A DNA stretch of 64,000 nt, from NCBI GenBank assembly GCA_000238815.2, contig AFXB01000004.1, positions 1-64,000 of the forward strand. Reading direction: 5' to 3'. Below are positions 1-64,000 of the stretch, piece after piece. The DNA is from SAR116 cluster alpha proteobacterium HIMB100 (lineage in GTDB: Bacteria; Pseudomonadota; Alphaproteobacteria; Puniceispirillales; Puniceispirillaceae). Each line of letters begins with the position of its first letter. Position 1 is the stretch's first letter. The translations under genes were made by a program, and so were the position numbers. Under the pieces are notes generated by a model. It was given only the letters and a program-made list of their open reading frames with translations, made no database searches and was not told the origin of the DNA.

Positions 1-1
1 C

Positions 2-1912
2 TTTGCGACAGTAGGTTTTCAGGATGGCAACTCAACAGTATCAGAAGAAGATGGAAGCCATGATGTGGTTGTTAATTTATCATCCCCGTCGTCAACAAAT
101 GTTATAGTCAATTATGAGGTGAGTGGAAGTTCGCAAATTGGAATTGATCATACATTAAATGATGGAGCCATAACAATTATTCCCGGTGATTTAAGTGGTG
201 TAATCTCTATTCCTTCAATACTTGATGATGCAGATTATGAGGCTGATGAAACTGTTGTAATTACTATATTTGACGTGAGTGGTGCTCTGCTCAGTTCACA
301 ACATGCGATTCATGAAGTCACTATTTCGGATAACGAAGCTGGCCCAAATGTCCAGTTTGAATCACCAGTATCAAGTAGCCAAGAGGGTGATGCTGTTCCG
401 CAAATTAACTTGCGACTCTCTACTCCTTCATTCACAGATACGACCGTGAATTATACGATCACGGGGACTGCACAAGGTGGGGGCGTAGACCATAATGCCA
501 CCGATGGTGCCGTGATAATACCTATAGGTCAGACAGAGGCATCCATTCCCATCACAGGCATTACGGCTGATGGTATAGTTGAAGACGACGAGACAGTAAT
601 AATTACGATAAATTCAGTTAGCAACGCAGCTATAGGTGCTTTGTCAACACATACTCACACTATTGAAGGTGAACTTCAGACGGTAATGGCTGTGATGGAG
701 GAAGCAGAAGAAGCGCTGCAGGAGGTTGCGGATCAGCTTGCACAAGACCGTGGTTCAGATATGATCGCCGCTTCACAGAATTTGATAAAGACAAGCTTGG
801 ATAATTTAATTTCTAATATTCAAATTGGGACTGGGAACACTGGACAGGAAAATACTGCAAGCGGACCCGGTGGAAGTAGTGCCAGCCAGGGTTTTGATTC
901 AAATACTAGCGATCCTCATTTGCGTATGCGACGTGATTTAGTTGACGCTATTTCTATGTTAAATGCCGAAGCAGATGATTTCGGATATAAAATGGAATTT
1001 GGTTACGATTTGAACATGCCTCTGATAGATGACAAGCAATCAATTATTTCAAAGATTGCTTTTAGGAGCTCAAAACAGAAAGATGGTCCGAAGGCGTTTA
1101 GACTAATTGGGAGTGTTGCTTTAGAGAAAAGAAATGAAGATTCAACATCTGCAGTTGGAAAGTTTTTGCACTTTTCTAGAGAAGTAGCCGACTTTGAGAC
1201 AATCTACAAAGGAAAGAAAAACACTCGGTCTCTAGCTGCGGGGATATACGATGTATATCGCCCATCTGAGGACATGATGACCTCTTTCTATTTGACAGCT
1301 GGTATCAGTGATAATGATCTTAAGCTTAAAAAAGGCAGCATTAACCTTGATAGCAAATATCTAAGTTATCAAGGCCAATTTGGAATATCGGCTGCAAAAA
1401 CAGTTAGGCAACGAGATCGGTTATTTAACACGCAAATTTCAATCGATGTTTACGCGGATTACCAGTCTGGACATAAGATGGCAGTAACCTCAGGATTATC
1501 AAGATTCAATAGACTTGTGGACGGGAAACTTAGTTACGAACTTCTATTTTCATTAGAGCCAAAGACAACCTTCATTTTTGATACAGATGATACAGCACTT
1601 CCTTACTTGTTCGTTGCATCACCTGTCGTAAAATGTGGCGTCGGTTCTATGAAAAGCTCATGTGGCGGCGGGACCTCTTTTAATCTTTCGAGACAACTCG
1701 CTAACGACCGAGGAAACTGGGCGTTTGGCTATTCCTTTGATATGTATCGTGGTACCACTTCTCACGAAATAATGATGAACCTGAGAAGAAATGCATACCA
1801 AAATGATAATATTCAAACGGCAATTGAATTCGGTGCTAACGAGAATGCTAGCACTTCGAAAGATACACCTATAAATTATTTTGTGAACTCAAAACTAAGT
1901 GTGCGTTTCTAG
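2..1912 (+). CDS. Calx-beta repeat surface protein with C-terminal beta-barrel (5' end missing)
   Basis: The reading frame is open to the left edge of the window, so the gene starts outside it and about 636 residues are visible. Two Calx-beta type repeats are seen, at about residues 1-115 and 135-225. They carry the V-F/E-G-D and acidic D-E-T-V-I-I-T-I signatures of these Ca-binding beta-sandwich modules. A short Glu/Ala-rich helix (about 230-280) and a Gly/Ser-rich linker follow. The last 300 residues alternate hydrophobic and polar residues, are rich in aromatics and end in Phe, as in outer-membrane beta-barrels of autotransporters. I infer a surface adhesin or autotransporter. The gene is visibly AT-richer than the genes after 3 kb and lies next to an integrase, which suggests acquired DNA. 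The barrel assignment is by pattern only. Confidence 0.72.
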   Translation, partial: FATVGFQDGNSTVSEEDGSHDVVVNLSSPSSTNVIVNYEVSGSSQIGIDHTLNDGAITIIPGDLSGVISIPSILDDADYEADETVVITIFDVSGALLSSQHAIHEVTISDNEAGPNVQFESPVSSSQEGDAVPQINLRLSTPSFTDTTVNYTITGTAQGGGVDHNATDGAVIIPIGQTEASIPITGITADGIVEDDETVIITINSVSNAAIGALSTHTHTIEGELQTVMAVMEEAEEALQEVADQLAQDRGSDMIAASQNLIKTSLDNLISNIQIGTGNTGQENTASGPGGSSASQGFDSNTSDPHLRMRRDLVDAISMLNAEADDFGYKMEFGYDLNMPLIDDKQSIISKIAFRSSKQKDGPKAFRLIGSVALEKRNEDSTSAVGKFLHFSREVADFETIYKGKKNTRSLAAGIYDVYRPSEDMMTSFYLTAGISDNDLKLKKGSINLDSKYLSYQGQFGISAAKTVRQRDRLFNTQISIDVYADYQSGHKMAVTSGLSRFNRLVDGKLSYELLFSLEPKTTFIFDTDDTALPYLFVASPVVKCGVGSMKSSCGGGTSFNLSRQLANDRGNWAFGYSFDMYRGTTSHEIMMNLRRNAYQNDNIQTAIEFGANENASTSKDTPINYFVNSKLSVRF

Positions 1913-2024
1913 CGATATGCATATTAGGTTTGGATAAAAATAACAAACAAATGCCTCTTCACCTCTTTTTTTGAAGCCAGCTTGTTTAATTGACCACCGG
2001 GGGTATGATTATGTGACGGGAATC

Positions 2025-2999
2025 TTAACTTAACTTCATCAAGACGTTTTCTGGTTTTATATGGGTGTATCTAAACAGCATCCTTGGGTCTTTATGACCT
2101 GAAATTATAGCCACTTCAGGCATAGATAAACCCATCTCAAAAAATCTGCTTACAGCTTCATGTCTCAGGTCATGAAAACGCAAGTCACTCAAGTTAGCCC
2201 GAGACCGAAGCCTATCCCAAGCGAGCCTAAAAGCGTTATCAGTGACGGGAAAAGGGCGTGTTAGTTGCTTTGCGTACTGTTCCTCTAAAACTTTTGATGC
2301 TTTGCTAGATAGAGGCACATCTCTCGATGAGCCATTCTTAGTTAGTGGTAGGTGAACTATACGAGCGTCAAGAGCGACATTGCTCCAACTTATGTTCAGC
2401 ATCTCACTCCGTCTCATGCCTGTTTCGATAGCAAAAACTACCAGCGGCCAGATGTGTGGGTTTTGGGTGAGACGTGCAGCTTTCTCAAGCTTCTCAAATT
2501 CCCCAGAATTTAATCTTCTGTCTCTAGGTTTGGAGGATGAGGGAAGCTCAACTTTGTCTACAGGATTGGAAGATAGCATTAATCCCCATTCATTAATAGC
2601 TAATCTGATGCAGTGTCTTATTAGAATAAGGTCGTATTGACAGGTTCTAGGCCCATCTAGAAGTCTTCTGTCTCTAAACCTTGCGAGTATCTGAGAAGAC
2701 AGCCTATCTAGCTGATAGCCGCTGATATCGTCCCGAATTAGCCTCTTGAGGCGTCGTCTTTCAACATCCGCCCCACGCTTGGAAGGCGTAATCTCACTAA
2801 GATAACGCTCAAAAAGCTCACCCAGTGTTACTTCAGATGGGCTAAGACAACCAAAGGTGCCACTTTCAATGGCCGTCTCCTGTGCTAGCGACCATCTTAG
2901 AGCAGCGGATTTAGTGGAGAAGGATTTAGCCGTTGTCCCAATACTCTTATGTCTAACAATTGCTTGCCATTTTTTTCCACGTCTACGAATAGTTGCCAC
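2025..2999 (-). CDS. tyrosine-type recombinase/integrase
   Basis: This 324-residue site-specific recombinase of the phage integrase family has an N-terminal SAM-like DNA-binding part (about 55-150) and a C-terminal catalytic domain. The catalytic set is visible: Arg in ETGMRRSE, H-x-x-R in HDLRHE, His in SGHKDP and the nucleophile Tyr in FRYTH. It starts at a GTG preceded by a strong AGGAGG ribosome binding site. The gene start lies 63 bases from the 5' end of a tRNA gene, so it probably marks the edge of an integrated element that extends leftward and includes the AT-rich surface protein. No duplicated tRNA end was found to define attachment sites. Confidence 0.93.
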   Translation of the reverse strand: MATIRRRGKKWQAIVRHKSIGTTAKSFSTKSAALRWSLAQETAIESGTFGCLSPSEVTLGELFERYLSEITPSKRGADVERRRLKRLIRDDISGYQLDRLSSQILARFRDRRLLDGPRTCQYDLILIRHCIRLAINEWGLMLSSNPVDKVELPSSSKPRDRRLNSGEFEKLEKAARLTQNPHIWPLVVFAIETGMRRSEMLNISWSNVALDARIVHLPLTKNGSSRDVPLSSKASKVLEEQYAKQLTRPFPVTDNAFRLAWDRLRSRANLSDLRFHDLRHEAVSRFFEMGLSMPEVAIISGHKDPRMLFRYTHIKPENVLMKLS

Positions 3000-3062
3000 T
3001 TAAACCTCCTTAAGTGACACAGGAGTGACGAGGTTAAATTAAGCAAAGAAAAACTGAGGAAT

Positions 3063-3136
3063 GGCGGAGTAGCTCAGGTGGTTAGAGCAGCGGAATCATA
3101 ATCCGCGTGTCGGGGGTTCGAGTCCCTCCTCCGCTA
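3063..3136 (+). tRNA. tRNA with CAT anticodon (elongator Met, or Ile2)
   Basis: A full cloverleaf can be drawn. The 7-bp acceptor GGCGGAG pairs with CTCCGCT (last pair G-T). The D arm is GCTC/GAGC, the anticodon stem GCGGA/TCCGC with loop ATCATAA, and the T arm GGGGG/CCCTC with loop TTCGAGT. The discriminator is A and CCA is not encoded. The anticodon CAT with this non-initiator acceptor indicates elongator tRNA-Met; a lysidine-modified tRNA-Ile cannot be excluded by eye. Confidence 0.93.
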
Positions 3137-3175
3137 ACATTTATCCCTTGGTCCGTCTGTGCTGAGACCCGTTCA

Positions 3176-4594
3176 TCATGCCCCGAGGATAGCTTTCACT
3201 TCCAAGAACTCTTCAAGGCCCCATTCAGCCTTTTCACGTCCGTTACCGGATTGCTTGTAACCCCCAAATGGCGCATCTGCGCCGCCTGAGCCATAATTGA
3301 TATGCACCTGGCCGGCACGCAACCGCCTTGCGATTGATGTCAGCTCATTCTTATTTTGCCCTGAGACATAAGCCGCAAGTCCGTATTCCGTGTCATTGGC
3401 AATAGATACTGCATCATCAATATCATCATAGGTAATCATTGATAGAACCGGACCAAATATTTCTTCTTGTGCGATGGTCATTTCATTTTTGACATCACCA
3501 AAAATTGTAGGCTTAGCAAAATAACCCTTATTCAGCCCGTCTGGCTTGCCCGTGCCCCCAGCCAACAGAATCGCGCCTTCTTCAATGCCAGCTTCAATCA
3601 GGTTTTGCACCTTTTCAAACTGAATGTCGCTGACAAGGGGACCAATAACTGTACCCTCATTCTTGGGGTCACCAACGACAGCGCTTTCGGCTGCCTTTTT
3701 TGCGATCGCATATGCCTGTTCCTTGCGGTTGGCAGGAACCAGCATTCTGGTCGGCGCATTACAAGACTGGCCCGTATTATTCATACATAGGCTGACCCCT
3801 TTGTTGATTGAGGATTCAAATTCATCGTCATCAAGGATAATGTTTGCAGATTTGCCACCCAATTCCTGGCTGACGCGTTTTACACTTTCAGCTGAAGCTT
3901 TCGCGACAGCAACGCCGCCGCGCGTAGAGCCAGTGAATGACATCATATCGATATCAGGATGTGCAGACATTGCCTCGCCGACCACAGGTCCCATCCCGTT
4001 TACAAGATTAAACACGCCGGCGGGCACTTTAGCCTCATCAAGTATTTCAGCAATGATCAGGGATGATAAGGGGGCGATTTCAGAAGGCTTCAAAATTGCA
4101 GTACAGCCAGATGCGAGGCATGGTGCCAGCTTTGATACAACCTGATTAACAGGCCAATTCCAAGGTGTAATCAGGCCACACACGCCAATCGGTTCATGTC
4201 TGATGATAAACTCATCATGTGTGTATTCAAATTCATGTGTGCTGAGCGAACGAATAGCTGCTTTGAGATGGGCAAGACCGACCATCGCCTGTGCCCCTTT
4301 GGCCAGATAGCTTGGCGCACCCATTTCGGTTTGTATGGCATCGGCAACGTCATCAACACGTTTTTTGTAAATTTCTCTTATGGTCGTCAGCAAATCTATC
4401 CGCTGTTGCACTGGTGTTTGTGCATAGGCCTCAAAAGCACGGCGGGCAGCAGCCACAGCCCGGTCAACATCTTCGCTGCTGCCAAGTGATATTGTGGCGA
4501 CAATGTCTTCTGTGGCGGGATTGATGACATCAAGTGTTTCAGCGTGAGAAGGGCTAACCCATTTTCCGTCAATATAAAATTGAAGCTTGTCCAT
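3176..4594 (-). CDS. NAD(P)-dependent aldehyde dehydrogenase
   Basis: This 472-residue class I/II aldehyde dehydrogenase oxidises an aldehyde to the carboxylic acid with NAD(P). The motifs are all present: TPWNWP, the cofactor loop SFTGSTRGG, the general base Glu in QELGGKSAN, the nucleophile Cys in NNTGQSCNAPTR and EEIFGPVL near the C-terminus. The ATG has a clear AGGGGAG ribosome binding site. It lies 92 bases downstream of livF in the same direction, so it may be read through from the liv operon. An AT-rich TATAAT-like stretch in the gap could also give it its own promoter. The substrate is not evident. Confidence 0.92.
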   Translation of the reverse strand: MDKLQFYIDGKWVSPSHAETLDVINPATEDIVATISLGSSEDVDRAVAAARRAFEAYAQTPVQQRIDLLTTIREIYKKRVDDVADAIQTEMGAPSYLAKGAQAMVGLAHLKAAIRSLSTHEFEYTHDEFIIRHEPIGVCGLITPWNWPVNQVVSKLAPCLASGCTAILKPSEIAPLSSLIIAEILDEAKVPAGVFNLVNGMGPVVGEAMSAHPDIDMMSFTGSTRGGVAVAKASAESVKRVSQELGGKSANIILDDDEFESSINKGVSLCMNNTGQSCNAPTRMLVPANRKEQAYAIAKKAAESAVVGDPKNEGTVIGPLVSDIQFEKVQNLIEAGIEEGAILLAGGTGKPDGLNKGYFAKPTIFGDVKNEMTIAQEEIFGPVLSMITYDDIDDAVSIANDTEYGLAAYVSGQNKNELTSIARRLRAGQVHINYGSGGADAPFGGYKQSGNGREKAEWGLEEFLEVKAILGA

Positions 4595-4686
4595 AACGAC
4601 TCCCCTTATCTCTTATTTTGCTATCTTGATGTGATACTGCCTTTTATACAGTACTATATTATAATGTTGAGGCTGTATCTGCCAGC

Positions 4687-5391
4687 TCAGATCCCTAGAT
4701 ATTTGTTGATTGTCTCTGGTGCGTCAAGAAGCTCAGCTGAATTTCCCTGCCAGGCGACCTTACCCTTATCCAGAATATAATGACGGTCCGCTAGCCGTGC
4801 GATTGCCCTGATATCTTTATCTACGATCAGGATAGACTGGCCTTGTGTCTTGAGCTGGTCAAGGCACGCCCATATTTGTTTGCGGATCAGAGGGGCCAGC
4901 CCTTCGGTTGCCTCATCAAGGATCAGCAGTTTTGGATTTGTGATTAAGGCACGACCAATGGCTAACATTTGCTGCTCGCCCCCAGACAGATGATTGCCAT
5001 TATGCTCAAGCCTTTCTTGAAGGCGGGGAAACAGCTCAAGCACGCTTTTATATGTCCATTCATATTCGCTGTCACCTTGTGCCGGTCGGAAGAAGGTTTT
5101 CAGATTTTCGGCAACAGATAAATTTGGAAAGATTAACCGGCCTTCTGGTACAAGACCGAAACCGGCACGGGCGATTTGAAAACTTTCCACATGCTGATCT
5201 GTTTTTCCAAAGCGAATAATCTGGCCTGACTGAACCGGTAGCTGACCCATAATTGTGCGGATGGTTGTGGTTTTCCCCATGCCGTTGCGCCCCATCAGAG
5301 ACACACATTCCCCCTTTTCGACCTGGATAGACAAGTTAAACAGCACCTGTCCTGCGCCATACCCGGCACTGACCTTATCCAAAATCAGCAT
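4687..5391 (-). CDS. livF: Liv-type ABC transporter ATP-binding protein LivF
   Basis: Second ATPase of a branched-chain amino acid type (HAAT family) importer. The Walker A is GRNGMGKTT, the signature LSGGEQQ and the Walker B LLILDEA, in about 234 residues, normal for LivF. I prefer the ATG at 5391, which has GAGG six bases upstream. An in-frame ATG at 5403 has a poorer site. Either way the start lies inside the 3' end of livG, so the two are translationally coupled. The substrate need not be an amino acid. Confidence 0.92.
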   Translation of the reverse strand: MLILDKVSAGYGAGQVLFNLSIQVEKGECVSLMGRNGMGKTTTIRTIMGQLPVQSGQIIRFGKTDQHVESFQIARAGFGLVPEGRLIFPNLSVAENLKTFFRPAQGDSEYEWTYKSVLELFPRLQERLEHNGNHLSGGEQQMLAIGRALITNPKLLILDEATEGLAPLIRKQIWACLDQLKTQGQSILIVDKDIRAIARLADRHYILDKGKVAWQGNSAELLDAPETINKYLGI

Positions 5392-6142
5392 GATCGTCCT
5401 CATTACCTAAATAGGCTTCACGTACGGCTTTGTTTTTGCTGATCTGTTCTGGGGGCCCGCTGGCAATCGCTTCACCCTCAACAAGCACAGTAATTCTGTC
5501 GGCGAGGGCAAACACCGCATCCATGTCATGTTCAATAAGAAGAATGCCGTGATCTTTTCGTAAACCTTTGATGATTTTTGTCATATGTTGGCTTTCTTCT
5601 GCTCCGGCTCCGGCCAGAGGCTCGTCAAGCAATAACAGGGCAGGGGTGTATGCGATAGCCAATGCAAGTTCAAGAAGGCGGCGTTCACCATGCGCTATGT
5701 TGGCAACAAGGCGATCTGTATTTTTGTTCAAGCCAACATGGCTTAAAATTTGTTCTGCCCCTGAGATAAGTTCTGGATCGCTGAAAGCAGGCGCAAAAAA
5801 CCGAAAGGCCTCACCCCGCCGTGCTTGTTCAGCAATGATTGCATTTTCCAGGACTGTGAACCCAAGCAGAACATTGCTGATCTGAAATGATCTGCCAATG
5901 CCGCTTCTGACCCGTTGCACGATCGGCTGTGTGGTGATGGCTTCACCAGATAAGAGGATTTCACCTGCGTCAGGGGTTTCTGTCCCATAAATCTGTTTAA
6001 TCAATGTGGTTTTGCCAGCACCATTTGGACCAATAAGCGCATGAATTTCACCGTGCTCAACGGTTAAGCTGACATCGCGTGTGGCATGTAAGGCCCCAAA
6101 ATATTTATTGATTGATCTGAGCTCTAGAATGGGAGCAGTCAT
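5375..6142 (-). CDS. livG: Liv-type ABC transporter ATP-binding protein LivG
   Basis: First ATPase of the HAAT importer, 255 residues. Walker A GPNGAGKTT, a Q-loop region with FQ in IGRSFQISN, the Walker B LLLLDEPLAG and the H-loop LLIEHDMD are visible. The signature region is NIAHGERRLLELA, the variant usual in LivG proteins. The start overlaps the livM stop by 4 bases (ATGA), showing an operon with translational coupling. Confidence 0.93.
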   Translation of the reverse strand: MTAPILELRSINKYFGALHATRDVSLTVEHGEIHALIGPNGAGKTTLIKQIYGTETPDAGEILLSGEAITTQPIVQRVRSGIGRSFQISNVLLGFTVLENAIIAEQARRGEAFRFFAPAFSDPELISGAEQILSHVGLNKNTDRLVANIAHGERRLLELALAIAYTPALLLLDEPLAGAGAEESQHMTKIIKGLRKDHGILLIEHDMDAVFALADRITVLVEGEAIASGPPEQISKNKAVREAYLGNEDDHADFG

Positions 6143-7143
6143 TTTGCGTCCCCGCGATATAAGGCCATGATGCGAAGTTTATTGAAAGCCCCCATCACCC
6201 CGCCCTTGGTAAACAACACAACAGCAACCAGAAGAGGGCCAAATATAATCATCCAGTTTTCGGTATAGTCTGGCGCGATAATGTGAAGCAGTTCTGGTAA
6301 AAATTCCTCAAGCAGAAAAAATACAATCGCCCCAATAAGCGGCCCAGATAAATAGGTCAGCCCGCCCAAAACAACTACAATCATCAGTTCACCTGACCGT
6401 GACCAATGCATAATATCTGGTGACACATATTCTTGCCAACTGGCAAACAGAACTCCGGCCAGTCCGCAAATTGCTGCGGATATGATATAGGCTGTCATTT
6501 TGTAACGCAGGGGTGCCAGACCCATAGCCTCAATTCGTGATTCATTATCCTTAATACCCTGCAGGACAACGCCAAAACGCGAATTGATCACTAACATCAA
6601 AACTATGCTGATTATCAACAGGCAGCTCCAAATCAGATAGTAGAGCCGCAACGGTTCCCACAGATCGATAATGAAGAATTCCGCTCTTTCCACACCCATA
6701 CCATCGTCACCGCCGAACAACTCTAAACTGACGAAAAAGAAATACAGCATCTGCGCGAAGGCTAGCGTGATCATAATGAAATAAATGCCCTTTGTTCGCA
6801 GGGCCAAAAAACCAATCAGAACTCCTAAGCCTGCACAAACAAATACAGCAATGAGAATATGAAGCCAGCCATTATCCAGCCCACAAAACTGGCTGATTCC
6901 AACACAATAGGCGCCAATACCAATAAATGCTGCATGCCCGAATGAGACCATGCCGCCAAATCCCAACACCAGATTCAGCCCCATTGCGGCCATTCCCAGA
7001 AGCATTATCCTCATGGCAACATCATTCCAGAACGGTAAATCTGCCAGGCTGGTATAAATGGGAAACAACCCAAATAAGGCCAACAATATCAATAATGAAG
7101 GAGAGCGGGTCATGAGTGCGGTTATGGTCTTCAGGGTCTGCAT
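6139..7143 (-). CDS. livM: Liv-type ABC transporter permease LivM
   Basis: Integral membrane permease, 334 residues with about ten hydrophobic segments. The LivM signatures are GLNLVLGFGGMVSFGHAAF near residue 60 and GIKDNESRIEAMG, the cytoplasmic loop that contacts the ATPases, near residue 200. It lies between livH (4-base gap) and livG (4-base overlap), and with LivH would form the membrane channel of the importer. Confidence 0.93.
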   Translation of the reverse strand: MQTLKTITALMTRSPSLLILLALFGLFPIYTSLADLPFWNDVAMRIMLLGMAAMGLNLVLGFGGMVSFGHAAFIGIGAYCVGISQFCGLDNGWLHILIAVFVCAGLGVLIGFLALRTKGIYFIMITLAFAQMLYFFFVSLELFGGDDGMGVERAEFFIIDLWEPLRLYYLIWSCLLIISIVLMLVINSRFGVVLQGIKDNESRIEAMGLAPLRYKMTAYIISAAICGLAGVLFASWQEYVSPDIMHWSRSGELMIVVVLGGLTYLSGPLIGAIVFFLLEEFLPELLHIIAPDYTENWMIIFGPLLVAVVLFTKGGVMGAFNKLRIMALYRGDAK

Positions 7144-7147
7144 CTGA

Positions 7148-8068
7148 TCACCCCTTTGGCGGAAACAGGCCAGTTGGCTTGAATACCAGTATCACAGCCA
7201 TAAGAATATAAATCATCATCGAAGCCAGAGCTGGTCCGGCCCCGTCTGCAGCCGATTGCTCCATAAAACTGCGCAGCAATTCAGGCAGAAACACACGGCC
7301 AACTGTATCCACCAGACCCACAATGACGGCAGCAATAAATGCGCCGCGAACAGAGCCTATCCCCCCAATTATGATCACCACCAGTGAGAGGATTAATAGC
7401 GGTTCTCCCATGCCGGGTTCAACCACCGTCAGCGGGGCCAGCATCATGCCAGCGATCCCAGCAAGGCAAGCCCCAACTGAAAAAACAAAGCGGCGCAGCA
7501 TGTGGATGTTTACCCCAAGAGCAGCGGTCATATCCGCATTACTTGCACCTGCCCTGACCATCGCCCCAATCCGGGTTTTTGTCACCAGGACATAAATGCC
7601 TACGGCAATGGCAAACCCCACCATGATGACCAGAATTCGAAACATAGGGTAGGGGGTATCGGGGAGAATATACACGAAACCAGATAAGGATGGTGGCAAG
7701 TTTGAAAATAGCGCGGCCGGCCCAAACCCAATCCGGGTAAGTTCATTGAAAAACAGGATTAACCCGAATGTGGCCAATACCTGTTCCATATGGTCACGTT
7801 TATATAAGTGTCGGATAATCAAAAATTCTAAAATATACCCGCTGGCAAAGGTCAGCGGTATAGCAAGCAAGATACCGAGATAGAAATTATTTGTTGCTAG
7901 TGTGATCGCTGTTGCCGTATAAGCTCCGACCATTACCTGGGCCCCATGTGCCAGAAACACAAGGTCCATGATGCCTAAGATCAGGGTCAGCCCTGCTGCC
8001 ACCAGAAATAAAGTGACACCGGATTGAATGCCGTTAAAAACCTGCTCCAACAAAAGCGTGATCGTCAT
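7148..8068 (-). CDS. livH: Liv-type ABC transporter permease LivH
   Basis: Integral membrane permease, 306 residues, with eight or so hydrophobic segments. The LivH signature LTLILGIMDLVFLAHG lies near residues 27-42, and GGIGSVRGAFIAAVIVG near residue 235. It follows livK after an 80-base gap that contains a strong hairpin, which would let the binding protein be made in excess over the permeases. Confidence 0.93.
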   Translation of the reverse strand: MTITLLLEQVFNGIQSGVTLFLVAAGLTLILGIMDLVFLAHGAQVMVGAYTATAITLATNNFYLGILLAIPLTFASGYILEFLIIRHLYKRDHMEQVLATFGLILFFNELTRIGFGPAALFSNLPPSLSGFVYILPDTPYPMFRILVIMVGFAIAVGIYVLVTKTRIGAMVRAGASNADMTAALGVNIHMLRRFVFSVGACLAGIAGMMLAPLTVVEPGMGEPLLILSLVVIIIGGIGSVRGAFIAAVIVGLVDTVGRVFLPELLRSFMEQSAADGAGPALASMMIYILMAVILVFKPTGLFPPKG

Positions 8069-8107
8069 TGAAGGCGGTGTCCAGAAAAAACCAGTGATGA
8101 AGAAAAT

Positions 8108-8135
8108 GGGTCAGCCTATACAAAAGAGCTGACCC
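8108..8135 (-). terminator. intercistronic hairpin between livK and livH
   Basis: A perfect 8-bp stem, GGGTCAGC and GCTGACCC, encloses a 12-base loop. On the minus strand it is followed by a moderately T-rich stretch (CATTTTCTTC). It sits between the binding-protein gene and its permease genes. I infer a partial terminator or mRNA-stabilising structure that raises livK expression over the rest of the operon. Confidence 0.6.
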
Positions 8136-8148
8136 GTTGATAGTGCGT

Positions 8149-9306
8149 TTAAAGCTTGCAATCTTTGGCGTAAACATCACCATGATTTTCCAGCACAGTA
8201 CCGATGACTTTTAGCGTGGCCACACCATCGCTATCCAACACGACCTCACGCAGATAAACATTTTGAATGGGGAACTGGTTTGTGTTCATTGCCAGAGGAC
8301 CTCGTGTGGTCGGAATATCCCCTTTAGCCAAAACTGACCGCATCGCTTCGGCGTCAGTGCTGTTTGCTTTTGAAATAGCATGGTCAATTGCCATCATTGT
8401 GTCATAGGCCTGTGCTGCATAAAACGAGGGATAAACCCCATATGTTGCTTTGTAATCACGCACAAATCTCTGGTTCATTTCATTATCCAGATCTGGTGAC
8501 CAGGTTTGGGTGCTGATTGTGCCCAGAGCGGTCTCTTTCAGAGCAGGAAGGGAAATGCCGTCAACAGCAAAAACGGTGTAGAGCTTGCTGACAGATTCCA
8601 TACCGCTTTGGTTCCATTGTTTTACAAAATTCACAGCCATGCCGCCGGGCTGGAAAATAAAGGTCGCTTCAGGATCTGCTGAACGCAAGGTTGACAATTC
8701 GGCCTGAAAGTCGCTCTGGCCAAGCTTTGTATATACTTCGCCGACGATTTCACCTTTGAAATGTCGCTTGAAACCGGTCAGCATATCTTTGCCTGCCTGA
8801 TAGTTTGGCGCCATCATATAAACAGACTTGATGCCTGCATCCTGCATATATTTACCCATTCCTTCTGAGGTTTGGTCATTCTGCCAGGACATAGATACAA
8901 AATTCTTATGACATTTTTCACCTGCCAGAGGTGAGGGGCCCGCGTTTGAACTGATCAGCAGAGTATCAGAGCGTGTGACCTGCTTATGAATGGCCATCAA
9001 TAGATTTGACCAGATCACGCCGGCAACAACATCTACCTTATCTCTTTTGATTAACCGGTTTGCCAGCTGCTTAGCCACATCAGGTTTACGCTGATCATCA
9101 ACGAAAATAACTTCCGCATCACGCCCGCCCAGCTTGCCGCCAGTATGTTCCATTGCCAGCTTTACACCATCTTGCATTTGTTTGCCGATGATACCTGCAG
9201 AGCCTGATAAAGTGGTCATATAGCCAACTTTTACAGTCTCAGCCTGAGCAAAACTTGCTGTCATCAGCAATGAGGCAGCCGCTGCTGCAAAAATTAAATG
9301 TCTCAT
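8149..9306 (-). CDS. livK: Liv-type ABC transporter periplasmic binding protein
   Basis: Periplasmic solute-binding protein of the type 1 (Leu/Ile/Val-BP) fold, 385 residues, with a signal peptide (residues 1-22, cleavage after AQA). The mature start VKVGYMTTLSGSAGIIG, and later VFVDDQRKPDVA and YDTMMAIDHA, are typical of the family. It is first in the livK-H-M-G-F operon, with an AGGGGAC ribosome binding site. The ligand is unclear; family members with this layout bind amino acids, amides, aromatic acids or short carboxylates. Confidence 0.92.
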   Translation of the reverse strand: MRHLIFAAAAASLLMTASFAQAETVKVGYMTTLSGSAGIIGKQMQDGVKLAMEHTGGKLGGRDAEVIFVDDQRKPDVAKQLANRLIKRDKVDVVAGVIWSNLLMAIHKQVTRSDTLLISSNAGPSPLAGEKCHKNFVSMSWQNDQTSEGMGKYMQDAGIKSVYMMAPNYQAGKDMLTGFKRHFKGEIVGEVYTKLGQSDFQAELSTLRSADPEATFIFQPGGMAVNFVKQWNQSGMESVSKLYTVFAVDGISLPALKETALGTISTQTWSPDLDNEMNQRFVRDYKATYGVYPSFYAAQAYDTMMAIDHAISKANSTDAEAMRSVLAKGDIPTTRGPLAMNTNQFPIQNVYLREVVLDSDGVATLKVIGTVLENHGDVYAKDCKL

Positions 9307-9538
9307 AAAGGTCCCCTTCCAGGCGCTGTGCCGAGCTGGCAGCTATTCGCTTGCCACTTTACTCTGTCTTTGACTGGACTCCCTCAGGCGGCATGCAGTG
9401 TGGCTGTGGGTGACCAATCGACGAAAATTACAACCCACCACTATAATCGGGTGGTAGAAAATCACAATGAAAATCTAACAAATTCTGGTGCATCGCGAGC
9501 AGTGTTTCTGCCGGGCCGTACAGCCATTTTGTTGGCGG

Positions 9539-9739
9539 TTACAGTTCGATAACGCTGTGAGAAATATCGTAAAAATCAATCTTTGCCACTGCTGACGCTT
9601 TCCACGCTTCTGTCGCTTCTTCTTTACTTTTGTGACAGGATAACACTGTCACGCGGGCCGGACGCACAGAGCTGTCGACTTCAACCAATTGATATTTAGC
9701 AAGATGGGCCTGTGTGGATGCAGATTTTGTGAGCGACAT
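9539..9739 (-). CDS. small hypothetical protein (66 aa)
   Basis: I do not recognise this protein. It is soluble, without signal or membrane segment, and has a short Lys/Glu-rich helix in the middle (SKEEATEAWKAS). The ATG at 9739 has a good AAGGAG ribosome binding site, which with the compact length supports a real gene. It is transcribed toward livK, and the 232 bases between them probably contain the livK promoter; no clear promoter elements were identified there. Confidence 0.55.
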   Translation of the reverse strand: MSLTKSASTQAHLAKYQLVEVDSSVRPARVTVLSCHKSKEEATEAWKASAVAKIDFYDISHSVIEL

Positions 9740-9881
9740 CAATATGTCTCCTTCAAAGCTCAGTACGACGCCCAGATAGCAGAATTAACATAAGAACACA
9801 ATGTCAGACTGCATAGCGCTATACAGACCAGCATGTTAAATGCGGGGACCAGAGCAAAATTTTATTTTGTTTCCTCGCCGC

Positions 9882-10853
9882 TTATGTATCTTTGCTGAGG
9901 CGCCTGCTCAGCCAGCCCAAACATAAAGGCGTCAGATAGAGAGGGACTTGATACATTGCGGTGAATAAGCCCATCATCGGATCATAAGGTAAGGCCGCGT
10001 AATATAGGCCAACATTCCGATTGCCGGTTATCACCGCCATCACATTCAGACTGTCTCGATGACGTCTGTCCTGAAATAAAAAAGCCGCTCCGACGATTAT
10101 GACTTGGCTGCCAAAATTCATGAGCGTGGCCAGACAAAGAAGATAGAGCGCTAGATAAGGCGTGGCTGCAATCTGCGCACTCATTCCGTTAAAGACTGGA
10201 ACCAGAAATAACAACATGGCTATTGTCGACAGACCATCAAAAGCTTTTTCATTATGGCTGATGGTTTGGCGTCCAAAAAATTGCTGACCTATTATTGCAA
10301 GGCCTGCGCCGCCAATAATCATCAACGCCAGACGCACAAACAGGTCAAATGAATGAAGCACAGCCACATCTGGTAAAAATAGGCTGCTGAGGAACGGGCC
10401 TGAAAACGGGGCGAGGAGGCTGGTCATCACAACCAGTTCCATCGCTAAAACAGGTCTGAACCCTAACAGCAGGCACATCCATACAGTTGAGGCGATAGGC
10501 GGGGCAACCGCATACCACACAAGAACCGTGAGATAATCATTGGGTAACCCAAGCCGGGCTGCAATGAAGAAAAACAGGCAAGGCACAACGACAAGGATAA
10601 GCAGACTTAAGCCAATATTTTGCACAATACGCTTGGGCTGGACAGCCCCTTTTAACGCTTCCCATAAATCCAGCCGGATCATGGCTGAAGCGTATATAAT
10701 CACAATAATGAATGGCACAATATGCCTAAACTGACTGCCCGTATCCGGCAGAAGAAGGGCGGCAAAAATCCCGAAAGGCAAGCATAAGCGGGCATGTTTT
10801 CCCAAAAAATTAAGACCGCTGATAAAGGGTGTAACAGAAGCCAATGTCACCAC
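9882..10853 (-). CDS. bile acid:sodium symporter-like (BASS/SBF family) membrane protein
   Basis: Polytopic membrane protein, about 323 residues with nine or ten hydrophobic segments. The motif GNRNVGLYYAALP near the C-terminal end matches the conserved N-R-N-x-G segment of SBF/BASS transporters, but the overall match is loose. The chosen start is the GTG directly after the stop codon of the upstream MFS gene; a TTG at 10916 inside that gene is less likely. It is the last gene of the leftward run beginning with tctC. The substrate is unknown. Confidence 0.65.
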   Translation of the reverse strand: MVTLASVTPFISGLNFLGKHARLCLPFGIFAALLLPDTGSQFRHIVPFIIVIIYASAMIRLDLWEALKGAVQPKRIVQNIGLSLLILVVVPCLFFFIAARLGLPNDYLTVLVWYAVAPPIASTVWMCLLLGFRPVLAMELVVMTSLLAPFSGPFLSSLFLPDVAVLHSFDLFVRLALMIIGGAGLAIIGQQFFGRQTISHNEKAFDGLSTIAMLLFLVPVFNGMSAQIAATPYLALYLLCLATLMNFGSQVIIVGAAFLFQDRRHRDSLNVMAVITGNRNVGLYYAALPYDPMMGLFTAMYQVPLYLTPLCLGWLSRRLSKDT

Positions 10854-10854
10854 A

Positions 10855-12042
10855 CTAGCTCTGTTTTTTGTCCAAGCCGGGCAATATAAACCCCGCCAGA
10901 AAGATGAAACAAGCAATCAGGCTCATCACGGAAAATAAATCTGACATCTCATATCCTGACTGTAACATATAACCACTCAATGGGAGCACAGTTGCGCCTA
11001 TGCACAAATTCAACAGAAATTTGATGCTGAGAATACGGCTGCGCCAGCTATCAGGGACATATCTGGACATGACTGCATCTGTGATCGGAATTTGGCCAAA
11101 GACAAATGACATCGCAATCATCATAAAGAAAAACAGCGCCAAGTCAGAAAATGAGGCTGACAGGAACACAAAAATGACCTGACCAATGGCCACATATATT
11201 AACACCTGTTTGGCAGATACCCTATCTATCAGCCAGCCCACCGCGACTTGTGCAAATGACGCGATACCATAAACAACTGAGGCCAGAAGACCGGTTAGTG
11301 CGACAGATGTTGTCAAATTTTGCATTTCCAATTCAAAGTAACGGGGTACCAGAAATGTCATCCCGCCGAAAACAAAGCCGCCAGCAGAGGTGATTAAAGC
11401 CAATGCAAATAGAGCGCGCTGCCATCCGTCGACAAAGCCGTATTTATTCGTCTTTGCACCTGATTTCGGTCCCCCCGCCGCATCTGCTTTTAAGCTGCGG
11501 GCAAAGATAAAGCCGTAGGCCAAACAAAAGAAGCCAGACAGTAAAAACCCGGCCTGCCAGGTCCCATAAACAAGGATAAGGCCAATAATGAGAGGGGCGA
11601 AGGCAACACCCATATTGCCAAAGACGCCATTGATCCCAAGACGCAAGCCAACACGCTCTTCGCGCTTTAACAACAGCGCAATACCTACTGGGTGATAGAT
11701 TGAAGCAAAAATACCAATTAAAGCCAGCCCAAACATTAGTTCAACTGGATTACGGGAAAATGACGTTAGAACCGCGCTAATGCCGATACCAAAGTGATAG
11801 ATTACCATCATCAGTGATCGCGAATATTTATCAGCAAGCCTTGCGGCCATTGGCGCACAGGCTCCAAAAAGTACAAGGCCCAGCGTGCCGTAGCTGATAA
11901 TCTGCTCGTAACTCAGACCAAAATATCGACCCGCATCATATGCTGCCTTTGCGAAGATAAGCATAATGAAATGGTCAAGAAAATGGCTGATATTGATGAA
12001 CAGGTCAGATACGGTCTTATGCTGTAATCTTGCTAGGTTCAT
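10855..12042 (-). CDS. MFS transporter
   Basis: Major facilitator protein of 395 residues with twelve predicted membrane segments in two halves separated by a basic loop (about 185-200). The loop between segments 2 and 3 carries the MFS motif in reduced form (AARLADKYSR), and its repeat in the second half reads VGWLIDRVSAK. The overall pattern resembles sugar-phosphate or fosmidomycin-resistance type MFS members, but the substrate cannot be read. A GAGG ribosome binding site precedes the ATG. Confidence 0.85.
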   Translation of the reverse strand: MNLARLQHKTVSDLFINISHFLDHFIMLIFAKAAYDAGRYFGLSYEQIISYGTLGLVLFGACAPMAARLADKYSRSLMMVIYHFGIGISAVLTSFSRNPVELMFGLALIGIFASIYHPVGIALLLKREERVGLRLGINGVFGNMGVAFAPLIIGLILVYGTWQAGFLLSGFFCLAYGFIFARSLKADAAGGPKSGAKTNKYGFVDGWQRALFALALITSAGGFVFGGMTFLVPRYFELEMQNLTTSVALTGLLASVVYGIASFAQVAVGWLIDRVSAKQVLIYVAIGQVIFVFLSASFSDLALFFFMMIAMSFVFGQIPITDAVMSRYVPDSWRSRILSIKFLLNLCIGATVLPLSGYMLQSGYEMSDLFSVMSLIACFIFLAGFILPGLDKKQS

Positions 12043-12149
12043 TGATCTGCCTCAGGCCATGGTCACCAAAACACGGAATATCACCAGTCAGAGTAACTGG
12101 AGAAGCGAGCTTGTGCAAACTGATAAATGCTGTACGGGCCTGCGCCAGA

Positions 12150-12965
12150 TTAACGCCCTTTGAACGCTGGCTTACGCTTTTCCATAAAAGCTTTGCGTCC
12201 TTCTATGTAATCCTCTGAGGCAAAGCAGTTCGCCACCATTTCATCGCATTTTAACAGGTCACGTGTCGAGGGATCAGCTTTCATGACCTGGGTTGAAATG
12301 AACTTCATCGTGGCGACGGTTAATGGCGCGTTACCTGCTATTGTTTGTGCAAGCGTATCAACATGCAAGGTTAAGTCCGCCTCGCTCACAACATCCTGAA
12401 CCAGCCCCAGTTGAAGCGCTTTGTGCGCATCTATGCTTTTGGCTGTAAACATCATCTGTTTTGCTGCCCCGACACCAACAGCATTGATTAATCTGCGGAT
12501 AGCGTCAAAGGGATAGCCTAGTGCCAGCTTTGCCGCTGGCATGGAAAATTTGGACTTATCAGAAGCAATGCGGATATCGGTACACGCCGCTAAGTTCAAA
12601 CCGCCGCCAATGCAATGTCCATTTATCATAGCGATGGTTGGCTTAGGATAAGTTTCGATCGTGTCGTAAACAATTTTGATCCGTGCATTGTAATGTTTTG
12701 TTGCATCTTCAGAGCCGCGTTCTTTTTCGAATTTAGAGATGTCAGCTCCTGAAACGAAGGACTTGCCTCCTGCCCCAGACAGTACGACAACACGAATGGT
12801 GTCATCCGTTGCAAAAGAAGATAGAGCTTCTTCAACCATATCCCACATTTCAAGAGAAACAGCATTATGTCGTTGTGGATTATTGAAAATGATATGCCCT
12901 ATCGAACCATCTATACGGGTGAGAATTTTTACCTCATTCTGATCCACGTTTTGAAGTCCTGTCAT
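12150..12965 (-). CDS. enoyl-CoA hydratase/isomerase family protein (atypical active site)
   Basis: Crotonase-fold protein of 271 residues. The two oxyanion-hole segments are present: SGADISKF (about residue 78) and HCIGGGLNLAACTD (about 120). In classical hydratases the second segment reads GGG-x-E-L-A, giving the first catalytic Glu. Here that position is Asn (GGGLNLA), and the second Glu region reads MPAAKLALGYP without the usual Glu. This points to another crotonase reaction (decarboxylase, hydrolase, lyase) rather than simple hydration. It sits between a TPP enzyme and an MFS transporter in one leftward operon. Confidence 0.85.
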   Translation of the reverse strand: MTGLQNVDQNEVKILTRIDGSIGHIIFNNPQRHNAVSLEMWDMVEEALSSFATDDTIRVVVLSGAGGKSFVSGADISKFEKERGSEDATKHYNARIKIVYDTIETYPKPTIAMINGHCIGGGLNLAACTDIRIASDKSKFSMPAAKLALGYPFDAIRRLINAVGVGAAKQMMFTAKSIDAHKALQLGLVQDVVSEADLTLHVDTLAQTIAGNAPLTVATMKFISTQVMKADPSTRDLLKCDEMVANCFASEDYIEGRKAFMEKRKPAFKGR

Positions 12966-13014
12966 CTTTTGTTCCCCTCTGGAAATAACTGCAAATCTGA
13001 TTGCTTATTTATCA

Positions 13015-14661
13015 TCATTTATCGGTTTGCCGGTGCGCGTTCAGGATTTGGGGTGACGCGACCAAATTGGATATATGGATATCCCATATTGCTGGCTTAC
13101 CCGCGCGTAAAAATGCTGAAAGACTATCTTTCATCCCCTTAACCTCAGTAAAGGTTTCACCTGTTAAGCCAAATCCCCTGCCAATACCAGCAAAGTTGGG
13201 GCGGCCGAAAACCGAGCCATCAAGAGGAATACCATCAGCCCGAAGCTTGTGAATTTCAGATCCATATCCGCCATCATTCAACACAATTGTCAGTATGTGT
13301 AAATTGTGGCGTTGCATTGTTTCCAGTTCCTGAATATGCATCATTGCAGACCCATCACCATCAATAAGAATGACAGGTCTGTCAGGATATAATTCAGCTA
13401 TGCCAAGCGCAAATGACGTTCCATTGCCAATTGCCCCAAAATCACGGATGACTGTGAAATGGTCTTGGGGGTGATTATTCATCTGCGCTGAAAAATAAGC
13501 GCAATGTCCAGATGTGTTGATGATGTGGCATGTTGGCGGGATAATGCGGTTCAGCTCTTTAATTATGCTGAGGGGATGTAAATATCCGTCTGACGCCTTG
13601 CCCTGTTCTGGCAACGCCAATGCCTCTGCTGCTGTTGCTTTCATTTCTTCTGTGCGCCAGTTGATCATATGTTGGCCAGCTAAGCTGTGACAAAGGGCGT
13701 CTATACCGCTCACAGAATCTGCCTTAATCAGCACATCCGCCGCCTTTCGGCCTTGCACGTGTTCCTGAGGCGCAATATCGATGTGAATGACCTTGGCGTT
13801 GGGTGTCAGCTTGCCACCATCAAATGTGTGAGAGGCCAGCCGGCTGCCGATCGCGATCACCAGATCTGCTTGTCTGAAAATCTGTTTTGCCTGTTCGCTG
13901 GAATACCCCCCGGCAACCCCCAGACAATAGGCCTGATCATGAAACAAACCTTTTGCGGGAAGTGTGGTTGCCAGCAAAGCACCAGACAATTCAGCAAGAT
14001 GACAACAGGCAGAACGGGCCGCTTTTGATGTGGCACCAAGACCAGCCAGAATGATGGGGCGTTGTGATTGAGCTAACAAGAATGCGGCGAGCGCGACTTG
14101 TTCGGGCAGAGGGGCAATGCAAGGCGTTGATACAGGCTCTGGCTTTTGTTTTGGGAGCGTAATATCTCCTGTCCATTCTCGTTTTTGCAGATCAAAAGGC
14201 ACGCCAATCACAACCGGACAACGTTCCTGTTTGGCGATAGTTACAGCCTCATCAATGTCTGTAATCATTGTCTCTGGGTTGTGCAGGGCTCTATATTTTG
14301 CACCACAAGCGGTCACAAAAGGTTCTTGGTCAATTTTTTGATTATACCACTGTTTATTCAGGGGCGCTTCTCCTGCAAAAATAATCAATGGCAGGTTTGC
14401 GCGCACCGCTATCGGCAAAATCGTCATAATTTGGGTCAGACCAGGTCCGCATGTCACGGTTGCAAACCCAATTTCACCTGATGCTCTGGCATAGCTGGTC
14501 GCAGCAGCTACGGCGGCGTGTTCATGCCTTGTGTAAATAAACCGGGTTCCCAACGTGGACAGCGCACCGGCCCAATGCATATTCGCATCGCCCAACAAGG
14601 CAAAACAGGTTCCCAGATTTTGCTGATGAAAAGCCTTGGCTAAAGCTTCATATATTTTCAT
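13015..14661 (-). CDS. thiamine-diphosphate-dependent enzyme (acetolactate synthase-like)
   Basis: About 548 residues in the usual Pyr / central / PP domain order. The cofactor-activating Glu is in the N-terminal TRHEHAA segment (about residue 50). The TPP/Mg motif runs from GDGSAMM (about 430) to LNDGGYGSE. Family members include acetolactate synthase, glyoxylate carboligase and 2-oxoacid decarboxylases; I cannot choose between them. The sequence does not fit sulfoacetaldehyde acetyltransferase or oxalyl-CoA decarboxylase closely. The ATG at 14661 overlaps the upstream stop by 14 bases; an ATG at 14685 is also possible. It belongs to the tctC-led leftward operon. Confidence 0.85.
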   Translation of the reverse strand: MKIYEALAKAFHQQNLGTCFALLGDANMHWAGALSTLGTRFIYTRHEHAAVAAATSYARASGEIGFATVTCGPGLTQIMTILPIAVRANLPLIIFAGEAPLNKQWYNQKIDQEPFVTACGAKYRALHNPETMITDIDEAVTIAKQERCPVVIGVPFDLQKREWTGDITLPKQKPEPVSTPCIAPLPEQVALAAFLLAQSQRPIILAGLGATSKAARSACCHLAELSGALLATTLPAKGLFHDQAYCLGVAGGYSSEQAKQIFRQADLVIAIGSRLASHTFDGGKLTPNAKVIHIDIAPQEHVQGRKAADVLIKADSVSGIDALCHSLAGQHMINWRTEEMKATAAEALALPEQGKASDGYLHPLSIIKELNRIIPPTCHIINTSGHCAYFSAQMNNHPQDHFTVIRDFGAIGNGTSFALGIAELYPDRPVILIDGDGSAMMHIQELETMQRHNLHILTIVLNDGGYGSEIHKLRADGIPLDGSVFGRPNFAGIGRGFGLTGETFTEVKGMKDSLSAFLRAGKPAIWDIHISNLVASPQILNAHRQTDK

Positions 14662-15712
14662 CACGACTGTCCCATTTAAACACATATTTTGCCATTACAC
14701 TGCCGAACACAACGGTCAAAAATATACGGGTCAGGTGATGAAGGGCAACCACCACCGGGTTAAAATTCAAAGACAGAGCGATAAGGCTCATCTCTGCCAG
14801 ACCACCTGCTGCAAAGCTGACAAATAGGGCGCTGAACTCAGCAGGTACATAACCGGTCAGTACCACAGCGAAGACAGTGCCTACCACGAGCATATACAAC
14901 CCAACAATGACCCCAACACCAAGACCTTTGATCAGCAGTTTCTTGGACATGCCCGAAAATTGCGCACCTAATGCTGTGCCGACCATATATTGGGCAAGAT
15001 GAGCCAACCAGTCAGGAATATCGATTGAAATTACGCCGGAAACAGACAGGCTCAACGCCAAAATAAGAGGGCCAACCATATGAAATACAGGCAGCCTGAT
15101 TAACCGGCCCAAATATAATCCTGTTAAAGCAATGCTCAGGATGAGCAGCACATCACGGCTGTCGTAATCTGACGCTGAAATAGTTTCTCCGGCAAGTGAG
15201 CCAACCGGCTCGCCGCCCAAGGCCAGAAACAGAAACGGCACTGCGGTAACAACAAGGATAATACGTATGAAATGTTGTGCGGTGACAATCCTTAAATCTG
15301 CCCCTGCTTTTTCAGCCAAAGCGGCTGAATCAACGATGCCGCCTGGCAGAGTTGCAAAATAAGCATCGATTTGCCGGTAGCCGCCTGCTTTGCGCATAAC
15401 CAGATAGCTTCCGGCGTGAGAGATCAGAATAAAGGGGATGATCGCCAGACCAGAAATCCAGAATTGAGGCAAAAGAGCTAATAATTCGGGTGAAAACCGC
15501 GACCCGATCATGGTTCCTATAATGGCAATGAAAATCAAGCGAACCCAACGCGAGACCTTTGGCAGTTTTTTCCCTGTCCGTTCATAGATAATTACAAAGG
15601 CTGCGGAGCCAAAGATGCCGCCCAGCATGAACGGCATGGGCGCACCGAACCAGAAGAAAATGCAACCACCAATAAACCCAAATAAAAAAATCAGACCCAG
15701 TAAAGGTGACAT
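14648..15712 (-). CDS. AbrB-type (ammonia monooxygenase-like) membrane protein
   Basis: Polytopic membrane protein of 354 residues with about ten hydrophobic segments in two similar halves. The pattern fits the AbrB family (PF05145), a membrane family often misnamed ammonia monooxygenase or regulator AbrB. Recognisable parts are PMPFMLGGIFG early, the central ATLPGGIVDSAALAEKAGAD segment and the second-half FAAGGLAEMSLIALSL. Such genes often sit beside tripartite tricarboxylate transporters, as here, 21 bases after tctA. The function is not established; an accessory transport role is inference. Confidence 0.8.
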   Translation of the reverse strand: MSPLLGLIFLFGFIGGCIFFWFGAPMPFMLGGIFGSAAFVIIYERTGKKLPKVSRWVRLIFIAIIGTMIGSRFSPELLALLPQFWISGLAIIPFILISHAGSYLVMRKAGGYRQIDAYFATLPGGIVDSAALAEKAGADLRIVTAQHFIRIILVVTAVPFLFLALGGEPVGSLAGETISASDYDSRDVLLILSIALTGLYLGRLIRLPVFHMVGPLILALSLSVSGVISIDIPDWLAHLAQYMVGTALGAQFSGMSKKLLIKGLGVGVIVGLYMLVVGTVFAVVLTGYVPAEFSALFVSFAAGGLAEMSLIALSLNFNPVVVALHHLTRIFLTVVFGSVMAKYVFKWDSRDENI

Positions 15713-15733
15713 TGGTTAAATGATAGTCGCTTT

Positions 15734-17311
15734 CTATGTTTTCTGACGTTGCCTGAATGAGGACCAGGACCGGAGGATAACCACACTCGCGCCGATCAAC
15801 AAGAATATAGGTGCATATGAAAATTTACCTTGATATTCAAAGCTGGCGAAGACCAACAGCCCATTGTCTGAAATAATCATCGACTGACGGAACGCTTCTT
15901 CCATGCTTGATGTTAGCACAAAAGCGATAATAAACGCCGCAGCCGAGAAATTTGTCCTTCGCATTGCATAGCCGATTAACCCGAACAATAATGCAAAGCC
16001 AACATCCCAAATCGAGGCCCTGGATGAATAGCTGGCCGCCAGAGCTGTCATAAAGATAAAGGGATAGAGATATTGCGTGGGTAAAATGGCAATCATGCGG
16101 CCAATTAAGGGGGCTGCAAAATAGCCAATTGTTGCATATGCTGCGATGCCAACCAATCCTGCAGCAAAAATACCAAAAATAAATTCACGAGGACTGATCA
16201 GCTGTCCACCCATGAACAGAGGTGGTTCGTCAGCGAAAATTGTCGGTCCAGGCTGTAAGCCGTTAACCAAAAACATACCGATCAAAACAGCAGCAATGGT
16301 CGAGCCTGGTATGCCGAGCGTTAATAGGGGGATCATAGAAGGTCCAGATACAGCATTATTCGCTGATTCAGGTGCAGCTATCCCTTCGACAATGCCGGTT
16401 CCCCATTTTTCCTTGTTTTTTGACCGCCTTTTTTCTTCGCCATAAGCAACAAAACAGGCAACTGATGAGCCTAAGCCTGGCATCATTCCAATCAAAGAGC
16501 CATAAATTGAAGACCGGAACATCAAAGGGAAACAACGTTTAAATTCTGGCCAGGTAAAATAATGTGCTTTCGGATCATCTATTTTATCCGCGGCGAGGTT
16601 AACCATTTTAATCTTGGCTGCTTTTTCTGCCTGGATAATCACTTCGGAAATAACAAATACGCCAATCAAAAGCGGAACTAGGGCCATACCTGATTCCAGC
16701 TCGTCAATGCCCATCGTCATTTTGAACTGACCGGTGATCACATCTTCACCAATAAGGGCAATAAACGCACCGAAGATTGTCGAAATAATCCCCTTGATAA
16801 CACTGTCATTCACCACTGAGCCAATCACAACAAAGGCCATCAGGTAGATAGCGAAATTTTCAGGCGGACCGAACTGGCGGGTAAAGGCCGCAATGGAAAC
16901 AGCACCAAAGATCAGAACGATTTCGCCGAAATAATCACCATATGCAGAAGCAACAGTCGCTGTCTTCAGGGCTTTGCCAGCCCGTCCGGACAAGGTCATG
17001 GGGTAACCGTCCTGCATCGTTGCCGCAGAGGCGGCGGTCCCCGGTGTGTTAAACAGGATGGCTGCAATAGAGCCGCCATAACGGCCGGATTTCCCAATCA
17101 CATACAAAAAAGCAAGCCCGGCAAGTCCGCCAATTTCTTCATTATAGGCGATCAGGATTGGCAGCATCATAGCAATAGCTGCTGCTGCGGTCAGTCCGGG
17201 CAGAGCGCCAAACACAATACCAACAAATGCCGCAAGAAACACAAACCAAATGGCAAACGGGTCACTGAAGAGCGTAGAGAAGCCGCCTATAATATCGCCA
17301 AAAATATCCAT
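15734..17311 (-). CDS. tctA: tripartite tricarboxylate transporter large membrane subunit TctA
   Basis: Large subunit of 525 residues with about twelve hydrophobic segments. Typical TctA blocks are GALPGLTAAAAIAMMLPI near residue 37, the Gly-rich ILFNTPGTAASAATMQDGYP near 87, GMMPGLGSSVACFVAYGEEKR and SANNAVSGPSMIPLLTLGIPGS. With TctB and TctC it makes a binding-protein-dependent secondary importer for carboxylates. It lies 6 bases after tctB. Confidence 0.93.
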   Translation of the reverse strand: MDIFGDIIGGFSTLFSDPFAIWFVFLAAFVGIVFGALPGLTAAAAIAMMLPILIAYNEEIGGLAGLAFLYVIGKSGRYGGSIAAILFNTPGTAASAATMQDGYPMTLSGRAGKALKTATVASAYGDYFGEIVLIFGAVSIAAFTRQFGPPENFAIYLMAFVVIGSVVNDSVIKGIISTIFGAFIALIGEDVITGQFKMTMGIDELESGMALVPLLIGVFVISEVIIQAEKAAKIKMVNLAADKIDDPKAHYFTWPEFKRCFPLMFRSSIYGSLIGMMPGLGSSVACFVAYGEEKRRSKNKEKWGTGIVEGIAAPESANNAVSGPSMIPLLTLGIPGSTIAAVLIGMFLVNGLQPGPTIFADEPPLFMGGQLISPREFIFGIFAAGLVGIAAYATIGYFAAPLIGRMIAILPTQYLYPFIFMTALAASYSSRASIWDVGFALLFGLIGYAMRRTNFSAAAFIIAFVLTSSMEEAFRQSMIISDNGLLVFASFEYQGKFSYAPIFLLIGASVVILRSWSSFRQRQKT

Positions 17312-17317
17312 GAACCA

Positions 17318-17824
17318 CTAGGCTCCTATAATCCAGTTTGTGAATGGGCGCAGGTCGAGCAAAGCCCCTCTTGGGTCATTCAGCATCATCACGCCCATAA
17401 AGACCCACTGAAAGGCAAGGGCAACTATAATTGCGCCCAAAATCATCCACATTTTGTTGCGCACTCCAAAGGTAAGCAGCATCGCAATATATGTGGAAAT
17501 GATGGCCGCGACATAGCCAAACGCCCAGAACATAAATACGAATAGCGCCCCTGAGGCGAATACCAAGAAAATGCGTTTGATATCGCTCTCAAGAAAGCCA
17601 TAGCCTTCTTTCAAATCACCTGCTTTGCCCAGATAGGCCCTGAGGGCAAGCCATAATCCACCAATAACAAGAAAACTTGCAAGAGAAAGCGGCATCGTCC
17701 GCGGCCCCACAGCTTCGCTAGAGGTTTCAATTGTAAATGCCTGGAAGATAAAAAATATGCCGATTAACAGGACGACTGAGCTGACCCCATATTCAACTTT
17801 AATTTTGTAGGTTTCGTTGCTCAT
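17318..17824 (-). CDS. tctB: tripartite tricarboxylate transporter small membrane subunit TctB
   Basis: Small four-helix membrane subunit of about 168 residues, normal for TctB. Features are SEAVGPRTMPLSLASFLVIGG after the first helix and a conserved C-terminal pair of hydrophobic segments. Several in-frame ATGs occur near the start (17827, 17836, 17869); the one at 17824, just after GTGAGG, is preferred. It lies between tctC and tctA and is separated from tctC by a strong terminator-like hairpin. Confidence 0.88.
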   Translation of the reverse strand: MSNETYKIKVEYGVSSVVLLIGIFFIFQAFTIETSSEAVGPRTMPLSLASFLVIGGLWLALRAYLGKAGDLKEGYGFLESDIKRIFLVFASGALFVFMFWAFGYVAAIISTYIAMLLTFGVRNKMWMILGAIIVALAFQWVFMGVMMLNDPRGALLDLRPFTNWIIGA

Positions 17825-17854
17825 CATCCTCACCATAAAGAAAAATTCAAAGTG

Positions 17855-17884
17855 AAAAAAAAGGGGCAAGCAGTCGCTTGCCCC
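17855..17884 (-). terminator. terminator/attenuator between tctC and tctB
   Basis: A perfect 9-bp stem, GGGGCAAGC and GCTTGCCCC with a 4-base loop, is followed on the minus strand by eight consecutive T (17855-17862). This is a textbook intrinsic terminator inside the operon, directly after the tctC stop. I infer partial termination, giving much binding protein and less membrane subunit. Confidence 0.88.
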
Positions 17885-17902
17885 TCTTGATTTTCGATTG
17901 TG

Positions 17903-18877
17903 TTACTGGTTTGCCAGAATGTTAGCAACAACTGGACCCATGGTTTTATACATGGTGTCCTGAGCCGCTGTTGCGGTTGCCGCATCAGTGTAGAACGCGG
18001 CCAGGCTGTTTTTGCCCATATATTTCTTGAAGCCCTTAATGCCAGAAATGTGCTCGATAGCTGCACCAACATCAGCTTTCACTTCGTCAGATACGCCCTT
18101 TGGACCAAACAGACACATCAGGCCCGTGAAATCCAGTCCATCAAGGCCCTGTTCGCCAAATGTCATCAGATCCTTTGCAGTTGGGTCACGGTCAGCACCA
18201 GCAGACGCCAGTGGACGAATATCATCTTCAAAACCAACCACAGTATTCACGCCACCTAAAACAGCATCGACAGACTGTGAAACAAGGGCGGCACGTGCCT
18301 TTGAGCCACCTTTGAATGGCACTTTCTTATGCGGAATGCCATAGGCATCGAAGAATACATGGCCGATAGTTGCGTGCATTGTTACTGCACCAGATGTACC
18401 CCATGTGATGGTCTTGCCAGATGCTTTCGCGTTATCGATAAACTCTTGCATATTAGTGGCAGGATTAGATGTGTGTACCTGGAGCGATGTTACCAGCTGT
18501 GATGCACAACCTAGGTTTTCAAATGCTTCAGGAACATGGTATGGACGATCATCGCCTTTTGCCAATTCACCAGCGATGAATGTGCCGATGTTGATCATAT
18601 ATAATGTATGACCATCTGCTTTTTCTTTCAGAACTGCCTTTGCGGCCTTCTGACCAGAAGCACCAGGCAGGTTCACGATGTAAGCAGGCATGCCGCCCAT
18701 GCTTGGTGCTTCATGCATGTATGAGGCAAAGCCCCGAGCTGTTGTGTCTGTTCCGCCGCCAGCAGAAAATCCAACAACGATTTTCACAGGCTTTTCTGGA
18801 TAATCTGCAAGAGCAGCACCACCAACAAACATTGTTGCAGCAGCGATGCCAGCAGAGAGTGTTTTCATAAGTTTCAT
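17903..18877 (-). CDS. tctC: tripartite tricarboxylate transporter substrate-binding protein TctC
   Basis: Periplasmic Bug/TctC-type binding protein, 324 residues, with a signal peptide (residues 1-24, cleavage near ALA). The family mark YPEKPVKIVVGFSAGGGTDTTARGF gives the carboxylate-binding loop, with a second near TWGTSGAVTMHATI. It starts at 18877 behind GGAGG and heads the leftward operon. It is divergent from the CaiB-type gene across about 166 bases, which should hold both promoters. The ligand is unknown, presumably a di- or tricarboxylate. Confidence 0.93.
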   Translation of the reverse strand: MKLMKTLSAGIAAATMFVGGAALADYPEKPVKIVVGFSAGGGTDTTARGFASYMHEAPSMGGMPAYIVNLPGASGQKAAKAVLKEKADGHTLYMINIGTFIAGELAKGDDRPYHVPEAFENLGCASQLVTSLQVHTSNPATNMQEFIDNAKASGKTITWGTSGAVTMHATIGHVFFDAYGIPHKKVPFKGGSKARAALVSQSVDAVLGGVNTVVGFEDDIRPLASAGADRDPTAKDLMTFGEQGLDGLDFTGLMCLFGPKGVSDEVKADVGAAIEHISGIKGFKKYMGKNSLAAFYTDAATATAAQDTMYKTMGPVVANILANQ

Positions 18878-19043
18878 AGTTTCCTCCGTAAACTGGTGCC
18901 GTAATTGAGCATGTTAATCAGGTTTGAGCAACAATTTTATGTTTTGAAATCGATAAAAATAAGGTTATTTCCAAAATATGAGAATATTGAACCGAATCTT
19001 TCCAAAGGTATTTGTAAAAAAAACAGAACAGAAGACCGATGTA

Positions 19044-20207
19044 ATGTCTAGACTCAGCCCATTTGATGATATCCTGGTTGTCGATTTTACCCATGTTCTT
19101 GCTGGACCAGCATGTTCTTATTATCTCGGCTTGTTGGGTGCGCGGATCATTAAAATTGAATCTGACCAAAAGGGGGATGGTATCCGCTACAGAGGCGGAA
19201 CTGACAAACAAGCAGCAACAGAAGGGATGAGCACGGCTTATCTGACACAAGGTGCGGGAAAACAGGCTCTTGCACTTGACCTGACTACAGCCAGGGGACG
19301 TGAGATTATGGAGCGTTTATTGTCAAAGGCAGACGTTTTTGTTGAAAACCATTTGCCCGAAACAATGAAGCGTCTGAATTTGGATGAACAGACTGTCACC
19401 GCATTGCATCCTCATCTCATTTACTGTTCATTGACAGGGTATGGGCGAGGCGATGCGCAAGGTAATGTGCCTGCCTATGATGTGAATATTCAGGCTGCAA
19501 GTGGTTTGATGGACATGACCGGAACTGCGGAAACCGGTCCCACCAGGACCGGAGCTCCCATATTGGATTACAGCACTGCATTGTCAGCGGCATTTGCTGT
19601 ATCGTCTGCTTTGTTTCAGCGCGGCCGGACAGGGCAAGGCAGTTTCATAGATGTATCTATGCTGGAAACGGCATTGACCCTGATGAGCTCAACCGTAACA
19701 GATTATCTGAAGACTGGAAATGAGCCAAAGCGGCGCGGAAATCTTGCCAACAGCCGTTCACCAGGGGCGGGGAATTTTCCATGTCAGCGCGGCATAATCT
19801 CTTTGGGTGTGAATGAGGAGCAACATTTTCGTAATCTCGCCAAGGCGCTGGGTCGTGAGGATTGGTTGCGTGACCCGCGATATGCCGACCGCCAACAAAG
19901 ACAGGCTCACATTGATCAATTTGTCTCTGAATTGGAAGCTGAATTGATCAAATATGATGTGGCTGAAGTGGAGGTTGTATTACAACAACATGGTGTACCT
20001 GCGGCAAGGGTTCGGACTATGAAAGAATGCCTGGACTCAGAACAAATTGCGCAGCGAAATTACATTCACAGCGATCCGGTAACCGGACTGAAAACACCGG
20101 GCTTGCCCTTTCGGATTGATGGAGAGGCGTTCATCCCATCTTCTCCAGCGCCACGTCATGGTGAAGATACAGACGACATTATCAAATGGCTTTACGGAGA
20201 AAATTGA
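19044..20207 (+). CDS. CaiB/BaiF family (class III) CoA-transferase
   Basis: About 387 residues from the preferred ATG at 19044; an upstream in-frame ATG at 18978 adds a basic tail not typical of the family. The N-terminal FTHVLAGPACSYYLGLLGA, IKIE and VFVENHLPETMKRL segments match class III CoA-transferases such as formyl-CoA or carnitine CoA-transferase. The Asp of the AYDVNIQAASGLM segment corresponds to the residue that forms the acyl-enzyme. It activates a carboxylic acid by CoA transfer. Its stop overlaps the next start (TGATG). It is divergent from tctC, so the imported acid is a plausible substrate. Confidence 0.9.
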   Translation: MSRLSPFDDILVVDFTHVLAGPACSYYLGLLGARIIKIESDQKGDGIRYRGGTDKQAATEGMSTAYLTQGAGKQALALDLTTARGREIMERLLSKADVFVENHLPETMKRLNLDEQTVTALHPHLIYCSLTGYGRGDAQGNVPAYDVNIQAASGLMDMTGTAETGPTRTGAPILDYSTALSAAFAVSSALFQRGRTGQGSFIDVSMLETALTLMSSTVTDYLKTGNEPKRRGNLANSRSPGAGNFPCQRGIISLGVNEEQHFRNLAKALGREDWLRDPRYADRQQRQAHIDQFVSELEAELIKYDVAEVEVVLQQHGVPAARVRTMKECLDSEQIAQRNYIHSDPVTGLKTPGLPFRIDGEAFIPSSPAPRHGEDTDDIIKWLYGEN

Positions 20208-21292
20208 TGGCACAAACAGCACTCCCGTTTATTTTTATGCGTGGCGGCACATCACGGGGGCCTTATTTTAACCGGGCCGATTTACCTGAAGATCGTGACC
20301 AGTTAGCACAGCTGCTGATCGCTGCTATGGGCTCAGGCCATCCGTTGAATATTGATGGGATCGGTGGGGGCAACGCTGTCACCACAAAGGTCGCTATGCT
20401 GTCATCATCAGATGATGAATGGGCGGATATTGATTACTTTTTTGCTCAGGTCAGTGTTGAAACTCAGCTCGTTGATTTCAAGCCGACCTGCGGTAATATT
20501 CTGTCTGGTGTTGGTCCAGTTGCGCTTGAGATGGGGCTGATGCCAGCACAAGATGGGGTCACTGAAGTGAAAATCAGAGCTGTAAATACGGGTGCACGCA
20601 TACTGGCCCGGGTGCAGACGCCAGCATCTGAAGTGACCTATGAAGGAACCACGCAGATAGATGGCGTGCCGGGGAGCGCAGCTCCGGTTGAATTAAATTT
20701 CATGGATGTTGCGGGATCATCAACCGGTGCATTTTTGCCAACCGGACAACCACAGGACAATGTCGAAGGTATTGATGTGACATGCATCGATGTGGCGATG
20801 CCTATGGTGATCGCCCGCGCTGCTGATTTTGGGTTAACTGGCCGAGAGAGCCGTGAGGAGCTGGATGCTAATCGTGAATTTTTTGCGCGTATGGAACAGA
20901 TTCGTCTTGCTGCAGCTCAGAAAATGGGTATGGGTGAGTGCAGCCAGTCTGTCACCCCAAAATTCGGACTTTTAGCCCCTCTGCCAGAACCTGGCCATAT
21001 TCTGGCGCGCTATTTCATGCCCTGGGAAACCCATCCCACTATGGCGGTCACCGGCAGTCAGGCGATGGCATCTTGCGTGCTGACTCCTGGCACAATTGCT
21101 GAAGGGATGATGCCTTTGCCAGATGAGCGTCCTGCAAAAGTAACCTTGCATCACCCGTTGGGCGAGATGGATGTTTTGGTTGATTTTGAAATTGAGGGCA
21201 GCCAGTTCATTCATAAATCAGCTGGCCTTCTGCGGACCGCCCGCAAGCTTGCTGGAGGAACGTTATTTGTTCCTTCAACTTTGTCCAGATAA
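20207..21292 (+). CDS. PrpF-family isomerase (4-oxalomesaconate tautomerase / methylaconitate isomerase-like)
   Basis: A 361-residue protein of the PrpF family, which shares the diaminopimelate-epimerase fold in two similar halves. Diagnostic parts are FMRGGTSRGPYF at the N-terminus, GIGGGNAVTTKVA, PTCGNILSGVG with the first-half Cys and GMGECSQSVTPKFG in the second half. Characterised members isomerise or tautomerise unsaturated tricarboxylates (2-methylaconitate, 4-oxalomesaconate). The start overlaps the CoA-transferase stop and has GGAG seven bases upstream. With the tct transporter next door, a tricarboxylate-like substrate is inferred. Confidence 0.88.
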   Translation: MAQTALPFIFMRGGTSRGPYFNRADLPEDRDQLAQLLIAAMGSGHPLNIDGIGGGNAVTTKVAMLSSSDDEWADIDYFFAQVSVETQLVDFKPTCGNILSGVGPVALEMGLMPAQDGVTEVKIRAVNTGARILARVQTPASEVTYEGTTQIDGVPGSAAPVELNFMDVAGSSTGAFLPTGQPQDNVEGIDVTCIDVAMPMVIARAADFGLTGRESREELDANREFFARMEQIRLAAAQKMGMGECSQSVTPKFGLLAPLPEPGHILARYFMPWETHPTMAVTGSQAMASCVLTPGTIAEGMMPLPDERPAKVTLHHPLGEMDVLVDFEIEGSQFIHKSAGLLRTARKLAGGTLFVPSTLSR

Positions 21293-21338
21293 AGCTATGT
21301 TCAGGTGAAGAAAAGACCTTTTGTTTTGAACATTCTGA

Positions 21339-21641
21339 CTAGGATTTGGCCGTCTCATCGAGAAGCTCATCAACGGTGGTAAGGGGGCTCTCACTTCCTT
21401 GTTCAGATGTCTCCTTATCGTCGTCATCAGTGGTCTCAGAAACCTGTTCGCGAAGCTCTCTGTTTTTGACTTCCAAATCTCTGACAAGTCCGGTCAACCG
21501 CTTTATCTGATGTGAATGTGTGTCAACAGATTGCCTTTGCCGTTGGGTCTCATTCAAAACTTGCATCAGAAAACTGCCTAAGATGAAGATACTGATTCCC
21601 AAAATGATCACCGCCCATTCAAGCCAGTTAAATTGTGTCAT
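21339..21641 (-). CDS. small single-pass membrane protein with coiled coil (100 aa)
   Basis: Not recognised as a named family. One N-terminal membrane segment (about residues 8-28) is followed by a helix with heptad character (30-67), then a very acidic, Ser/Asp/Glu-rich tail. An AGGAG ribosome binding site precedes the ATG. It is the last of three minus-strand genes after the BKACE enzyme and converges on the PrpF gene with a 46-base gap. A membrane-anchored scaffold role is only a guess. Confidence 0.65.
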   Translation of the reverse strand: MTQFNWLEWAVIILGISIFILGSFLMQVLNETQRQRQSVDTHSHQIKRLTGLVRDLEVKNRELREQVSETTDDDDKETSEQGSESPLTTVDELLDETAKS

Positions 21642-21684
21642 TTTTTCTCTTCTCCTAAGGGTACGGCTTATAAATGGCCGGGGG

Positions 21685-21906
21685 TTAAAAAATCTGTGTC
21701 AGCCCCCAAAGCAGGTAAAGCGCAAATAAGCCAGACATGATGGCTTCAAACCGTGTTACAGCAAATCCAGCAAAGGTAAATAATGGTTTGGGTTTGTTTT
21801 TGTTAAGACGGCTGAACGGGCCGATCCCTAAAGCTCTGCCCAACCGGCTGACCCCAGCCCAAATTGCGACTAAAACTGCACATAAAATTATAAACTTACC
21901 GAGCAT
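21685..21906 (-). CDS. small membrane protein (73 aa)
   Basis: Unrecognised. It has two hydrophobic segments, about residues 4-20 and 52-72, flanking a basic stretch (SRLNKNKPK). It lies 27 bases after the BKACE gene and 43 bases before the coiled-coil membrane protein in the same direction. The ribosome binding site is weak. Confidence 0.5.
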   Translation of the reverse strand: MLGKFIILCAVLVAIWAGVSRLGRALGIGPFSRLNKNKPKPLFTFAGFAVTRFEAIMSGLFALYLLWGLTQIF

Positions 21907-21933
21907 GAGTTTAGTGTCCGTTCAAGAGGCTCT

Positions 21934-22728
21934 TCAATTATTGAAGGGGGGTGTAAACAAAGCGCGAGCTGCTGCCACTCTGGCAGCATTGTTTTGGGCG
22001 ATTGATCCATCGGGCATAAATAGAGAATTTTCAAAGCCCACGCGGACCTTTCCGCCTCTTGATACTGCTTTTTCTAGACAGATTTGTTCTTGTTTGGCAA
22101 ATGCGCAAATGGCCCAATCAGGGGACAAGCTTAACTGATCCAGCTTGTCTAAAAACAGGTCGATCATTTCTGGTCGGCTTACCCGCCCTGAATAATGGCC
22201 GATAGTAAACAGGCACCATATATCATCTTCGGGCAGGCCTGCTTTATCAATGATTTGGCGCACAATATCCAGATGCTCTGGGAAATAGCAGATATGCTGG
22301 ATACGTGTGCCAGCCTCATACAGTGTTTTGTAAAGGCGGATATCTTCTGTTGTCGGTTGGCCGTCGGGGATCATCTCTATGATTCCAATAGATATGCCTG
22401 ATGGCATAACATTATAAGCAAGTGTGCGCATATCTTCAGGGCTGTAACGACCGACACATTCAGTGGTGATCTGGAGGTGCATATCTGGAACCGCTCTTTC
22501 CAATTCAGCCAGCGCTTCTTTATACAGGCCCGCATCAAGAACATGCTGTTGGTCAGCGTCCCGAATATGGAAATGCATTGCCCCTGCGCCAACGGCATTA
22601 CAGGCCTGTGCAGTCGCCACAATCTGTTCCAGGGTAACAGGAATGGCCTGATGGTCTGATGTTGTCCGGCGTGCCCCGTTAGGCGCGACCATTATTTGGG
22701 GTAGGGTGTGGGGACGAACAGAAGCCAT
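21934..22728 (-). CDS. beta-keto acid cleavage enzyme (BKACE, DUF849)
   Basis: A 264-residue TIM-barrel, Zn-dependent enzyme of the BKACE/Kce family. These cleave a beta-keto acid with acetyl-CoA to give acetoacetate and a new CoA ester. The family marks are MVAPNGARRT at the N-terminus, MHFHIRD (Zn-binding His pair), TTECVGRY, FTIGHYSGRV and the terminal VRVGFENSLFMPDG. Characterised relatives act on 3-keto-5-aminohexanoate, dehydrocarnitine and others. The adjacent, co-directional MttB-family methyltransferase gene makes a quaternary-amine substrate such as dehydrocarnitine an attractive inference. Confidence 0.88.
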   Translation of the reverse strand: MASVRPHTLPQIMVAPNGARRTTSDHQAIPVTLEQIVATAQACNAVGAGAMHFHIRDADQQHVLDAGLYKEALAELERAVPDMHLQITTECVGRYSPEDMRTLAYNVMPSGISIGIIEMIPDGQPTTEDIRLYKTLYEAGTRIQHICYFPEHLDIVRQIIDKAGLPEDDIWCLFTIGHYSGRVSRPEMIDLFLDKLDQLSLSPDWAICAFAKQEQICLEKAVSRGGKVRVGFENSLFMPDGSIAQNNAARVAAARALFTPPFNN

Positions 22729-22777
22729 TTTGTGCTCACTTAAGTTAAATTTACCAGTAAGGCTGTCGGCTTTCAGT

Positions 22778-24328
22778 TTAGCTGTCCTGATTTAGCGCGT
22801 CCATAGCTGGAATTTCACGTTCACGCCGCGCAATATATTCGAGCAACGCTTCATTTATGCCTGGGTCAAGTTCTGGCTGCTGATAGTCTCGTAACATGGA
22901 TTTGGCCGTTGTGAGCGCGCGGGCTGTGGTGTCCTGTTCGCCGTCAACAACCCATTGTTCAAACGCGTTATTGTCAAACAGCTTAGGCATGAAAAAGGCC
23001 TCTTTGAAACGGTCTTGCGTATGTGGATGGCCCAGATAATGACCGCCTGGGCCAATATCACGAACAGCCGCCAGAGCTTCATCAAAATCATCCCATTTCA
23101 GCCCTTCAGCCATACGATAGCCCATCGCACATTGTTCTGCATCGACAATGAATTTGGCAATAGAGCAATGCATACCCGCTTCATTCCAGCCTGCAGAATG
23201 CCATATATAATTTGCCCCAGAAAGCAGCACGGCCATCAATGTTGTTGCCGATTCATACCCTGCTTGCGCATCCAGTGTTTTTGCCCCGCCCAGCGTGTTG
23301 GAGGTCCGCCAAGGGATATTATAGTGTCTAGCCATCTGGCCGATCATAAAATTCATCAGGCTGATCTCAGGTGTGCCAGCCATTGGTGCGCCTGACTGCA
23401 TCGACACTGTTGACAGATAATGACCATAAATGGCCGGACAGCCCCGCCGGACAACTTGTGTATAGGCCAGTGCAGATAAGGCCTCTGCATTCAGCTGGGC
23501 AACAGTCGGCACAGTAGAGGCAGGGGTATTTGCTCCGCCCAACACAAAAGGTGAGCACAACACAGGCTGATTACTGCGGTTAAAAGCCCGCATGGCTGAT
23601 AGCATGGTTTCATCCCAAACAAGAGGGCTGTTCCCATTACAGTTGCCGACCACAACTGGATGCGCCTCCAGATAGTCATCACCAAATAATATTGCGCACA
23701 TATCTAAAACATCTTCGGCATTTTTTCCAGAGGTGGTCATGCCCATAAAAGTTTTGTCAGAATGAAGGATAGATGAATATGTTATACGCAGATGCCGATG
23801 AGAGACTGGATGGTCCATAGGCTCCACAATGTGATGAGCTGAAGAATGCAGGGCCGGTAGCATATGAGATAATTTGTGAAATGTAGCCAGGTCATCGAGT
23901 GTTGGCGCACGTCGCACGTCATCTAGGTCGCGTAAATATGGCGCGCCTGTCATTGGTACGAAAATAGAGTTTCGCCCCCCTAAACTGACTGTCTTTTCCG
24001 GGTTGCGCGCATGCAAGGTTATGTCTGAGGGAATCGTGCGGATAAGTTCTTTGACCAGAACACGGTCCAGATGCACTCTCTCGCCTCTGACGTCAGCACC
24101 AATGCGCTTCCAATCTTCAAGCGCGATGTCATCCCTGAATACAACACCCACATCTTCAAGAATATCAAGAGATGCAGCGTCAATCTGCTCAATCTGATCT
24201 TGGCTCATTGGTTCAGTTAAGGGCAGTTTACCCGCCAGATGAGGTAACATATTATGATCTGGTTTGGTTCGGGCTGCTCGTCTTTCACTGCGCCCACCGC
24301 GCCGCGCATTGATAGAAGCTTCGCTCAT
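22778..24328 (-). CDS. MttB-family (COG5598) trimethylamine methyltransferase-like protein, non-pyrrolysine
   Basis: A 516-residue TIM-barrel methyltransferase of the MttB superfamily, with the typical RRGGRSERRAAR start, PAIYGHYLSTVSMQSGAP in the middle and a Gly-rich DIGPGGHYLGHPHTQDRF near the end. The frame has no internal TAG, so this is one of the many pyrrolysine-free relatives. Characterised ones demethylate glycine betaine, proline betaine or carnitine using a corrinoid partner. No corrinoid protein or corrinoid-reactivating gene is in this window. It is divergent from a GntR regulator across a gap with a clear operator. Confidence 0.88.
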   Translation of the reverse strand: MSEASINARRGGRSERRAARTKPDHNMLPHLAGKLPLTEPMSQDQIEQIDAASLDILEDVGVVFRDDIALEDWKRIGADVRGERVHLDRVLVKELIRTIPSDITLHARNPEKTVSLGGRNSIFVPMTGAPYLRDLDDVRRAPTLDDLATFHKLSHMLPALHSSAHHIVEPMDHPVSHRHLRITYSSILHSDKTFMGMTTSGKNAEDVLDMCAILFGDDYLEAHPVVVGNCNGNSPLVWDETMLSAMRAFNRSNQPVLCSPFVLGGANTPASTVPTVAQLNAEALSALAYTQVVRRGCPAIYGHYLSTVSMQSGAPMAGTPEISLMNFMIGQMARHYNIPWRTSNTLGGAKTLDAQAGYESATTLMAVLLSGANYIWHSAGWNEAGMHCSIAKFIVDAEQCAMGYRMAEGLKWDDFDEALAAVRDIGPGGHYLGHPHTQDRFKEAFFMPKLFDNNAFEQWVVDGEQDTTARALTTAKSMLRDYQQPELDPGINEALLEYIARREREIPAMDALNQDS

Positions 24329-24392
24329 CTGTGTGATCCTTTGGCCAGATATCTGAAATAAGGTTCTGATTGTTCACTTGTTTAAAATACAT

Positions 24393-24404
24393 ATTGTATA
24401 CAAT
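24393..24404. promoter_or_regulatory. palindromic operator for the adjacent GntR/FCD regulator
   Basis: The perfect 12-bp palindrome ATTGTATACAAT lies in the gap between the MttB-like gene (start 24328) and the GntR gene (start 24465). FCD-type GntR regulators commonly bind short palindromes of the TTGTATACAA type next to their own gene. I infer that it controls both divergent transcription units. Confidence 0.7.
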
Positions 24405-24464
24405 GTAAATAACTTTTATGTTAAGAACGGTACTCACACTTTTTCTGACCGGCATGGGGGTGTT

Positions 24465-25157
24465 ATGCCAGCCTCAAAAGAATCCATATTAACCCATTTG
24501 CGCAGGCAAATTATCACGCTTGAGCTCGCGCCCGGAGCGATGCTGGATGAGGCCGCGCTTTGTGCTGAATTTGAGATATCGAGAACACCGATGCGTGAGA
24601 TTTTGCGCCGTCTTGATGGTGAGGGTTTTGTGCGGGTGCGTGAAAATCGAGGCGTGATTGTCGCGCCTATGGATCTTGGATCTATGCGTCAGTTCTTTTT
24701 AACAGCACCAATGATTTATGCGGCCATTTCACGTCTGGCAGCACAGAATGCACAGCCAGAGCAGCTTGACCGGCTGTCTGAAATTCAAACAGCGTTCAAA
24801 GAGGCAGTTGCATCGGCTTCAGTAGAACAAATGGTCTATTATAATGACCAATTTCATTTTCAAATTGGTGAGATGGCCGATAATCCTTATCTGCAGCCAA
24901 GCTTTCAGCGGCTTTTGATTGATCATGCCCGCATCGGTCAAACCTTTTGGCAGATAGATAGACATACTTCTGTCCGCACTCCTGATAAAATTGATGAGGC
25001 TTGTCGTCATCATGATGAGATGATTGCGGCATTTGCTGCAGCTGATGAGGAGCTGTCGGTTCAGCTGACACTGCAGCATTGGGAGTTGTCTAGAGCAGAT
25101 ATTGAAACGTATATCCATCCGGACCCGCTGGCGCTAGACAGCCTTATGACAGGGTAA
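24465..25157 (+). CDS. GntR family transcriptional regulator, FCD type
   Basis: About 230 residues from the ATG at 24465, which has GGGGG just upstream; an ATG at 24378 would start inside the operator region and is rejected. The N-terminal winged helix (about 1-70) has ISRTPMREILRRLDGEGFVRV, the GntR recognition helix. The C-terminal all-helical FCD ligand domain has the metal-site residues in NDQFHFQIGEMADN and CRHHDEMIAAF. It is followed 42 bases later by the DapA-like gene, so it probably controls the DapA-ALDH-flavoenzyme genes as well as the divergent MttB-BKACE genes. Confidence 0.92.
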   Translation: MPASKESILTHLRRQIITLELAPGAMLDEAALCAEFEISRTPMREILRRLDGEGFVRVRENRGVIVAPMDLGSMRQFFLTAPMIYAAISRLAAQNAQPEQLDRLSEIQTAFKEAVASASVEQMVYYNDQFHFQIGEMADNPYLQPSFQRLLIDHARIGQTFWQIDRHTSVRTPDKIDEACRHHDEMIAAFAAADEELSVQLTLQHWELSRADIETYIHPDPLALDSLMTG

Positions 25158-25199
25158 GGATCAGGATAGGAATAACGGATTGGGACGGCAGGAACAAAG

Positions 25200-26135
25200 A
25201 TGGACTTTTACGGCATTTATACACCAGTCATAACGCCTCATAATGCAGATTTCAGCATCGATGAGGCCGGCTTTGAAGCAGTGATTGAACATCTCATTCG
25301 CTCTGGCGTGCATGGTATAGTAATCGCTGGAACGACCGGAGAATATTACGCGCAGTCCATGGCTGAGCGGGAACGCATGCTGATATTGGGCACCGAAATT
25401 ATTGCTGGCCGTGTAGCGGTTATTGGCGGCACAGGCAGTATCCGGCCGGAAGAATCGATCCATCTGGCCGGGGTAGCAAAGTCAGCCGGAGTAGATGCGC
25501 TTTTGATCACGACACCGCCCTATGCCGCACCTACAGGCAGAGAAAATGCACTGAACGCCCTGGCGATTGAACGGGCAGCTGATTTACCGGTGATGTTATA
25601 TAACTATCCTGGCCGGATGGCGGCGGAAATGGATGAAGAATTTCTGGATCGGGTGGGGCAGTCTTCAAACTTCAAGGCCATTAAAGAAAGTTCAGGAGAT
25701 ATTAACAGGCTGCATCTGCTGGCCCGTCGTTATCCGCATATCAGCTTGTCCTGCGGTATGGATGATCAGGCTCTCGAATTTTTTGCTTGGGGTGCACGCT
25801 CGTGGGTCTGTGCCGCCTCTAATTTTGCGCCGTCTGCACATCTGGCTTTATGGCGATCGTGTGTGGTGGATGGTGATTTTGCCACGGGCCGGCGCATCAT
25901 GAGCGCTATGTTGCCCTTATTGCAGGTTCTGGAGCGGGGCGGAAAATTCATTCAGTCTGTGAAATATGGGGCTGAGCGTATGGGGCTGCCTGCAGGTGTT
26001 CCAAGAGCGCCGCTAAAGCCGTTGAACAAAGATGAGAAGCGAACACTTGATCAAGTGATCGACCGGATGAACGCTACGATTTCTCATATTCTGGATAACA
26101 AGCAGGAGAATAACTCTCCTGTGAAAGGAGCCTGA
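25200..26135 (+). CDS. DapA/N-acetylneuraminate lyase family aldolase or dehydratase
   Basis: A 311-residue class I aldolase-superfamily TIM barrel. The usual features are GTTGEYYAQS (phosphate/carboxylate loop), the Tyr in LYNYPGR and the Schiff-base Lys in FKAIKESSGD. Members include dihydrodipicolinate synthase, 2-keto-3-deoxy sugar acid aldolases and dehydratases, and the pyrroline-hydroxycarboxylate deaminase of hydroxyproline breakdown. The next two genes, an aldehyde dehydrogenase and a DAO-type oxidase, make a degradative role more likely than lysine synthesis; hydroxyproline-like or sugar-acid chemistry both fit. Confidence 0.88.
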   Translation: MDFYGIYTPVITPHNADFSIDEAGFEAVIEHLIRSGVHGIVIAGTTGEYYAQSMAERERMLILGTEIIAGRVAVIGGTGSIRPEESIHLAGVAKSAGVDALLITTPPYAAPTGRENALNALAIERAADLPVMLYNYPGRMAAEMDEEFLDRVGQSSNFKAIKESSGDINRLHLLARRYPHISLSCGMDDQALEFFAWGARSWVCAASNFAPSAHLALWRSCVVDGDFATGRRIMSAMLPLLQVLERGGKFIQSVKYGAERMGLPAGVPRAPLKPLNKDEKRTLDQVIDRMNATISHILDNKQENNSPVKGA

Positions 26136-26137
26136 AC

Positions 26138-27637
26138 ATGTCAGATATGCTCAGTTTTGATGATTACACCGCACTTGCAAAACAGATTGCGCTTCCTGAT
26201 GCGTGTCATATTGAGGGCAGTTTTCACACCTGCTCCGGACCTGCATTACCGGTTCATAACCCAGCTTCCGGTGAGCTGCTATGTACAATTAACATGGCGA
26301 GCGAGGCTGATGTAAATTTGGCTGTGTCAAAGGCTCGTGAAGTGTTTGACAATGGTGATTGGTCAAAAGCACATCCGCTGGCGCGCAAGCAGATTCTGAT
26401 AAAATTAGCCAAACTGATGCAGCGTAATCGTCATGAATTGGCAGTGATCGAATCGCTGGATTCAGGGAAGCCGATTTCAGACTGTGCCCAGATCGATATT
26501 CCAGAAAGCATCAACACCCTGTTATGGCATGCTGAATCTATTGATAAGATTTATGACGATGTGGCCCCATCAGGTGATGATGCGTTGGCAGTGATTGTGC
26601 GTGAAGCTGTGGGTGTTGTTGGTTGTGTGTTACCGTGGAATTTTCCTTTATTGATGCTGGCCTGGAAATTAGGGCCAGCCCTTGCTGCGGGCAATAGCGT
26701 GCTGGTTAAACCAGCCGAACAAACACCTCTATCGGCCCTCTATCTCGCCCGCCTTGCGGTTGAAGCTGGATTACCCAGAAGTGTTTTTCAGGTCCTGGTT
26801 GGTGATGGCCCAACCACGGGCAAGCTTTTGGGCTGCCATAGTGATGTGGATATGGTCAGCTTTACCGGATCAACGCAAACCGGAAAGCTGTTTTTAAGTT
26901 ATGCTGCGCAGTCAAATCTGAAAAAAGTTACGCTGGAATGTGGGGGTAAAAATCCGGCAATTGTGTTGGATGATGCTGAGGATCTGGATTCTGTTGCCGC
27001 GCATGTCGTCACGGGTGCCTTTTGGAATTTGGGACAGAATTGTTCGGCAATATCACGGTTGATTGTTCACGAAGCGATCAAGGATGAGCTGGTTGACAAG
27101 CTCAGGGCCTATATTAAGGATTGGCGACAAGGGGATCCTTTGAACCCGTCAAATCGGCTAGGCGTACCTGTGGATTCGGCACATGGCGCAAAAATACAAG
27201 GCTATCTGGATGAAGCTAAATCCCAGAAACTTGAGGTTCTGGCCGGGGCCCTTGATGGCCACATCAGTCCGGTGATTTTGGATATTCCGCAAACAGGATC
27301 GCTGCTGGTTGATGAAGAGATTTTTGGCCCTGTATTGGCGGTACAAACAGTGAAATCTCTTGATGAGGCTGTCCAACTCGCCAATGATACGCCTTATGGG
27401 CTAACAGCAGCTATATTTTCTGCCAATATGAAAAAAGCTGTGCGAGCGGCCCGCGCAATGAAAGCTGGTACCGTAACTGTTAACAGTTATGGAGAAGGGG
27501 ATATCACAACCCCATTTGGCGGCTACAAACAATCTGGTTTTGGCGGGCGTGATAATGGGCTGGCGGCTCATGACCAGTTCACTGAAACGAAAACCATTTG
27601 GCTTGATCTGGCGGATACTGCTCCGGATCAGATATAA
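26138..27637 (+). CDS. aldehyde dehydrogenase (PuuC-like)
   Basis: A 499-residue aldehyde dehydrogenase. LPWNFPLLMLAWKLGPAL and SFTGSTQTGKL bind NAD. The base Glu lies in LECGGKNP, the nucleophile Cys in NLGQNCSA, and the C-terminal part has EEIFGPVL and TTPFGGYKQSGFGGRD. It resembles gamma-glutamyl-gamma-aminobutyraldehyde dehydrogenases. It begins 2 bases after the DapA-like gene behind GGAG and abuts the flavoenzyme start. It would oxidise the semialdehyde produced by this pathway. Confidence 0.9.
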   Translation: MSDMLSFDDYTALAKQIALPDACHIEGSFHTCSGPALPVHNPASGELLCTINMASEADVNLAVSKAREVFDNGDWSKAHPLARKQILIKLAKLMQRNRHELAVIESLDSGKPISDCAQIDIPESINTLLWHAESIDKIYDDVAPSGDDALAVIVREAVGVVGCVLPWNFPLLMLAWKLGPALAAGNSVLVKPAEQTPLSALYLARLAVEAGLPRSVFQVLVGDGPTTGKLLGCHSDVDMVSFTGSTQTGKLFLSYAAQSNLKKVTLECGGKNPAIVLDDAEDLDSVAAHVVTGAFWNLGQNCSAISRLIVHEAIKDELVDKLRAYIKDWRQGDPLNPSNRLGVPVDSAHGAKIQGYLDEAKSQKLEVLAGALDGHISPVILDIPQTGSLLVDEEIFGPVLAVQTVKSLDEAVQLANDTPYGLTAAIFSANMKKAVRAARAMKAGTVTVNSYGEGDITTPFGGYKQSGFGGRDNGLAAHDQFTETKTIWLDLADTAPDQI

Positions 27638-28992
27638 TGTTCTTGTGCCAGAAGGTTGCCCGGCTTCCTGTTGATCCCGGCCCTGCCGCCTGGAATGACA
27701 TTTTGGGCCCCGGACGGGCCTATCCTCAAGCTGAGGGAAATATTTGTGCAGATTGGCTGGTCATTGGCGGCGGCTTTGCTGGCCTGGCTGCGGCGAAACG
27801 TCTGCTGGAATTGCGTGGTGGTGACAAAATTGTTCTGTTGGAGGCCACGAAAATTGCGGCTGGCCCTGCAGGTCGCAATTCTGGGTTTATGATTGATCTG
27901 CCGCATGAATTGGGTGCTGACAGTTACGCAGCCTCGCAAGAATTTGATCGGAAACAAATCACGCTGAACCGTCATGCACAGGCTTTTGTGCAAACTTGTT
28001 TTGAGCAGTATGAAATGCCTGCCGAGGCTGTTCGGTCCATTGGCCGTATTAATGGGGCGGTGAATGCCCGTGGTGAGGCACATAATGCTGATTACGCACG
28101 CCATCTGGACGCGCTGGACGAGAGCTTTACGGTAATGTCTGCTGCCGATATGAGCAAGATGACCGGATCGGATTATTACAGATCTGGACTGTTTTTGCCG
28201 GGGGCGGTGATGTTACAGCCTGCTCTTTATATCCGGTCACTGGCAGAGGGTATAGCAACTAAAGAAAAAACCGGCGTACAAATTTTTGAACAGAGTCCAG
28301 CCATTTCTTTTGAACAACAGCAGGATAGCTGGTGTGTGCGCACACCTTCTGCCCGAATAGCTGCGAAAAACATCATCCTGGCGGTAAATGGGCATGCGGA
28401 AAGTTTTGGGTTCTTCAAAGGCCGCCTAATGCACATATTTACCTATGCCTCAATGACAGAGCCACTGAGCGCAGAGCAGAGCCGCCGTTTGGGTGGCGAG
28501 GCGAATTGGGGTATCACCCCGTCTGATCCGATGGGCTCAACCATCCGTCGTCATGACGGGTATGGCGGTAACAGGTTAGTGATTCGAAACCGATGGACCT
28601 ACAACCCCTCAATGACGACATCAAATGAACAGATTAAGGCTTTTGGACGCGACCAGGACAAAGCTTTTATACGTCGTTTCCCGATGCTGACGGACGTGAA
28701 AATGGCTTACCGGTGGTCGGGGCGCTTGTGCCTGTCGCGAAATTCATCACCAGCTTTTGGTGAAGTTGCGCCGTCTTTATATTCAGCCTGCTGCCAAAAT
28801 GGATTAGGGACAGCAAAGGGCACCCTGTCAGGAATTGGGGCAGTTGAATTGGCGACGCGGTCAAATTCAGAAATTGTGACAGATTTACAATCATACCCGC
28901 TTCCTCAGAAGTTGCCGCCAGCGCCGGTGGCAAATATTGGAGCTAATCTGGTTTTGAAATGGCGAGAGCTAAAGGCAGGGCGGGAAATATGA
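27637..28992 (+). CDS. FAD-dependent amino acid/amine oxidase (DAO family, PuuB-like)
   Basis: A 451-residue FAD enzyme of the DAO fold. The dinucleotide motif is WLVIGGGFAGLAAAKRL (about residues 40-56), followed by LLEATKIAAGPAGRNSGFM as in gamma-glutamylputrescine oxidase. A C-terminal Gly-rich GLGTAKGTLSGIGAVELA closes the FAD site. The ATG overlaps the preceding stop by one base. Relatives oxidise secondary amines or D-amino acids to an imine or aldehyde, which the adjacent aldehyde dehydrogenase would oxidise further. The substrate is not known. Confidence 0.88.
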   Translation: MFLCQKVARLPVDPGPAAWNDILGPGRAYPQAEGNICADWLVIGGGFAGLAAAKRLLELRGGDKIVLLEATKIAAGPAGRNSGFMIDLPHELGADSYAASQEFDRKQITLNRHAQAFVQTCFEQYEMPAEAVRSIGRINGAVNARGEAHNADYARHLDALDESFTVMSAADMSKMTGSDYYRSGLFLPGAVMLQPALYIRSLAEGIATKEKTGVQIFEQSPAISFEQQQDSWCVRTPSARIAAKNIILAVNGHAESFGFFKGRLMHIFTYASMTEPLSAEQSRRLGGEANWGITPSDPMGSTIRRHDGYGGNRLVIRNRWTYNPSMTTSNEQIKAFGRDQDKAFIRRFPMLTDVKMAYRWSGRLCLSRNSSPAFGEVAPSLYSACCQNGLGTAKGTLSGIGAVELATRSNSEIVTDLQSYPLPQKLPPAPVANIGANLVLKWRELKAGREI

Positions 28993-29045
28993 GCTGTCTT
29001 GATATAGCCCGTATTGGCGGCAACAGATTGAGCTTTGTATGAGCC

Positions 29046-29074
29046 TTGACAGAATGAGGCCGGATTAATAACTG
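29046..29074 (+). promoter_or_regulatory. candidate sigma-70 promoter of the sulfur module
   Basis: A perfect TTGACA at 29046 is followed after 17 bases by TAACTG, a poor -10, in the 125-base gap upstream of the metallo-hydrolase gene. Position and spacing are right but the -10 is weak. Confidence 0.35.
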
Positions 29075-29117
29075 TTTACTGATAACTGAACGTGAATGAT
29101 ATTCAGGAAGGCAGGAT

Positions 29118-29996
29118 ATGACATTATCTTCAAGCCCTGAAGTAAAGGGATTTTTTGACCAAGACAGCGGGACCATAAGCTATGTTGCGCATGACCGATC
29201 CAGCAAAGAAGCTGCTGTTATCGACTCAGTGCTTGATTTTGATTATGCATCCGGCACCATTGGTTATGAATTGGCGGACGACATCATCGGTTATGTTCAG
29301 GCGCAAAACCTGAACGTCTCCTGGCATATTGAAACCCATGTTCACGCTGATCACCTCTCTGCTGCGCCATACCTGCAGGACAGGCTGGGGGGCAAGATAA
29401 TGATCTCAGAACAGATTACGGCTGTTCAGAAAATTTTTGGCAAAGTGTTTAATGCAGGGACCGAGTTTGAGCGAGACGGCAGTCAGTTTGACAGGCTTCT
29501 TGAGGATGGTGACAGTTATGCTCTGGGTCAATTAACTGGGTATGCTATTCACACTCCGGGTCACACACCAGCCTGTATGGCACATGTGATTGGTGATGCC
29601 GTTTTTGTTGGGGATACTTTGTTCATGCCTGATGGGGGGACAGCCCGGGCTGATTTCCCTGGCGGTGATGCGCGGACTTTATATCAGTCTATCCAGAAAA
29701 TTTTGGCTTTGCCTGAAGATACGCGCCTGTTTGTTTGCCATGATTATATGCCTGGTGGACGAGAGGTCGCGTGGCAGAGCACGGTAGCAGAACAGAAACA
29801 AAAAAATATACATATTGGCGGCGGCATAAGTGAAGATGCGTTTGTTGAAATGCGCGAGACCAGAGATGCAAGCTTGTCGATGCCCAAATTGATTATGCCA
29901 TCTATTCAGGTGAATATGCGTGCTGGCCATTTGCCGCCTGGCGAAGATAATGGCGAAGTGTATTTGAAAGTTCCTGTGTCAGGTTTGAGAGGATAA
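29118..29996 (+). CDS. MBL-fold metallo-hydrolase, persulfide dioxygenase-like (ETHE1/Blh type)
   Basis: A 292-residue metallo-beta-lactamase fold protein. The metal motif is THVHADH (about residue 75), with HTPGHTPACMAH, the Asp of VFVGDTLF and the His of VCHDYMPGGR. The ARADFPGGDARTLYQS segment and the overall length fit persulfide dioxygenases and Blh proteins, which oxidise glutathione persulfide to sulfite. It is followed 3 bases later by two YeeE/YedE half-transporters, the arrangement known from bigR-blh type sulfide-detoxification loci. No ArsR-type regulator is present here. Confidence 0.88.
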   Translation: MTLSSSPEVKGFFDQDSGTISYVAHDRSSKEAAVIDSVLDFDYASGTIGYELADDIIGYVQAQNLNVSWHIETHVHADHLSAAPYLQDRLGGKIMISEQITAVQKIFGKVFNAGTEFERDGSQFDRLLEDGDSYALGQLTGYAIHTPGHTPACMAHVIGDAVFVGDTLFMPDGGTARADFPGGDARTLYQSIQKILALPEDTRLFVCHDYMPGGREVAWQSTVAEQKQKNIHIGGGISEDAFVEMRETRDASLSMPKLIMPSIQVNMRAGHLPPGEDNGEVYLKVPVSGLRG

Positions 29997-29999
29997 ACC

Positions 30000-30431
30000 A
30001 TGCAGATTAACTGGACTGAATTTACGCCTGTTTTGTCTCTTGCAGGGGGAATGCTGATTGGTGCGGCAGCCTTATTGCTGATGATGGCAAACGGGCGCGT
30101 TATGGGGGTAAGCGGCATTCTGGGTGGTCTTTTGGGATCGTCAGATACGAAAGGCTGGCGGCTGGCGTTTCTTGTAGGGGCTGTTGCCGCACCTTTGTTA
30201 TTGGTTCAGACAGGTTTGTTTGAAATTGATGTGCAGCCGGTGGCAAGTGGTATTTTGCTCTATGGGGCGGCGTTTCTGGTTGGTTTGGGAACGGCAATTG
30301 GGTCTGGTTGCACCTCAGGACATGGCATTTGTGGGTTGTCTCGTCTGTCCTTGCGGTCTCTGGCAGCAGTGTGCACATTTATGGTTACAGCGATAATCAC
30401 TGTATTTGTGCTGCGGCACGTAATGATTTAA
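30000..30431 (+). CDS. YeeE/YedE family sulfur transport half-protein, first subunit
   Basis: A 143-residue membrane protein with four hydrophobic segments, half the length of full YeeE/TsuA. The family signature is GLGTAIGSGCTSGHGICGLSRLS, whose Cys residues in the GSGCTSGHG loop relay sulfur in thiosulfate uptake by TsuA-type proteins. It pairs with the next gene (13-base gap) to make a complete unit, and follows a persulfide dioxygenase-like gene. Confidence 0.87.
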   Translation: MQINWTEFTPVLSLAGGMLIGAAALLLMMANGRVMGVSGILGGLLGSSDTKGWRLAFLVGAVAAPLLLVQTGLFEIDVQPVASGILLYGAAFLVGLGTAIGSGCTSGHGICGLSRLSLRSLAAVCTFMVTAIITVFVLRHVMI

Positions 30432-30444
30432 CCGGAGTGATGTA

Positions 30445-30864
30445 ATGGCACGTTCTTTACTGGTTGCGCTTGTCTCTGGTCTTGTTTTTGGTGTTGGCTT
30501 GGCTCTGGCAGGTATGCTCAACCCTTCCAAAGTTGCAGGGTTTCTGGATGTCTTTGGCTTATGGGACCCGTCTCTTGCATTTGTGATGGTAGGTGGCATA
30601 GCGGTTAACGCAACGGGATATTTTCTGTTTGTCAAAGGGGGTAAGCCTTTATTTTCATCCTCGTTCAAGCTGCCAGAAACCATTCAGGTTGACCGTCCTC
30701 TTCTTATAGGCAGTGCGCTGTTTGGTATGGGTTGGGGCATGGCTGGATTATGCCCTGGACCGGTGGTGTCCAGCCTGCTTCTCAATCCGGCTGATATGGT
30801 TGTCTTTGGTCTTATTATGTGTGCAGGACTGAAAGCAGGGGCGGTACTGAAACAAAGACTCTGA
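30445..30864 (+). CDS. YeeE/YedE family sulfur transport half-protein, second subunit
   Basis: A 139-residue membrane protein corresponding to the second half of YeeE/YedE, with the signature GMGWGMAGLCPGPVVSSLL containing the conserved Cys. GLALAGMLNPSKVAGFLD near the N-terminus is typical of this half (DUF6691/PmpB type). With the upstream half it likely moves a reduced sulfur species across the inner membrane. Confidence 0.87.
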   Translation: MARSLLVALVSGLVFGVGLALAGMLNPSKVAGFLDVFGLWDPSLAFVMVGGIAVNATGYFLFVKGGKPLFSSSFKLPETIQVDRPLLIGSALFGMGWGMAGLCPGPVVSSLLLNPADMVVFGLIMCAGLKAGAVLKQRL

Positions 30865-30880
30865 GCTGTGGCGCAGGCAG

Positions 30881-30904
30881 CAAGGCCTATGAAAGCTGGC
30901 CTTG
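30881..30904 (+). terminator. weak terminator-like hairpin after the YeeE pair
   Basis: A 7-bp stem CAAGGCC/GGCCTTG with a 10-base loop is followed by a short T run (TTT). It lies 17 bases after the second YeeE stop. The stem is good but the T tract is short. The remaining gap up to 31048 shows no other feature apart from an isolated TTGACA near 30974. Confidence 0.45.
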
Positions 30905-31047
30905 TTTCGGGGGGCATTATTCTGTTGCAGGAGCATGTGCAAATAAAGTTGTCTCGCTTACTATCGAAATATCTGTTGACATTTTCTAAGAGTAAAACTC
31001 ATCCTTAATGCCCATTATATTTTGCCAAAGTCTGGGGGAATAAAGGC

Positions 31048-32172
31048 GTGGTCCCGACAAACCTATCTTCTGTATGGATAAAGGCCCTGCTCTTTGTTTG
31101 GCTGGTCATTCACGGGATTGGAACCGCTTATGCTGACTGTTCAGCCCCCGCGCCTGTCTGTGCCTGGATGCCAAAAATAGTCGGCGTTAAAACCCCAAAT
31201 ATGATTGCCTCAGGTGTTCAGATCAGTGCTGATTTTATTGTTACAAATCGTCATGTTGCTGAAGACCATCAGCAAGTACTGACCCGAAATCATAAAGCTG
31301 CTCTCAGGCCAGCGGTGCCGATACCACATGATTTTGCTGCAGACCTTGTTATGCTCAGATTGCAGGATAGTGACGCAATGCTCCCCACGAAAGTTGATGT
31401 GGCCCCAAAGTCATCATCACAGCTTTATGTGGTTGGGTTTGACCAGGGGCGAAACGCGTCTCGTGTCTATAAACCTGCTGAATTTGCGCATTATCCGGAT
31501 AGTACGGCATTTCCTCAGGCTCGTATTCATACAGATGCCAGGGCATTGCCTGGCAATAGTGGCGGTGCAGTAGTTGATGCAGATGGTCGTTTGGTCGGCA
31601 TTCTGGCGTCAGGAGATGGAAAGCTGAGCGAGGTGATCCCGGCTGAGCATATAAATGCGGTTCTTTCTCGCTCGGGCCCTGAACATGAAACTGCCTTTTT
31701 TGATCAAGGCAGGGCAGTTCGTATTTGTGCAGACACATTGTATTTCGCTGCAGAAATTCCGCGAAATCCGCCGCTTCCTTTAATCCGTAAGATAACGGAT
31801 AATTGCAGAAAGGCGAACAACAAACAGCTTTACGATCAGGCTGGCCAGCTCTTCGGAAAATGGTGGATGTTTTCTGAATCGGAACAATTTTTATTGCTTG
31901 GCCAGGCCGCTGATCCGAACAGTCCAAACACATTAATGTCGCTGGCTGTCACCTATCATCTGGACAGGCAGCCCAAAAAGGGGCGGCCCATTCTGAAGCG
32001 TTATCTTAAGCTTGACCCATCGAATGCGCAGGCGCTCAGGCTGGGTATACAGACAGCTGGTTTACTGAAAGACCAAGCCTTCGCTGATGAGGTTCTTGAG
32101 TTAATGCGTCAGCATAATCCTGCCGCACTCCCGCTTGCAGAATCGTTCATCAAAGAAGCCTTTGGCAATTAA
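31048..32172 (+). CDS. exported trypsin-like serine protease with C-terminal TPR-like repeats
   Basis: A 374-residue protein starting at GTG behind GGGGGAA and AAAGG. It has a signal peptide (about 11-30, ending AYA). A trypsin/DegP-like domain follows: His in TNRHVAE, Asp in AADLVMLRL and Ser in LPGNSGGAVV, all in the expected order. The C-terminal half (about 225-370) is helical with TPR character, including LSLAVTYHLDRQPKKGRPI. There is no PDZ domain, unlike DegP. It probably acts in the periplasm. It converges on a subtilisin-like protease gene, sharing a 4-base stop overlap. Confidence 0.83.
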   Translation: MVPTNLSSVWIKALLFVWLVIHGIGTAYADCSAPAPVCAWMPKIVGVKTPNMIASGVQISADFIVTNRHVAEDHQQVLTRNHKAALRPAVPIPHDFAADLVMLRLQDSDAMLPTKVDVAPKSSSQLYVVGFDQGRNASRVYKPAEFAHYPDSTAFPQARIHTDARALPGNSGGAVVDADGRLVGILASGDGKLSEVIPAEHINAVLSRSGPEHETAFFDQGRAVRICADTLYFAAEIPRNPPLPLIRKITDNCRKANNKQLYDQAGQLFGKWWMFSESEQFLLLGQAADPNSPNTLMSLAVTYHLDRQPKKGRPILKRYLKLDPSNAQALRLGIQTAGLLKDQAFADEVLELMRQHNPAALPLAESFIKEAFGN

Positions 32173-33437
32173 AACCCAAAATCATCTGTTGGGTCTGGTA
32201 TCCAGCCATAAGCTGTGACAGGGTCTGCGGTCGCAGTTGCCCGCCCCTTTAGAAAGGTGATTATTTGCTGTGTGTCAGCCTCTGGATTGGCGCGCAGATA
32301 TCTTGCGGCAAGGGCTGCAACACGTGGTGCAGCATAGCTTGTTCCGCCGGTCTGGGATCGCACGCCCCGATGATCGATCACATCTAGCTGTTCTGCTGGA
32401 ACCAGTAAATCTACATTCCGTCTGCCCAGGTTTGCTGCGGGTCCCGGCCGGCCGAATGAATCTGATGAGCTGACAACAAACAAATTCTCAAGGTCAAGGG
32501 CTGCTGGATAAACCGGATCTTGGTCAATGTCTTTTCCGTCATTTCCAGCAGAGGTGATGAGCAGAATTGTCGAATTTCCGCGCGCCGCTTGTTCAAAGCA
32601 GGTCCAGTCTTCATAAGACCCTGATCCCATCGATAAGTTGATGATCCGGATACCCGCCTGTGCTGCCTGTTCGATGAGCTCTTGATAGCGACACATATTC
32701 AGAGCAGGAAAGCGATAGACAATAATGGGTTCTTCTGGCGCCTCTGCGGCCAGCACGCTGAATACCGTCGTGCCATGGCGCAAGGGGAAGTAAGGGTTAC
32801 GCCTGAGGTCCATGTCAAAGGGCCGGTTATCATCATCCCAGAAATCATAACCTGATATGTCACCATTTCTTGTCCTGGCAATATGGGACTGCAGTTCAGG
32901 CAGCAGATAATTTACGCCTGTATCTGACAGGGCCAAAATAGGGGCTCGGGTTTGTGCGGGTTTTGTGGGCAGTATTACTGGCGGGTTTACTGGTTCTTCG
33001 GCAGTAATGGTGTTAAGATCATGGGCTAGGCTTTGAAGTGATATCAGCTCACCATCGGCATTATAGCGGGCTCTTCTGGCCTGCAGAATCTGACAGGGGG
33101 CACGAAGGCGGATCAAGAGTTTAGGTCTGTCCTGCAAATCCCGAATATCAATTGTCGCAATAGACCAATTTTGCTGTTGCGGGCGAAAGCTCACGCGAAT
33201 TTGTTGTTTGTTCTTCTGGTCTTCGATTTGATAACCGCTGGGAAGAGCTGTTTTTTGTGCATCTGTAGTGAGCCAGTCGCAAACCTGTTCCGATTTAGGA
33301 ATGGATGCCTCGCTTGTGTTCTCAAAAGCAACCTGAACAAGAAAGCAGAGCATTATCAGGCCCGCCAATACGAGCCTGAGACGTGGTATCAACATGTCTT
33401 TACAGGTCAGAATCTGTCCAGCTCTTTCATGTGCCAT
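32169..33437 (-). CDS. subtilisin-like (S8) serine protease with N-terminal membrane anchor
   Basis: About 422 residues from the ATG at 33437, which lies just inside the preceding stop; an ATG at 33395 is also possible. An N-terminal hydrophobic segment (RLVLAGLIMLCFLVQVAF) suggests a signal or anchor. The S8 triad is visible: Asp in LALSDTGVNYL, His in RHGTTVFSVLA and Ser in GGTSYAAPRVAALAA, with the oxyanion Asn in TSAGNDGKD. The region between anchor and protease is unassigned. It is coupled to an upstream MFS gene and convergent with the trypsin-like protease. Confidence 0.87.
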   Translation of the reverse strand: MAHERAGQILTCKDMLIPRLRLVLAGLIMLCFLVQVAFENTSEASIPKSEQVCDWLTTDAQKTALPSGYQIEDQKNKQQIRVSFRPQQQNWSIATIDIRDLQDRPKLLIRLRAPCQILQARRARYNADGELISLQSLAHDLNTITAEEPVNPPVILPTKPAQTRAPILALSDTGVNYLLPELQSHIARTRNGDISGYDFWDDDNRPFDMDLRRNPYFPLRHGTTVFSVLAAEAPEEPIIVYRFPALNMCRYQELIEQAAQAGIRIINLSMGSGSYEDWTCFEQAARGNSTILLITSAGNDGKDIDQDPVYPAALDLENLFVVSSSDSFGRPGPAANLGRRNVDLLVPAEQLDVIDHRGVRSQTGGTSYAAPRVAALAARYLRANPEADTQQIITFLKGRATATADPVTAYGWIPDPTDDFGF

Positions 33438-33438
33438 A

Positions 33439-34686
33439 TCAGGCAGCTGCTGCAGCTGAAGTGGTTCGCGGCGTTTCTTTAATGGGAAGATGAACAACAG
33501 TCGACAACAGGCCTGTGCCAACACCAACCCACCATACCACAGTGTATGACCCAAACTGGTCATGCAGAATGCCACCCAGCCATACCCCCAGGAACGAGCC
33601 AAGCTGATGGGAGAAAAATACAAGGCCATAAAGCGTTCCCATGAAGCGCAAGCCATATAAATAGGCAACAAGGCCGGATGTCAGCGGAACTGTCGCCAGC
33701 CACAAAGAGCCCATCACAACAGAAAACACCAGAACGGTTATAGGGGTCATTGGGACCAAAATAAACCAAGCCGAGATCAAAGTCCGGCCAGCATAAATGC
33801 CAGCGAGGAGATATTTTTTCCGGTAAACATTCCCCAGTGCGCCAGCGGTGATTGTGCCAATGATATTAAAGACGCCGATGACACCTATCGCAACCGCCCC
33901 AAGAGCGGCAGTAGAGGTGATACCCATCTTTGCCAGCAGCTCGTCAGGTGAGATGGATGCGCACATCTCAGTCACAAAAGCTGGAAAATGAGCAGTGACA
34001 AAAGCCAATTGGAAGCCGCAAGAAAAAAAGCCGATGAAAATCATGATGTAGCTGGGGTCACGAACCGCGCGGGACACAATACTGCCAAGCGATTCTTCAA
34101 GTTCTGCTTTGCTGGCAACATATTGCGAGCGCATAAAAGGTAAACAGAACAGACAGAGCAGGATTAAACCAGCAAAGACTAAGAATACTGACGACCAATG
34201 CATCCAATTTAAAAGATATTGGGCAAGAGGTGGGCCGATGACTTGTCCCATACTGCCTGCGGCAGTTGTCAAGCCGAGGGCAAGAGAGCGTTGTTCAGGA
34301 GCAGCAGAACGCCCGACCACGCCCAAAACAACCCCGAAACCTGTACCAGCAATGCCAAAGCCGACAAACATTTCCAGCCATTGATGCTGCACAGGGCTGA
34401 TAGAATAGGCACTTAAACACAAACCAGCAGCATATAGAACTGTTCCCAGAAAAATGGCTTTTTTATCCCCAAAGCGTTCTGCTAGTGCGCCAAAAACGGG
34501 TGTGGCCAGACCCCATGCAAGATTTTGGATTGCTATTGCCAGCGAAAATTCACTTCTTAGCCAGCCCAAATCAGCAGCAATTGGTATCTGAAAAACCCCA
34601 AAGCTTGAACGTATTGTAAAGCTGAGGAACAGAATAAGGCTTGCCGAAATGAGGATAGGCGTGAAGATGGAAGCTTGTGGTTTCAT
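33439..34686 (-). CDS. MFS transporter (OFA-like or monocarboxylate type)
   Basis: A 415-residue twelve-segment major facilitator. The N-terminal SSFGVFQIPIAADLGWLRSEFSLAIAI and GALAERFGDKKA resemble oxalate/formate antiporter and monocarboxylate-porter type MFS proteins. It ends in an Ala-rich tail, and its stop is next to the start of the protease gene. AAGGACG precedes the ATG. The substrate is unknown. Confidence 0.87.
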   Translation of the reverse strand: MKPQASIFTPILISASLILFLSFTIRSSFGVFQIPIAADLGWLRSEFSLAIAIQNLAWGLATPVFGALAERFGDKKAIFLGTVLYAAGLCLSAYSISPVQHQWLEMFVGFGIAGTGFGVVLGVVGRSAAPEQRSLALGLTTAAGSMGQVIGPPLAQYLLNWMHWSSVFLVFAGLILLCLFCLPFMRSQYVASKAELEESLGSIVSRAVRDPSYIMIFIGFFSCGFQLAFVTAHFPAFVTEMCASISPDELLAKMGITSTAALGAVAIGVIGVFNIIGTITAGALGNVYRKKYLLAGIYAGRTLISAWFILVPMTPITVLVFSVVMGSLWLATVPLTSGLVAYLYGLRFMGTLYGLVFFSHQLGSFLGVWLGGILHDQFGSYTVVWWVGVGTGLLSTVVHLPIKETPRTTSAAAAA

Positions 34687-34816
34687 AACGTCCTTTTCGG
34701 CTGAACACAGATATGATCGGGCTCAGTCGCCAAATATAATTACTTGCCCTAATATAAAGCCCATCTAACGCTTTGCAATAAGTGATAATTTCATAGACAG
34801 GACAGAGGTCTGTTCA

Positions 34817-34990
34817 ATGCTGAAAGCACTCATTTTGGCGATATTGATAATGTTCGTGCTGTTGATTCTGTTACGCCGTATTCCGGCTATTAGAACCTGG
34901 ATGAACAATCTGCTGCGTCAACCGCTTGTCAGATCTATTCTTTTTCAGGGGCTGTGGCGTCTAATCCGTTTTCTCATTTTCAGACGATAA
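34817..34990 (+). CDS. small single-pass membrane protein (57 aa)
   Basis: A 57-codon frame starting with ATG eight bases after AGAGG. Residues 3-19 are almost entirely aliphatic, and the rest is basic with a second weakly hydrophobic stretch ending in RR. No homologue is recognised. The location between two leftward genes with its own ribosome binding site, and the stop 10 bases from the convergent neighbour, favour a real gene. Confidence 0.5.
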   Translation: MLKALILAILIMFVLLILLRRIPAIRTWMNNLLRQPLVRSILFQGLWRLIRFLIFRR

Positions 34991-35000
34991 GGCTGAAACC

Positions 35001-35804
35001 CTAGTCATCATCTGGCTTGAAAATTGGGTCAGCGGTAAAATAGCCCCCTTGAAACACAGCATCCGGAGCATCTGGTGAAGGGCGCGGCATAGCCTCATCA
35101 AGTGCTGCCTCGAAGCTTTGACCATTATCCTTGGGGTGCCAGCCGAGATAGGCTGTGCCTTTATTATCCCACCACGTACAGTCATTTTTAGAAATACCAT
35201 AGATGATCGGGCAGCCCAGACGAGGGATTTTAAAAATGCGATCGATCAAAGAGGTGAAGTCATCATAAGACATCCATGTCGCCATCATTCTGTGGTTTAT
35301 CGGTTCAGGAAAACAGGAACCAATTCTGACAATGGCGGTTTCGATGCCAAATTTATCGTGATACAGGCTCGCCATTGCTTCTCCAAAAACCTTTGAGACA
35401 CCATAAATCCCATCTGGACGGGGCAGGGCCTTATCATCAAGATAATCTGTTTGCTTATAAAAACCGACAGCATGGTTTGAACTGGCAAACAAAATCCGGC
35501 GACAACCTGTTTTCCGTGCTGCTTCATACAAATTATAAACACCGTCGATATTTGCCGGCCGGACCAGTGACCATGATTTTTCAACTGAAATTCCGCCGAA
35601 ATGAACAATGCCATCACAGCCCTCAACAAGGGACAGAACTTCATCTTCATTGCTTAAGTCACAATAGACAATTTCTTCATGTGCAGCTGCTTCGCCTAAA
35701 TCAGCAATGTCTGATATCCGCAATGTTTCTGCCATTGGGGCCAGTTTTGTGCGCAGAACCGCACCGATGCCGCCTGCGGCGCCAGTTATCAGAAGTCGTT
35801 TCAT
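35001..35804 (-). CDS. udh: uronate dehydrogenase
   Basis: A 267-residue NAD-dependent short-chain/epimerase-fold enzyme. The sequence closely follows characterised Agrobacterium and Pseudomonas uronate dehydrogenases: N-terminal LLITGAAGGIG, GIVHFGGISVEKSW, FASSNHAVGFY, the catalytic YGVSK, IGSCFPEP and LGWHPKDN. It oxidises galacturonate or glucuronate to the aldarolactone. The ATG at 35804 has AGGA upstream; an upstream in-frame ATG at 35879 is inside the lactonase gene. The lactonase gene directly upstream fits the next step. Confidence 0.92.
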   Translation of the reverse strand: MKRLLITGAAGGIGAVLRTKLAPMAETLRISDIADLGEAAAHEEIVYCDLSNEDEVLSLVEGCDGIVHFGGISVEKSWSLVRPANIDGVYNLYEAARKTGCRRILFASSNHAVGFYKQTDYLDDKALPRPDGIYGVSKVFGEAMASLYHDKFGIETAIVRIGSCFPEPINHRMMATWMSYDDFTSLIDRIFKIPRLGCPIIYGISKNDCTWWDNKGTAYLGWHPKDNGQSFEAALDEAMPRPSPDAPDAVFQGGYFTADPIFKPDDD

Positions 35805-35808
35805 GAGT

Positions 35809-36696
35809 TTATCCTTTGAAGCGAGGTTGGGGAAGTCCGGTGATGCCAAGGCCGGTAATCGCAAATAATGCGCCAGCATCTGGCTGATTGATTTCAGTGC
35901 CCTCAGTCAGCCCAAAGCCAATTGATGTGAGATATAAAATATCAAGATTTTGCCCGCCAAACATTGGTTTGGTTGGCTTTTCAACAGGTACATCAAGCGT
36001 GAATAAAAGCTCTCCGTCAGGGGAAATACGATAAATCTGCCAGCCGCCGACACCAGCCATCCAATAACACCCCTCTGCGTCAATTGTGCCGCCATCTGGC
36101 CGGCCGGATACCTGACGTGTGTCGAAAAATAATTCTGCCGGTCCTGTTTTACCGGTGGCAATATCATAACTGCACGACCAAATATTACGTGTCAGCTTGT
36201 TGCTGTCTGAAAAATACATAATCTGACCATCAGCAGAAAAGGTCATGCCGTTCGTTGTATAGACAGTTTTGTTCATGGAACTGAGGCTGAGGTCTGTATC
36301 TAAGAGATAAAACCGTCCCTGTTGCACAGGCTCGCCACCATCTTTCATTGTGCCGGCCCAAAACCGTCCAGCCGGGTCCACAGTACCGTCATTAAATCTG
36401 TTTTCAGCGATGTTTTCTTCAGGATCTATAATATGTGTCTTCAGCCCAGTATGGGGATCAAAAAACCAAAAACCAGATTTGGCCGCGACCACAAGGCCAC
36501 CGCCATCACGTCTGGCGATGCATCCTACAGGCTCCCCAAAGCTGAAGCTCTCATTATTGCCACTCGCGGGATCAAAACAATGGATTAAACCGCCGGTTAT
36601 ATCTACCCACCACAATTTCTGATCGTCACAATCCCAGACAGCGCCTTCCCCCAGACGTTCTGCGGCAGAGACAACTGTTTTAATTTGTACTGACAT
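35809..36696 (-). CDS. SMP-30/gluconolactonase family lactonase
   Basis: A 295-residue six-bladed propeller of the SMP-30/LRE family. The metal-binding residues are visible in GEGAVWD (Glu), the RFNDG segment (Asn) and SDSNK (Asp). It likely hydrolyses an aldonolactone or aldarolactone. Being 4 bases upstream of udh in the same operon, its natural substrate is probably the lactone made by uronate dehydrogenase. An AGGAGG ribosome binding site precedes the ATG. The 166-base gap to the divergent SGNH gene shows no clear operator. Confidence 0.9.
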   Translation of the reverse strand: MSVQIKTVVSAAERLGEGAVWDCDDQKLWWVDITGGLIHCFDPASGNNESFSFGEPVGCIARRDGGGLVVAAKSGFWFFDPHTGLKTHIIDPEENIAENRFNDGTVDPAGRFWAGTMKDGGEPVQQGRFYLLDTDLSLSSMNKTVYTTNGMTFSADGQIMYFSDSNKLTRNIWSCSYDIATGKTGPAELFFDTRQVSGRPDGGTIDAEGCYWMAGVGGWQIYRISPDGELLFTLDVPVEKPTKPMFGGQNLDILYLTSIGFGLTEGTEINQPDAGALFAITGLGITGLPQPRFKG

Positions 36697-36862
36697 CAGA
36701 TGGCCTCCTGCAGTTTTTACCTCTTAGCGTGTTTTTACCAGAACCGTCCTAGAATGTCAGTCTTGGACAAGTATTTTGAATATTTTGTATCAGCAGATGG
36801 CGCGGGCTGTGTGGTAATGATAGGTTGGCGTTCAGGCTTTGGCCATGTGAATGAGGAAGGTG

Positions 36863-37531
36863 ATGTCAAAAGAAACACGAATTCTGATCTACGGTGATTC
36901 AAACAGCTGGGGATATCTGGATGACGGTTTGGGGCGGCGGTTTGCTAGGCGTTGGCCAGTTGAAATGCTTACCCTTTTGTCTGCACGACATTCTGTTTCT
37001 GTCATAGAGGAATGTCTGCCCGGGCGCACAACAAATCTGCCTGACCCTGAAATGGGGGCCTACTTCGATGGTCAAATGCCCTTAGAAGCACTGCTTCGGT
37101 CGCATCAGCCACTTGACCATATTCTGGTCATGCTGGGTACAAATGATTTGAAGGCGCGTTTCAACAGAACAGCAGAGGATATTGCAGCTGCTGTTATTGG
37201 TCTGGCAAAAATGGCCCGATCAGTCCCTGTTGGCCGAGGCGGCTGGTCTTCTGCTGAGGCCCCAGAGGTAAGCGTAATTTGTCCTTTGATTATTGGCCAG
37301 AAGGCGAGTGACCCAGGCTGGGAAAGGGTAGCTGAGTGGGCGGGGGCGAACAAAAAGTCAGAAGCGCTGCCTTTGGCGTTGCAACGAGCCTGCAGCGCGG
37401 CCAGTGTCACAATGTTTGACGGAAATGAATTTGGTCAATCTTCAGAACGCGATCCCATTCATTGGAGTGAAGAAACACATATCCGGTTCGGAGCCGGAAT
37501 GGCACAGGCGATTCAGCCCTATCTGAACTGA
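36863..37531 (+). CDS. SGNH/GDSL hydrolase
   Basis: About 222 residues from the ATG at 36863, behind AGGAAGG. Block I is YGDSNSWGY with the nucleophile Ser, block III is VMLGTNDLK, and the C-terminal Asp/His pair is in RDPIHWSEETH. Such enzymes are esterases, including carbohydrate acetyl-esterases. No signal peptide is seen, so it is cytoplasmic. It is divergent from the udh operon, and deacetylation of an uronate-containing sugar is a possible but unproven role. Confidence 0.87.
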   Translation: MSKETRILIYGDSNSWGYLDDGLGRRFARRWPVEMLTLLSARHSVSVIEECLPGRTTNLPDPEMGAYFDGQMPLEALLRSHQPLDHILVMLGTNDLKARFNRTAEDIAAAVIGLAKMARSVPVGRGGWSSAEAPEVSVICPLIIGQKASDPGWERVAEWAGANKKSEALPLALQRACSAASVTMFDGNEFGQSSERDPIHWSEETHIRFGAGMAQAIQPYLN

Positions 37532-37574
37532 ATAATTGCAGCTGGCCACAGCAATAAACCGGAGCTGATTTATC

Positions 37575-38306
37575 ATGCAAAATCTGTTCAAGTTAGATAT
37601 GTATCTTGCAAAGCAGACGCAGAGTTTATTTTCAGAACTTCAGGCTGTTGTTTGTGCTGGAATTGACTTCCGATCTCATCTGCCTGAACAGGCCCGCCAG
37701 AAATTATATCTTGGACAAATTTGCGGTATTGATTTTGCCAATAGCCGTTCAGATGATTATCGCTATCTGGCAACCTTTTCGCTTTCTCACCAAACGGTGC
37801 CCTCTGGCTACTATCGTTCTGTCTTGGTCACACCAGCGAAAGACGGCCTGTCTTCACTTGATGATTTCCGTGCTGAACAACATCTGGTCGCGATCAATGA
37901 GCTCGGTTCTTTTTCAGGTTCGATTACGTTCTCGCGTACGATTTTTGGTAATGGCAAAAATATCTTTCCGCATTATCAGATTACGGGCAGCCATGCTGCC
38001 TCGCTTGCGCGAATTGCCCGTTCAGATGCCATGCTGGCGAGCATAGATTGTATCAGCTTTCATATGGCCTTACGCGAAAATCCGGACTTAGAACATAAAA
38101 TTAAGGTGCTTGGATACACAGAACCTTTCCCTGGATTGCCCTTTGTTACTTCGGCTCTTATGCCAGAAGAGATTTGTGCAGTGATGACGACGCGTTTGCT
38201 GCAGTTTATTTCAGAGGAACGGGTAAAATTATGGGCTGACAGCCTGGGCGTGACCGGCATCATAAAATTGTCAGCAGATACATATCAGCAGATGCGTTCT
38301 GTTTGA
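37575..38306 (+). CDS. PhnD-like (COG3221) substrate-binding-fold protein without signal peptide
   Basis: A 243-residue protein resembling the periplasmic phosphonate-binding PhnD fold in its second half: QITGSHAASLARIARSDAMLASIDCISF and the later LGYTEPFPGLPFVTS. It has no signal peptide, and no transporter genes are adjacent. Similar stand-alone cytoplasmic members exist in many proteobacteria with unknown roles. It lies between the SGNH hydrolase and choline sulfatase genes, all on the plus strand. Confidence 0.72.
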   Translation: MQNLFKLDMYLAKQTQSLFSELQAVVCAGIDFRSHLPEQARQKLYLGQICGIDFANSRSDDYRYLATFSLSHQTVPSGYYRSVLVTPAKDGLSSLDDFRAEQHLVAINELGSFSGSITFSRTIFGNGKNIFPHYQITGSHAASLARIARSDAMLASIDCISFHMALRENPDLEHKIKVLGYTEPFPGLPFVTSALMPEEICAVMTTRLLQFISEERVKLWADSLGVTGIIKLSADTYQQMRSV

Positions 38307-38441
38307 TGCGCCCTGAGGTAATCTTTGGGATGCGCTCTCAGTGAAAGGAGGGCTGTCAGGTGTCCACTTCGCGCTGGACATAACCGAAAAAATCAGTTCA
38401 GTCTAAACCGGTCCTGCAGATCAGCAAGTTGCGAGGCAGTT

Positions 38442-39959
38442 ATGGAAAAGCCAAATATTTTGATCATTATGACAGATCAGCTGAACGGAACCTTGTTCCC
38501 AGAGGGCAGGCCTGCGCCGTTTTTGCACACGCCTCATCTGAATGCATTGGCAGACAGGTCTGTCTGTTTTGCTCAGAATTATACCGCCAGCCCTCTTTGC
38601 GGCCCGGGGCGTGCATCCTTTATGTCTGGCCAGCTGCCTTCACGAACCGGCGTTTATGATAATGCCGCGGAATTTTCATCAGCGATTCCCACCTATGCGC
38701 ATCATCTTCGCCGTCATGGCTGGCAATGTTGTTTGTCTGGAAAGATGCATTTTGTTGGTCCTGATCAGTTGCATGGATTTGAAGAGAGGTTAACCACAGA
38801 TATCTATCCGGCTGATTTTGGATGGACACCAGATTACACAAAGCCAGGAGAGCGGATCAATTGGTGGTATCATAACCTGGGTTCCGTAACCGGTGCAGGC
38901 GTTGCGGAAATTACGAACCAGATGGAATATGATGATGAGGTGGCCCATTTTGCCTGCCAGAAACTTTATCAGCTATCGCGTGGCCTTGATGATCGTCCAT
39001 GGTGCTTAACAGTAAGCTTTACGCACCCTCATGACCCCTATGTGGCGAGACGTGAATTCTGGGATTTATATGAAGATTGTGATGCGCTTGCCCCTGAACT
39101 TTCCAGCTGGGATTTTGACCAGCATGATCCCCATTCAAAGCGTCTGTTCATTGCAAATGATTACAAAAATTTCCAGATAACAGAAACAGACATCCGGCGG
39201 TCTCGCCAGGCCTATTTTGCTAACATTTCTTACCTTGATGAAAAAATCGGTCAGATTTTGAGCGTACTGACAAAAGCCAGGATGGCAGAAAATACGATTA
39301 TTATTTTTTGTTCTGATCACGGAGATATGCTGGGTGAGAGGGGGCTTTGGTTTAAAATGAGCTTCTTAGAGGGGGCTGCGCGTACCCCTTTGATGATTGC
39401 AGCGCCTCGTTTCTCGCCGATGACTGTTCGTGAACCGGTATCAAATTTAGATATCTTACCAACATTGGCTGATTTGGCTGGCCTTGATTTATCTGGGATC
39501 GCGCCCTGGGTAGATGGACAAAGCCTGTTGCCTTTGGTGGCGGGAAATAAGCGAGATCATCCCGTTCTGATGGAATATGCAGCAGAAGGGTCCTACGCAC
39601 CTTTGGTGGCGATGGTAGAAGGCCGGTTTAAATTTATCCGCTGCCAACTTGACCCAGACCAGATGTTTGATCTGGAGTGTGATCCGCATGAGTTGGTGAA
39701 TTTGGCAAATGATCCTGCCTATGCAGAACAAGCAGATTTATTCCGCCAGAAAATTGAGCAGAAATGGGATTTAGAAGAATTTGACAGTTCTGTTCGTCAT
39801 TCGCAGGCACAGCGCCTTTTGGTTTACGATGCCTTACGGAATGGGGCTTATTTCCCGTGGGACTATCAACCCCTGCAACAGGCCTCAGAGCGGTATATGC
39901 GCAACCATATGGATTTGAATATTCTTGAAGAAAACCAGCGCTATCCCCGCGGTGAATGA
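38442..39959 (+). CDS. betC: choline sulfatase
   Basis: A 505-residue type I sulfatase. The formylglycine motif C-x-P-x-R occurs as SPLCGPGRASFMSGQLPSRTG. Long stretches such as GKMHFVGPDQLHGFEERLTTD and NLGSVTGAGVAEITNQMEYDDEV are characteristic of BetC choline sulfatases. It hydrolyses choline-O-sulfate to choline and sulfate in the cytoplasm and needs a formylglycine-generating enzyme encoded elsewhere. The ATG at 38442 is preceded by GAGG; the upstream in-frame extension is basic and unlike the family. No choline-oxidation (betAB) genes are nearby. Confidence 0.93.
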   Translation: MEKPNILIIMTDQLNGTLFPEGRPAPFLHTPHLNALADRSVCFAQNYTASPLCGPGRASFMSGQLPSRTGVYDNAAEFSSAIPTYAHHLRRHGWQCCLSGKMHFVGPDQLHGFEERLTTDIYPADFGWTPDYTKPGERINWWYHNLGSVTGAGVAEITNQMEYDDEVAHFACQKLYQLSRGLDDRPWCLTVSFTHPHDPYVARREFWDLYEDCDALAPELSSWDFDQHDPHSKRLFIANDYKNFQITETDIRRSRQAYFANISYLDEKIGQILSVLTKARMAENTIIIFCSDHGDMLGERGLWFKMSFLEGAARTPLMIAAPRFSPMTVREPVSNLDILPTLADLAGLDLSGIAPWVDGQSLLPLVAGNKRDHPVLMEYAAEGSYAPLVAMVEGRFKFIRCQLDPDQMFDLECDPHELVNLANDPAYAEQADLFRQKIEQKWDLEEFDSSVRHSQAQRLLVYDALRNGAYFPWDYQPLQQASERYMRNHMDLNILEENQRYPRGE

Positions 39960-40081
39960 ATGAAATTGACATATATAGAATGCGTTAATCTGACCATAAT
40001 ATGATATTCCCCCTTTTGCATTTCGCCGTCACAAGATAACCTTTGGTCAGAAAATTTTTTCAGTCGCGATAAGAGAGTAGT

Positions 40082-41335
40082 ATGACCACAATCTCACAAG
40101 AGCTGTTAGCCGATATCCGTTCACAATTTGCACAAGTGGATAGCTGTCCTGTGCAAGGTCAGCGGGTATTTTTCGAAAATGCTGGCGGCGCATTGACCTT
40201 AAATAGTGTGGTTGATACCTCACGTGATTATGCTGCCATTCCGGATAATCAGGGACGAGATAACCCAGGTTCGCATGAGTTAGTGCGCGTAATCCAGAAA
40301 GCCAAAGATGATTTGCGTATTTTTATGAATGCACCGTCTGGTCAGTTTTTTGTTGGAGAGAGTGGCACCGAACTCATTTTCAGGCTGGTGATGAATGCTT
40401 GTCTTGGCACAGAAGACGAAGGTGTGGTTCTGGGCTCAACAGTTGAGCATCCGGCAACCAGAAGTGCGTGTGCGCGCTGGTCAAAGGTCAGCCGCAAAAC
40501 CCATATACTGATCACGCATGATAATGATTTAGGTCTGGTCAAGGCCGAAGATTATACCGCACAGGTCACAGCTGATACAAAGGTTGCTACTATCCTTCAT
40601 ACTTCTCCTGTCACAGGTATGGGTATGGATGTTGCTGCGATATCAAAGGCAATTCGCGCTGTCTCCCCAGATTGTTTTATCATTGTTGATGGCATTCAAC
40701 ATGCTGCCCATGGTCAGATTGATATCGCTTCATATGACGTGGACGGCTATGTCATATCGCCATATAAAATGTTTTCCCGGCACGGCTATGGCCTTGCCTG
40801 GATTTCGGATCGACTGACTGATTTGCCACATGATTCACTGGTTGGTGGGCCGGAACAGAATTGGGAGTTGGGCACGCGTGATACAGGAGCTTATGCGACC
40901 ATATCTGACGTGGTCAGTTATCTGGAGTGGCTGGGGAGTAAGGTAAGTGACGCATCTGACCGGCGCGAAAAGTTTGTGGCGGCGGGCAAAGCTATCCATG
41001 CTCATGAAAAGACGCTAACAGATTCAATGATTCACGGAACAGGAAATCTGCCGGGGTTGGCTGAAATGGAGCGGGTGGAGATTATTGGCGGCGTTGATAA
41101 TCCGGCTCGGGAAGGTCTTGTGTCGCTCGTCGTCAGGGATATGAGCTCTGCAGATGTGGTGAAAAAGCTGAACGAGCAGGGGATCCGCACGCATCTGCGG
41201 AAAGCAGATCATTATTCAGGTAACATCCTCGATCCGCTTGGTCTAGAAGGCTGTGTCCGGGTGTCTATGTGTCACTATAACAGTGAACATGAGGTTGCCC
41301 AGTTTTTGGCTGCGATGAAAGTGATTGCTGCCTAG
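40082..41335 (+). CDS. class V aminotransferase-fold PLP enzyme (cysteine desulfurase-like, not SufS)
   Basis: A 417-residue PLP enzyme. The Schiff-base Lys is in ISPYKMFSRHG, the Asp/Gln pair in VDGIQHAAHG and a His in STVEHPATRS. It resembles SufS/CsdA-type proteins in length and fold, but the segment where SufS has its catalytic Cys reads RTHLRKADHYSGN and lacks that Cys. I therefore expect an aminotransferase, lyase or epimerase-type reaction, not sulfur transfer. It follows betC by 122 bases; its stop overlaps the convergent transporter gene's stop (CTAG). Confidence 0.82.
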   Translation: MTTISQELLADIRSQFAQVDSCPVQGQRVFFENAGGALTLNSVVDTSRDYAAIPDNQGRDNPGSHELVRVIQKAKDDLRIFMNAPSGQFFVGESGTELIFRLVMNACLGTEDEGVVLGSTVEHPATRSACARWSKVSRKTHILITHDNDLGLVKAEDYTAQVTADTKVATILHTSPVTGMGMDVAAISKAIRAVSPDCFIIVDGIQHAAHGQIDIASYDVDGYVISPYKMFSRHGYGLAWISDRLTDLPHDSLVGGPEQNWELGTRDTGAYATISDVVSYLEWLGSKVSDASDRREKFVAAGKAIHAHEKTLTDSMIHGTGNLPGLAEMERVEIIGGVDNPAREGLVSLVVRDMSSADVVKKLNEQGIRTHLRKADHYSGNILDPLGLEGCVRVSMCHYNSEHEVAQFLAAMKVIAA

Positions 41336-42258
41336 TCAGATACGTCTGGCTTCTTTTGCTTTGTCCGCGAAATTATCGTCAGCCCTGTAATAACAATGCT
41401 GATCGACAGCATATGATACAGGCCGAACGCCTCATTCAAAATCAGAACACCTAATACAGCACTATAAATCGGCACCAAATTGGAATAAACACCTGCTCGA
41501 TCAGGCCCCATCAGATCAACCCCGCGCATATAAAAGACTTGTGACATGAATGAAGGGACCAATGAGACAAACAGAACAACGAGCCAGGCAAGTTGCGTGG
41601 CAGGCCATTGCGCTGTACCTTGCCAAATTTCAAAGAGAACTATCGGAATAGATAACATCCAGGCCGCTCCTGCAAAAACAGCCATCATGGTCATATTGTC
41701 AATGTCAGGCCGGTTGCGCAAACCAATTGTGTACCCCGCATAAAATACACAGGCAACCAGCATAATCCAGTCACCTGTGTTGACCTGAAGCCCTAACAGT
41801 ACGGACAGATCGCCCCTTCCGATAATGATGAGAACACCAAAGATGGTCAGACATGTGCCGATAATCTGGCCACTGGACAGCTTGGTCCGGAAAATCAGGG
41901 TTACGCCCATCAGAATGAACATAGGCATCGCACATTGGATAAGGCCTAAGTTAATCGCGGTGGTTGATTGCGCAGCAATATAAAATAACGTATTGAAAAA
42001 CGACAGTCCGAATGCGCCCATCATAAATACCCACGGCCATTTTCCTTTTAACTTAGGCAGCGTTGAGGGCAGTTGTTTGCGTTGTGTCAGCAGCAGAATG
42101 CCAAACACGATTGTCCAGCGCATAAAGACCACGACCATGGGCGAGACTTCACCAACCGCCAGACGACCAGCTACCGTGTTTCCCGCCCAGCCTAATGTGG
42201 CGAGGCTGAGCAGGAGCGGAGCTGATGTAAAGGCAGAAGCTAGGAGCCTTGCAATCAT
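41332..42258 (-). CDS. EamA/DMT family transporter
   Basis: A 308-residue membrane protein with ten hydrophobic segments in two EamA repeats. Typical parts are LATLGWAGNTVAGRLA at the first helix, VVVFMRWTIVFGILL, and LVPIYSAVLGVLILNEAF in the second repeat. The ATG at 42258 has AGGA upstream. It follows the PcaD-like gene by 47 bases and may share its transcript. The direction and substrate of transport are unknown. Confidence 0.88.
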   Translation of the reverse strand: MIARLLASAFTSAPLLLSLATLGWAGNTVAGRLAVGEVSPMVVVFMRWTIVFGILLLTQRKQLPSTLPKLKGKWPWVFMMGAFGLSFFNTLFYIAAQSTTAINLGLIQCAMPMFILMGVTLIFRTKLSSGQIIGTCLTIFGVLIIIGRGDLSVLLGLQVNTGDWIMLVACVFYAGYTIGLRNRPDIDNMTMMAVFAGAAWMLSIPIVLFEIWQGTAQWPATQLAWLVVLFVSLVPSFMSQVFYMRGVDLMGPDRAGVYSNLVPIYSAVLGVLILNEAFGLYHMLSISIVITGLTIISRTKQKKPDVSD

Positions 42259-42305
42259 ATTACGTCCTTCAGGCAAAATTAAGGGCAAGGCAATCAAAAA
42301 CGCTT

Positions 42306-43106
42306 TTAAGCAGTAGAGGCATATTCAGTTAAAAATCCGGTGATTGCGTCGGCCAGCATTTCTGGCTGTTCAACACAGGGTATATGACCTGCCCCTTTAA
42401 TCAGCTTAAAGTCAGCATTGGGGATCAAATTAGCGGTATTCAGTACAAGTTCAGGCGGCGTAGACCCATCCCCGTCCCCAACAACACATAAGGTCGGTAC
42501 ATCTAAATTCTGAGCTGCATCTGTTAAATCAGCATCACGGAGGGCTGTCGCCGTGCCTAAATATCCCTCAAGCGGCGTTCGTAAAAACATATTGCAATAC
42601 CCTGCAAGCTCGTCAGCACGATAATGATGGAAATCAGAAGTGAACCAGCGTTGCATATTGCCCTCCACTAAACCCGACAAGCCTTCTGTGCGGGCTGTTT
42701 GCATGCGATCATTCCACATCTCTGTCGTTCCAATTTTCACAGCTGTATCACACAGAATGAGCCCTTTGGTCAGGTCAGGCCGAAGCACAGCCAGCCTCTG
42801 GGCAATCATGCCGCCAACAGATAGGCCGCAGATGAAGACATTTTTTTTGCCTAAATAATCCAGCAAGCCCGCTAAATCGCCGACAAGATCATCTAGGCAG
42901 TAAGGGGCATCACCAATATCTGAGAGCCCATGGCCACGATTATCATAAGTAATGATTTCTGCATGCCCCACCAGTCTTACAATTACATCTCGCCAAATCC
43001 GAAAATCAGTAGCCAGTGAGTTAGAGAAGACCAAAACCGGTCGATCTTCTGGTGCAGAGATCTGCTGATAATGTAACGTGATGTTGTTAATGTTTGCGAA
43101 TTGCAT
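42306..43106 (-). CDS. alpha/beta hydrolase, 3-oxoadipate enol-lactonase (PcaD)-like
   Basis: A 266-residue alpha/beta hydrolase. The oxyanion region is FSNSLATDFRIW, the nucleophile elbow GLSVGGM, and the acid and His lie in VGDGDGSTPP and GAGHIPCVEQP. These match PcaD-type enol-lactonases of the beta-ketoadipate pathway closely. No other protocatechuate genes are next to it, so the native substrate could be a different lactone from the sugar-acid chemistry around it. Confidence 0.82.
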   Translation of the reverse strand: MQFANINNITLHYQQISAPEDRPVLVFSNSLATDFRIWRDVIVRLVGHAEIITYDNRGHGLSDIGDAPYCLDDLVGDLAGLLDYLGKKNVFICGLSVGGMIAQRLAVLRPDLTKGLILCDTAVKIGTTEMWNDRMQTARTEGLSGLVEGNMQRWFTSDFHHYRADELAGYCNMFLRTPLEGYLGTATALRDADLTDAAQNLDVPTLCVVGDGDGSTPPELVLNTANLIPNADFKLIKGAGHIPCVEQPEMLADAITGFLTEYASTA

Positions 43107-43369
43107 AATTAATGATGGCCCTGTGCGACTTGAAATAATGGGGTGTTATTAATGACATACTCTCTGACAGCTAGAAAATCCAGCATACTGCGCTACACAC
43201 CTGATTTGGCTGGAGCGGCGGGGCGGGGAATTGACACCCAAGGCAATACATAACAAGCTCTTAACCGCAGAGCGGCGTTTGTATGAATGCAGAATGGTCT
43301 TGCGTTTTAGAACGAAGAGGGCAGTTTGGCGAGACCTGGATAAACCATACACTGAGGAGGAACTGTCAA
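43107..43369. other. intergenic region between divergent PcaD-like and enolase-superfamily genes
   Basis: This gap is the longest without a conventional gene in the window (about 310 bases up to 43416). It should contain promoters for both directions. A TTGACA occurs at 43231 but has no good -10 at a normal distance. The strong GAGGAGG at 43354-43360 belongs to a short leader frame, described separately. No operator, repeat or RNA gene was recognised. Confidence 0.5.
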
Positions 43370-43435
43370 ATGTGTCAGCTTCAGCCAGGTGAAAACGAAA
43401 AGAAAGTAAATTTTCATGCAAATTCAATCCGTTGA
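43370..43435 (+). CDS. possible 21-aa leader peptide upstream of the galactarolactone-cycloisomerase-like gene
   Basis: A 21-codon frame starts with ATG nine bases after GAGGAGG, the best ribosome binding site in this area. It runs across the start codon of the next gene in another frame (20-base overlap). The enolase-superfamily gene itself has only a weak AGAAAG upstream of its only possible ATG. The leader could couple or regulate its translation. The peptide MCQLQPGENEKK... matches nothing I know. Confidence 0.35.
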   Translation: MCQLQPGENEKKVNFHANSIR

Positions 43436-44564
43436 GACGATAATTTTAAAATCAGATTTGGCGACCCCATTTGCTTTTTCGCAAGGCTGGGTCGGCAAAC
43501 GATGTTGTACGCTTGTGAAAATCACCACCGACGATGGCTTGGTTGGATGGGGCGAGGGGTTTGCACAGGGGCTGGAGCCCCCGGAAATATGCGCTGCTGC
43601 AATTGAGACAGCCTTTGCCCCTATGCTGATTGGACGTAATCCCTTAGACACTGAAAAACTATGGTTTGAGATGTATAACCGGTCTCGTGATTTTGGCCGC
43701 AAAGGGTCTGTGATGGCCGCGATAAGCGCACTGGATATTGCCTTATGGGATATTGCAGGGAAGGCCTATGACCAGCCTATCTATCAGCTTATGGGCGGTG
43801 CAATCAGAGATGAGATAACCCCTTATGCGACCGGATTTTACCGGATAAAAGGCCAGGGCGAAGCAGAACGTCTGGCTGAAGAAGCAATATCTCATTTTGA
43901 GGCAGGCTTTACCCATATGAAGGTAAAATTGGGTTTCGGGGTAGAAGATGATATTGCCGTGATGGCCGCAATCATGAAACAGGTTCAGGGTAAGAAGATA
44001 GACTTCATGGTGGACAGCAATCATGCTTATGGCCGCCCTGAGGCATTGCGTTTGGGCTATGCGCTCGACGAGCATAATTTGCGTTGGTATGAAGAGCCGG
44101 TCATTCCAGAAGATTTAGCCGGATATGCTGAATGCAGATCAAAGCTGAAAACACCTATAGCGGGCGGTGAAAATGAACATGCCTTACACGGCTTTAAAGC
44201 GCTTTTTGAGAATCGGGCTGTTGATATTGCCCAGCCTGATGTGGGATCATGTGGCGGTCTGACGGCTATGCGCCATATCGCTGTTCTGGCGCACAGCTTT
44301 GGTGTCGAGGTTAACCCGCATGTTTGGGGGTCTTCTGTTGCACAGGCCGCTTCTGTTCAGGTTCTGGCCAGCCTTCCGGCTGCCCATCACAGCTTGTTTG
44401 CGCGCCAGCCAATTTTAGAATATGACCGGTCTGATCATCCGTTCAGGCAGCATCTTGTTGCAACCCCCTTATCCTTGGATCAAGGTGTTGTGAAGATAAA
44501 TAAAAGCCCTGGGCTGGGCATCAGCATTCAACAGGACTGCATTGACCGATATCGTGTAAATTAA
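43416..44564 (+). CDS. mandelate racemase/enolase superfamily enzyme, galactarolactone cycloisomerase-like
   Basis: A 382-residue enolase-superfamily enzyme. The KxK base motif is in MKVKLGFGVED, and the metal ligands lie in MVDSNHAYG (Asp), WYEEPV (Glu) and GGENEHA (Glu). The Asp/His dyad is in AQPDVGSCGG and VNPHVWGSS. The spacing and segments such as EYDRSDHPFRQ and the final PGLGISIQQD resemble Agrobacterium Gci, which opens galactarolactone to a keto-deoxy-hexarate. Galactonate-type dehydratase is the alternative, favoured by the DgoK gene 45 bases downstream. The uronate dehydrogenase 7 kb away supports a uronate/aldarate role. Confidence 0.82.
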   Translation: MQIQSVETIILKSDLATPFAFSQGWVGKRCCTLVKITTDDGLVGWGEGFAQGLEPPEICAAAIETAFAPMLIGRNPLDTEKLWFEMYNRSRDFGRKGSVMAAISALDIALWDIAGKAYDQPIYQLMGGAIRDEITPYATGFYRIKGQGEAERLAEEAISHFEAGFTHMKVKLGFGVEDDIAVMAAIMKQVQGKKIDFMVDSNHAYGRPEALRLGYALDEHNLRWYEEPVIPEDLAGYAECRSKLKTPIAGGENEHALHGFKALFENRAVDIAQPDVGSCGGLTAMRHIAVLAHSFGVEVNPHVWGSSVAQAASVQVLASLPAAHHSLFARQPILEYDRSDHPFRQHLVATPLSLDQGVVKINKSPGLGISIQQDCIDRYRVN

Positions 44565-44608
44565 AAACTCGTAATCCTTATCTCCTCTCGTTTTGTCAGG
44601 AGCAAAAC

Positions 44609-45547
44609 ATGTCTGAACGTAAAGAAAAGCCAGCCTTCATTGGTGTTGATTGGGGTACAAGCTCTTTCAGAGCTTGGTTGTTTGCCCCATCAGGAACAGT
44701 GCTGGAAGATGTGCAGGGGCCGTGGGGGATATCCCAGATTAGAATGACGCCCTTCAGACAAATCCTGTTGGAGGCTGTAGGGAATTGGTTACGTCAATAT
44801 CCGGTTTTGCCAATTATAATGTGCGGCATGATTGGCAGTGCTCAGGGTTGGCATGAGGCAGGATATCTCACGGGTACGGTTGGTGTTGGCGAGCTTGCTG
44901 CTGGGGCTGTAAAAGTCGCTGATCCAGAGCTGGAGATGTATATCATCCCAGGCATAAAAGGGCGGTCCGCCGATGATTATAATGATGTTATGCGCGGAGA
45001 AGAAACCTTACTGGCAGGAAGACTGGGACGTGGCCAAGAAGACAAGGCTATATTCTGTTTGCCTGGTACGCATTCAAAATGGATCAGTGTCGAGAAAGGC
45101 CGGGTTGAACGGCTGACAACATTCATGACAGGCGAGTTGTTTCACTTGATGAAAGGGCAATCAATCCTCGCCCCTCTTATAGACAGTGATTCTGACGTAC
45201 GGTTGACCAGCCCAATTTTTGCTGACGGTCTGGCGTTGGCGGCGAGTCCGTCTGGGCTTTTGCATCAATTATTTTCTATCCGTGCTGGCGTTCTGACAGA
45301 GCGGTTTGCGCGTGGTGATGTGCTCACGCTTTTGTCTGCCGTTCTTGTGGGGAATGAATGTAAACATGTAGACATAGCGGGCAAGCCAGCAGCCGGGCTT
45401 CCTGTTACGCTGATGACATCTGGTCAGCTTGGCGATGTCTATCAACAGGCCTTTCAGCTGTTAAATATCGACTATCAGGTTATGGATGCAACAACAGCCG
45501 CTCAGGCAGGTTTATATGCAATTTTCCTGCAATTGCCCGATGCTTAA
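44609..45547 (+). CDS. dgoK: 2-dehydro-3-deoxygalactonokinase
   Basis: A 312-residue sugar-acid kinase of the DgoK family. FIGVDWGTSSFRAWLF is the N-terminal phosphate-binding loop, followed by MCGMIGSAQGWHEAGYL, RGEETLLAG, CLPGTHSKWI and MTGELFHLM, all characteristic. It phosphorylates 2-keto-3-deoxy-galactonate or a related keto-deoxy acid with ATP. A matching KDPGal aldolase is not adjacent; the HpaI-type aldolase at 61.9 kb belongs to another family. An AGGAG ribosome binding site is present. The stop overlaps the convergent TauE gene stop. Confidence 0.92.
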   Translation: MSERKEKPAFIGVDWGTSSFRAWLFAPSGTVLEDVQGPWGISQIRMTPFRQILLEAVGNWLRQYPVLPIIMCGMIGSAQGWHEAGYLTGTVGVGELAAGAVKVADPELEMYIIPGIKGRSADDYNDVMRGEETLLAGRLGRGQEDKAIFCLPGTHSKWISVEKGRVERLTTFMTGELFHLMKGQSILAPLIDSDSDVRLTSPIFADGLALAASPSGLLHQLFSIRAGVLTERFARGDVLTLLSAVLVGNECKHVDIAGKPAAGLPVTLMTSGQLGDVYQQAFQLLNIDYQVMDATTAAQAGLYAIFLQLPDA

Positions 45548-46314
45548 AGCAAACCACTAGCAATCAGCCGCAATCCCAAAATTAAAAACACACTCAGGAC
45601 GATTTTTCGGAACAGGTCCTGAGAGATAAAGCCTCGCATCATCTCTCCAACCCGAAAGCCGATGATCACGGCAGTTAAGCCTAGGACTGATTGCATCGCA
45701 GCTTCAAAGGTTAAAACCCCTGACAAGATAAGACCAGCTGCTAACGGAAAGCAGCCAGCGAGAAATAAAAACCCTGATGCTCCAATAAATTCTTCCTTCG
45801 AAACATTGCGGGCGAGCAGATACATCGCCACCGGCGGAGACCAAATAGAGCTTAGCCCGCCCAAAATACCTGAGAATATTCCGACACCAACCTGCCAGCC
45901 CATATGGCCAGATATAGGAAGCGTAACGCCAAACAGAAGATTAATGGAAAATACGACCATCGCCACACCTATCGCAACAGTCAAAAGAGAGGTGGGATAG
46001 GAGGCGATAAACAAAGACGTGATGAATATGCTGATCATTATAGCCAGCGCAAAATAACGATATGTATAGGCTGTTTTGCGAGGGGATTCTGATCGGAAAT
46101 ATTGCATAATATTTGCGAAAATAATCGGCAGAACCATTAATGAAATGGCAGTTTTAGGGTCAATGAAAATGGTGAGCATGGCCATCGCTGCAGCAGGAAG
46201 ACCGATACCTAAGAACCCTTTAATGACGCCTGAGAAGAAGAAAGCCACAAGGATAACCGGTATGTAATGAACCGGAAGGCCTGGTAACAAAAACAGCTGA
46301 AAAAATTCCGTCAC
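45544..46314 (-). CDS. TauE/SafE family anion exporter (probable sulfite or sulfonate export)
   Basis: A 256-residue membrane protein with about eight hydrophobic segments of the TauE/SafE (DUF81) family. FSGVIKGFLGIGLPAAAMAML and GIFSGILGGLSSIWSPPVAMYLL are the two half-repeats. It is the last gene of the operon tctC-B-A, SauS-like, SauT-like, TauE. Members export sulfite, sulfoacetate or other anions, and desulfonation pathways often end with such a gene. The start is GTG. Confidence 0.87.
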   Translation of the reverse strand: MTEFFQLFLLPGLPVHYIPVILVAFFFSGVIKGFLGIGLPAAAMAMLTIFIDPKTAISLMVLPIIFANIMQYFRSESPRKTAYTYRYFALAIMISIFITSLFIASYPTSLLTVAIGVAMVVFSINLLFGVTLPISGHMGWQVGVGIFSGILGGLSSIWSPPVAMYLLARNVSKEEFIGASGFLFLAGCFPLAAGLILSGVLTFEAAMQSVLGLTAVIIGFRVGEMMRGFISQDLFRKIVLSVFLILGLRLIASGLL

Positions 46315-46346
46315 GTCATCGCCTGTCAGCTCAATGTCTTGAAGCT

Positions 46347-47870
46347 TTACTGATTATCATAGACCAGATCATGAAGCTTTAACCGCTGCACCTTTCCCGA
46401 CGGTCCTTTTGGAAGGTCATCAAGAACATGAATTTTATCTGGTGTTTTGAATTTCCCCAGCCGGTCTGTACAATGCTGTATAAGACCGGTTTCTGCTGCC
46501 TGCTTGCCGGGTTTAAACCGAATGCAGGCTTCAACCCGCTGCCCGTAATTCTCACATGGAACGGCAAAAGCAGCGGCCTCTAAGATAGATTCATGCTCAA
46601 GCAAGGCTTCGTCGATTTCGCGAGGGGCAATATTTTCACCGCCTTTGATGATTAATTCCTTTATGCGGCCAGTAACAAAGACATAACCTTCCTCATCCAT
46701 ATGCCCTAAATCGCCGGTCCGCAGCCACCCTTCAGCCGTTATTGTTTTGGCGGTTTCTTCTGGTTGATGAAGATAACCCTGCATCACATTAGCTCCACGG
46801 ACTAAAATTTCGCCTGTGACCAGCGCTTCAACAGAGGTCAGCTCTTCGTCAGCAATCATCACCTCATTACCGACAGCCTGTCCAGGCGAGCCAATTTTCC
46901 GTTCGCCAGGCGGAAGCGGGTTCGACAGGATTTGCGCTCCGGTTTCAGTCAGGCCCATCGTTTCAATAATAGGGATGCCAAAACGTGATTCAAAGCGTCT
47001 GTGTGTTTCTGGTGGCAGAGGTGCTGACGCTGATCGGGCAAACCGCAGCCGGCCTGCATCTATATCGGGTGTGTTGTCATCATTCAGCAGATAGGCGAAT
47101 AGGGTGGGCACTGCACTGAACCAACTTACATTATTCTGCCTCACCTGCGACCAGAAAGAAGAAACAGAAAATTTATAGGGCATCACCAGCCCGCTGGCAG
47201 AGACCAACGTCCCCATCACGGTCACACACATTCCATTAATATGATAGATAGGCAAAACACACAGGCCAGTATCAGCAGAAGTAATCTGATGAGCCGTAAC
47301 CACATTCTCACCTGCAGCCAATAAGTTAGCATGTGAGAGCACCACACCTTTCGGGTTGCCAGTCGTCCCGGATGTGTACATCAGTAATCCTGGGCTGTCC
47401 GCGGTGGGTAGTCCGTTATCCATTTGTGCTGAGTTGCTTAAGCTTTCAGGCCATTCTGGTCCATTTTCAGGATGCAGAGAAATAACCTGAATTTCAGCAT
47501 CCATGCTGCCCAGAACCTCATCAATCAGTGCTTGATTGTCCGGCGCACAAAATAGGATTTTTGCCTGGCAATGTCCAAGAACGTAAGACATCGCCTTAAT
47601 ACCTGAGACGAGGTTCAACGGTGTTGCAACAAAACCGGCAAAGGTTACGGCGGCGAACAATAAGGTACTGGCGATGCAGTTATGTGCAGCAATAGCGACC
47701 GGGTCACCAGGAGCAAGGCCCAGCCGGTTCAGCTGGTTAACAAGACTGTTTACCCTGTGTTGGGCGTCAGCCCAGGTAAGCGTAACACCGGTTTCAGGAG
47801 AGGTAAGCCAAACAGCTTCGCCATTTGATGCAGCATTCTTCGCAAGTTGCGCTGGTATGGTCTGGATCAT
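46347..47870 (-). CDS. acyl-CoA ligase (AMP-forming), SauT-like candidate sulfoacetate-CoA ligase
   Basis: A 507-residue ANL-superfamily ligase. The ATP motif is YTSGTTGNPKG (about residue 165), followed by MGLTETGAQ, TGDLGHMDEEGY with the hinge, and the C-terminal catalytic Lys in PKGPSGKVQRL. It forms a CoA thioester from a carboxylate. Its start overlaps the stop of the SauS-like gene (ATGA), mirroring the sauS-sauT pair of Cupriavidus necator, in which sulfoacetate is activated to sulfoacetyl-CoA. The ligand is inferred from this context only. Confidence 0.85.
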   Translation of the reverse strand: MIQTIPAQLAKNAASNGEAVWLTSPETGVTLTWADAQHRVNSLVNQLNRLGLAPGDPVAIAAHNCIASTLLFAAVTFAGFVATPLNLVSGIKAMSYVLGHCQAKILFCAPDNQALIDEVLGSMDAEIQVISLHPENGPEWPESLSNSAQMDNGLPTADSPGLLMYTSGTTGNPKGVVLSHANLLAAGENVVTAHQITSADTGLCVLPIYHINGMCVTVMGTLVSASGLVMPYKFSVSSFWSQVRQNNVSWFSAVPTLFAYLLNDDNTPDIDAGRLRFARSASAPLPPETHRRFESRFGIPIIETMGLTETGAQILSNPLPPGERKIGSPGQAVGNEVMIADEELTSVEALVTGEILVRGANVMQGYLHQPEETAKTITAEGWLRTGDLGHMDEEGYVFVTGRIKELIIKGGENIAPREIDEALLEHESILEAAAFAVPCENYGQRVEACIRFKPGKQAAETGLIQHCTDRLGKFKTPDKIHVLDDLPKGPSGKVQRLKLHDLVYDNQ

Positions 47871-49276
47871 TTGCCGAACTCATCCCAATAATCGGCAAAT
47901 ATGTCTTCCAGCTCGGGTTTGTCTTCTGGGATGACCCGCACCACATTGACGTGATTGACAAAATGCGTCCAGTTGAGATTTTCATCAATGGAATTGCCGC
48001 CCCAACTGCCGCAGCCCATGGACAAAGAAAAAGGCATGCCATTATTGAAAAAGCCGCCAGTGGCAAAGCAATGTGCCTGATTTACAATGACCCGGCAGGT
48101 GCGCGCATGTCTGGCCAGGTGATGCGCACGGCTGTCATCTGAGGAATGCAGACCCAAAGAATGTCCTGCGCCCTGATAATTTTGGATGGTTATTGCTTTT
48201 TCCACAGCTTCATCAAAATCCTGTGCGCGGTGAAGTGCCAGGAAACGCGCCATCTTTTCGCCTGTAAGCGGGTTCTGCGGGCCAATATCTGTTTGCGGTA
48301 AAAGCAAGAAGCGCGTGTTTGCCGGAGCAACTTTGTCAAGGCCTGTTGCCGCAAGCACTTTGTCGATATCCTGTGCCAGCAAGGTTGTCGTCATTTTCCC
48401 ATTCTGCCAGTGAATATCCTGTACGGTCTGGCTTTGCGCGTCAGTCAGAAGAAATCCGCCTTCCTCAGCAAGGGCGGCCAGCATTTCATCATAAACGGCA
48501 TCTACCACCACTACCGCATTTTCAGAGGAACAGGAGGTGGCATTATCAAATGATTTAGACGCAGCAATCTTTGCTGCAGCTGCCCTTAGATCGGCTGTTT
48601 CGTCAATGATGGTCACAACATTACCTGCACCTACACCAATCGCCGGGGTGCCTGACATATAGCCTGCCCGCACGTTGCTTTGCGATCCTGTAACCACCAC
48701 CAGATCAGCAAGCTGCATCAACCGCTGTGTTTTTGGTTTCGAAGGTGGGGCAGGTACCATTTGAACCAGCTCAGCAGGCAGCCCAAGCTTGGCTAATGCG
48801 TCATGAATATAGCCCAAAAGCACAGTCGCCGGTTTCACCCCTTTTGGGCTGGGTGCAATGATGATCGCATTACCTGTTTTCAGCGCATTGATGATGTTAT
48901 TCACCGGCGTGGCAAGTGGATTAGTAGACGGGACAATGGCGGCAATAACGCCCTTTGGCCGCAGATAAGTGGACAAGCCTTTTGCGTGGTCATCCCCAAT
49001 ATGGCCGAAGCTTTTTACATCTTTCAGATCCCGCATAAGGCCAAGAGTTTTATTGTGGTTTTTCCTGATTTTATCAGCCACATTACCTAAGCCGGTCTCA
49101 GCAACAGCCATGGTGGCGAGCTGGTCGTTGCGTGTTGGTTCCATCAGCACCCATGCAACCGCTTGACATGCTTTGTCAAACAAGTCCTGCGAGCCATTCT
49201 CTTCATAATAATGTTGTGCAGCCCGAGCGGCAGCCACCAATTCATCTATGCAAGTTGTATCATCTGCACCGGTCAT
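47867..49276 (-). CDS. sauS: CoA-acylating aldehyde dehydrogenase, SauS-like (sulfoacetaldehyde dehydrogenase)
   Basis: A 469-residue protein of the acylating aldehyde dehydrogenase branch (EutE/AdhE relatives). The N-terminal KGVIAAIVPSTNPLATPVNN and FDNATSCSSEN with the nucleophile Cys are typical. The long C-terminal QAHCFATGGFFNNGMPFSLS and GSWGGNS are seen in sulfoacetaldehyde dehydrogenases as I remember them. It would reduce sulfoacetyl-CoA, made by the adjacent ligase, to sulfoacetaldehyde. No xsc gene is in the window, so the next step must lie elsewhere. Acetaldehyde or malonate-semialdehyde type activity is the alternative. Confidence 0.75.
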   Translation of the reverse strand: MTGADDTTCIDELVAAARAAQHYYEENGSQDLFDKACQAVAWVLMEPTRNDQLATMAVAETGLGNVADKIRKNHNKTLGLMRDLKDVKSFGHIGDDHAKGLSTYLRPKGVIAAIVPSTNPLATPVNNIINALKTGNAIIIAPSPKGVKPATVLLGYIHDALAKLGLPAELVQMVPAPPSKPKTQRLMQLADLVVVTGSQSNVRAGYMSGTPAIGVGAGNVVTIIDETADLRAAAAKIAASKSFDNATSCSSENAVVVVDAVYDEMLAALAEEGGFLLTDAQSQTVQDIHWQNGKMTTTLLAQDIDKVLAATGLDKVAPANTRFLLLPQTDIGPQNPLTGEKMARFLALHRAQDFDEAVEKAITIQNYQGAGHSLGLHSSDDSRAHHLARHARTCRVIVNQAHCFATGGFFNNGMPFSLSMGCGSWGGNSIDENLNWTHFVNHVNVVRVIPEDKPELEDIFADYWDEFGK

Positions 49277-49312
49277 GAGTTTTCAGAGTCCCTTGAGTTC
49301 ATAAGGTCGGGT

Positions 49313-50803
49313 TCATGCTTTTTGTTCTGGTGACCGGAAAGCCTGATAAACGCCAACTCCCAGTGTCAGAATACCAGCCAAAATCAACAATGAGCAAATC
49401 GGACGAGACAAATAAGCCACCAGATCATAATGAACCATCTGCATGCCTTGAGCAAAATTCTGCTCGCCGATCTTACCTAAAATGATGCCCAAGACAATCC
49501 CTGGAATAGAGTATCCTGACCTGCGCAGCAAAAAGCCAATGATGCCAGCGATGAACATCACCACAACATCCAGGACTAAGCCGCGTCCGATATAAGCCCC
49601 AATACTGGCCAGCAGAAGGATGAGTGGCGCCAGAAACTGGAATGGGATTTTCAGCAAATAAAGTATTGTCTTTGTTTCCAGTATGCCGACAAACAGGATT
49701 GACAGATTGGCATAGAACATGGCTGCAAATACAACCCAGATAAGGTCAGGTGAATTATAGAAAACCAGAGGGCCAGGTTCTAGGTCATGCATCTGGAAAA
49801 CCGCGACCATCATTGCGGTCAGCGCGCCGCCAGGAAGCCCTAGAGCAAGAAGCGGGATCATTGCTGCACCTGTTGCAGCGTTATTGGCCGTTTCGGAAGA
49901 GATCACACCTTCGATGTTCCCTTTGCCGAAACTTTCCTTATCTTTTGACCATCTAACCGCTTCACCATAACCCATGAAGGCAGCTAATGTTGCCCCAATC
50001 CCCGGCAGGATGCCGCAGAAAAAGCCAACAAGGATTGAACGGAGAACAGCAATCTTCTGCGCCCAAAGCTCAAAAATAGTGGGGAAAGACATCCCTACCC
50101 TTGGCGTATGGAAAGTGCCTGTAGCCCGTTTTTCTGCCTGCACAAAAATTTCTGAAACGGCAAAGAAGCCCAAAATTGCAGGCACAAAGGCTATGCCTGC
50201 GGCCAAATCGGCAAAGCCAAAATTATACCTATTGATCCCTCCGACCGGATCCTGGCCAATGGTGGCAATCAAAAGGCCGAGCAGAACAGATAACCAGCCC
50301 TTCCAAATGGTGCGACCACCTACAGATGATGCAACAGCAAGACCAAAGAACACCAATGCAAAAATCTCAGGAGGGCCGATATTCCGGATTGCCCAAGTGG
50401 CCAGCGGCTGGGTGGCTGCCATCATCACCAAAGCAGATGCAACACCACCAATCGCCGAACACAGAACCGCAGCACCGACCGCCTTGCCAGATTTGCCCTG
50501 CTGAGTCATCGGATAGCCGTCAAAAGCAGTTGGCGCATTTTCAGGTGCACCTGGAATGTTGAATAAAATAGCGGTTATGGCGCCGCCATAGGTGCCTGTA
50601 CAATAAATTACCGCAAACAGCATTACCCCTTGTGCGGGCGATAAATCTGAGGTGAAGGGCAGTAAGATTGCCGCCAGTGTGAGCATGCTGACACCGGGAA
50701 TAGCCCCGAATAACATACCACCAACAACGCCAAAGAAGAATATGGCCAGAGTGAACGGGTCACCAAAGAGCGCTGAGCTGCCTGTGAGAAAATTTTCAAT
50801 CAT
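49313..50803 (-). CDS. tctA: tripartite tricarboxylate transporter large subunit TctA (second system)
   Basis: A 496-residue TctA with about twelve membrane segments. GAIPGVSMLTLAAILLPF, AILFNIPGAPENAPTAFDGYP, GILPGIGATLAAFMGYGEAVR and SETANNAATGAAMIPLLALGLPGG are the family blocks. It sits 6 bases after tctB and 36 bases before the SauS-like gene, so it is the importer of the proposed sulfonate operon. In the described sau cluster the importer is an MFS protein (SauU); a TTT system here would be a replacement. Confidence 0.93.
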   Translation of the reverse strand: MIENFLTGSSALFGDPFTLAIFFFGVVGGMLFGAIPGVSMLTLAAILLPFTSDLSPAQGVMLFAVIYCTGTYGGAITAILFNIPGAPENAPTAFDGYPMTQQGKSGKAVGAAVLCSAIGGVASALVMMAATQPLATWAIRNIGPPEIFALVFFGLAVASSVGGRTIWKGWLSVLLGLLIATIGQDPVGGINRYNFGFADLAAGIAFVPAILGFFAVSEIFVQAEKRATGTFHTPRVGMSFPTIFELWAQKIAVLRSILVGFFCGILPGIGATLAAFMGYGEAVRWSKDKESFGKGNIEGVISSETANNAATGAAMIPLLALGLPGGALTAMMVAVFQMHDLEPGPLVFYNSPDLIWVVFAAMFYANLSILFVGILETKTILYLLKIPFQFLAPLILLLASIGAYIGRGLVLDVVVMFIAGIIGFLLRRSGYSIPGIVLGIILGKIGEQNFAQGMQMVHYDLVAYLSRPICSLLILAGILTLGVGVYQAFRSPEQKA

Positions 50804-50809
50804 ATCAGC

Positions 50810-51367
50810 CTACCATAATTGCTGAAGGTCATTGTTAAGACGCAAAATAAATGCGCTGTAATCATAAAATGGCGAAACATTGCCTTGTGGAAGAGGGGCA
50901 TTCAATACCACCATAAACAGGCCCAGCAGCAAAGCATATAAAAGTGCAGTTATGCCCAAGATCCATTTCCAGCGACGCTCTCCAAAAATGACGATAATAA
51001 GGGCAATGAAAAATGGTGTGGCAAAGTAAAACCCCACAGGTTTCAAAGAAAGAGCAAATAAAAACGGGGTACCCAGAACGGCCAGAACTTTTACGATAGC
51101 TGAAATGTTATCATAACTACCTGTCTCGTCCTCATCTGCAATCCCAACACGTCCTGTTTGTATCGCAGAACCATGTTTATACTGATAATAAAAATTACCG
51201 ACCGTTACCAGCAGCATAAGACCGATAACAACGCGTGGCCAGCCTGTTGCCCCAAAGATGTAAATTTCAATCGGTTGATTAAATTCAAAAGAAAATCCAA
51301 AAAATATAACCGCAATAGACAGCCAGACGGCGCCTTCTGTCAGGTGTGATTTCGTGAGCTTACCCAT
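50810..51367 (-). CDS. tctB: tripartite tricarboxylate transporter small subunit TctB (second system)
   Basis: About 185 residues with four hydrophobic segments in the usual TctB arrangement, including the GATGWPRVVIGLMLLVTVGNF segment after helix 1. An acidic loop (ADEDETG) lies between helices 2 and 3. The ATG at 51367 is used; a TTG at 51382 is possible. Neither has a strong ribosome binding site. It is separated from tctC by a long hairpin. Confidence 0.85.
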   Translation of the reverse strand: MGKLTKSHLTEGAVWLSIAVIFFGFSFEFNQPIEIYIFGATGWPRVVIGLMLLVTVGNFYYQYKHGSAIQTGRVGIADEDETGSYDNISAIVKVLAVLGTPFLFALSLKPVGFYFATPFFIALIIVIFGERRWKWILGITALLYALLLGLFMVVLNAPLPQGNVSPFYDYSAFILRLNNDLQQLW

Positions 51368-51415
51368 AAGATATTGTACCAAAAATGAAGGGATGTTTAG
51401 TGTAAGTGAAGAGAC

Positions 51416-51448
51416 CAGGGCCGACCGTGAAAACCATGGCCGGCCCTG
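51416..51448 (-). terminator. intercistronic hairpin between the second tctC and tctB
   Basis: Arms CAGGGCCGACC and GGCCGGCCCTG pair at 10 of 11 positions (one A opposite C) around an 11-base loop. On the minus strand no T-run follows, so I read it as an mRNA-stabilising or partial-termination structure protecting the binding-protein message. Confidence 0.6.
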
Positions 51449-51466
51449 ATGCTAAACTGGTTGTCT

Positions 51467-52489
51467 TTACTTAACGTTCAGGCCCATCTGCTTATACACT
51501 TCGCGGTATTGCGGAATGGTTGTGTTGATCAGCTCGATAGACCCTTGTGTGTCACGATAGCTGTCGATAACTGTCATAAACTTTGACTCGTTAAACTTCT
51601 GGTAGCTGTCCTGACAATAGCCACGCTGAAACGCCCACTGCAGCCATTCAACGCGGTCAGCCGGAGCGTCTTTATGGACGTAAAAGCCACGGAAACGCAG
51701 CAGCGGTTCGAAGTCCATGCCCATTTCTCTGTGGGTAGGCACATCAGCAAAAACGCCCGGACGTTCGTTGAAAATCGTCAAAATTGGCTTGAAGTCGCCT
51801 GAGTCCAGAAACTTGCGAACGTCACCTGGCTGCTCGAACAAAGCGTCAACCTGACCGCCCAACAATGCCCCATAACGTGGTGCACCCTTATCAAAAGAAA
51901 TCTGTTGAATCGTCATATCAGTGGCGTCGGTAATGAATTTCATCGTTACCCGTTCCATTGAACCTTCTTTTGACACATTGGCGATGGTTGCCTTCCCATT
52001 TTGGGCTTTCACCCAGGCAACAAATGACGGCCAGTCAGTGTATCTGGTTTCATTTGTGCGGATGTAAATCTGGGAAAATGTCACTTGTGATGTGACCAGT
52101 GGGATCAGGTCTTCAGCTGGGTGTGGGCGGCTTGAATCCAATGCATGAGCTGATGAGGCATCATCAATATGTTCAAGAACAGTATAGCCATCTGTTGGTG
52201 CTGCCATGTAGGCCGTCATCCCAACGGTGCCAGACCCGCCTGATTTGTGATCTCTGTTGATAGACGCACCGGTCAGCTCAGTTACTGCCTCAGCCATAGC
52301 TGCTGCGACCTGACCTGACCCTCCAGCAGGACCGTATGGCACGATCATTGTCAGAGCGCGATCAGGAAACCCGCCTGGCTTATCCATGCTGGCTTCTTTG
52401 ACTTTACATTCAAATGCGTTGGCAGCTGATACCGACAGCGCCATAAATGACGCGACCGCAGTAGCTGATACCAAATTTCTTAATTGCAT
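51467..52489 (-). CDS. tctC: tripartite tricarboxylate transporter substrate-binding protein TctC (second system)
   Basis: About 340 residues from the ATG at 52489, which has a strong GGAGG five bases upstream. A signal peptide covers residues 1-26 (cleavage near ANA). The Bug/TctC binding loop reads MIVPYGPAGGSGQVAAAMAE, differing from the usual GG-x-x-D, and a second Cys-containing C-terminal region is present (QRGYCQDSYQ). It is first in the proposed sulfonate operon. The altered binding loop fits an unusual ligand, though this is only suggestive. Confidence 0.9.
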   Translation of the reverse strand: MQLRNLVSATAVASFMALSVSAANAFECKVKEASMDKPGGFPDRALTMIVPYGPAGGSGQVAAAMAEAVTELTGASINRDHKSGGSGTVGMTAYMAAPTDGYTVLEHIDDASSAHALDSSRPHPAEDLIPLVTSQVTFSQIYIRTNETRYTDWPSFVAWVKAQNGKATIANVSKEGSMERVTMKFITDATDMTIQQISFDKGAPRYGALLGGQVDALFEQPGDVRKFLDSGDFKPILTIFNERPGVFADVPTHREMGMDFEPLLRFRGFYVHKDAPADRVEWLQWAFQRGYCQDSYQKFNESKFMTVIDSYRDTQGSIELINTTIPQYREVYKQMGLNVK

Positions 52490-52606
52490 TATTTCCTCCG
52501 TTGCTTTTTGAGACTCAGATTGAAGCAAATTATTTCTAAATTGCAAATTTTTAATTTTTCTTTTTGCCTGTCAAAATTCGTCCTATACTTCATTTCTTTG
52601 GTTTTT

Positions 52607-52624
52607 GTAGGGTCTTAACCCTAC
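52607..52624. promoter_or_regulatory. 18-bp dyad in the divergent tctC / sdhB-like promoter region
   Basis: GTAGGGT and ACCCTAC flank CTTA, giving a 7-bp inverted repeat 34 bases before the sdhB-like start. The opposite strand of the same gap has a TTGACA (52570-52575) oriented toward tctC. I infer a regulator site or transcript hairpin; no regulator gene is adjacent. Confidence 0.45.
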
Positions 52625-52658
52625 CTTCAATCGATAAAAACACACAAGAAAGTCAACG

Positions 52659-53402
52659 ATGTCGCATCAACATAAAACATTATCGGTTACTGTCAGGCGC
52701 GACACGGGAAATGGAAGTCAGGACCAAACCTTTGAAGTCCCTGAACAAGATAGTCAGACTGTTTTGGACGTTGTCACCTACATCCAGGAGTATTTAGACC
52801 CGACACTGTCTTATCGTTTCGCTTGTCGAGTGGGTATGTGTGGCTCATGCGGTATGATGGTGAATGGTGAGCCGCGCTGGACCTGCCGCACACATGTGAA
52901 GAAGGTAACTGGGGCCTCTAAGTCACTGACGATCGCGCCGCTGCGAAATCTGCCTGTGATAAAAGACCTCGTAGTGGATATGGATCCGTTCTTTGATAAG
53001 TGGGTTCGTGCAGGCGGTGTGCATCACCCGACCGCAACTCGGCATGAACCAATTCAGAAAATCGATGAAGCTGGTGCTGACCGCCAGGAGGCAAATGAAG
53101 CGATTGAATGTATCAATTGCGGTGTATGTTATGCGGCCTGTGACGTTGTTGGGGCGAACCCGGACTATTTTGGACCTGCAGCGCTGAACAGAGCCTGGTC
53201 GTTGGTGAATGATGTAAAGACCAGCCATGAGGGTCAGATTTTTGATGCAGTGAACAGCCATGCAGGTTGTCATAATTGCCATGCACAGCAGGGATGTGCC
53301 CGGTATTGCCCTAATGAGCTCAACCCGTCAGCATCGATAGCCGGGTTGAAGCGCAAGGCAGCCGGACATGCGTTAAAAAAGCTGTTGAGGGGGGGTAAAT
53401 GA
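52659..53402 (+). CDS. succinate dehydrogenase/fumarate reductase-like iron-sulfur subunit
   Basis: A 247-residue SdhB/FrdB-type protein. The plant-type [2Fe-2S] site is CRVGMCGSCGMMVNG with a fourth Cys in RWTC. The ferredoxin part has CINCGVCYAAC and CHNCHAQQGCARYCP for the [4Fe-4S] and [3Fe-4S] centres. It passes electrons from the flavoprotein to quinone through the membrane subunits. It is the first gene here, so the order is B-C-D-A instead of the usual C-D-A-B, indicating a specialised complex separate from the TCA-cycle enzyme. Confidence 0.9.
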   Translation: MSHQHKTLSVTVRRDTGNGSQDQTFEVPEQDSQTVLDVVTYIQEYLDPTLSYRFACRVGMCGSCGMMVNGEPRWTCRTHVKKVTGASKSLTIAPLRNLPVIKDLVVDMDPFFDKWVRAGGVHHPTATRHEPIQKIDEAGADRQEANEAIECINCGVCYAACDVVGANPDYFGPAALNRAWSLVNDVKTSHEGQIFDAVNSHAGCHNCHAQQGCARYCPNELNPSASIAGLKRKAAGHALKKLLRGGK

Positions 53403-53728
53403 TAACCGCTCATCTGTATCTGTTGCAACGGTTTACCGCGCTTATAATGGCGCCGCTTGTGTTAGGGCATATTGCGGTGATGATTTATGCTGTCCAAGGT
53501 GGCTTATCTGCTTCTGAGATATTGGGCCGCACCCAAGGCAGTGTTTTTTGGGCTCTGTTTTACGGGTTGTTTGTTGTGGCTGTATCAGTGCATGCCGCGA
53601 TTGGTGTGCGTACCATTCTGTTTGAATGGGCGCATCTGCGCGGGGCTGCTTTGGAAGTGTTCAGCTGGCTATTCTGCTTCGTCCTGTTAGGGCTTGGCCT
53701 GTTTTCTGTCTATGCGGTAACATCATGA
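53399..53728 (+). CDS. SdhC-like membrane cytochrome subunit
   Basis: A 109-residue protein with three hydrophobic segments. Two helix-embedded His residues (LVLGHIAV, about 24, and VSVHAAIGV, about 65) could ligate heme b. It overlaps the iron-sulfur gene by 4 bases (ATGA) and the next membrane subunit by 4 bases. It resembles the membrane anchors of succinate:quinone oxidoreductases, in short form. Confidence 0.8.
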   Translation: MITAHLYLLQRFTALIMAPLVLGHIAVMIYAVQGGLSASEILGRTQGSVFWALFYGLFVVAVSVHAAIGVRTILFEWAHLRGAALEVFSWLFCFVLLGLGLFSVYAVTS

Positions 53729-54087
53729 CCCTTTCTTCACTACCCGCACATCGCAGACATTTATTATGGTCTGCGTTTCTCATCCACCGTTTGTCTGGCG
53801 TGTTGTTGGCGGTTTTTTTGCCATTGCATTTTTGGGTGTTATCGCAGGCCTTGCGCGACCCGGAAGCGTTGGATGGGTTTTTGAAATGGACAGATTTTTG
53901 GTATGTCAAGCTGGCAGAATACGGGTTGGTATTTTTGCTGGGAGCGCATTTGTTTGGCGGGCTGCGGCTGATGGCTTTAGAGGCGCTGCCTTGGTCTCCG
54001 GCACAAAAAACATGGGCAGCAGCGGCGTTGGCTTTGTCTTTTAGTGTGGCAACTTTGTTTTTCTTATCGGCGGTGAATTATGGCTAA
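53725..54087 (+). CDS. SdhD/SdhC-like second membrane anchor subunit
   Basis: A 120-residue protein with three hydrophobic segments. The start LIHRLSGVLLAVFLPLHFWV carries the H-R-x-S/T-G quinone/heme motif of succinate dehydrogenase cytochrome b556 subunits, and GAHLFGGLRLM is the third-helix part. It overlaps the preceding stop (ATGA) and the flavoprotein start. With the previous subunit it anchors the complex to the inner membrane. Confidence 0.8.
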   Translation: MTLSSLPAHRRHLLWSAFLIHRLSGVLLAVFLPLHFWVLSQALRDPEALDGFLKWTDFWYVKLAEYGLVFLLGAHLFGGLRLMALEALPWSPAQKTWAAAALALSFSVATLFFLSAVNYG

Positions 54088-55840
54088 TTTGTCTCTTGAG
54101 TCTATCGAACGACATGATACCGATATTCTGGTGATCGGGTCAGGCGGAGCAGGATTGTTTGCCGCCCTTCATGCCCAGAAAACAGCCCCTGAACAGAAGC
54201 TTACGCTGGCAGTCAAAGGCCTGATTGGTAAATGTGGGTGTACCCGCATGGTGCAGGGCGGCTATAATGTTGCGCTGGGAAATGGGGATACAGTTGAACG
54301 CCATTTCATGGATACCATTATTGGCGGAAAATGGTTGCCGAACCAAGATATGGCCTGGCGGTTATGTGAATTGGCGGTGGAACGAATTACTGAGCTTGAA
54401 AATGAAGTCGGGTGTTTTTTTGACCGCAATTCTGATGGCAGTTTGCATCAAAAAGCCTTTGCCGGACAGACCGCTGACCGGACTGTCCATAAAGGTGATC
54501 TAACCGGCATTGAGATTATCAACAGGCTGATGGAACAGGTGTTAAGCCGCCCGGTTGAAAAGCTTCAGGAACATCGGGCGTTAGCCTTAATCCCAGCGCG
54601 TGGCGGTGAGGGCTTGTCGGGCGTTTTGTTTATCGATATGCGCACTGGTAAATTTCGGTTTGTTCGGGCCAAAACAGTCCTGATGGCGATGGGCGGCGGC
54701 CCCACCATGTATCGTTATCAGACACCATCCGGAGATAAAACAATGGATGGGCAGGCTATGGCTTTACGTGCTGGGCTGCCGCTTCGTGATATGGAGATGG
54801 TTCAGTTTCACCCAACAGGACTTCTGGCCGGGGATCATACGCGGATGACGGGAACGGTTCTGGAAGAAGGGCTGCGCGGAGCAGGTGGCCAATTGTTAAA
54901 TAGCCAAGATCACCGGTTCATGTTCGATTACGATGCCAAGGGCGAGAGAGCAACCCGTGATGTGGTTAGCCGTGCTATCTATGCAGAGATGCGCAAAAAT
55001 AACAGCTCGCCCAATGGCGGTGTGTATATCTCTATGAGCCATCTTGGCCCCGATTTTGTTCGATCAAAATTTCCCGGGATGGTGAAACGCTGTGCAGATA
55101 GCGGTTTCGACCTTGCTGCAGGAAAAGTGGAAGTTGTGCCCACAGCTCATTACTTGATGGGTGGGGTTGTGGTTGATGTTGACACACGCACAGAGATGCC
55201 TGGCCTGTATGTTGCCGGTGAGGACGCAGGGGGTGCGCATGGGTCAAATCGTCTTGGCGGAAATGGTGTTGCCAATTCAACGGTCTATGGCGGTGTTGCT
55301 GGCGACGTGATGGCACTTGATGCGCAAGCAATGACAACACTTCGTGATCCTGATGAAGGGGTTTTAGAAGCCGAGATAATGCGAGCGTGTCAGCCATTTG
55401 CAAAACCAGTTGCGCCACTTGCTGAATTGCGCAGGGAGCTGCGTCAGGTCATGTGGGATGATGTGGGCGTTATGCGAACTGCAGCCGGGATCAATCATGG
55501 TCTTAGCGCCCTGGAAGATATCAGCCGCGAATTGGATAATAGCGGTGTTGATGACAGCACACGCGCGTTTAATCTGACATGGCATGATTGGCTGAATTTG
55601 CGCAATCTGGTGGACATGTCTAAAGTGATTGGTGAAGCGGCCTTGATGAGAGAAAATTCAAGAGGCGCTCATTTCCGGGAAGATTTTCCTGAAACAGGTG
55701 CGCTGGATGACTCCTACTTCACAAATGTCCGCCAGACTGGCGGAGATCTGAAAGTGACACGCGAGGCAGTGGCCTTTACAATCGTGAAGCCTGGAGAAAC
55801 TATACTGCCTGCTGATGAACCGGAATCACTCGTTGGCTAG
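54080..55840 (+). CDS. succinate dehydrogenase/fumarate reductase-like flavoprotein with non-canonical FAD site
   Basis: A 586-residue SdhA/FrdA-type flavoprotein. FAD motif ILVIGSGGAGLFAALHA is at residues 15-31. Dicarboxylate-site residues are conserved: QFHPTG, EEGLRGAGG, DVVSRAIY, HYLMGGVVVD and the Arg of SNRLGGNG. The residue that carries covalent FAD in SdhA (His in S-H-T-x-x-x-Q-G-G) is replaced: the segment reads CGCTRMVQGG, placing Cys where His is expected. FAD is then probably not His-linked, as in L-aspartate oxidase or thiol:fumarate reductase. It oxidises or reduces a succinate-like dicarboxylate; the context suggests a dedicated catabolic role. Confidence 0.88.
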   Translation: MANLSLESIERHDTDILVIGSGGAGLFAALHAQKTAPEQKLTLAVKGLIGKCGCTRMVQGGYNVALGNGDTVERHFMDTIIGGKWLPNQDMAWRLCELAVERITELENEVGCFFDRNSDGSLHQKAFAGQTADRTVHKGDLTGIEIINRLMEQVLSRPVEKLQEHRALALIPARGGEGLSGVLFIDMRTGKFRFVRAKTVLMAMGGGPTMYRYQTPSGDKTMDGQAMALRAGLPLRDMEMVQFHPTGLLAGDHTRMTGTVLEEGLRGAGGQLLNSQDHRFMFDYDAKGERATRDVVSRAIYAEMRKNNSSPNGGVYISMSHLGPDFVRSKFPGMVKRCADSGFDLAAGKVEVVPTAHYLMGGVVVDVDTRTEMPGLYVAGEDAGGAHGSNRLGGNGVANSTVYGGVAGDVMALDAQAMTTLRDPDEGVLEAEIMRACQPFAKPVAPLAELRRELRQVMWDDVGVMRTAAGINHGLSALEDISRELDNSGVDDSTRAFNLTWHDWLNLRNLVDMSKVIGEAALMRENSRGAHFREDFPETGALDDSYFTNVRQTGGDLKVTREAVAFTIVKPGETILPADEPESLVG

Positions 55841-55882
55841 TTATGCCGGAACCAGGGTCTTTCTGAGAAACAGGAGCGAGAT

Positions 55883-56851
55883 GTGATCGCAATTGAGACG
55901 ATTCAAAATACAGCTGAAATACTGATGGAACAGGCAGCGATCGAAATTCCGGAAGATTATCTGAATGGTCTGAAACAGGCGGCCCAGGATGAGGAGGGGG
56001 ACCTATCCTCATTTGTACTAGAGGCAATGCTGCAGAATTACGAGGCTGCCAAACAAGACCGAAGTGCAATGTGCGGCGATACAGGCACGCCGCGCTGGTA
56101 TGTGAAAATGGGAAATGAAACCCAGATTGAGGGCGGGCCTATCGCGCTTGAGGCTGCATTGCGCAGAGCAACAGCTAATGCAACACAATCCGTGCCTTTG
56201 CGGCCGAACCGTGTCCATCCTCTGTGGCGGACAGACCATGATAATAATGTTGGTATTGGGGCTCCTGAGATTGAATATGGATTTGAGCCTGGCGGGGAGT
56301 GGATTGACCTTATCACCGTTCATAAAGGTGGCTTGTTTGGTACTGATTATCGAATGCTGTTCCCGTCAGATGGTATTGAGGGGATCAAACGGTTCTATCT
56401 GGATAGTTTAATAGCTTTTGGCAAGCGTGGACTGGCCTGCCAGCCTGCGATCATCGGTATCGGGCTGGGCGGCACAAAAGATGCCTGTATGGTCTTGGGA
56501 AAACGGGCGGCTTGCTTGCGGGTTGTCGGGGATGAGAACCCAGATCCGAAAATCGCTGAACTTGAGCGCGAATTCAAAGAGCTTGGCAATTCTATCGGTA
56601 TGGGGGCGATGGGATTTGTCGGTAAATCCATGGTTATTGATTGTCATATAGAAGTGGGCTATTGCCACACCGGGGGAATGCAGATGTCTGTTCATGCATT
56701 TTGCCTTTCTTCACGTCGCGCGGTGGCCCGGATATATGCAGATGGCCGTGTAGAGTTTCGTACAGACCCTGACTGGTTCACGCCTTATCAACGGCGTGAG
56801 ACAATCGATTGGGAGGACACAGCATGGCAAAGCCACGTCAAATCAGGCTGA
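55883..56851 (+). CDS. class I fumarase / tartrate dehydratase-like alpha subunit
   Basis: A 322-residue Fe-S hydro-lyase alpha subunit (TtdA/fumarase N-terminal domain). The start is GTG behind CAGGAG, since an ATG two bases earlier is followed by a stop. The Cys residues for the [4Fe-4S] cluster are in AMCGDTGTPRW, TKDACMVLG and VGYCHTGG. GIGLGGTKD is the Gly-rich loop. It lies 42 bases after the SdhA-like gene and overlaps the beta subunit. It would add water across a C=C bond of a dicarboxylate produced by the SdhA-like enzyme. Confidence 0.88.
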   Translation: MIAIETIQNTAEILMEQAAIEIPEDYLNGLKQAAQDEEGDLSSFVLEAMLQNYEAAKQDRSAMCGDTGTPRWYVKMGNETQIEGGPIALEAALRRATANATQSVPLRPNRVHPLWRTDHDNNVGIGAPEIEYGFEPGGEWIDLITVHKGGLFGTDYRMLFPSDGIEGIKRFYLDSLIAFGKRGLACQPAIIGIGLGGTKDACMVLGKRAACLRVVGDENPDPKIAELEREFKELGNSIGMGAMGFVGKSMVIDCHIEVGYCHTGGMQMSVHAFCLSSRRAVARIYADGRVEFRTDPDWFTPYQRRETIDWEDTAWQSHVKSG

Positions 56852-57492
56852 GCACGAACCCGACTAAAGATGCGCTTGCTGAGTTGCGGCTTGGTGATGT
56901 GGTTTATCTTGACGGCACAATCTATACTGCGCGTGAGGGGGTTTATAAACGTGCCCTAGAGGATAAGGCAAATTTGCCTGTCGATTTGCCTCAAAGTAGT
57001 GCAGCTAATTTTCATTGTTCACCTGCGGCGTCTATGAACTCTGACGGCAGCTTTAATCTGGGCTCTGTGACTGCCACAGCCTCATTTCGCTTTTCGAAAT
57101 GGATTGGTGACTGGATGGCTCAGACTGGCGCTAAACTCATCATCGGCAAAGGCGGGATGAGCGCGGAGGATTACAAACAGCATTTTGTGCCAAATGGTGC
57201 CATTTATCTGACTACGGTTGGCTATGGTACGGGGGCGCTTTTGGGGCGCGGCGTTAAAGGCGTTTCAGATGTGCATTGGCACACTGAGCTGGGGCTGGCG
57301 CAGGCAATGTGGGTTATTGATGTTGAAAAAATGGGTCCGTTCATTGTTGAAAGTGACCTTCAGGGCAATTCTTTGTTTGAACGTGAGAACGCAAAAATTG
57401 CGTCCAGCTTAGAGGGTTTGTATGAAGGCACGCGTCCAGCTACACTTAAACGCTATGGCGAAACAGATGACCGGAAAGACGAGCTGATTTAA
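56824..57492 (+). CDS. class I fumarase / tartrate dehydratase-like beta subunit
   Basis: A 222-residue beta subunit (TtdB/fumarase C-terminal domain) starting at the ATG at 56824, behind GGAGG, inside the alpha gene. GDVVYLDGTIYTAREG at the N-terminus and IGKGGMS are family marks. The active-site segment that usually reads G-P-T-T-x-x-R-M-D is altered here to SVTATASFRFSKW, keeping only the Arg. This departure suggests a substrate other than plain fumarate or tartrate. It converges on the second TauE-type gene with a 4-base TTAA stop overlap. Confidence 0.85.
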   Translation: MAKPRQIRLSTNPTKDALAELRLGDVVYLDGTIYTAREGVYKRALEDKANLPVDLPQSSAANFHCSPAASMNSDGSFNLGSVTATASFRFSKWIGDWMAQTGAKLIIGKGGMSAEDYKQHFVPNGAIYLTTVGYGTGALLGRGVKGVSDVHWHTELGLAQAMWVIDVEKMGPFIVESDLQGNSLFERENAKIASSLEGLYEGTRPATLKRYGETDDRKDELI

Positions 57493-58232
57493 AGCACGGT
57501 TCGAGCCAGCAGCACACAGCCCGACACTAACATCAAAATGATCAATAAGCGTCTGAAACTATCTGTCTCCAGGCGCTTAAATATTTCTAATCCAAAATAT
57601 GCAGACGCTAACCCAACCGGAAGCGCCATCAAAAACCAGGTTAAAACCTGTGTGGTATAGACACCGCGGGCAGCTAAAAACAATACAGCCAAAAATAATA
57701 TCACAACATTGAACGGCTGTAATACCGCCCGTGTTTCTTGTTTTGGCCAGGGGCGCAATGAGCACCAAAAAGTGGGCAGGGCCCCAGACAGGCCAGCGAT
57801 TCCGCCTAAAATGCCGCCCAGAAACCCGATCAGACCATCGAGTATTTTGGGTGTCGCAGTCAAGGTGGGCAGCGCTGAACGAAAGGCAAAGAAGCCGCCA
57901 TAGCTGATCATAAATCCTGCAACAATCAATTTCAGAATATCTGCATCGATAAAGCTGAGGATATGGACGCCCAAAGGCACACCGAATACAGCCGGGATTA
58001 AAAAACGAGCAACCCGCCCCGGTTTGTTAAGAATTTCTTGTCTGACTAGCCATAACCCTTGCAGGCCAGTTGCGACAGACATTACCAAGATGAGCGCAAC
58101 AGCTTCAACAGTAGGCAGGATTTGCAACCAAAACCCAAGTGTAAACAGGGCAGTCCCAAACCCAGCCAGACCATTTATAAAACCGCCTGCAGCAGCGCCT
58201 GTTAACAACAATATAACAAATTCTACGGTCAT
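57489..58232 (-). CDS. TauE/SafE family anion exporter (second copy)
   Basis: A 247-residue, eight-segment membrane protein of the TauE/SafE family. AAGGFINGLAGFGTALFTLGF and GFLGGILGGIAGLSGALPTFWCSLRPW are the paired Gly-rich half-repeats. It faces the SdhA/fumarase-like operon and is preceded by a 77-aa gene with a 4-base overlap. It could be a second sulfite or organic anion exporter serving the same locus. Confidence 0.87.
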   Translation of the reverse strand: MTVEFVILLLTGAAAGGFINGLAGFGTALFTLGFWLQILPTVEAVALILVMSVATGLQGLWLVRQEILNKPGRVARFLIPAVFGVPLGVHILSFIDADILKLIVAGFMISYGGFFAFRSALPTLTATPKILDGLIGFLGGILGGIAGLSGALPTFWCSLRPWPKQETRAVLQPFNVVILFLAVLFLAARGVYTTQVLTWFLMALPVGLASAYFGLEIFKRLETDSFRRLLIILMLVSGCVLLARTVL

Positions 58233-58462
58233 TCAGAGGGGCGCTTTTGATAAATTTCCCAGAGAGTTTTTAAAAGCTTTTCATCAAAGCTGGCAAATAT
58301 GGCACGTCCAGCATCATCATCATCAAATACCAGCCGTATCAATTCTGAAAATCCAGTGAAATCACCAGGTGGGTCCAGATCATGCGCCGTTAACAGGCTG
58401 TCTGTTTTTTCAAAAATCGCCTCTATCATGGCGTTCATCTGTTCTGGTGTGGGGTTTTCCAT
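58229..58462 (-). CDS. small acidic hypothetical protein (77 aa)
   Basis: Not recognised. It is acidic and helical, without membrane segment or signal; the DDDDAGRAIFASFDE segment is notable. It overlaps the TauE-type gene by 4 bases (ATGA), which supports a real, co-translated gene. Confidence 0.6.
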   Translation of the reverse strand: MENPTPEQMNAMIEAIFEKTDSLLTAHDLDPPGDFTGFSELIRLVFDDDDAGRAIFASFDEKLLKTLWEIYQKRPSE

Positions 58463-58571
58463 TGGTGTCGTACTTATATTTTTTACCGGTCATTGATGAA
58501 ACGAAATTGCCGCGCAAGCCTAGTCTATGCTACATCACGGGTCAATCAGGCAGGGCAGATAGTGACGGGTT

Positions 58572-59753
58572 ATGACAGGGTCTTTTGATGTAGTGGTTAT
58601 AGGGGCAGGTGCTGCTGGCCTGATGTGTGCAGCCGAAGCGGGTCGCCGGGGCAGACAAGTATGTTTGCTTGACCACAGCCATAAGTTAGCTGAAAAAATC
58701 CGTATCTCTGGGGGCGGGCGGTGTAACTTCACCAATTTGTTTGCAGACCCGTCGTCCTTTCTGTCTGATAATGAGCATTTCTGCAAATCTGCGCTCAGCC
58801 GCTACACTCAATATGACTTTATCGATATGGTAGAGCAGGCAGGGATTGCCTTTCATGAAAAAAAGCTTGGCCAGCTTTTTTGTGATCAGACAGCGCAGCA
58901 GATCATTGATTTGCTGAAGATGAATGTTTTAGAAGCAGGTGTCCACCTGCATCAGGGCATAAATATTTCTGCAGTGATGAAAGATAATGACATCTTTGTC
59001 ATTGAAACAGACAGAATGGCGCTTCAGGCGAGCAGCCTTGTTGTGGCGACAGGCGGACTGTCTATTCCAAAGATTGGGGCAACTGATTTCGGCTATCAAG
59101 TGGCCCGTCAATTTGATTTACCGGTAACAGACGTGCGTGCTGGTCTTGTCCCGCTCACGTTTACAGATAAATTGCTTGGGTTTTGCAAGGCTCTGTCTGG
59201 TCTGTCGGTGGATGCAGTGGTGATGTGTGGGCAGACCAGCTTCAGAGAAGGGTTATTGTTTACTCATCGCGGCCTGTCAGGTCCGTCTGTTCTGCAAATC
59301 AGTTCTTATTGGCAGGAAGGCCAGCCGTTGCAGATCAATCTTGCCCCTGAAGTCAATCTGACTGAAGAGATGATAACCGCAAAACAACAACAGGGCCGGA
59401 CAGATATTCTGACCCTCTTGAGCCATCATTTGCCGCGTCGTCTGGCGGCAGCAATTTTGACTAGGGAAGAGATAGACGGCCGGATCGCTGATTTAAGTTC
59501 GGCTGAGATTAACAGGCTTCATGACGCTGTTCATAATTGGCGCGTGGTGCCCGCAGGTACTGAGGGCTACCGTACAGCGGAAGTGACTTTGGGCGGGGTT
59601 CATACTGCAGCTTTATCATCCAAAACCATGGAAGCGAAATCTGTTTCCGGGCTTTATTTTATCGGCGAGGTGATCGATGTAACAGGTCATTTGGGCGGGT
59701 ATAATTTCCAATGGGCCTGGTCTTCGGGATGGGTTGCGGGTCAGTATGCCTGA
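58572..59753 (+). CDS. NAD(P)/FAD-dependent flavoprotein, HI0933/YhiN family
   Basis: A 393-residue flavoprotein. The FAD motif VVVIGAGAAGLMCAAEAGRRG lies at residues 6-26; ISGGGRCNFTN and the terminal GEVIDVTGHLGGYNFQWAWSSG are diagnostic of the conserved HI0933/YhiN (BaiN-like) family. The reaction is unknown in most members. The gene stands alone and converges on the DUF952 gene with a 12-base gap. Confidence 0.9.
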   Translation: MTGSFDVVVIGAGAAGLMCAAEAGRRGRQVCLLDHSHKLAEKIRISGGGRCNFTNLFADPSSFLSDNEHFCKSALSRYTQYDFIDMVEQAGIAFHEKKLGQLFCDQTAQQIIDLLKMNVLEAGVHLHQGINISAVMKDNDIFVIETDRMALQASSLVVATGGLSIPKIGATDFGYQVARQFDLPVTDVRAGLVPLTFTDKLLGFCKALSGLSVDAVVMCGQTSFREGLLFTHRGLSGPSVLQISSYWQEGQPLQINLAPEVNLTEEMITAKQQQGRTDILTLLSHHLPRRLAAAILTREEIDGRIADLSSAEINRLHDAVHNWRVVPAGTEGYRTAEVTLGGVHTAALSSKTMEAKSVSGLYFIGEVIDVTGHLGGYNFQWAWSSGWVAGQYA

Positions 59754-59765
59754 TCTTGGCGCTTA

Positions 59766-60125
59766 TTAACTGATATCAGGGAACTGATGCATACCGTCCT
59801 TACCAAGAGAAAGATCCCAGACCTGAAGAACTGCAGATAAAGGTAGAATGTCATACAGATGCGGAAACAGCTGGCCGCCGCGTGATATTTCCCATTTCAG
59901 CTGTAGTGCAGATGCGTCAATCTGGAGCAGTTTCAGGCCAGCTTGCCCAGCAAAATGTTTTGCGGCTGTCTCCCTCATCTGACCGTCTGTTGAGAAATGG
60001 ATGAAGCCATCTGCCAGATCAATCGGTGCCCCTGTGAACTGGCCTTCGGCACAGGCCTGTTGCCACAACTCATCAGAACAAATTTTGTATATAAATTGCA
60101 CTTGGGGCGCGGTTCTGTCGATCAT
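59766..60125 (-). CDS. DUF952 family protein
   Basis: A 119-residue protein of the DUF952 family. The marks are IYKICSDELW, the central APIDLADGFIHFSTDGQMRETAAKHF and LKWEISRGGQLFPHLYDILPL. Its biochemical role is unknown. It is convergent with the flavoprotein gene and divergent from the DUF393 gene. Confidence 0.9.
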   Translation of the reverse strand: MIDRTAPQVQFIYKICSDELWQQACAEGQFTGAPIDLADGFIHFSTDGQMRETAAKHFAGQAGLKLLQIDASALQLKWEISRGGQLFPHLYDILPLSAVLQVWDLSLGKDGMHQFPDIS

Positions 60126-60274
60126 GGTTCCGGTCTCATTTTTAACAGTGGAAGAATTTTAGTGTTCAACATGATGCCCATGGGGGATGGATATTGACAA
60201 GTCAGAGAATGAACACATCTCTGGTTAAAACGTCTGCCTGTTCTAGGGGGGAGACGTGGTCGAGGGCAGCAGAT

Positions 60275-60661
60275 ATGATCACAATCTATTTTGACGGTAA
60301 ATGCGGTTTATGTTCGCGCGAAATTACCTATTACAAGCGAATTGCGCCAGAGGGTTTGTTTTATTGGGCAGATATTGCCCATGACCCTTCGGCGCTCAAG
60401 CCTTTGAAGATCAGTCAGGCAGATGCGCTCAGGCGACTGCATGGTATTGATGAGCATGGCGCTTTGCATGTGGGGGTTGATGCGTTTGTTTTGATATGGC
60501 GGCAATTATCCTATTGGCGCATATTCGGGGTCATGGTTAGCCTGCCCGGGGTCAGACAAATCGCAGGATGGGTCTATGACAGATTCGCTGACTACAGATT
60601 TATGCGTCTTGATCATTGCCAGATTGCCGCGGATGACGCACTGTTGGATCGCCAGAAATAA
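60275..60661 (+). CDS. DUF393 (DCC family) thiol-disulfide-like protein
   Basis: A 128-residue protein from the ATG at 60275, nine bases after GAGGG. The N-terminal DGKCGLCSREI contains the CxxC pair of the DCC (DUF393) family, followed by WADIAHDP, VGVDAFVLIW and LPGVRQIAGWVYDRFADYR, all typical. A thiol-disulfide exchange role is presumed for the family but not demonstrated. Confidence 0.9.
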   Translation: MITIYFDGKCGLCSREITYYKRIAPEGLFYWADIAHDPSALKPLKISQADALRRLHGIDEHGALHVGVDAFVLIWRQLSYWRIFGVMVSLPGVRQIAGWVYDRFADYRFMRLDHCQIAADDALLDRQK

Positions 60662-60680
60662 ACCTGCAGGAATGTTTATC

Positions 60681-60770
60681 ATGGACCTCAAACCACTAAT
60701 ATATTTAGCTGTTGGTATCGGTTGTATCTTTATTTACCGGCAGCTGAAAAAACGATGGTACGACAAATAA
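60681..60770 (+). CDS. possible 29-aa membrane microprotein
   Basis: A short frame starting at the ATG at 60681, nine bases after AGGA; an ATG at 60672 would be too close to that site. It encodes one hydrophobic segment (LIYLAVGIGCIFIY) then a basic tail (RQLKKRWYDK), a common pattern for membrane microproteins. It lies 19 bases after the DUF393 gene and 1 base from the convergent hydrolase stop. No homologue is recognised. Confidence 0.4.
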   Translation: MDLKPLIYLAVGIGCIFIYRQLKKRWYDK

Positions 60771-60771
60771 A

Positions 60772-61671
60772 TCAGTCACTGCCTCCGCGACTGGCCAGTG
60801 TCAGGCGGATGAGCTCTGTGAATCGGTCTGGAACTTGAAGAGGGGCAAAATGGCTGGCCCCGCTAATTACAATCAGGCCGGAAGGTTGTATCGCCAGCCT
60901 TATCTCCAGCGCATGATCAAATTTTATTGCTTCATCCTGAGCCGCGTGCACAACAAAGGTGGGCACCTCAACATCTTGTAGAGCCTGAAGGCCCCCTGAT
61001 TTTTCTGTTGACCAAAATAGTGTCAGGTCAGCCAATAAGGTCTCAAACGGTATTTTGCCGTTGGACAAGATGGCATAGTCTGATGCCATCATTCTGACAT
61101 AAGCGGCAAACACCTCATCATTTTGTACAGACAGGTGGATCGCATCTACTGTCACATTGCCGGCAAAAGCAAAATGGCTGGCGAGCCGTTCTGGAGCGTT
61201 AAGCGCAATCTGATAGCCGATATTTGCCCCATCTGACCAACCAACAAGATGGACTTTTTCAATCTGAAGATGGTCAAGGAGGGCGAGATAATCATCTGCC
61301 AATAGCTCATAACTTAAGGGCTGACCATCATGGGTTGACCGGCCATGACCTCTGGTATCGGCCACAATTACACCAAATTCTTCTGACAGAGAGGCAACCT
61401 GACTACCCCATAAATCAGAATGTCCAAGACCCCCATGGATCAAAAGCAACGGTGTCTTTTTATTGTCACCATAAACAGCATAATACATGTTAATCTTATT
61501 CACCGGGGCAAAACCAGTCATTTCGGCGGGGGGCATATCTTCTGCCGGGGGGATTAGCGTCCAAATTTCTGCGCCGATGACTGAAGTGCTCATATACAGC
61601 ATCAGCCCTAAAATGGTCAGCCCCAAATACCGTATCTTGTCTATGACGGCCTCCTGCTTCAGCTTCTCCAT
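60772..61671 (-). CDS. alpha/beta hydrolase with N-terminal signal/anchor
   Basis: A 299-residue protein. A hydrophobic segment (about 14-33) suggests export or membrane anchoring. The alpha/beta hydrolase domain has the HGG oxyanion motif (LLLIHGGLGHSDLW), the nucleophile elbow GWSDGAN (Ser), Asp in HAAQDEAI and His in SGASHFAPLQ. The substrate is unknown. The ribosome binding site is weak. Confidence 0.82.
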   Translation of the reverse strand: MEKLKQEAVIDKIRYLGLTILGLMLYMSTSVIGAEIWTLIPPAEDMPPAEMTGFAPVNKINMYYAVYGDNKKTPLLLIHGGLGHSDLWGSQVASLSEEFGVIVADTRGHGRSTHDGQPLSYELLADDYLALLDHLQIEKVHLVGWSDGANIGYQIALNAPERLASHFAFAGNVTVDAIHLSVQNDEVFAAYVRMMASDYAILSNGKIPFETLLADLTLFWSTEKSGGLQALQDVEVPTFVVHAAQDEAIKFDHALEIRLAIQPSGLIVISGASHFAPLQVPDRFTELIRLTLASRGGSD

Positions 61672-61878
61672 GAAGCCAATTATTTTGAGGTAATTAACAC
61701 TTTAACAGAAGAGGTAAACTTGCCTGTGAAGAAGTATTCCGCACCAGGCTGAGGTAAGCGAATTTGTTTCAGGCCGGAAAGGTAGGTTATTTTCTTTATA
61801 CTTGTGGACGTCTCAACAATAGGCCTGATAACATTAGAAAAGAAAATAGTCAGCATGCAAAGCTTGCGGGGAGAAAAG

Positions 61879-62634
61879 ATGAAGTTAACAAAATTGCAGG
61901 ATAAATGGGCAGCCGGACAAAACGGGCTGAACGGATGGTGTTCAATCCCTTCAACTGTGACTGCAGAAATCATGGCAGGCTATGATTTCGACAGTTTGAC
62001 GATCGATTTGCAGCATGGGTTGGTTGACTATCAGACGGCGCTAACGATGTTTCAGGCGATGACAGCTTCAGGGGTTACCCCGATGGCACGCGTACCCTGG
62101 AATGAACCTGGAATTATTATGAAATTGCTTGATGGCGGGGCGCTGGGGATTATTTGCCCTATGGTGAATACAGCAGAAGATGCTGAAGCTTTTGTTGGTG
62201 CAATGCGGTACGCTCCTGCCGGATATCGGTCGTCTGGCCCTACACGCGCGGCACTCATCCATGGGTCAAATTACCATTTTGAAGCAGATGAAACCCTGGT
62301 GTCGCTGGCGATGATCGAAACTGTAGAAGCCCTGTCAAATGTTGAGGCTATCTGCGCGACAGAAGGGCTGACAGGGGTGTATGTCGGGCCGTCTGATCTG
62401 GCTGTGTCTATGGGACATAAACCAGGGCTTGATCGCCAGGAACCTGATGTTGATGAAGCGATTGGCACGATCTTGGCGGCGGCAAAGAAGCATGGCAAAC
62501 GGGCCGGTATCCATTGCGGGGCTCCGGCCTATTTGACCTCTGCTTATGACAGAGGGTTCAGCTTTGCCACTATTGCCTCTGATATTCGGTTATTTGGGCA
62601 AGCCCTGTCGCAGAACATTTCTGCTATTCGTTAA
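61879..62634 (+). CDS. HpcH/HpaI family class II aldolase (2-keto-3-deoxy acid aldolase-like)
   Basis: A 251-residue aldolase from the ATG at 61879, behind GGGGAG. The family residues are the His in IDLQHGLVDY, the Arg in MARVPWNEP, the metal-binding Glu in AMIETVEAL and the Asp in YVGPSDLAVSMG. Members cleave 2-keto-3-deoxy acids such as keto-deoxy-glucarate, -rhamnonate or 4-hydroxy-2-oxoheptanedioate to pyruvate (or tartronate semialdehyde) plus an aldehyde. It is convergent with a second uronate-dehydrogenase-like gene (7-base gap), which suggests sugar-acid breakdown. Confidence 0.87.
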   Translation: MKLTKLQDKWAAGQNGLNGWCSIPSTVTAEIMAGYDFDSLTIDLQHGLVDYQTALTMFQAMTASGVTPMARVPWNEPGIIMKLLDGGALGIICPMVNTAEDAEAFVGAMRYAPAGYRSSGPTRAALIHGSNYHFEADETLVSLAMIETVEALSNVEAICATEGLTGVYVGPSDLAVSMGHKPGLDRQEPDVDEAIGTILAAAKKHGKRAGIHCGAPAYLTSAYDRGFSFATIASDIRLFGQALSQNISAIR

Positions 62635-62641
62635 ACTGGTT

Positions 62642-63472
62642 TTAGCGCACCTTTTCTACGAGGCCCAGTTTAGCCACGCCGCTTTCGCCTAAATCGGTTG
62701 TGGCAAACGGGCCGCCATGACACATCTGATCCGGGTCAAGCGGATCAGGTGTCGGGGCTTCTGCCAGAATCTGCCCAGCAAATTGTTCGGCATTATCTTT
62801 TGGCCTGTAGCCCAGGAAGCTTGCCTTTGAATTATCCACCGGACTGCGGTCATTATTCGATACGCCGTAAATGACAGCAAAACCCGTGATCGGCGTATTT
62901 ACAGCGCGTTCCACAAGGTGAATTAAATCATCATAGGACAACCAGCTGCCAAGAGCGCGTGCATTGGTCACTGTCGCACAGGATAAAATACGTAAGCAGA
63001 CGGTTTCCAAACCTTTCTTATCCCAATACAATTTAGCCATATCTTCAGCAAAGCATTTGGCCAGCCCGTAATAGCTGTCTGGTCTGTGTGGGGTGTCACT
63101 GTCTATTGCCAGTGTTTTGGGATGCATACCAACAGCGTGTATTGAACTGGCATAGACAATGCGCCGCACCCCTGCTTTGTGTGCTGCCTGCCAGATATTA
63201 TAACATCCTATGATGTTTGAATGCAGGATATCGTCAAACGGATATTCATCTGGGTGGCCGCCGAAATGGACCACCATATCCGCCCCATCAATAATGTCTG
63301 CCATGGCTTGATAATCTGCGAGGTCTGCCTGAACATAACGCTCAGCTGGAAATAATTTTTCAGGCGCCTCTTTCATGTCTGTGGAGACCAGCTCATTACA
63401 CATTTTTGTTAATGGCTCTCGCAGATAACTGCCTAGACGGCCGGCAGCACCAGTAAGAACAATTTTTTTCAT
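62642..63472 (-). CDS. NAD-dependent epimerase/dehydratase family protein, uronate dehydrogenase-like
   Basis: A 276-residue relative of the udh gene at 35.0 kb: LTGAAGRLGSYL, MVVHFGGHPDEYPF, YASSIHAVG, the catalytic YGLAK and LGYRPKDNAEQF. The segments around the substrate differ from Udh (GGHPDE for GGISVE, ILSCATV for IGSCFPEP), so it may oxidise a different hexose or sugar acid. It is 20 bases downstream of an SDR gene in the same direction, probably one operon. Confidence 0.85.
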   Translation of the reverse strand: MKKIVLTGAAGRLGSYLREPLTKMCNELVSTDMKEAPEKLFPAERYVQADLADYQAMADIIDGADMVVHFGGHPDEYPFDDILHSNIIGCYNIWQAAHKAGVRRIVYASSIHAVGMHPKTLAIDSDTPHRPDSYYGLAKCFAEDMAKLYWDKKGLETVCLRILSCATVTNARALGSWLSYDDLIHLVERAVNTPITGFAVIYGVSNNDRSPVDNSKASFLGYRPKDNAEQFAGQILAEAPTPDPLDPDQMCHGGPFATTDLGESGVAKLGLVEKVR

Positions 63473-63492
63473 CAGATAGTCCTTTCCTTTTT

Positions 63493-63999
63493 TTATAACG
63501 TGACCTGTTCGGTATGGCCGTCTACAGCCATTGCCATGCCAGAGATTGATTTGGCTTTATCTGAAGCCAGAAATACTGCCATATCTGCAATATCTTCTGC
63601 ATTCACAAATTGGCGTAATGATACACATTCTGCATAACCTGCGCGCAAGCTTTCCTCGCTCAGGCCACGGGCACGCGCTTCATTTGCAATGACCCTGTCC
63701 ATTCTGTCGCCGTCCACAGCACCTGGACAGATAGCATTGACCCGAACCCCTGAAGGGCCTAGCTCCATTGCCAATGTCTTCATCAGGCCGATGATCCCCC
63801 ATTTTGCAGCTGCATAAGGTGACCGGCACGGATAACCAAACAGCCCGGCTGTCGAAGATGTAAGTGTAATCACACCTGAATTTTGCCGCTTCATCCGGCG
63901 CGCAGCATACCGGCAAATGAGAAAAGCGCCATCCAGATTAATCGCAATACAATGTTTCCAGTCATCCAGCTTTATGTCGTCAATATAAGATGTGGGACC
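63493..63999 (-). CDS. short-chain dehydrogenase/reductase (5' end outside window)
   Basis: The frame is open to the right edge, so the gene starts beyond it; about 168 C-terminal residues are visible. NLDGAFLICRYAARRM, the catalytic Ser in LTSSTAG, YAAAK (Tyr and Lys) and VRVNAICPGAVDG are classical SDR motifs. It lies upstream of the uronate-dehydrogenase-like gene and probably oxidises a sugar or hydroxy acid with NAD(P). Confidence 0.87.
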   Translation of the reverse strand, partial: GPTSYIDDIKLDDWKHCIAINLDGAFLICRYAARRMKRQNSGVITLTSSTAGLFGYPCRSPYAAAKWGIIGLMKTLAMELGPSGVRVNAICPGAVDGDRMDRVIANEARARGLSEESLRAGYAECVSLRQFVNAEDIADMAVFLASDKAKSISGMAMAVDGHTEQVTL

Positions 64000-64000
64000 A

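Follow-up and report, generated by a model that had tools for sequence, protein, structure and literature searches.

Six genes, all on the forward strand, occupy positions 52659-57492 of the 64,000-nucleotide stretch of DNA analysed here (the window). As the original prediction had proposed, the genes of a succinate-dehydrogenase-like complex stand in the order B-C-D-A, those for the two subunits of a class-I-fumarase-like enzyme come directly after them, and all six open reading frames (ORFs) are present in that order:

52659..53402, + strand: SdhB-like iron-sulfur subunit (ORF, family profiles, cluster motifs)
53399..53728, + strand: SdhC/D-type membrane anchor 1, SdhC-like (Sdh_cyt PF01127, 31.7 bits; cut-off 25.8)
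53725..54087, + strand: SdhC/D-type membrane anchor 2, SdhD-like (Sdh_cyt, 38.9 bits; cut-off 25.8)
54080..55840, + strand: SdhA-like flavoprotein with Cys for the FAD-linked His, Glu for a pocket Thr and a six-residue insertion
55883..56851, + strand, GTG start: class-I-fumarase-like hydratase alpha subunit (PF05681, 225 bits, above cut-off)
56824..57492, + strand: hydratase beta subunit, in which the GPTTxxRMD and RDxxH motifs are altered (PF05683, 82.8 bits, above cut-off)

The Pfam domains of the operon, i.e., Fer2_3, two Sdh_cyt, FAD_binding_2 with Succ_DH_flav_C, Fumerase and Fumerase_C, all scored above their gathering cut-offs, and operon ORFs also matched TIGR00384 (188.6 bits; cut-off 88) and TIGR00722 (212.2 bits; cut-off 100.65). 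Anchor 1, anchor 2 and the beta subunit scored below cut-off with TIGR02968 (31.4 against 41.8 bits), TIGR02970 (48.8 against 52.3) and TIGR00723 (118.1 against 145.15), respectively. The ATG of anchor 2 at about 53725 was picked by eye within a listed ORF of 53626-54087, its Sdh_cyt scan having begun at 53656; the listed beta ORF starts with TTG at 56809, and the ATG at 56824 is the probable start. Hydratase alpha matched 7xky_A (E = 7.6e-55) and beta matched 7xky_B (E = 5.2e-28). Across 121 unique loci examined, the order B-C-D-A-alpha-beta on a single strand was found in all 102 in which the six genes were all detected. All three cluster motifs of SdhB were present in 107 of 107 extracted relatives. 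For membrane anchor 1, 101 of 102 sequences had the pattern H...G.R, and another His pattern that we tried occurred in 52 of 102.

Residue counts were made on 111 SdhA, 122 alpha and 118 beta sequences, each matching more than 85% of the query; two of the loci searched, L041 and L229, are from the same genome. The flavoprotein had been proposed to carry Cys in place of the FAD-linked His while keeping the dicarboxylate-binding His and Arg residues, and both points were borne out. The Cys was found in all 111 sequences, and the positions aligned with His232, Glu245, Arg287, His355 and Arg390 of FrdA (a numbering that we take to omit the initiator Met) were retained in all 71 sequences of a set chosen by ORF length. 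The functions of these residues, as of those in the fumarase, are presumed to be those of the familiar enzymes. A further change, absent from the original prediction, is replacement of substrate-pocket Thr244 by Glu together with a six-residue insertion, again in 111 of 111. Identity of the module SdhA to SdhA, FrdA and NadB references was 31%-34%. In a 37-row tree, which leaves out L177 (a mis-extracted ORF) and module rows L112, L127 and L223, the 22 module rows split from 15 canonical SdhA, FrdA and NadB rows with support of 100/100, placing the module SdhA outside the ordinary TCA clades; an earlier 41-row tree with L177 included gave the module a support of just 67/87. Because NadB is a long branch, and long branches meet, only the split between module and other rows is used here. 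Predicted structures (mean pLDDT of 55.8 for SdhA and 63.6 for the beta subunit) were dropped as too poor and support no claim.

Phylogenetic separation was computed for SdhA, and the hydratase was compared by identity and motifs. Its identity to fumarase and tartrate dehydratase references was 24%-29% for alpha and 26%-37% for beta. The suggestion that beta had lost the GPTTxxRMD pattern held in part: the literal motif is absent from the window and from the family consensus, but its first Thr and its Arg still align, within a VTATASFRF found at this position in 112 of 118 relatives. The motif GKGGM, containing the Lys, was present in all 118. In alpha, the aligned Cys motifs FCLSSRR (122 of 122), ACQPA (120 of 122) and MC.DTG (122 of 122) contain what we take to be the three ligands of a [4Fe-4S] cluster. 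Seven genomes have the hydratase with no adjoining module sdh genes, and four of these carry the module SdhA elsewhere.

Apart from the module, the same genome has a canonical sdh cluster and a class-I fumarase made of a single chain; no FumC scored above cut-off there. Since other sdh and fum genes are present and the module SdhA lies outside the ordinary TCA clades, the best reading is that the six genes form a module reserved for desaturating and hydrating a succinate analogue outside the TCA cycle, as had been suggested. Genome annotation should not take the module genes for the sdh and fum of the TCA cycle. Substituted succinates had been put forward for assays; from the gene neighbourhoods we infer rather the sulfonate isostere 3-sulfopropionate. 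In the window, the operon is flanked by the following genes:

57489..58232, - strand: TauE/SafE-type exporter, convergent with the operon (PF01925, 102.6 bits)
51467..52546, - strand: TctC-type binding protein (tripartite tricarboxylate transporter), transcribed away from the operon (PF03401, 54.8 bits; cut-off 27)
50810..51382, - strand: TctB-type small membrane protein (PF07331, 53 bits; cut-off 29.1)
49313..50803, - strand: TctA-type membrane protein (PF01970, 429.4 bits; cut-off 28.9)
47867..49276, - strand: SauS, acylating sulfoacetaldehyde dehydrogenase (NF047625, 648.8 bits; cut-off 600)
46347..47870, - strand: AMP-forming acyl-CoA ligase (PF00501, 260.1 bits)
45544..46314, - strand: second TauE/SafE-type transporter (PF01925, 73.9 bits)

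The TctC-type gene and a 96% identical TctA-type gene also adjoin the operon in L226 and L227, as SauS does in L106, L226 and L227, and in these three loci, as in the window, the acyl-CoA ligase lies next to SauS. The ligase is probably a sulfoacetate-CoA ligase; no substrate-specific NCBIfam model was above cut-off among the 25 matches listed. The transporter, SauS and ligase set probably serves sulfoacetate use.

Neighbours in relatives were counted at 121 unique loci (124 minus three duplicates) with a tblastn panel whose identity limits were set by hand, because antisense ORFs in GC-rich loci interfered with ORF-based clustering. As 44 added stretches were selected among search hits, some of them because their identity was low, the counts are not rates of a random sample. 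Found near the operon were genes for LysR (60 loci), TauE (51), a tricarboxylate-type transporter (33; TctC in 31), a 2-hydroxyacyl-CoA-lyase-like enzyme (27), an enolase-superfamily protein (14), an SsuA-type binding protein (9; in L089 the SsuA-family match was 82.3 bits, below the cut-off of 163.5) and a YeiH-type exporter (8; PF03601 217.7 bits against 24.5, with TIGR00698 at 134, below 232.6). SSADH and alcohol dehydrogenase genes were few (four each of 121), and a CoA-transferase gene lay within the operon in seven loci. Four loci, the query locus L076 and others at 58%-60% identity, have next to the operon a gene for a SorA-like sulfite dehydrogenase, which scored 179.6 bits against a SorA cut-off of 600. 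In L222, ComD (156.9 bits; cut-off 147.95) and ComE (232.9 bits; cut-off 221.5), together the sulfopyruvate decarboxylase ComDE, are encoded 1.2 kb from the operon, and the LldD-like gene that follows them, convergent with the operon, stops 3 bases short of it. At least one sulfonate marker (TauE, YeiH, SsuA or SauS) was present in 53 of 121 loci, and in 43 of 83 among stretches of at least 15 kb; in the other 68 unique loci none of these (TauE of either type) was found within the examined stretch.

The module occurs in SAR116-type, Roseobacter-type, Paracoccus and other Alphaproteobacteria and in two bins labelled Granulosicoccaceae, with the operon in 42 of 136 genomes of the order and 29 of 387 of the class. 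The genome of the window has Xsc (928 bits; cut-off 676.4), and ComDE above cut-offs, and a search there for the sulfolactate dehydrogenase gave two LldD-family genes at just 36%-38%. Within the order, Xsc scored above cut-off in 31 of 42 operon-bearing against 15 of 94 other genomes, and SauS was present in 23 of 42 against 8 of 94. Within the family of the window's genome, with one genus lacking both operon and Xsc left out, the figures for Xsc were 22 of 32 against 11 of 19 (p = 0.55). Because significance was lost in this test, most of the Xsc association can be shared ancestry, which weakens the claim that the operon tracks Xsc; the SauS association remained (p = 0.019). Xsc above cut-off was missing in 11 of the 42 operon genomes, five of them at least 90% complete: G072, G093 and G123 (93%-97% complete) had no near match, and G086 (638 bits) and G132 (429 bits) had partial ones.

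3-Sulfopropionate is an isostere of succinate with a sulfonate in place of one carboxylate, and 3-sulfolactate is the sulfonate counterpart of malate. Because the SdhA paralogue is separate, the catalytic residues are kept while the pocket is remodelled family-wide, and a sulfonate context recurs in several lineages, we consider it probable, from sequence and gene context, that the operon is a dedicated module for 3-sulfopropionate catabolism. In the proposed pathway, the complex-II paralogue would oxidise 3-sulfopropionate to 3-sulfoacrylate, passing electrons to quinone, and the heterodimeric [4Fe-4S] hydratase would add water at the carbon adjoining the carboxylate to form 3-sulfolactate. 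The latter would be converted to sulfopyruvate, then by ComDE to sulfoacetaldehyde and by Xsc to acetyl phosphate and sulfite; genes for these later steps are present, and ComDE with the LldD-like gene beside the operon in L222 would link it to the proposed product. Sulfite would leave via TauE or be oxidised, a candidate being the SorA-like enzyme encoded at four loci. In some relatives, more speculatively, the CoA-transferase and 2-hydroxyacyl-CoA-lyase-like enzyme may provide another branch from sulfolactate to sulfoacetaldehyde. In the window, the module and the divergent set of transporter, SauS and CoA ligase would converge at sulfoacetaldehyde. Several points count against the 3-sulfopropionate reading: the 68 loci with no sulfonate marker, the operon genomes with no Xsc above cut-off, the loss of the Xsc association within the family, the low match of the LldD-family genes, the scarcity of SSADH and alcohol dehydrogenase neighbours and the SAR116-type neighbourhoods described below. 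TauE-family proteins, too, are not solely sulfite exporters; PMC11489063 calls one a probable 3-sulfopropionate exporter. According to PMC11131964, SSADH-type enzymes can serve sulfolactaldehyde too, HpsO is an SDR and Zn is described in HpsP.

Sulfosuccinate is an unlikely alternative substrate. The SDH-like complex would form sulfofumarate, and hydration at the sulfonate carbon would give 2-hydroxy-2-sulfosuccinate, the bisulfite adduct of oxaloacetate, which would break down into oxaloacetate and sulfite. Together with a transporter for tri-anions and an exporter for sulfite, the six genes would then suffice for a complete pathway, and the tricarboxylate-type transporters and TauE near the operon fit this, as does the finding that no additional enzyme recurs in every lineage; a chiral substrate would also fit the enolase-superfamily gene in 14 loci. 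However, ComDE and the LldD-like gene of L222, SauS, the lyase-like enzyme and the CoA-transferase within the operon would be left unexplained, and sulfosuccinate has no natural source that we know of.

A group of SAR116-type genomes from the window's order has the operon beside MmgE/PrpD (8 of the 121 loci), MaoC-like (9), HpcH/HpaI (9) and some CaiB genes, a set that by sequence looks like one for itaconate/citramalate breakdown. The module might thus act on branched C5 dicarboxylates, i.e., methylsuccinate to mesaconate to citramalate, followed by CoA transfer and cleavage of citramalyl-CoA to pyruvate and acetyl-CoA. Class-I fumarases can act on mesaconate, and in G088, where the module SdhA was not found, the hydratase is kept in an MmgE/PrpD-type setting. 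Among the loci examined, however, this gene set was confined to those SAR116-type genomes, the recognisable neighbours in other lineages being sulfonate genes, and TauE, SorA-like, YeiH, SsuA, SauS and ComDE neighbours would remain unexplained; we therefore regard this substrate class as improbable.

We also doubt that 3-sulfoacrylate is hydrated at the sulfonate carbon, giving 3-hydroxy-3-sulfopropionate and, spontaneously, sulfite and malonate semialdehyde. The sulfite-handling genes directly at the operon (TauE and, in four loci, SorA-like), the three nearly complete operon genomes with no near Xsc match, and hydratase pocket motifs unlike the three references used are consistent with such direct desulfonation. 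By contrast, the class-I mechanism puts the hydroxyl on the carbon adjoining the Fe-bound carboxylate, giving sulfolactate. ComDE adjoins the operon in L222, and the thesis route cited in PMC11489063 names sulfolactate. There is a slim chance that a fumarase-fold hydratase desulfonates 3-sulfoacrylate supplied by an SDH in which cysteine occupies the FAD-linking position, the FAD being either cysteinyl or non-covalent. An ordinary second SDH and fumarase, i.e., a spare TCA set under different regulation, is very improbable: every catalytic residue checked is retained and the folds belong to the SDH and fumarase families, but the module SdhA forms its own clade, with low identity to the references and pocket changes in every sequence, canonical sdh and fumarase genes are present separately, and the operon is patchily distributed in the order and class.

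In the organic sulfur cycle, the flux through C3 sulfonates is large, and the 3-sulfopropionate reading makes the module a concrete six-gene candidate for degradation of one of them. If it is correct, complex II and a class-I fumarase have moved jointly onto the sulfonate isostere of succinate, with specific pocket changes, and some marine and soil bacteria seem to have put additional, modified versions of two energy-metabolism enzymes to use on a sulfonate look-alike of succinate. In the searchable literature we found no gene assigned to 3-sulfopropionate breakdown and nothing joining fumarase with sulfopropionate or sulfolactate. PMC11489063 describes bacterial degradation of 3-sulfopropionate as unreported until then apart from a homotaurine thesis, and according to PMC9594981 it needs further study.

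Compared with known systems, the module resembles complex II (SdhABCD, FrdABCD) in being built of four subunits, in the cluster motifs of SdhB (107 of 107) and in the catalytic His, Arg and Glu residues (71 of 71), but differs in gene order, in the Cys for FAD-linked His, the pocket Glu and the insertion, and in the SdhA clade. It resembles the two-subunit fumarate hydratase 7xky and L-tartrate dehydratase TtdAB in having two subunits, aligned cluster Cys residues and the Thr, Arg and Lys of beta. It stands apart from TtdAB in identity (alpha 29% to E. coli TtdA, beta 37% to E. coli TtdB) and from heterodimeric class-I hydro-lyases in REGxY for RDxxH (118 of 118) and in CGDT (106 of 122) or CADT (16 of 122) for CQDT. 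Genes of the SauS-Xsc sulfoacetate and HpsNOP/ComDE DHPS-sulfolactate pathways adjoin the module or share its genome; to our knowledge these pathways have no SDH-like or fumarase-like step. For the homotaurine route of Roseovarius nubinhibens, the account in PMC11489063, which names no genes in the text available, reports from a thesis 3-sulfopropionate followed by sulfoacrylate and sulfolactate, a series that fits both of the reactions proposed here.

The six genes originally predicted proved to be real, and correctly placed, by open reading frames and HMM scans, and form one operon:

52659-57492, forward strand: SdhB, two short SdhC/D-type anchors, an SdhA-type flavoprotein, and the alpha and beta subunits of a Fumerase/Fumerase_C hydratase

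The genes overlap, the single exception being 42 bases between SdhA and alpha. By sequence, SdhA matched solved chains of complex II and fumarate reductase best, and both hydratase subunits matched two-subunit fumarate hydratase 7xky. Nevertheless, this is not the TCA set. The HIMB100 genome encodes a second SdhA, a second SdhB and two anchor-like ORFs in another cluster, adjoining ORFs that resemble (by eye) malate dehydrogenase, succinyl-CoA synthetase and 2-oxoglutarate dehydrogenase. A single-chain class-I fumarase (547-residue frame, 267.8 bits) lies elsewhere in the genome, in which no FumC scored over the cut-off. Separate canonical sdh genes, a question raised by the original prediction, are thus present, together with a separate fumarase. 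The module SdhA is only 31-34% identical to the genome's other SdhA and to E. coli SdhA, FrdA and NadB, and a maximum-likelihood tree (37 sequences) separated its 22 module rows from the 15 others (split support 100/100).

Close relatives of hydratase alpha occurred in 42 of the 136 Puniceispirillales genomes (27/43 among the better genomes of this order) and in 29 of 387 sampled across Alphaproteobacteria; a relative was also encoded by 295 pattern-matched stretches of a GTDB species collection. For comparison of loci, the best 80 of these 295 were combined with 44 stretches from other genomes (11/13, 18/20 and 15/15 regions of three sets), giving 121 unique loci after removal of duplicates; this sample is non-random, the 80 being the most similar and the 44 hand-chosen. 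All 102 unique loci in which the six genes were detected had the order B-C-D-A-alpha-beta on one strand. Because it is conserved across the order, the class and the GTDB loci, the module is not a chance arrangement. Six stretches (L128, L130, L205, L208, L214 and L215) carried the hydratase pair without adjacent sdh genes. When hydratases of this kind were traced in seven genomes, a module SdhA was found elsewhere in four; genomes G088 and G375 yielded canonical-type SdhA alone, and a search of G005 (83% complete) at E 1e-50 yielded no SdhA.

The upstream side of the operon in the window carries divergent genes for the tripartite tricarboxylate transporter TctC, TctB and TctA, SauS (648.8 bits, over the cut-off of 600), a CoA ligase of the AMP-forming type and a TauE-type protein, while a second TauE-type gene is convergent on the operon. 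The same divergent set adjoins the operon in loci L226 and L227 (TctB was not in the search panel), and SauS and the ligase lie upstream of it in a Paracoccaceae bin (L106).

Gene families near the operon (number of the 121 unique loci)
LysR: 60
TauE: 51
TctC: 31
TctA: 29
2-hydroxyacyl-CoA-lyase-like ThDP enzyme (closest solved sequence 7pt1): 27
Enolase superfamily: 14
CaiB-type CoA-transferase: 13
SsuB-type: 11
SsuA-type, MaoC-like, HpcH/HpaI: 9 each
YeiH, MmgE: 8 each
SSADH, alcohol dehydrogenase: 4 each
SauS: 3

At least one of TauE, YeiH, SsuA and SauS was present in 53 of the 121 loci; none was found within the stretch compared in the other 68, nor in 40 of the 83 stretches of at least 15 kb. 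A SorA-like sulfite dehydrogenase homologue, with a best model score far under the curated cut-off, adjoins the operon in L076 (the query locus, 11658-12773), L098, L112 and L206. In seven loci (L035, L036, L039, L043, L047, L049 and L064) a CaiB-type CoA-transferase gene sits between alpha and beta, a possible sign of a branch through CoA thioesters that also uses the 2-hydroxyacyl-CoA-lyase-like enzyme. Related genes, and others, occur elsewhere in the window:

13015-21292: second transporter cluster (assigned partly by eye), with a ThDP enzyme (24-27% identical to the one near the operon elsewhere), TctA/TctC-like genes, then a CaiB-type CoA-transferase (35-36% to one within the Litoreibacter operon) and a PrpF-like gene
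21934-24328: DUF849-like gene next to an MttB-family-like methyltransferase (by eye)
29118-30864: persulfide-dioxygenase-like metallo-beta-lactamase gene (by eye), then two small ORFs, perhaps for sulfur transport
43416-45547: enolase-superfamily gene and a kinase-like gene, the latter 44-45% identical to a gene that immediately precedes the operon in L034 and L044

L222, from another family of the class, is the most informative locus. Here a Zn-alcohol dehydrogenase and an SDR are followed by HisD-like, ComD, ComE and LldD-like genes and then by the convergent operon, with the LldD-like gene ending 3 bases, and ComE lying 1.2 kb, from it. Both ComD and ComE scored over curated cut-offs, as did the HisD-like gene with TIGR00069, a model that does not separate HisD from HpsN; HpsN is itself a histidinol-dehydrogenase-type protein (PMC11382572). 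Four Paracoccus loci (L077, L089, L091 and L099) likewise have Zn-alcohol dehydrogenase, SDR and HisD-like genes grouped close to the operon. Neighbours of these families would connect with the module at the level of sulfolactate and sulfopyruvate.

The module is probably a pathway for 3-sulfopropionate, the sulfonate isostere of succinate. The SDH-like complex would oxidize 3-sulfopropionate to 3-sulfoacrylate, passing electrons to quinone, and the hydratase would convert this to 3-sulfolactate, from which known enzymes could finish the pathway. PMC11489063, citing a Konstanz thesis, gives the same order of intermediates for Roseovarius nubinhibens on homotaurine, and states that bacterial degradation of 3-sulfopropionate had not been reported earlier; PMC9594981 regards that degradation as still needing investigation and PMC12890257 calls the mechanism in Bilophila unclear. 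Our literature searches found no paper linking a fumarase with sulfopropionate, sulfoacrylate or sulfolactate, although the thesis may name genes. Competing proposals are that the substrate is sulfosuccinate or a C5 branched acid, or that the module desulfonates directly. The strongest evidence against 3-sulfopropionate comes from a SAR116-type group in which the operon adjoins MmgE/PrpD, MaoC-like, HpcH/HpaI and, in part, CaiB genes, and from G088, a member of this group in which the hydratase is kept but no module SdhA was found.

Genome-wide, HIMB100 encodes ComD and ComE over their cut-offs and Xsc at 928 bits (cut-off 676.4), enough for conversion of sulfopyruvate to sulfite; a sulfolactate dehydrogenase was looked for in this genome and none was identified. 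The ComDE genes (L197, a stretch of this genome, 7782-10293) lie beside a PLP-dependent (PALP) gene on the opposite strand, similar by eye to enzymes of the threonine-synthase type. The pair may function in making sulfonates instead of degrading them, in which case ComDE would count for less in this genome. Of the 42 operon genomes, 31 had Xsc over the cut-off, against 15 of the 94 others; for SauS it was 23/42 against 8/94. Within Puniceispirillaceae, leaving out one genus that lacks both operon and Xsc, the figures were 22/32 versus 11/19 for Xsc (p 0.55) and 22/32 versus 6/19 for SauS (p 0.019). Shared ancestry can thus account for most of the link with Xsc, making it weak evidence. Eleven operon genomes had no Xsc over the cut-off; among the five of these at least 90% complete, G072, G093 and G123 had no near match, and G086 and G132 had partial matches.

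The positions aligned with FrdA His232, Glu245, Arg287, His355 and Arg390, which we take to be catalytic, were kept in 71/71 module SdhA sequences, bearing out the predicted retention of the dicarboxylate-binding His and Arg. Cys at the FAD-linked His position, also foreseen, was present in 111/111, as was Glu at the Thr244 position. Hydratase alpha has kept its aligned Cys, and beta its aligned Thr, Arg and Lys. The GPTTxxRMD motif of beta, predicted to be lost, was indeed replaced by VTATASFRF in 112/118, but the aligned Thr and Arg persist; RDxxH had become REGxY in 118/118, and CQDT of alpha had become CGDT in 106/122 and CADT in 16/122. Predicted structures were too poor and were left unused. 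With catalytic residues kept and surrounding motifs changed, the chemistry looks retained and the substrate pocket rebuilt. Together with its own clade and the separate canonical genes, this supports the main interpretation of the original prediction, a dedicated module outside the TCA cycle, in which we judge two known classes of enzyme to have taken on a new function. The loop before the Thr244 position, with T-[RK]-M-T-G in all 15 commonest variants, has 14 residues after HPTG in 111/111 module SdhA sequences, whereas the SdhA and FrdA references have 8.
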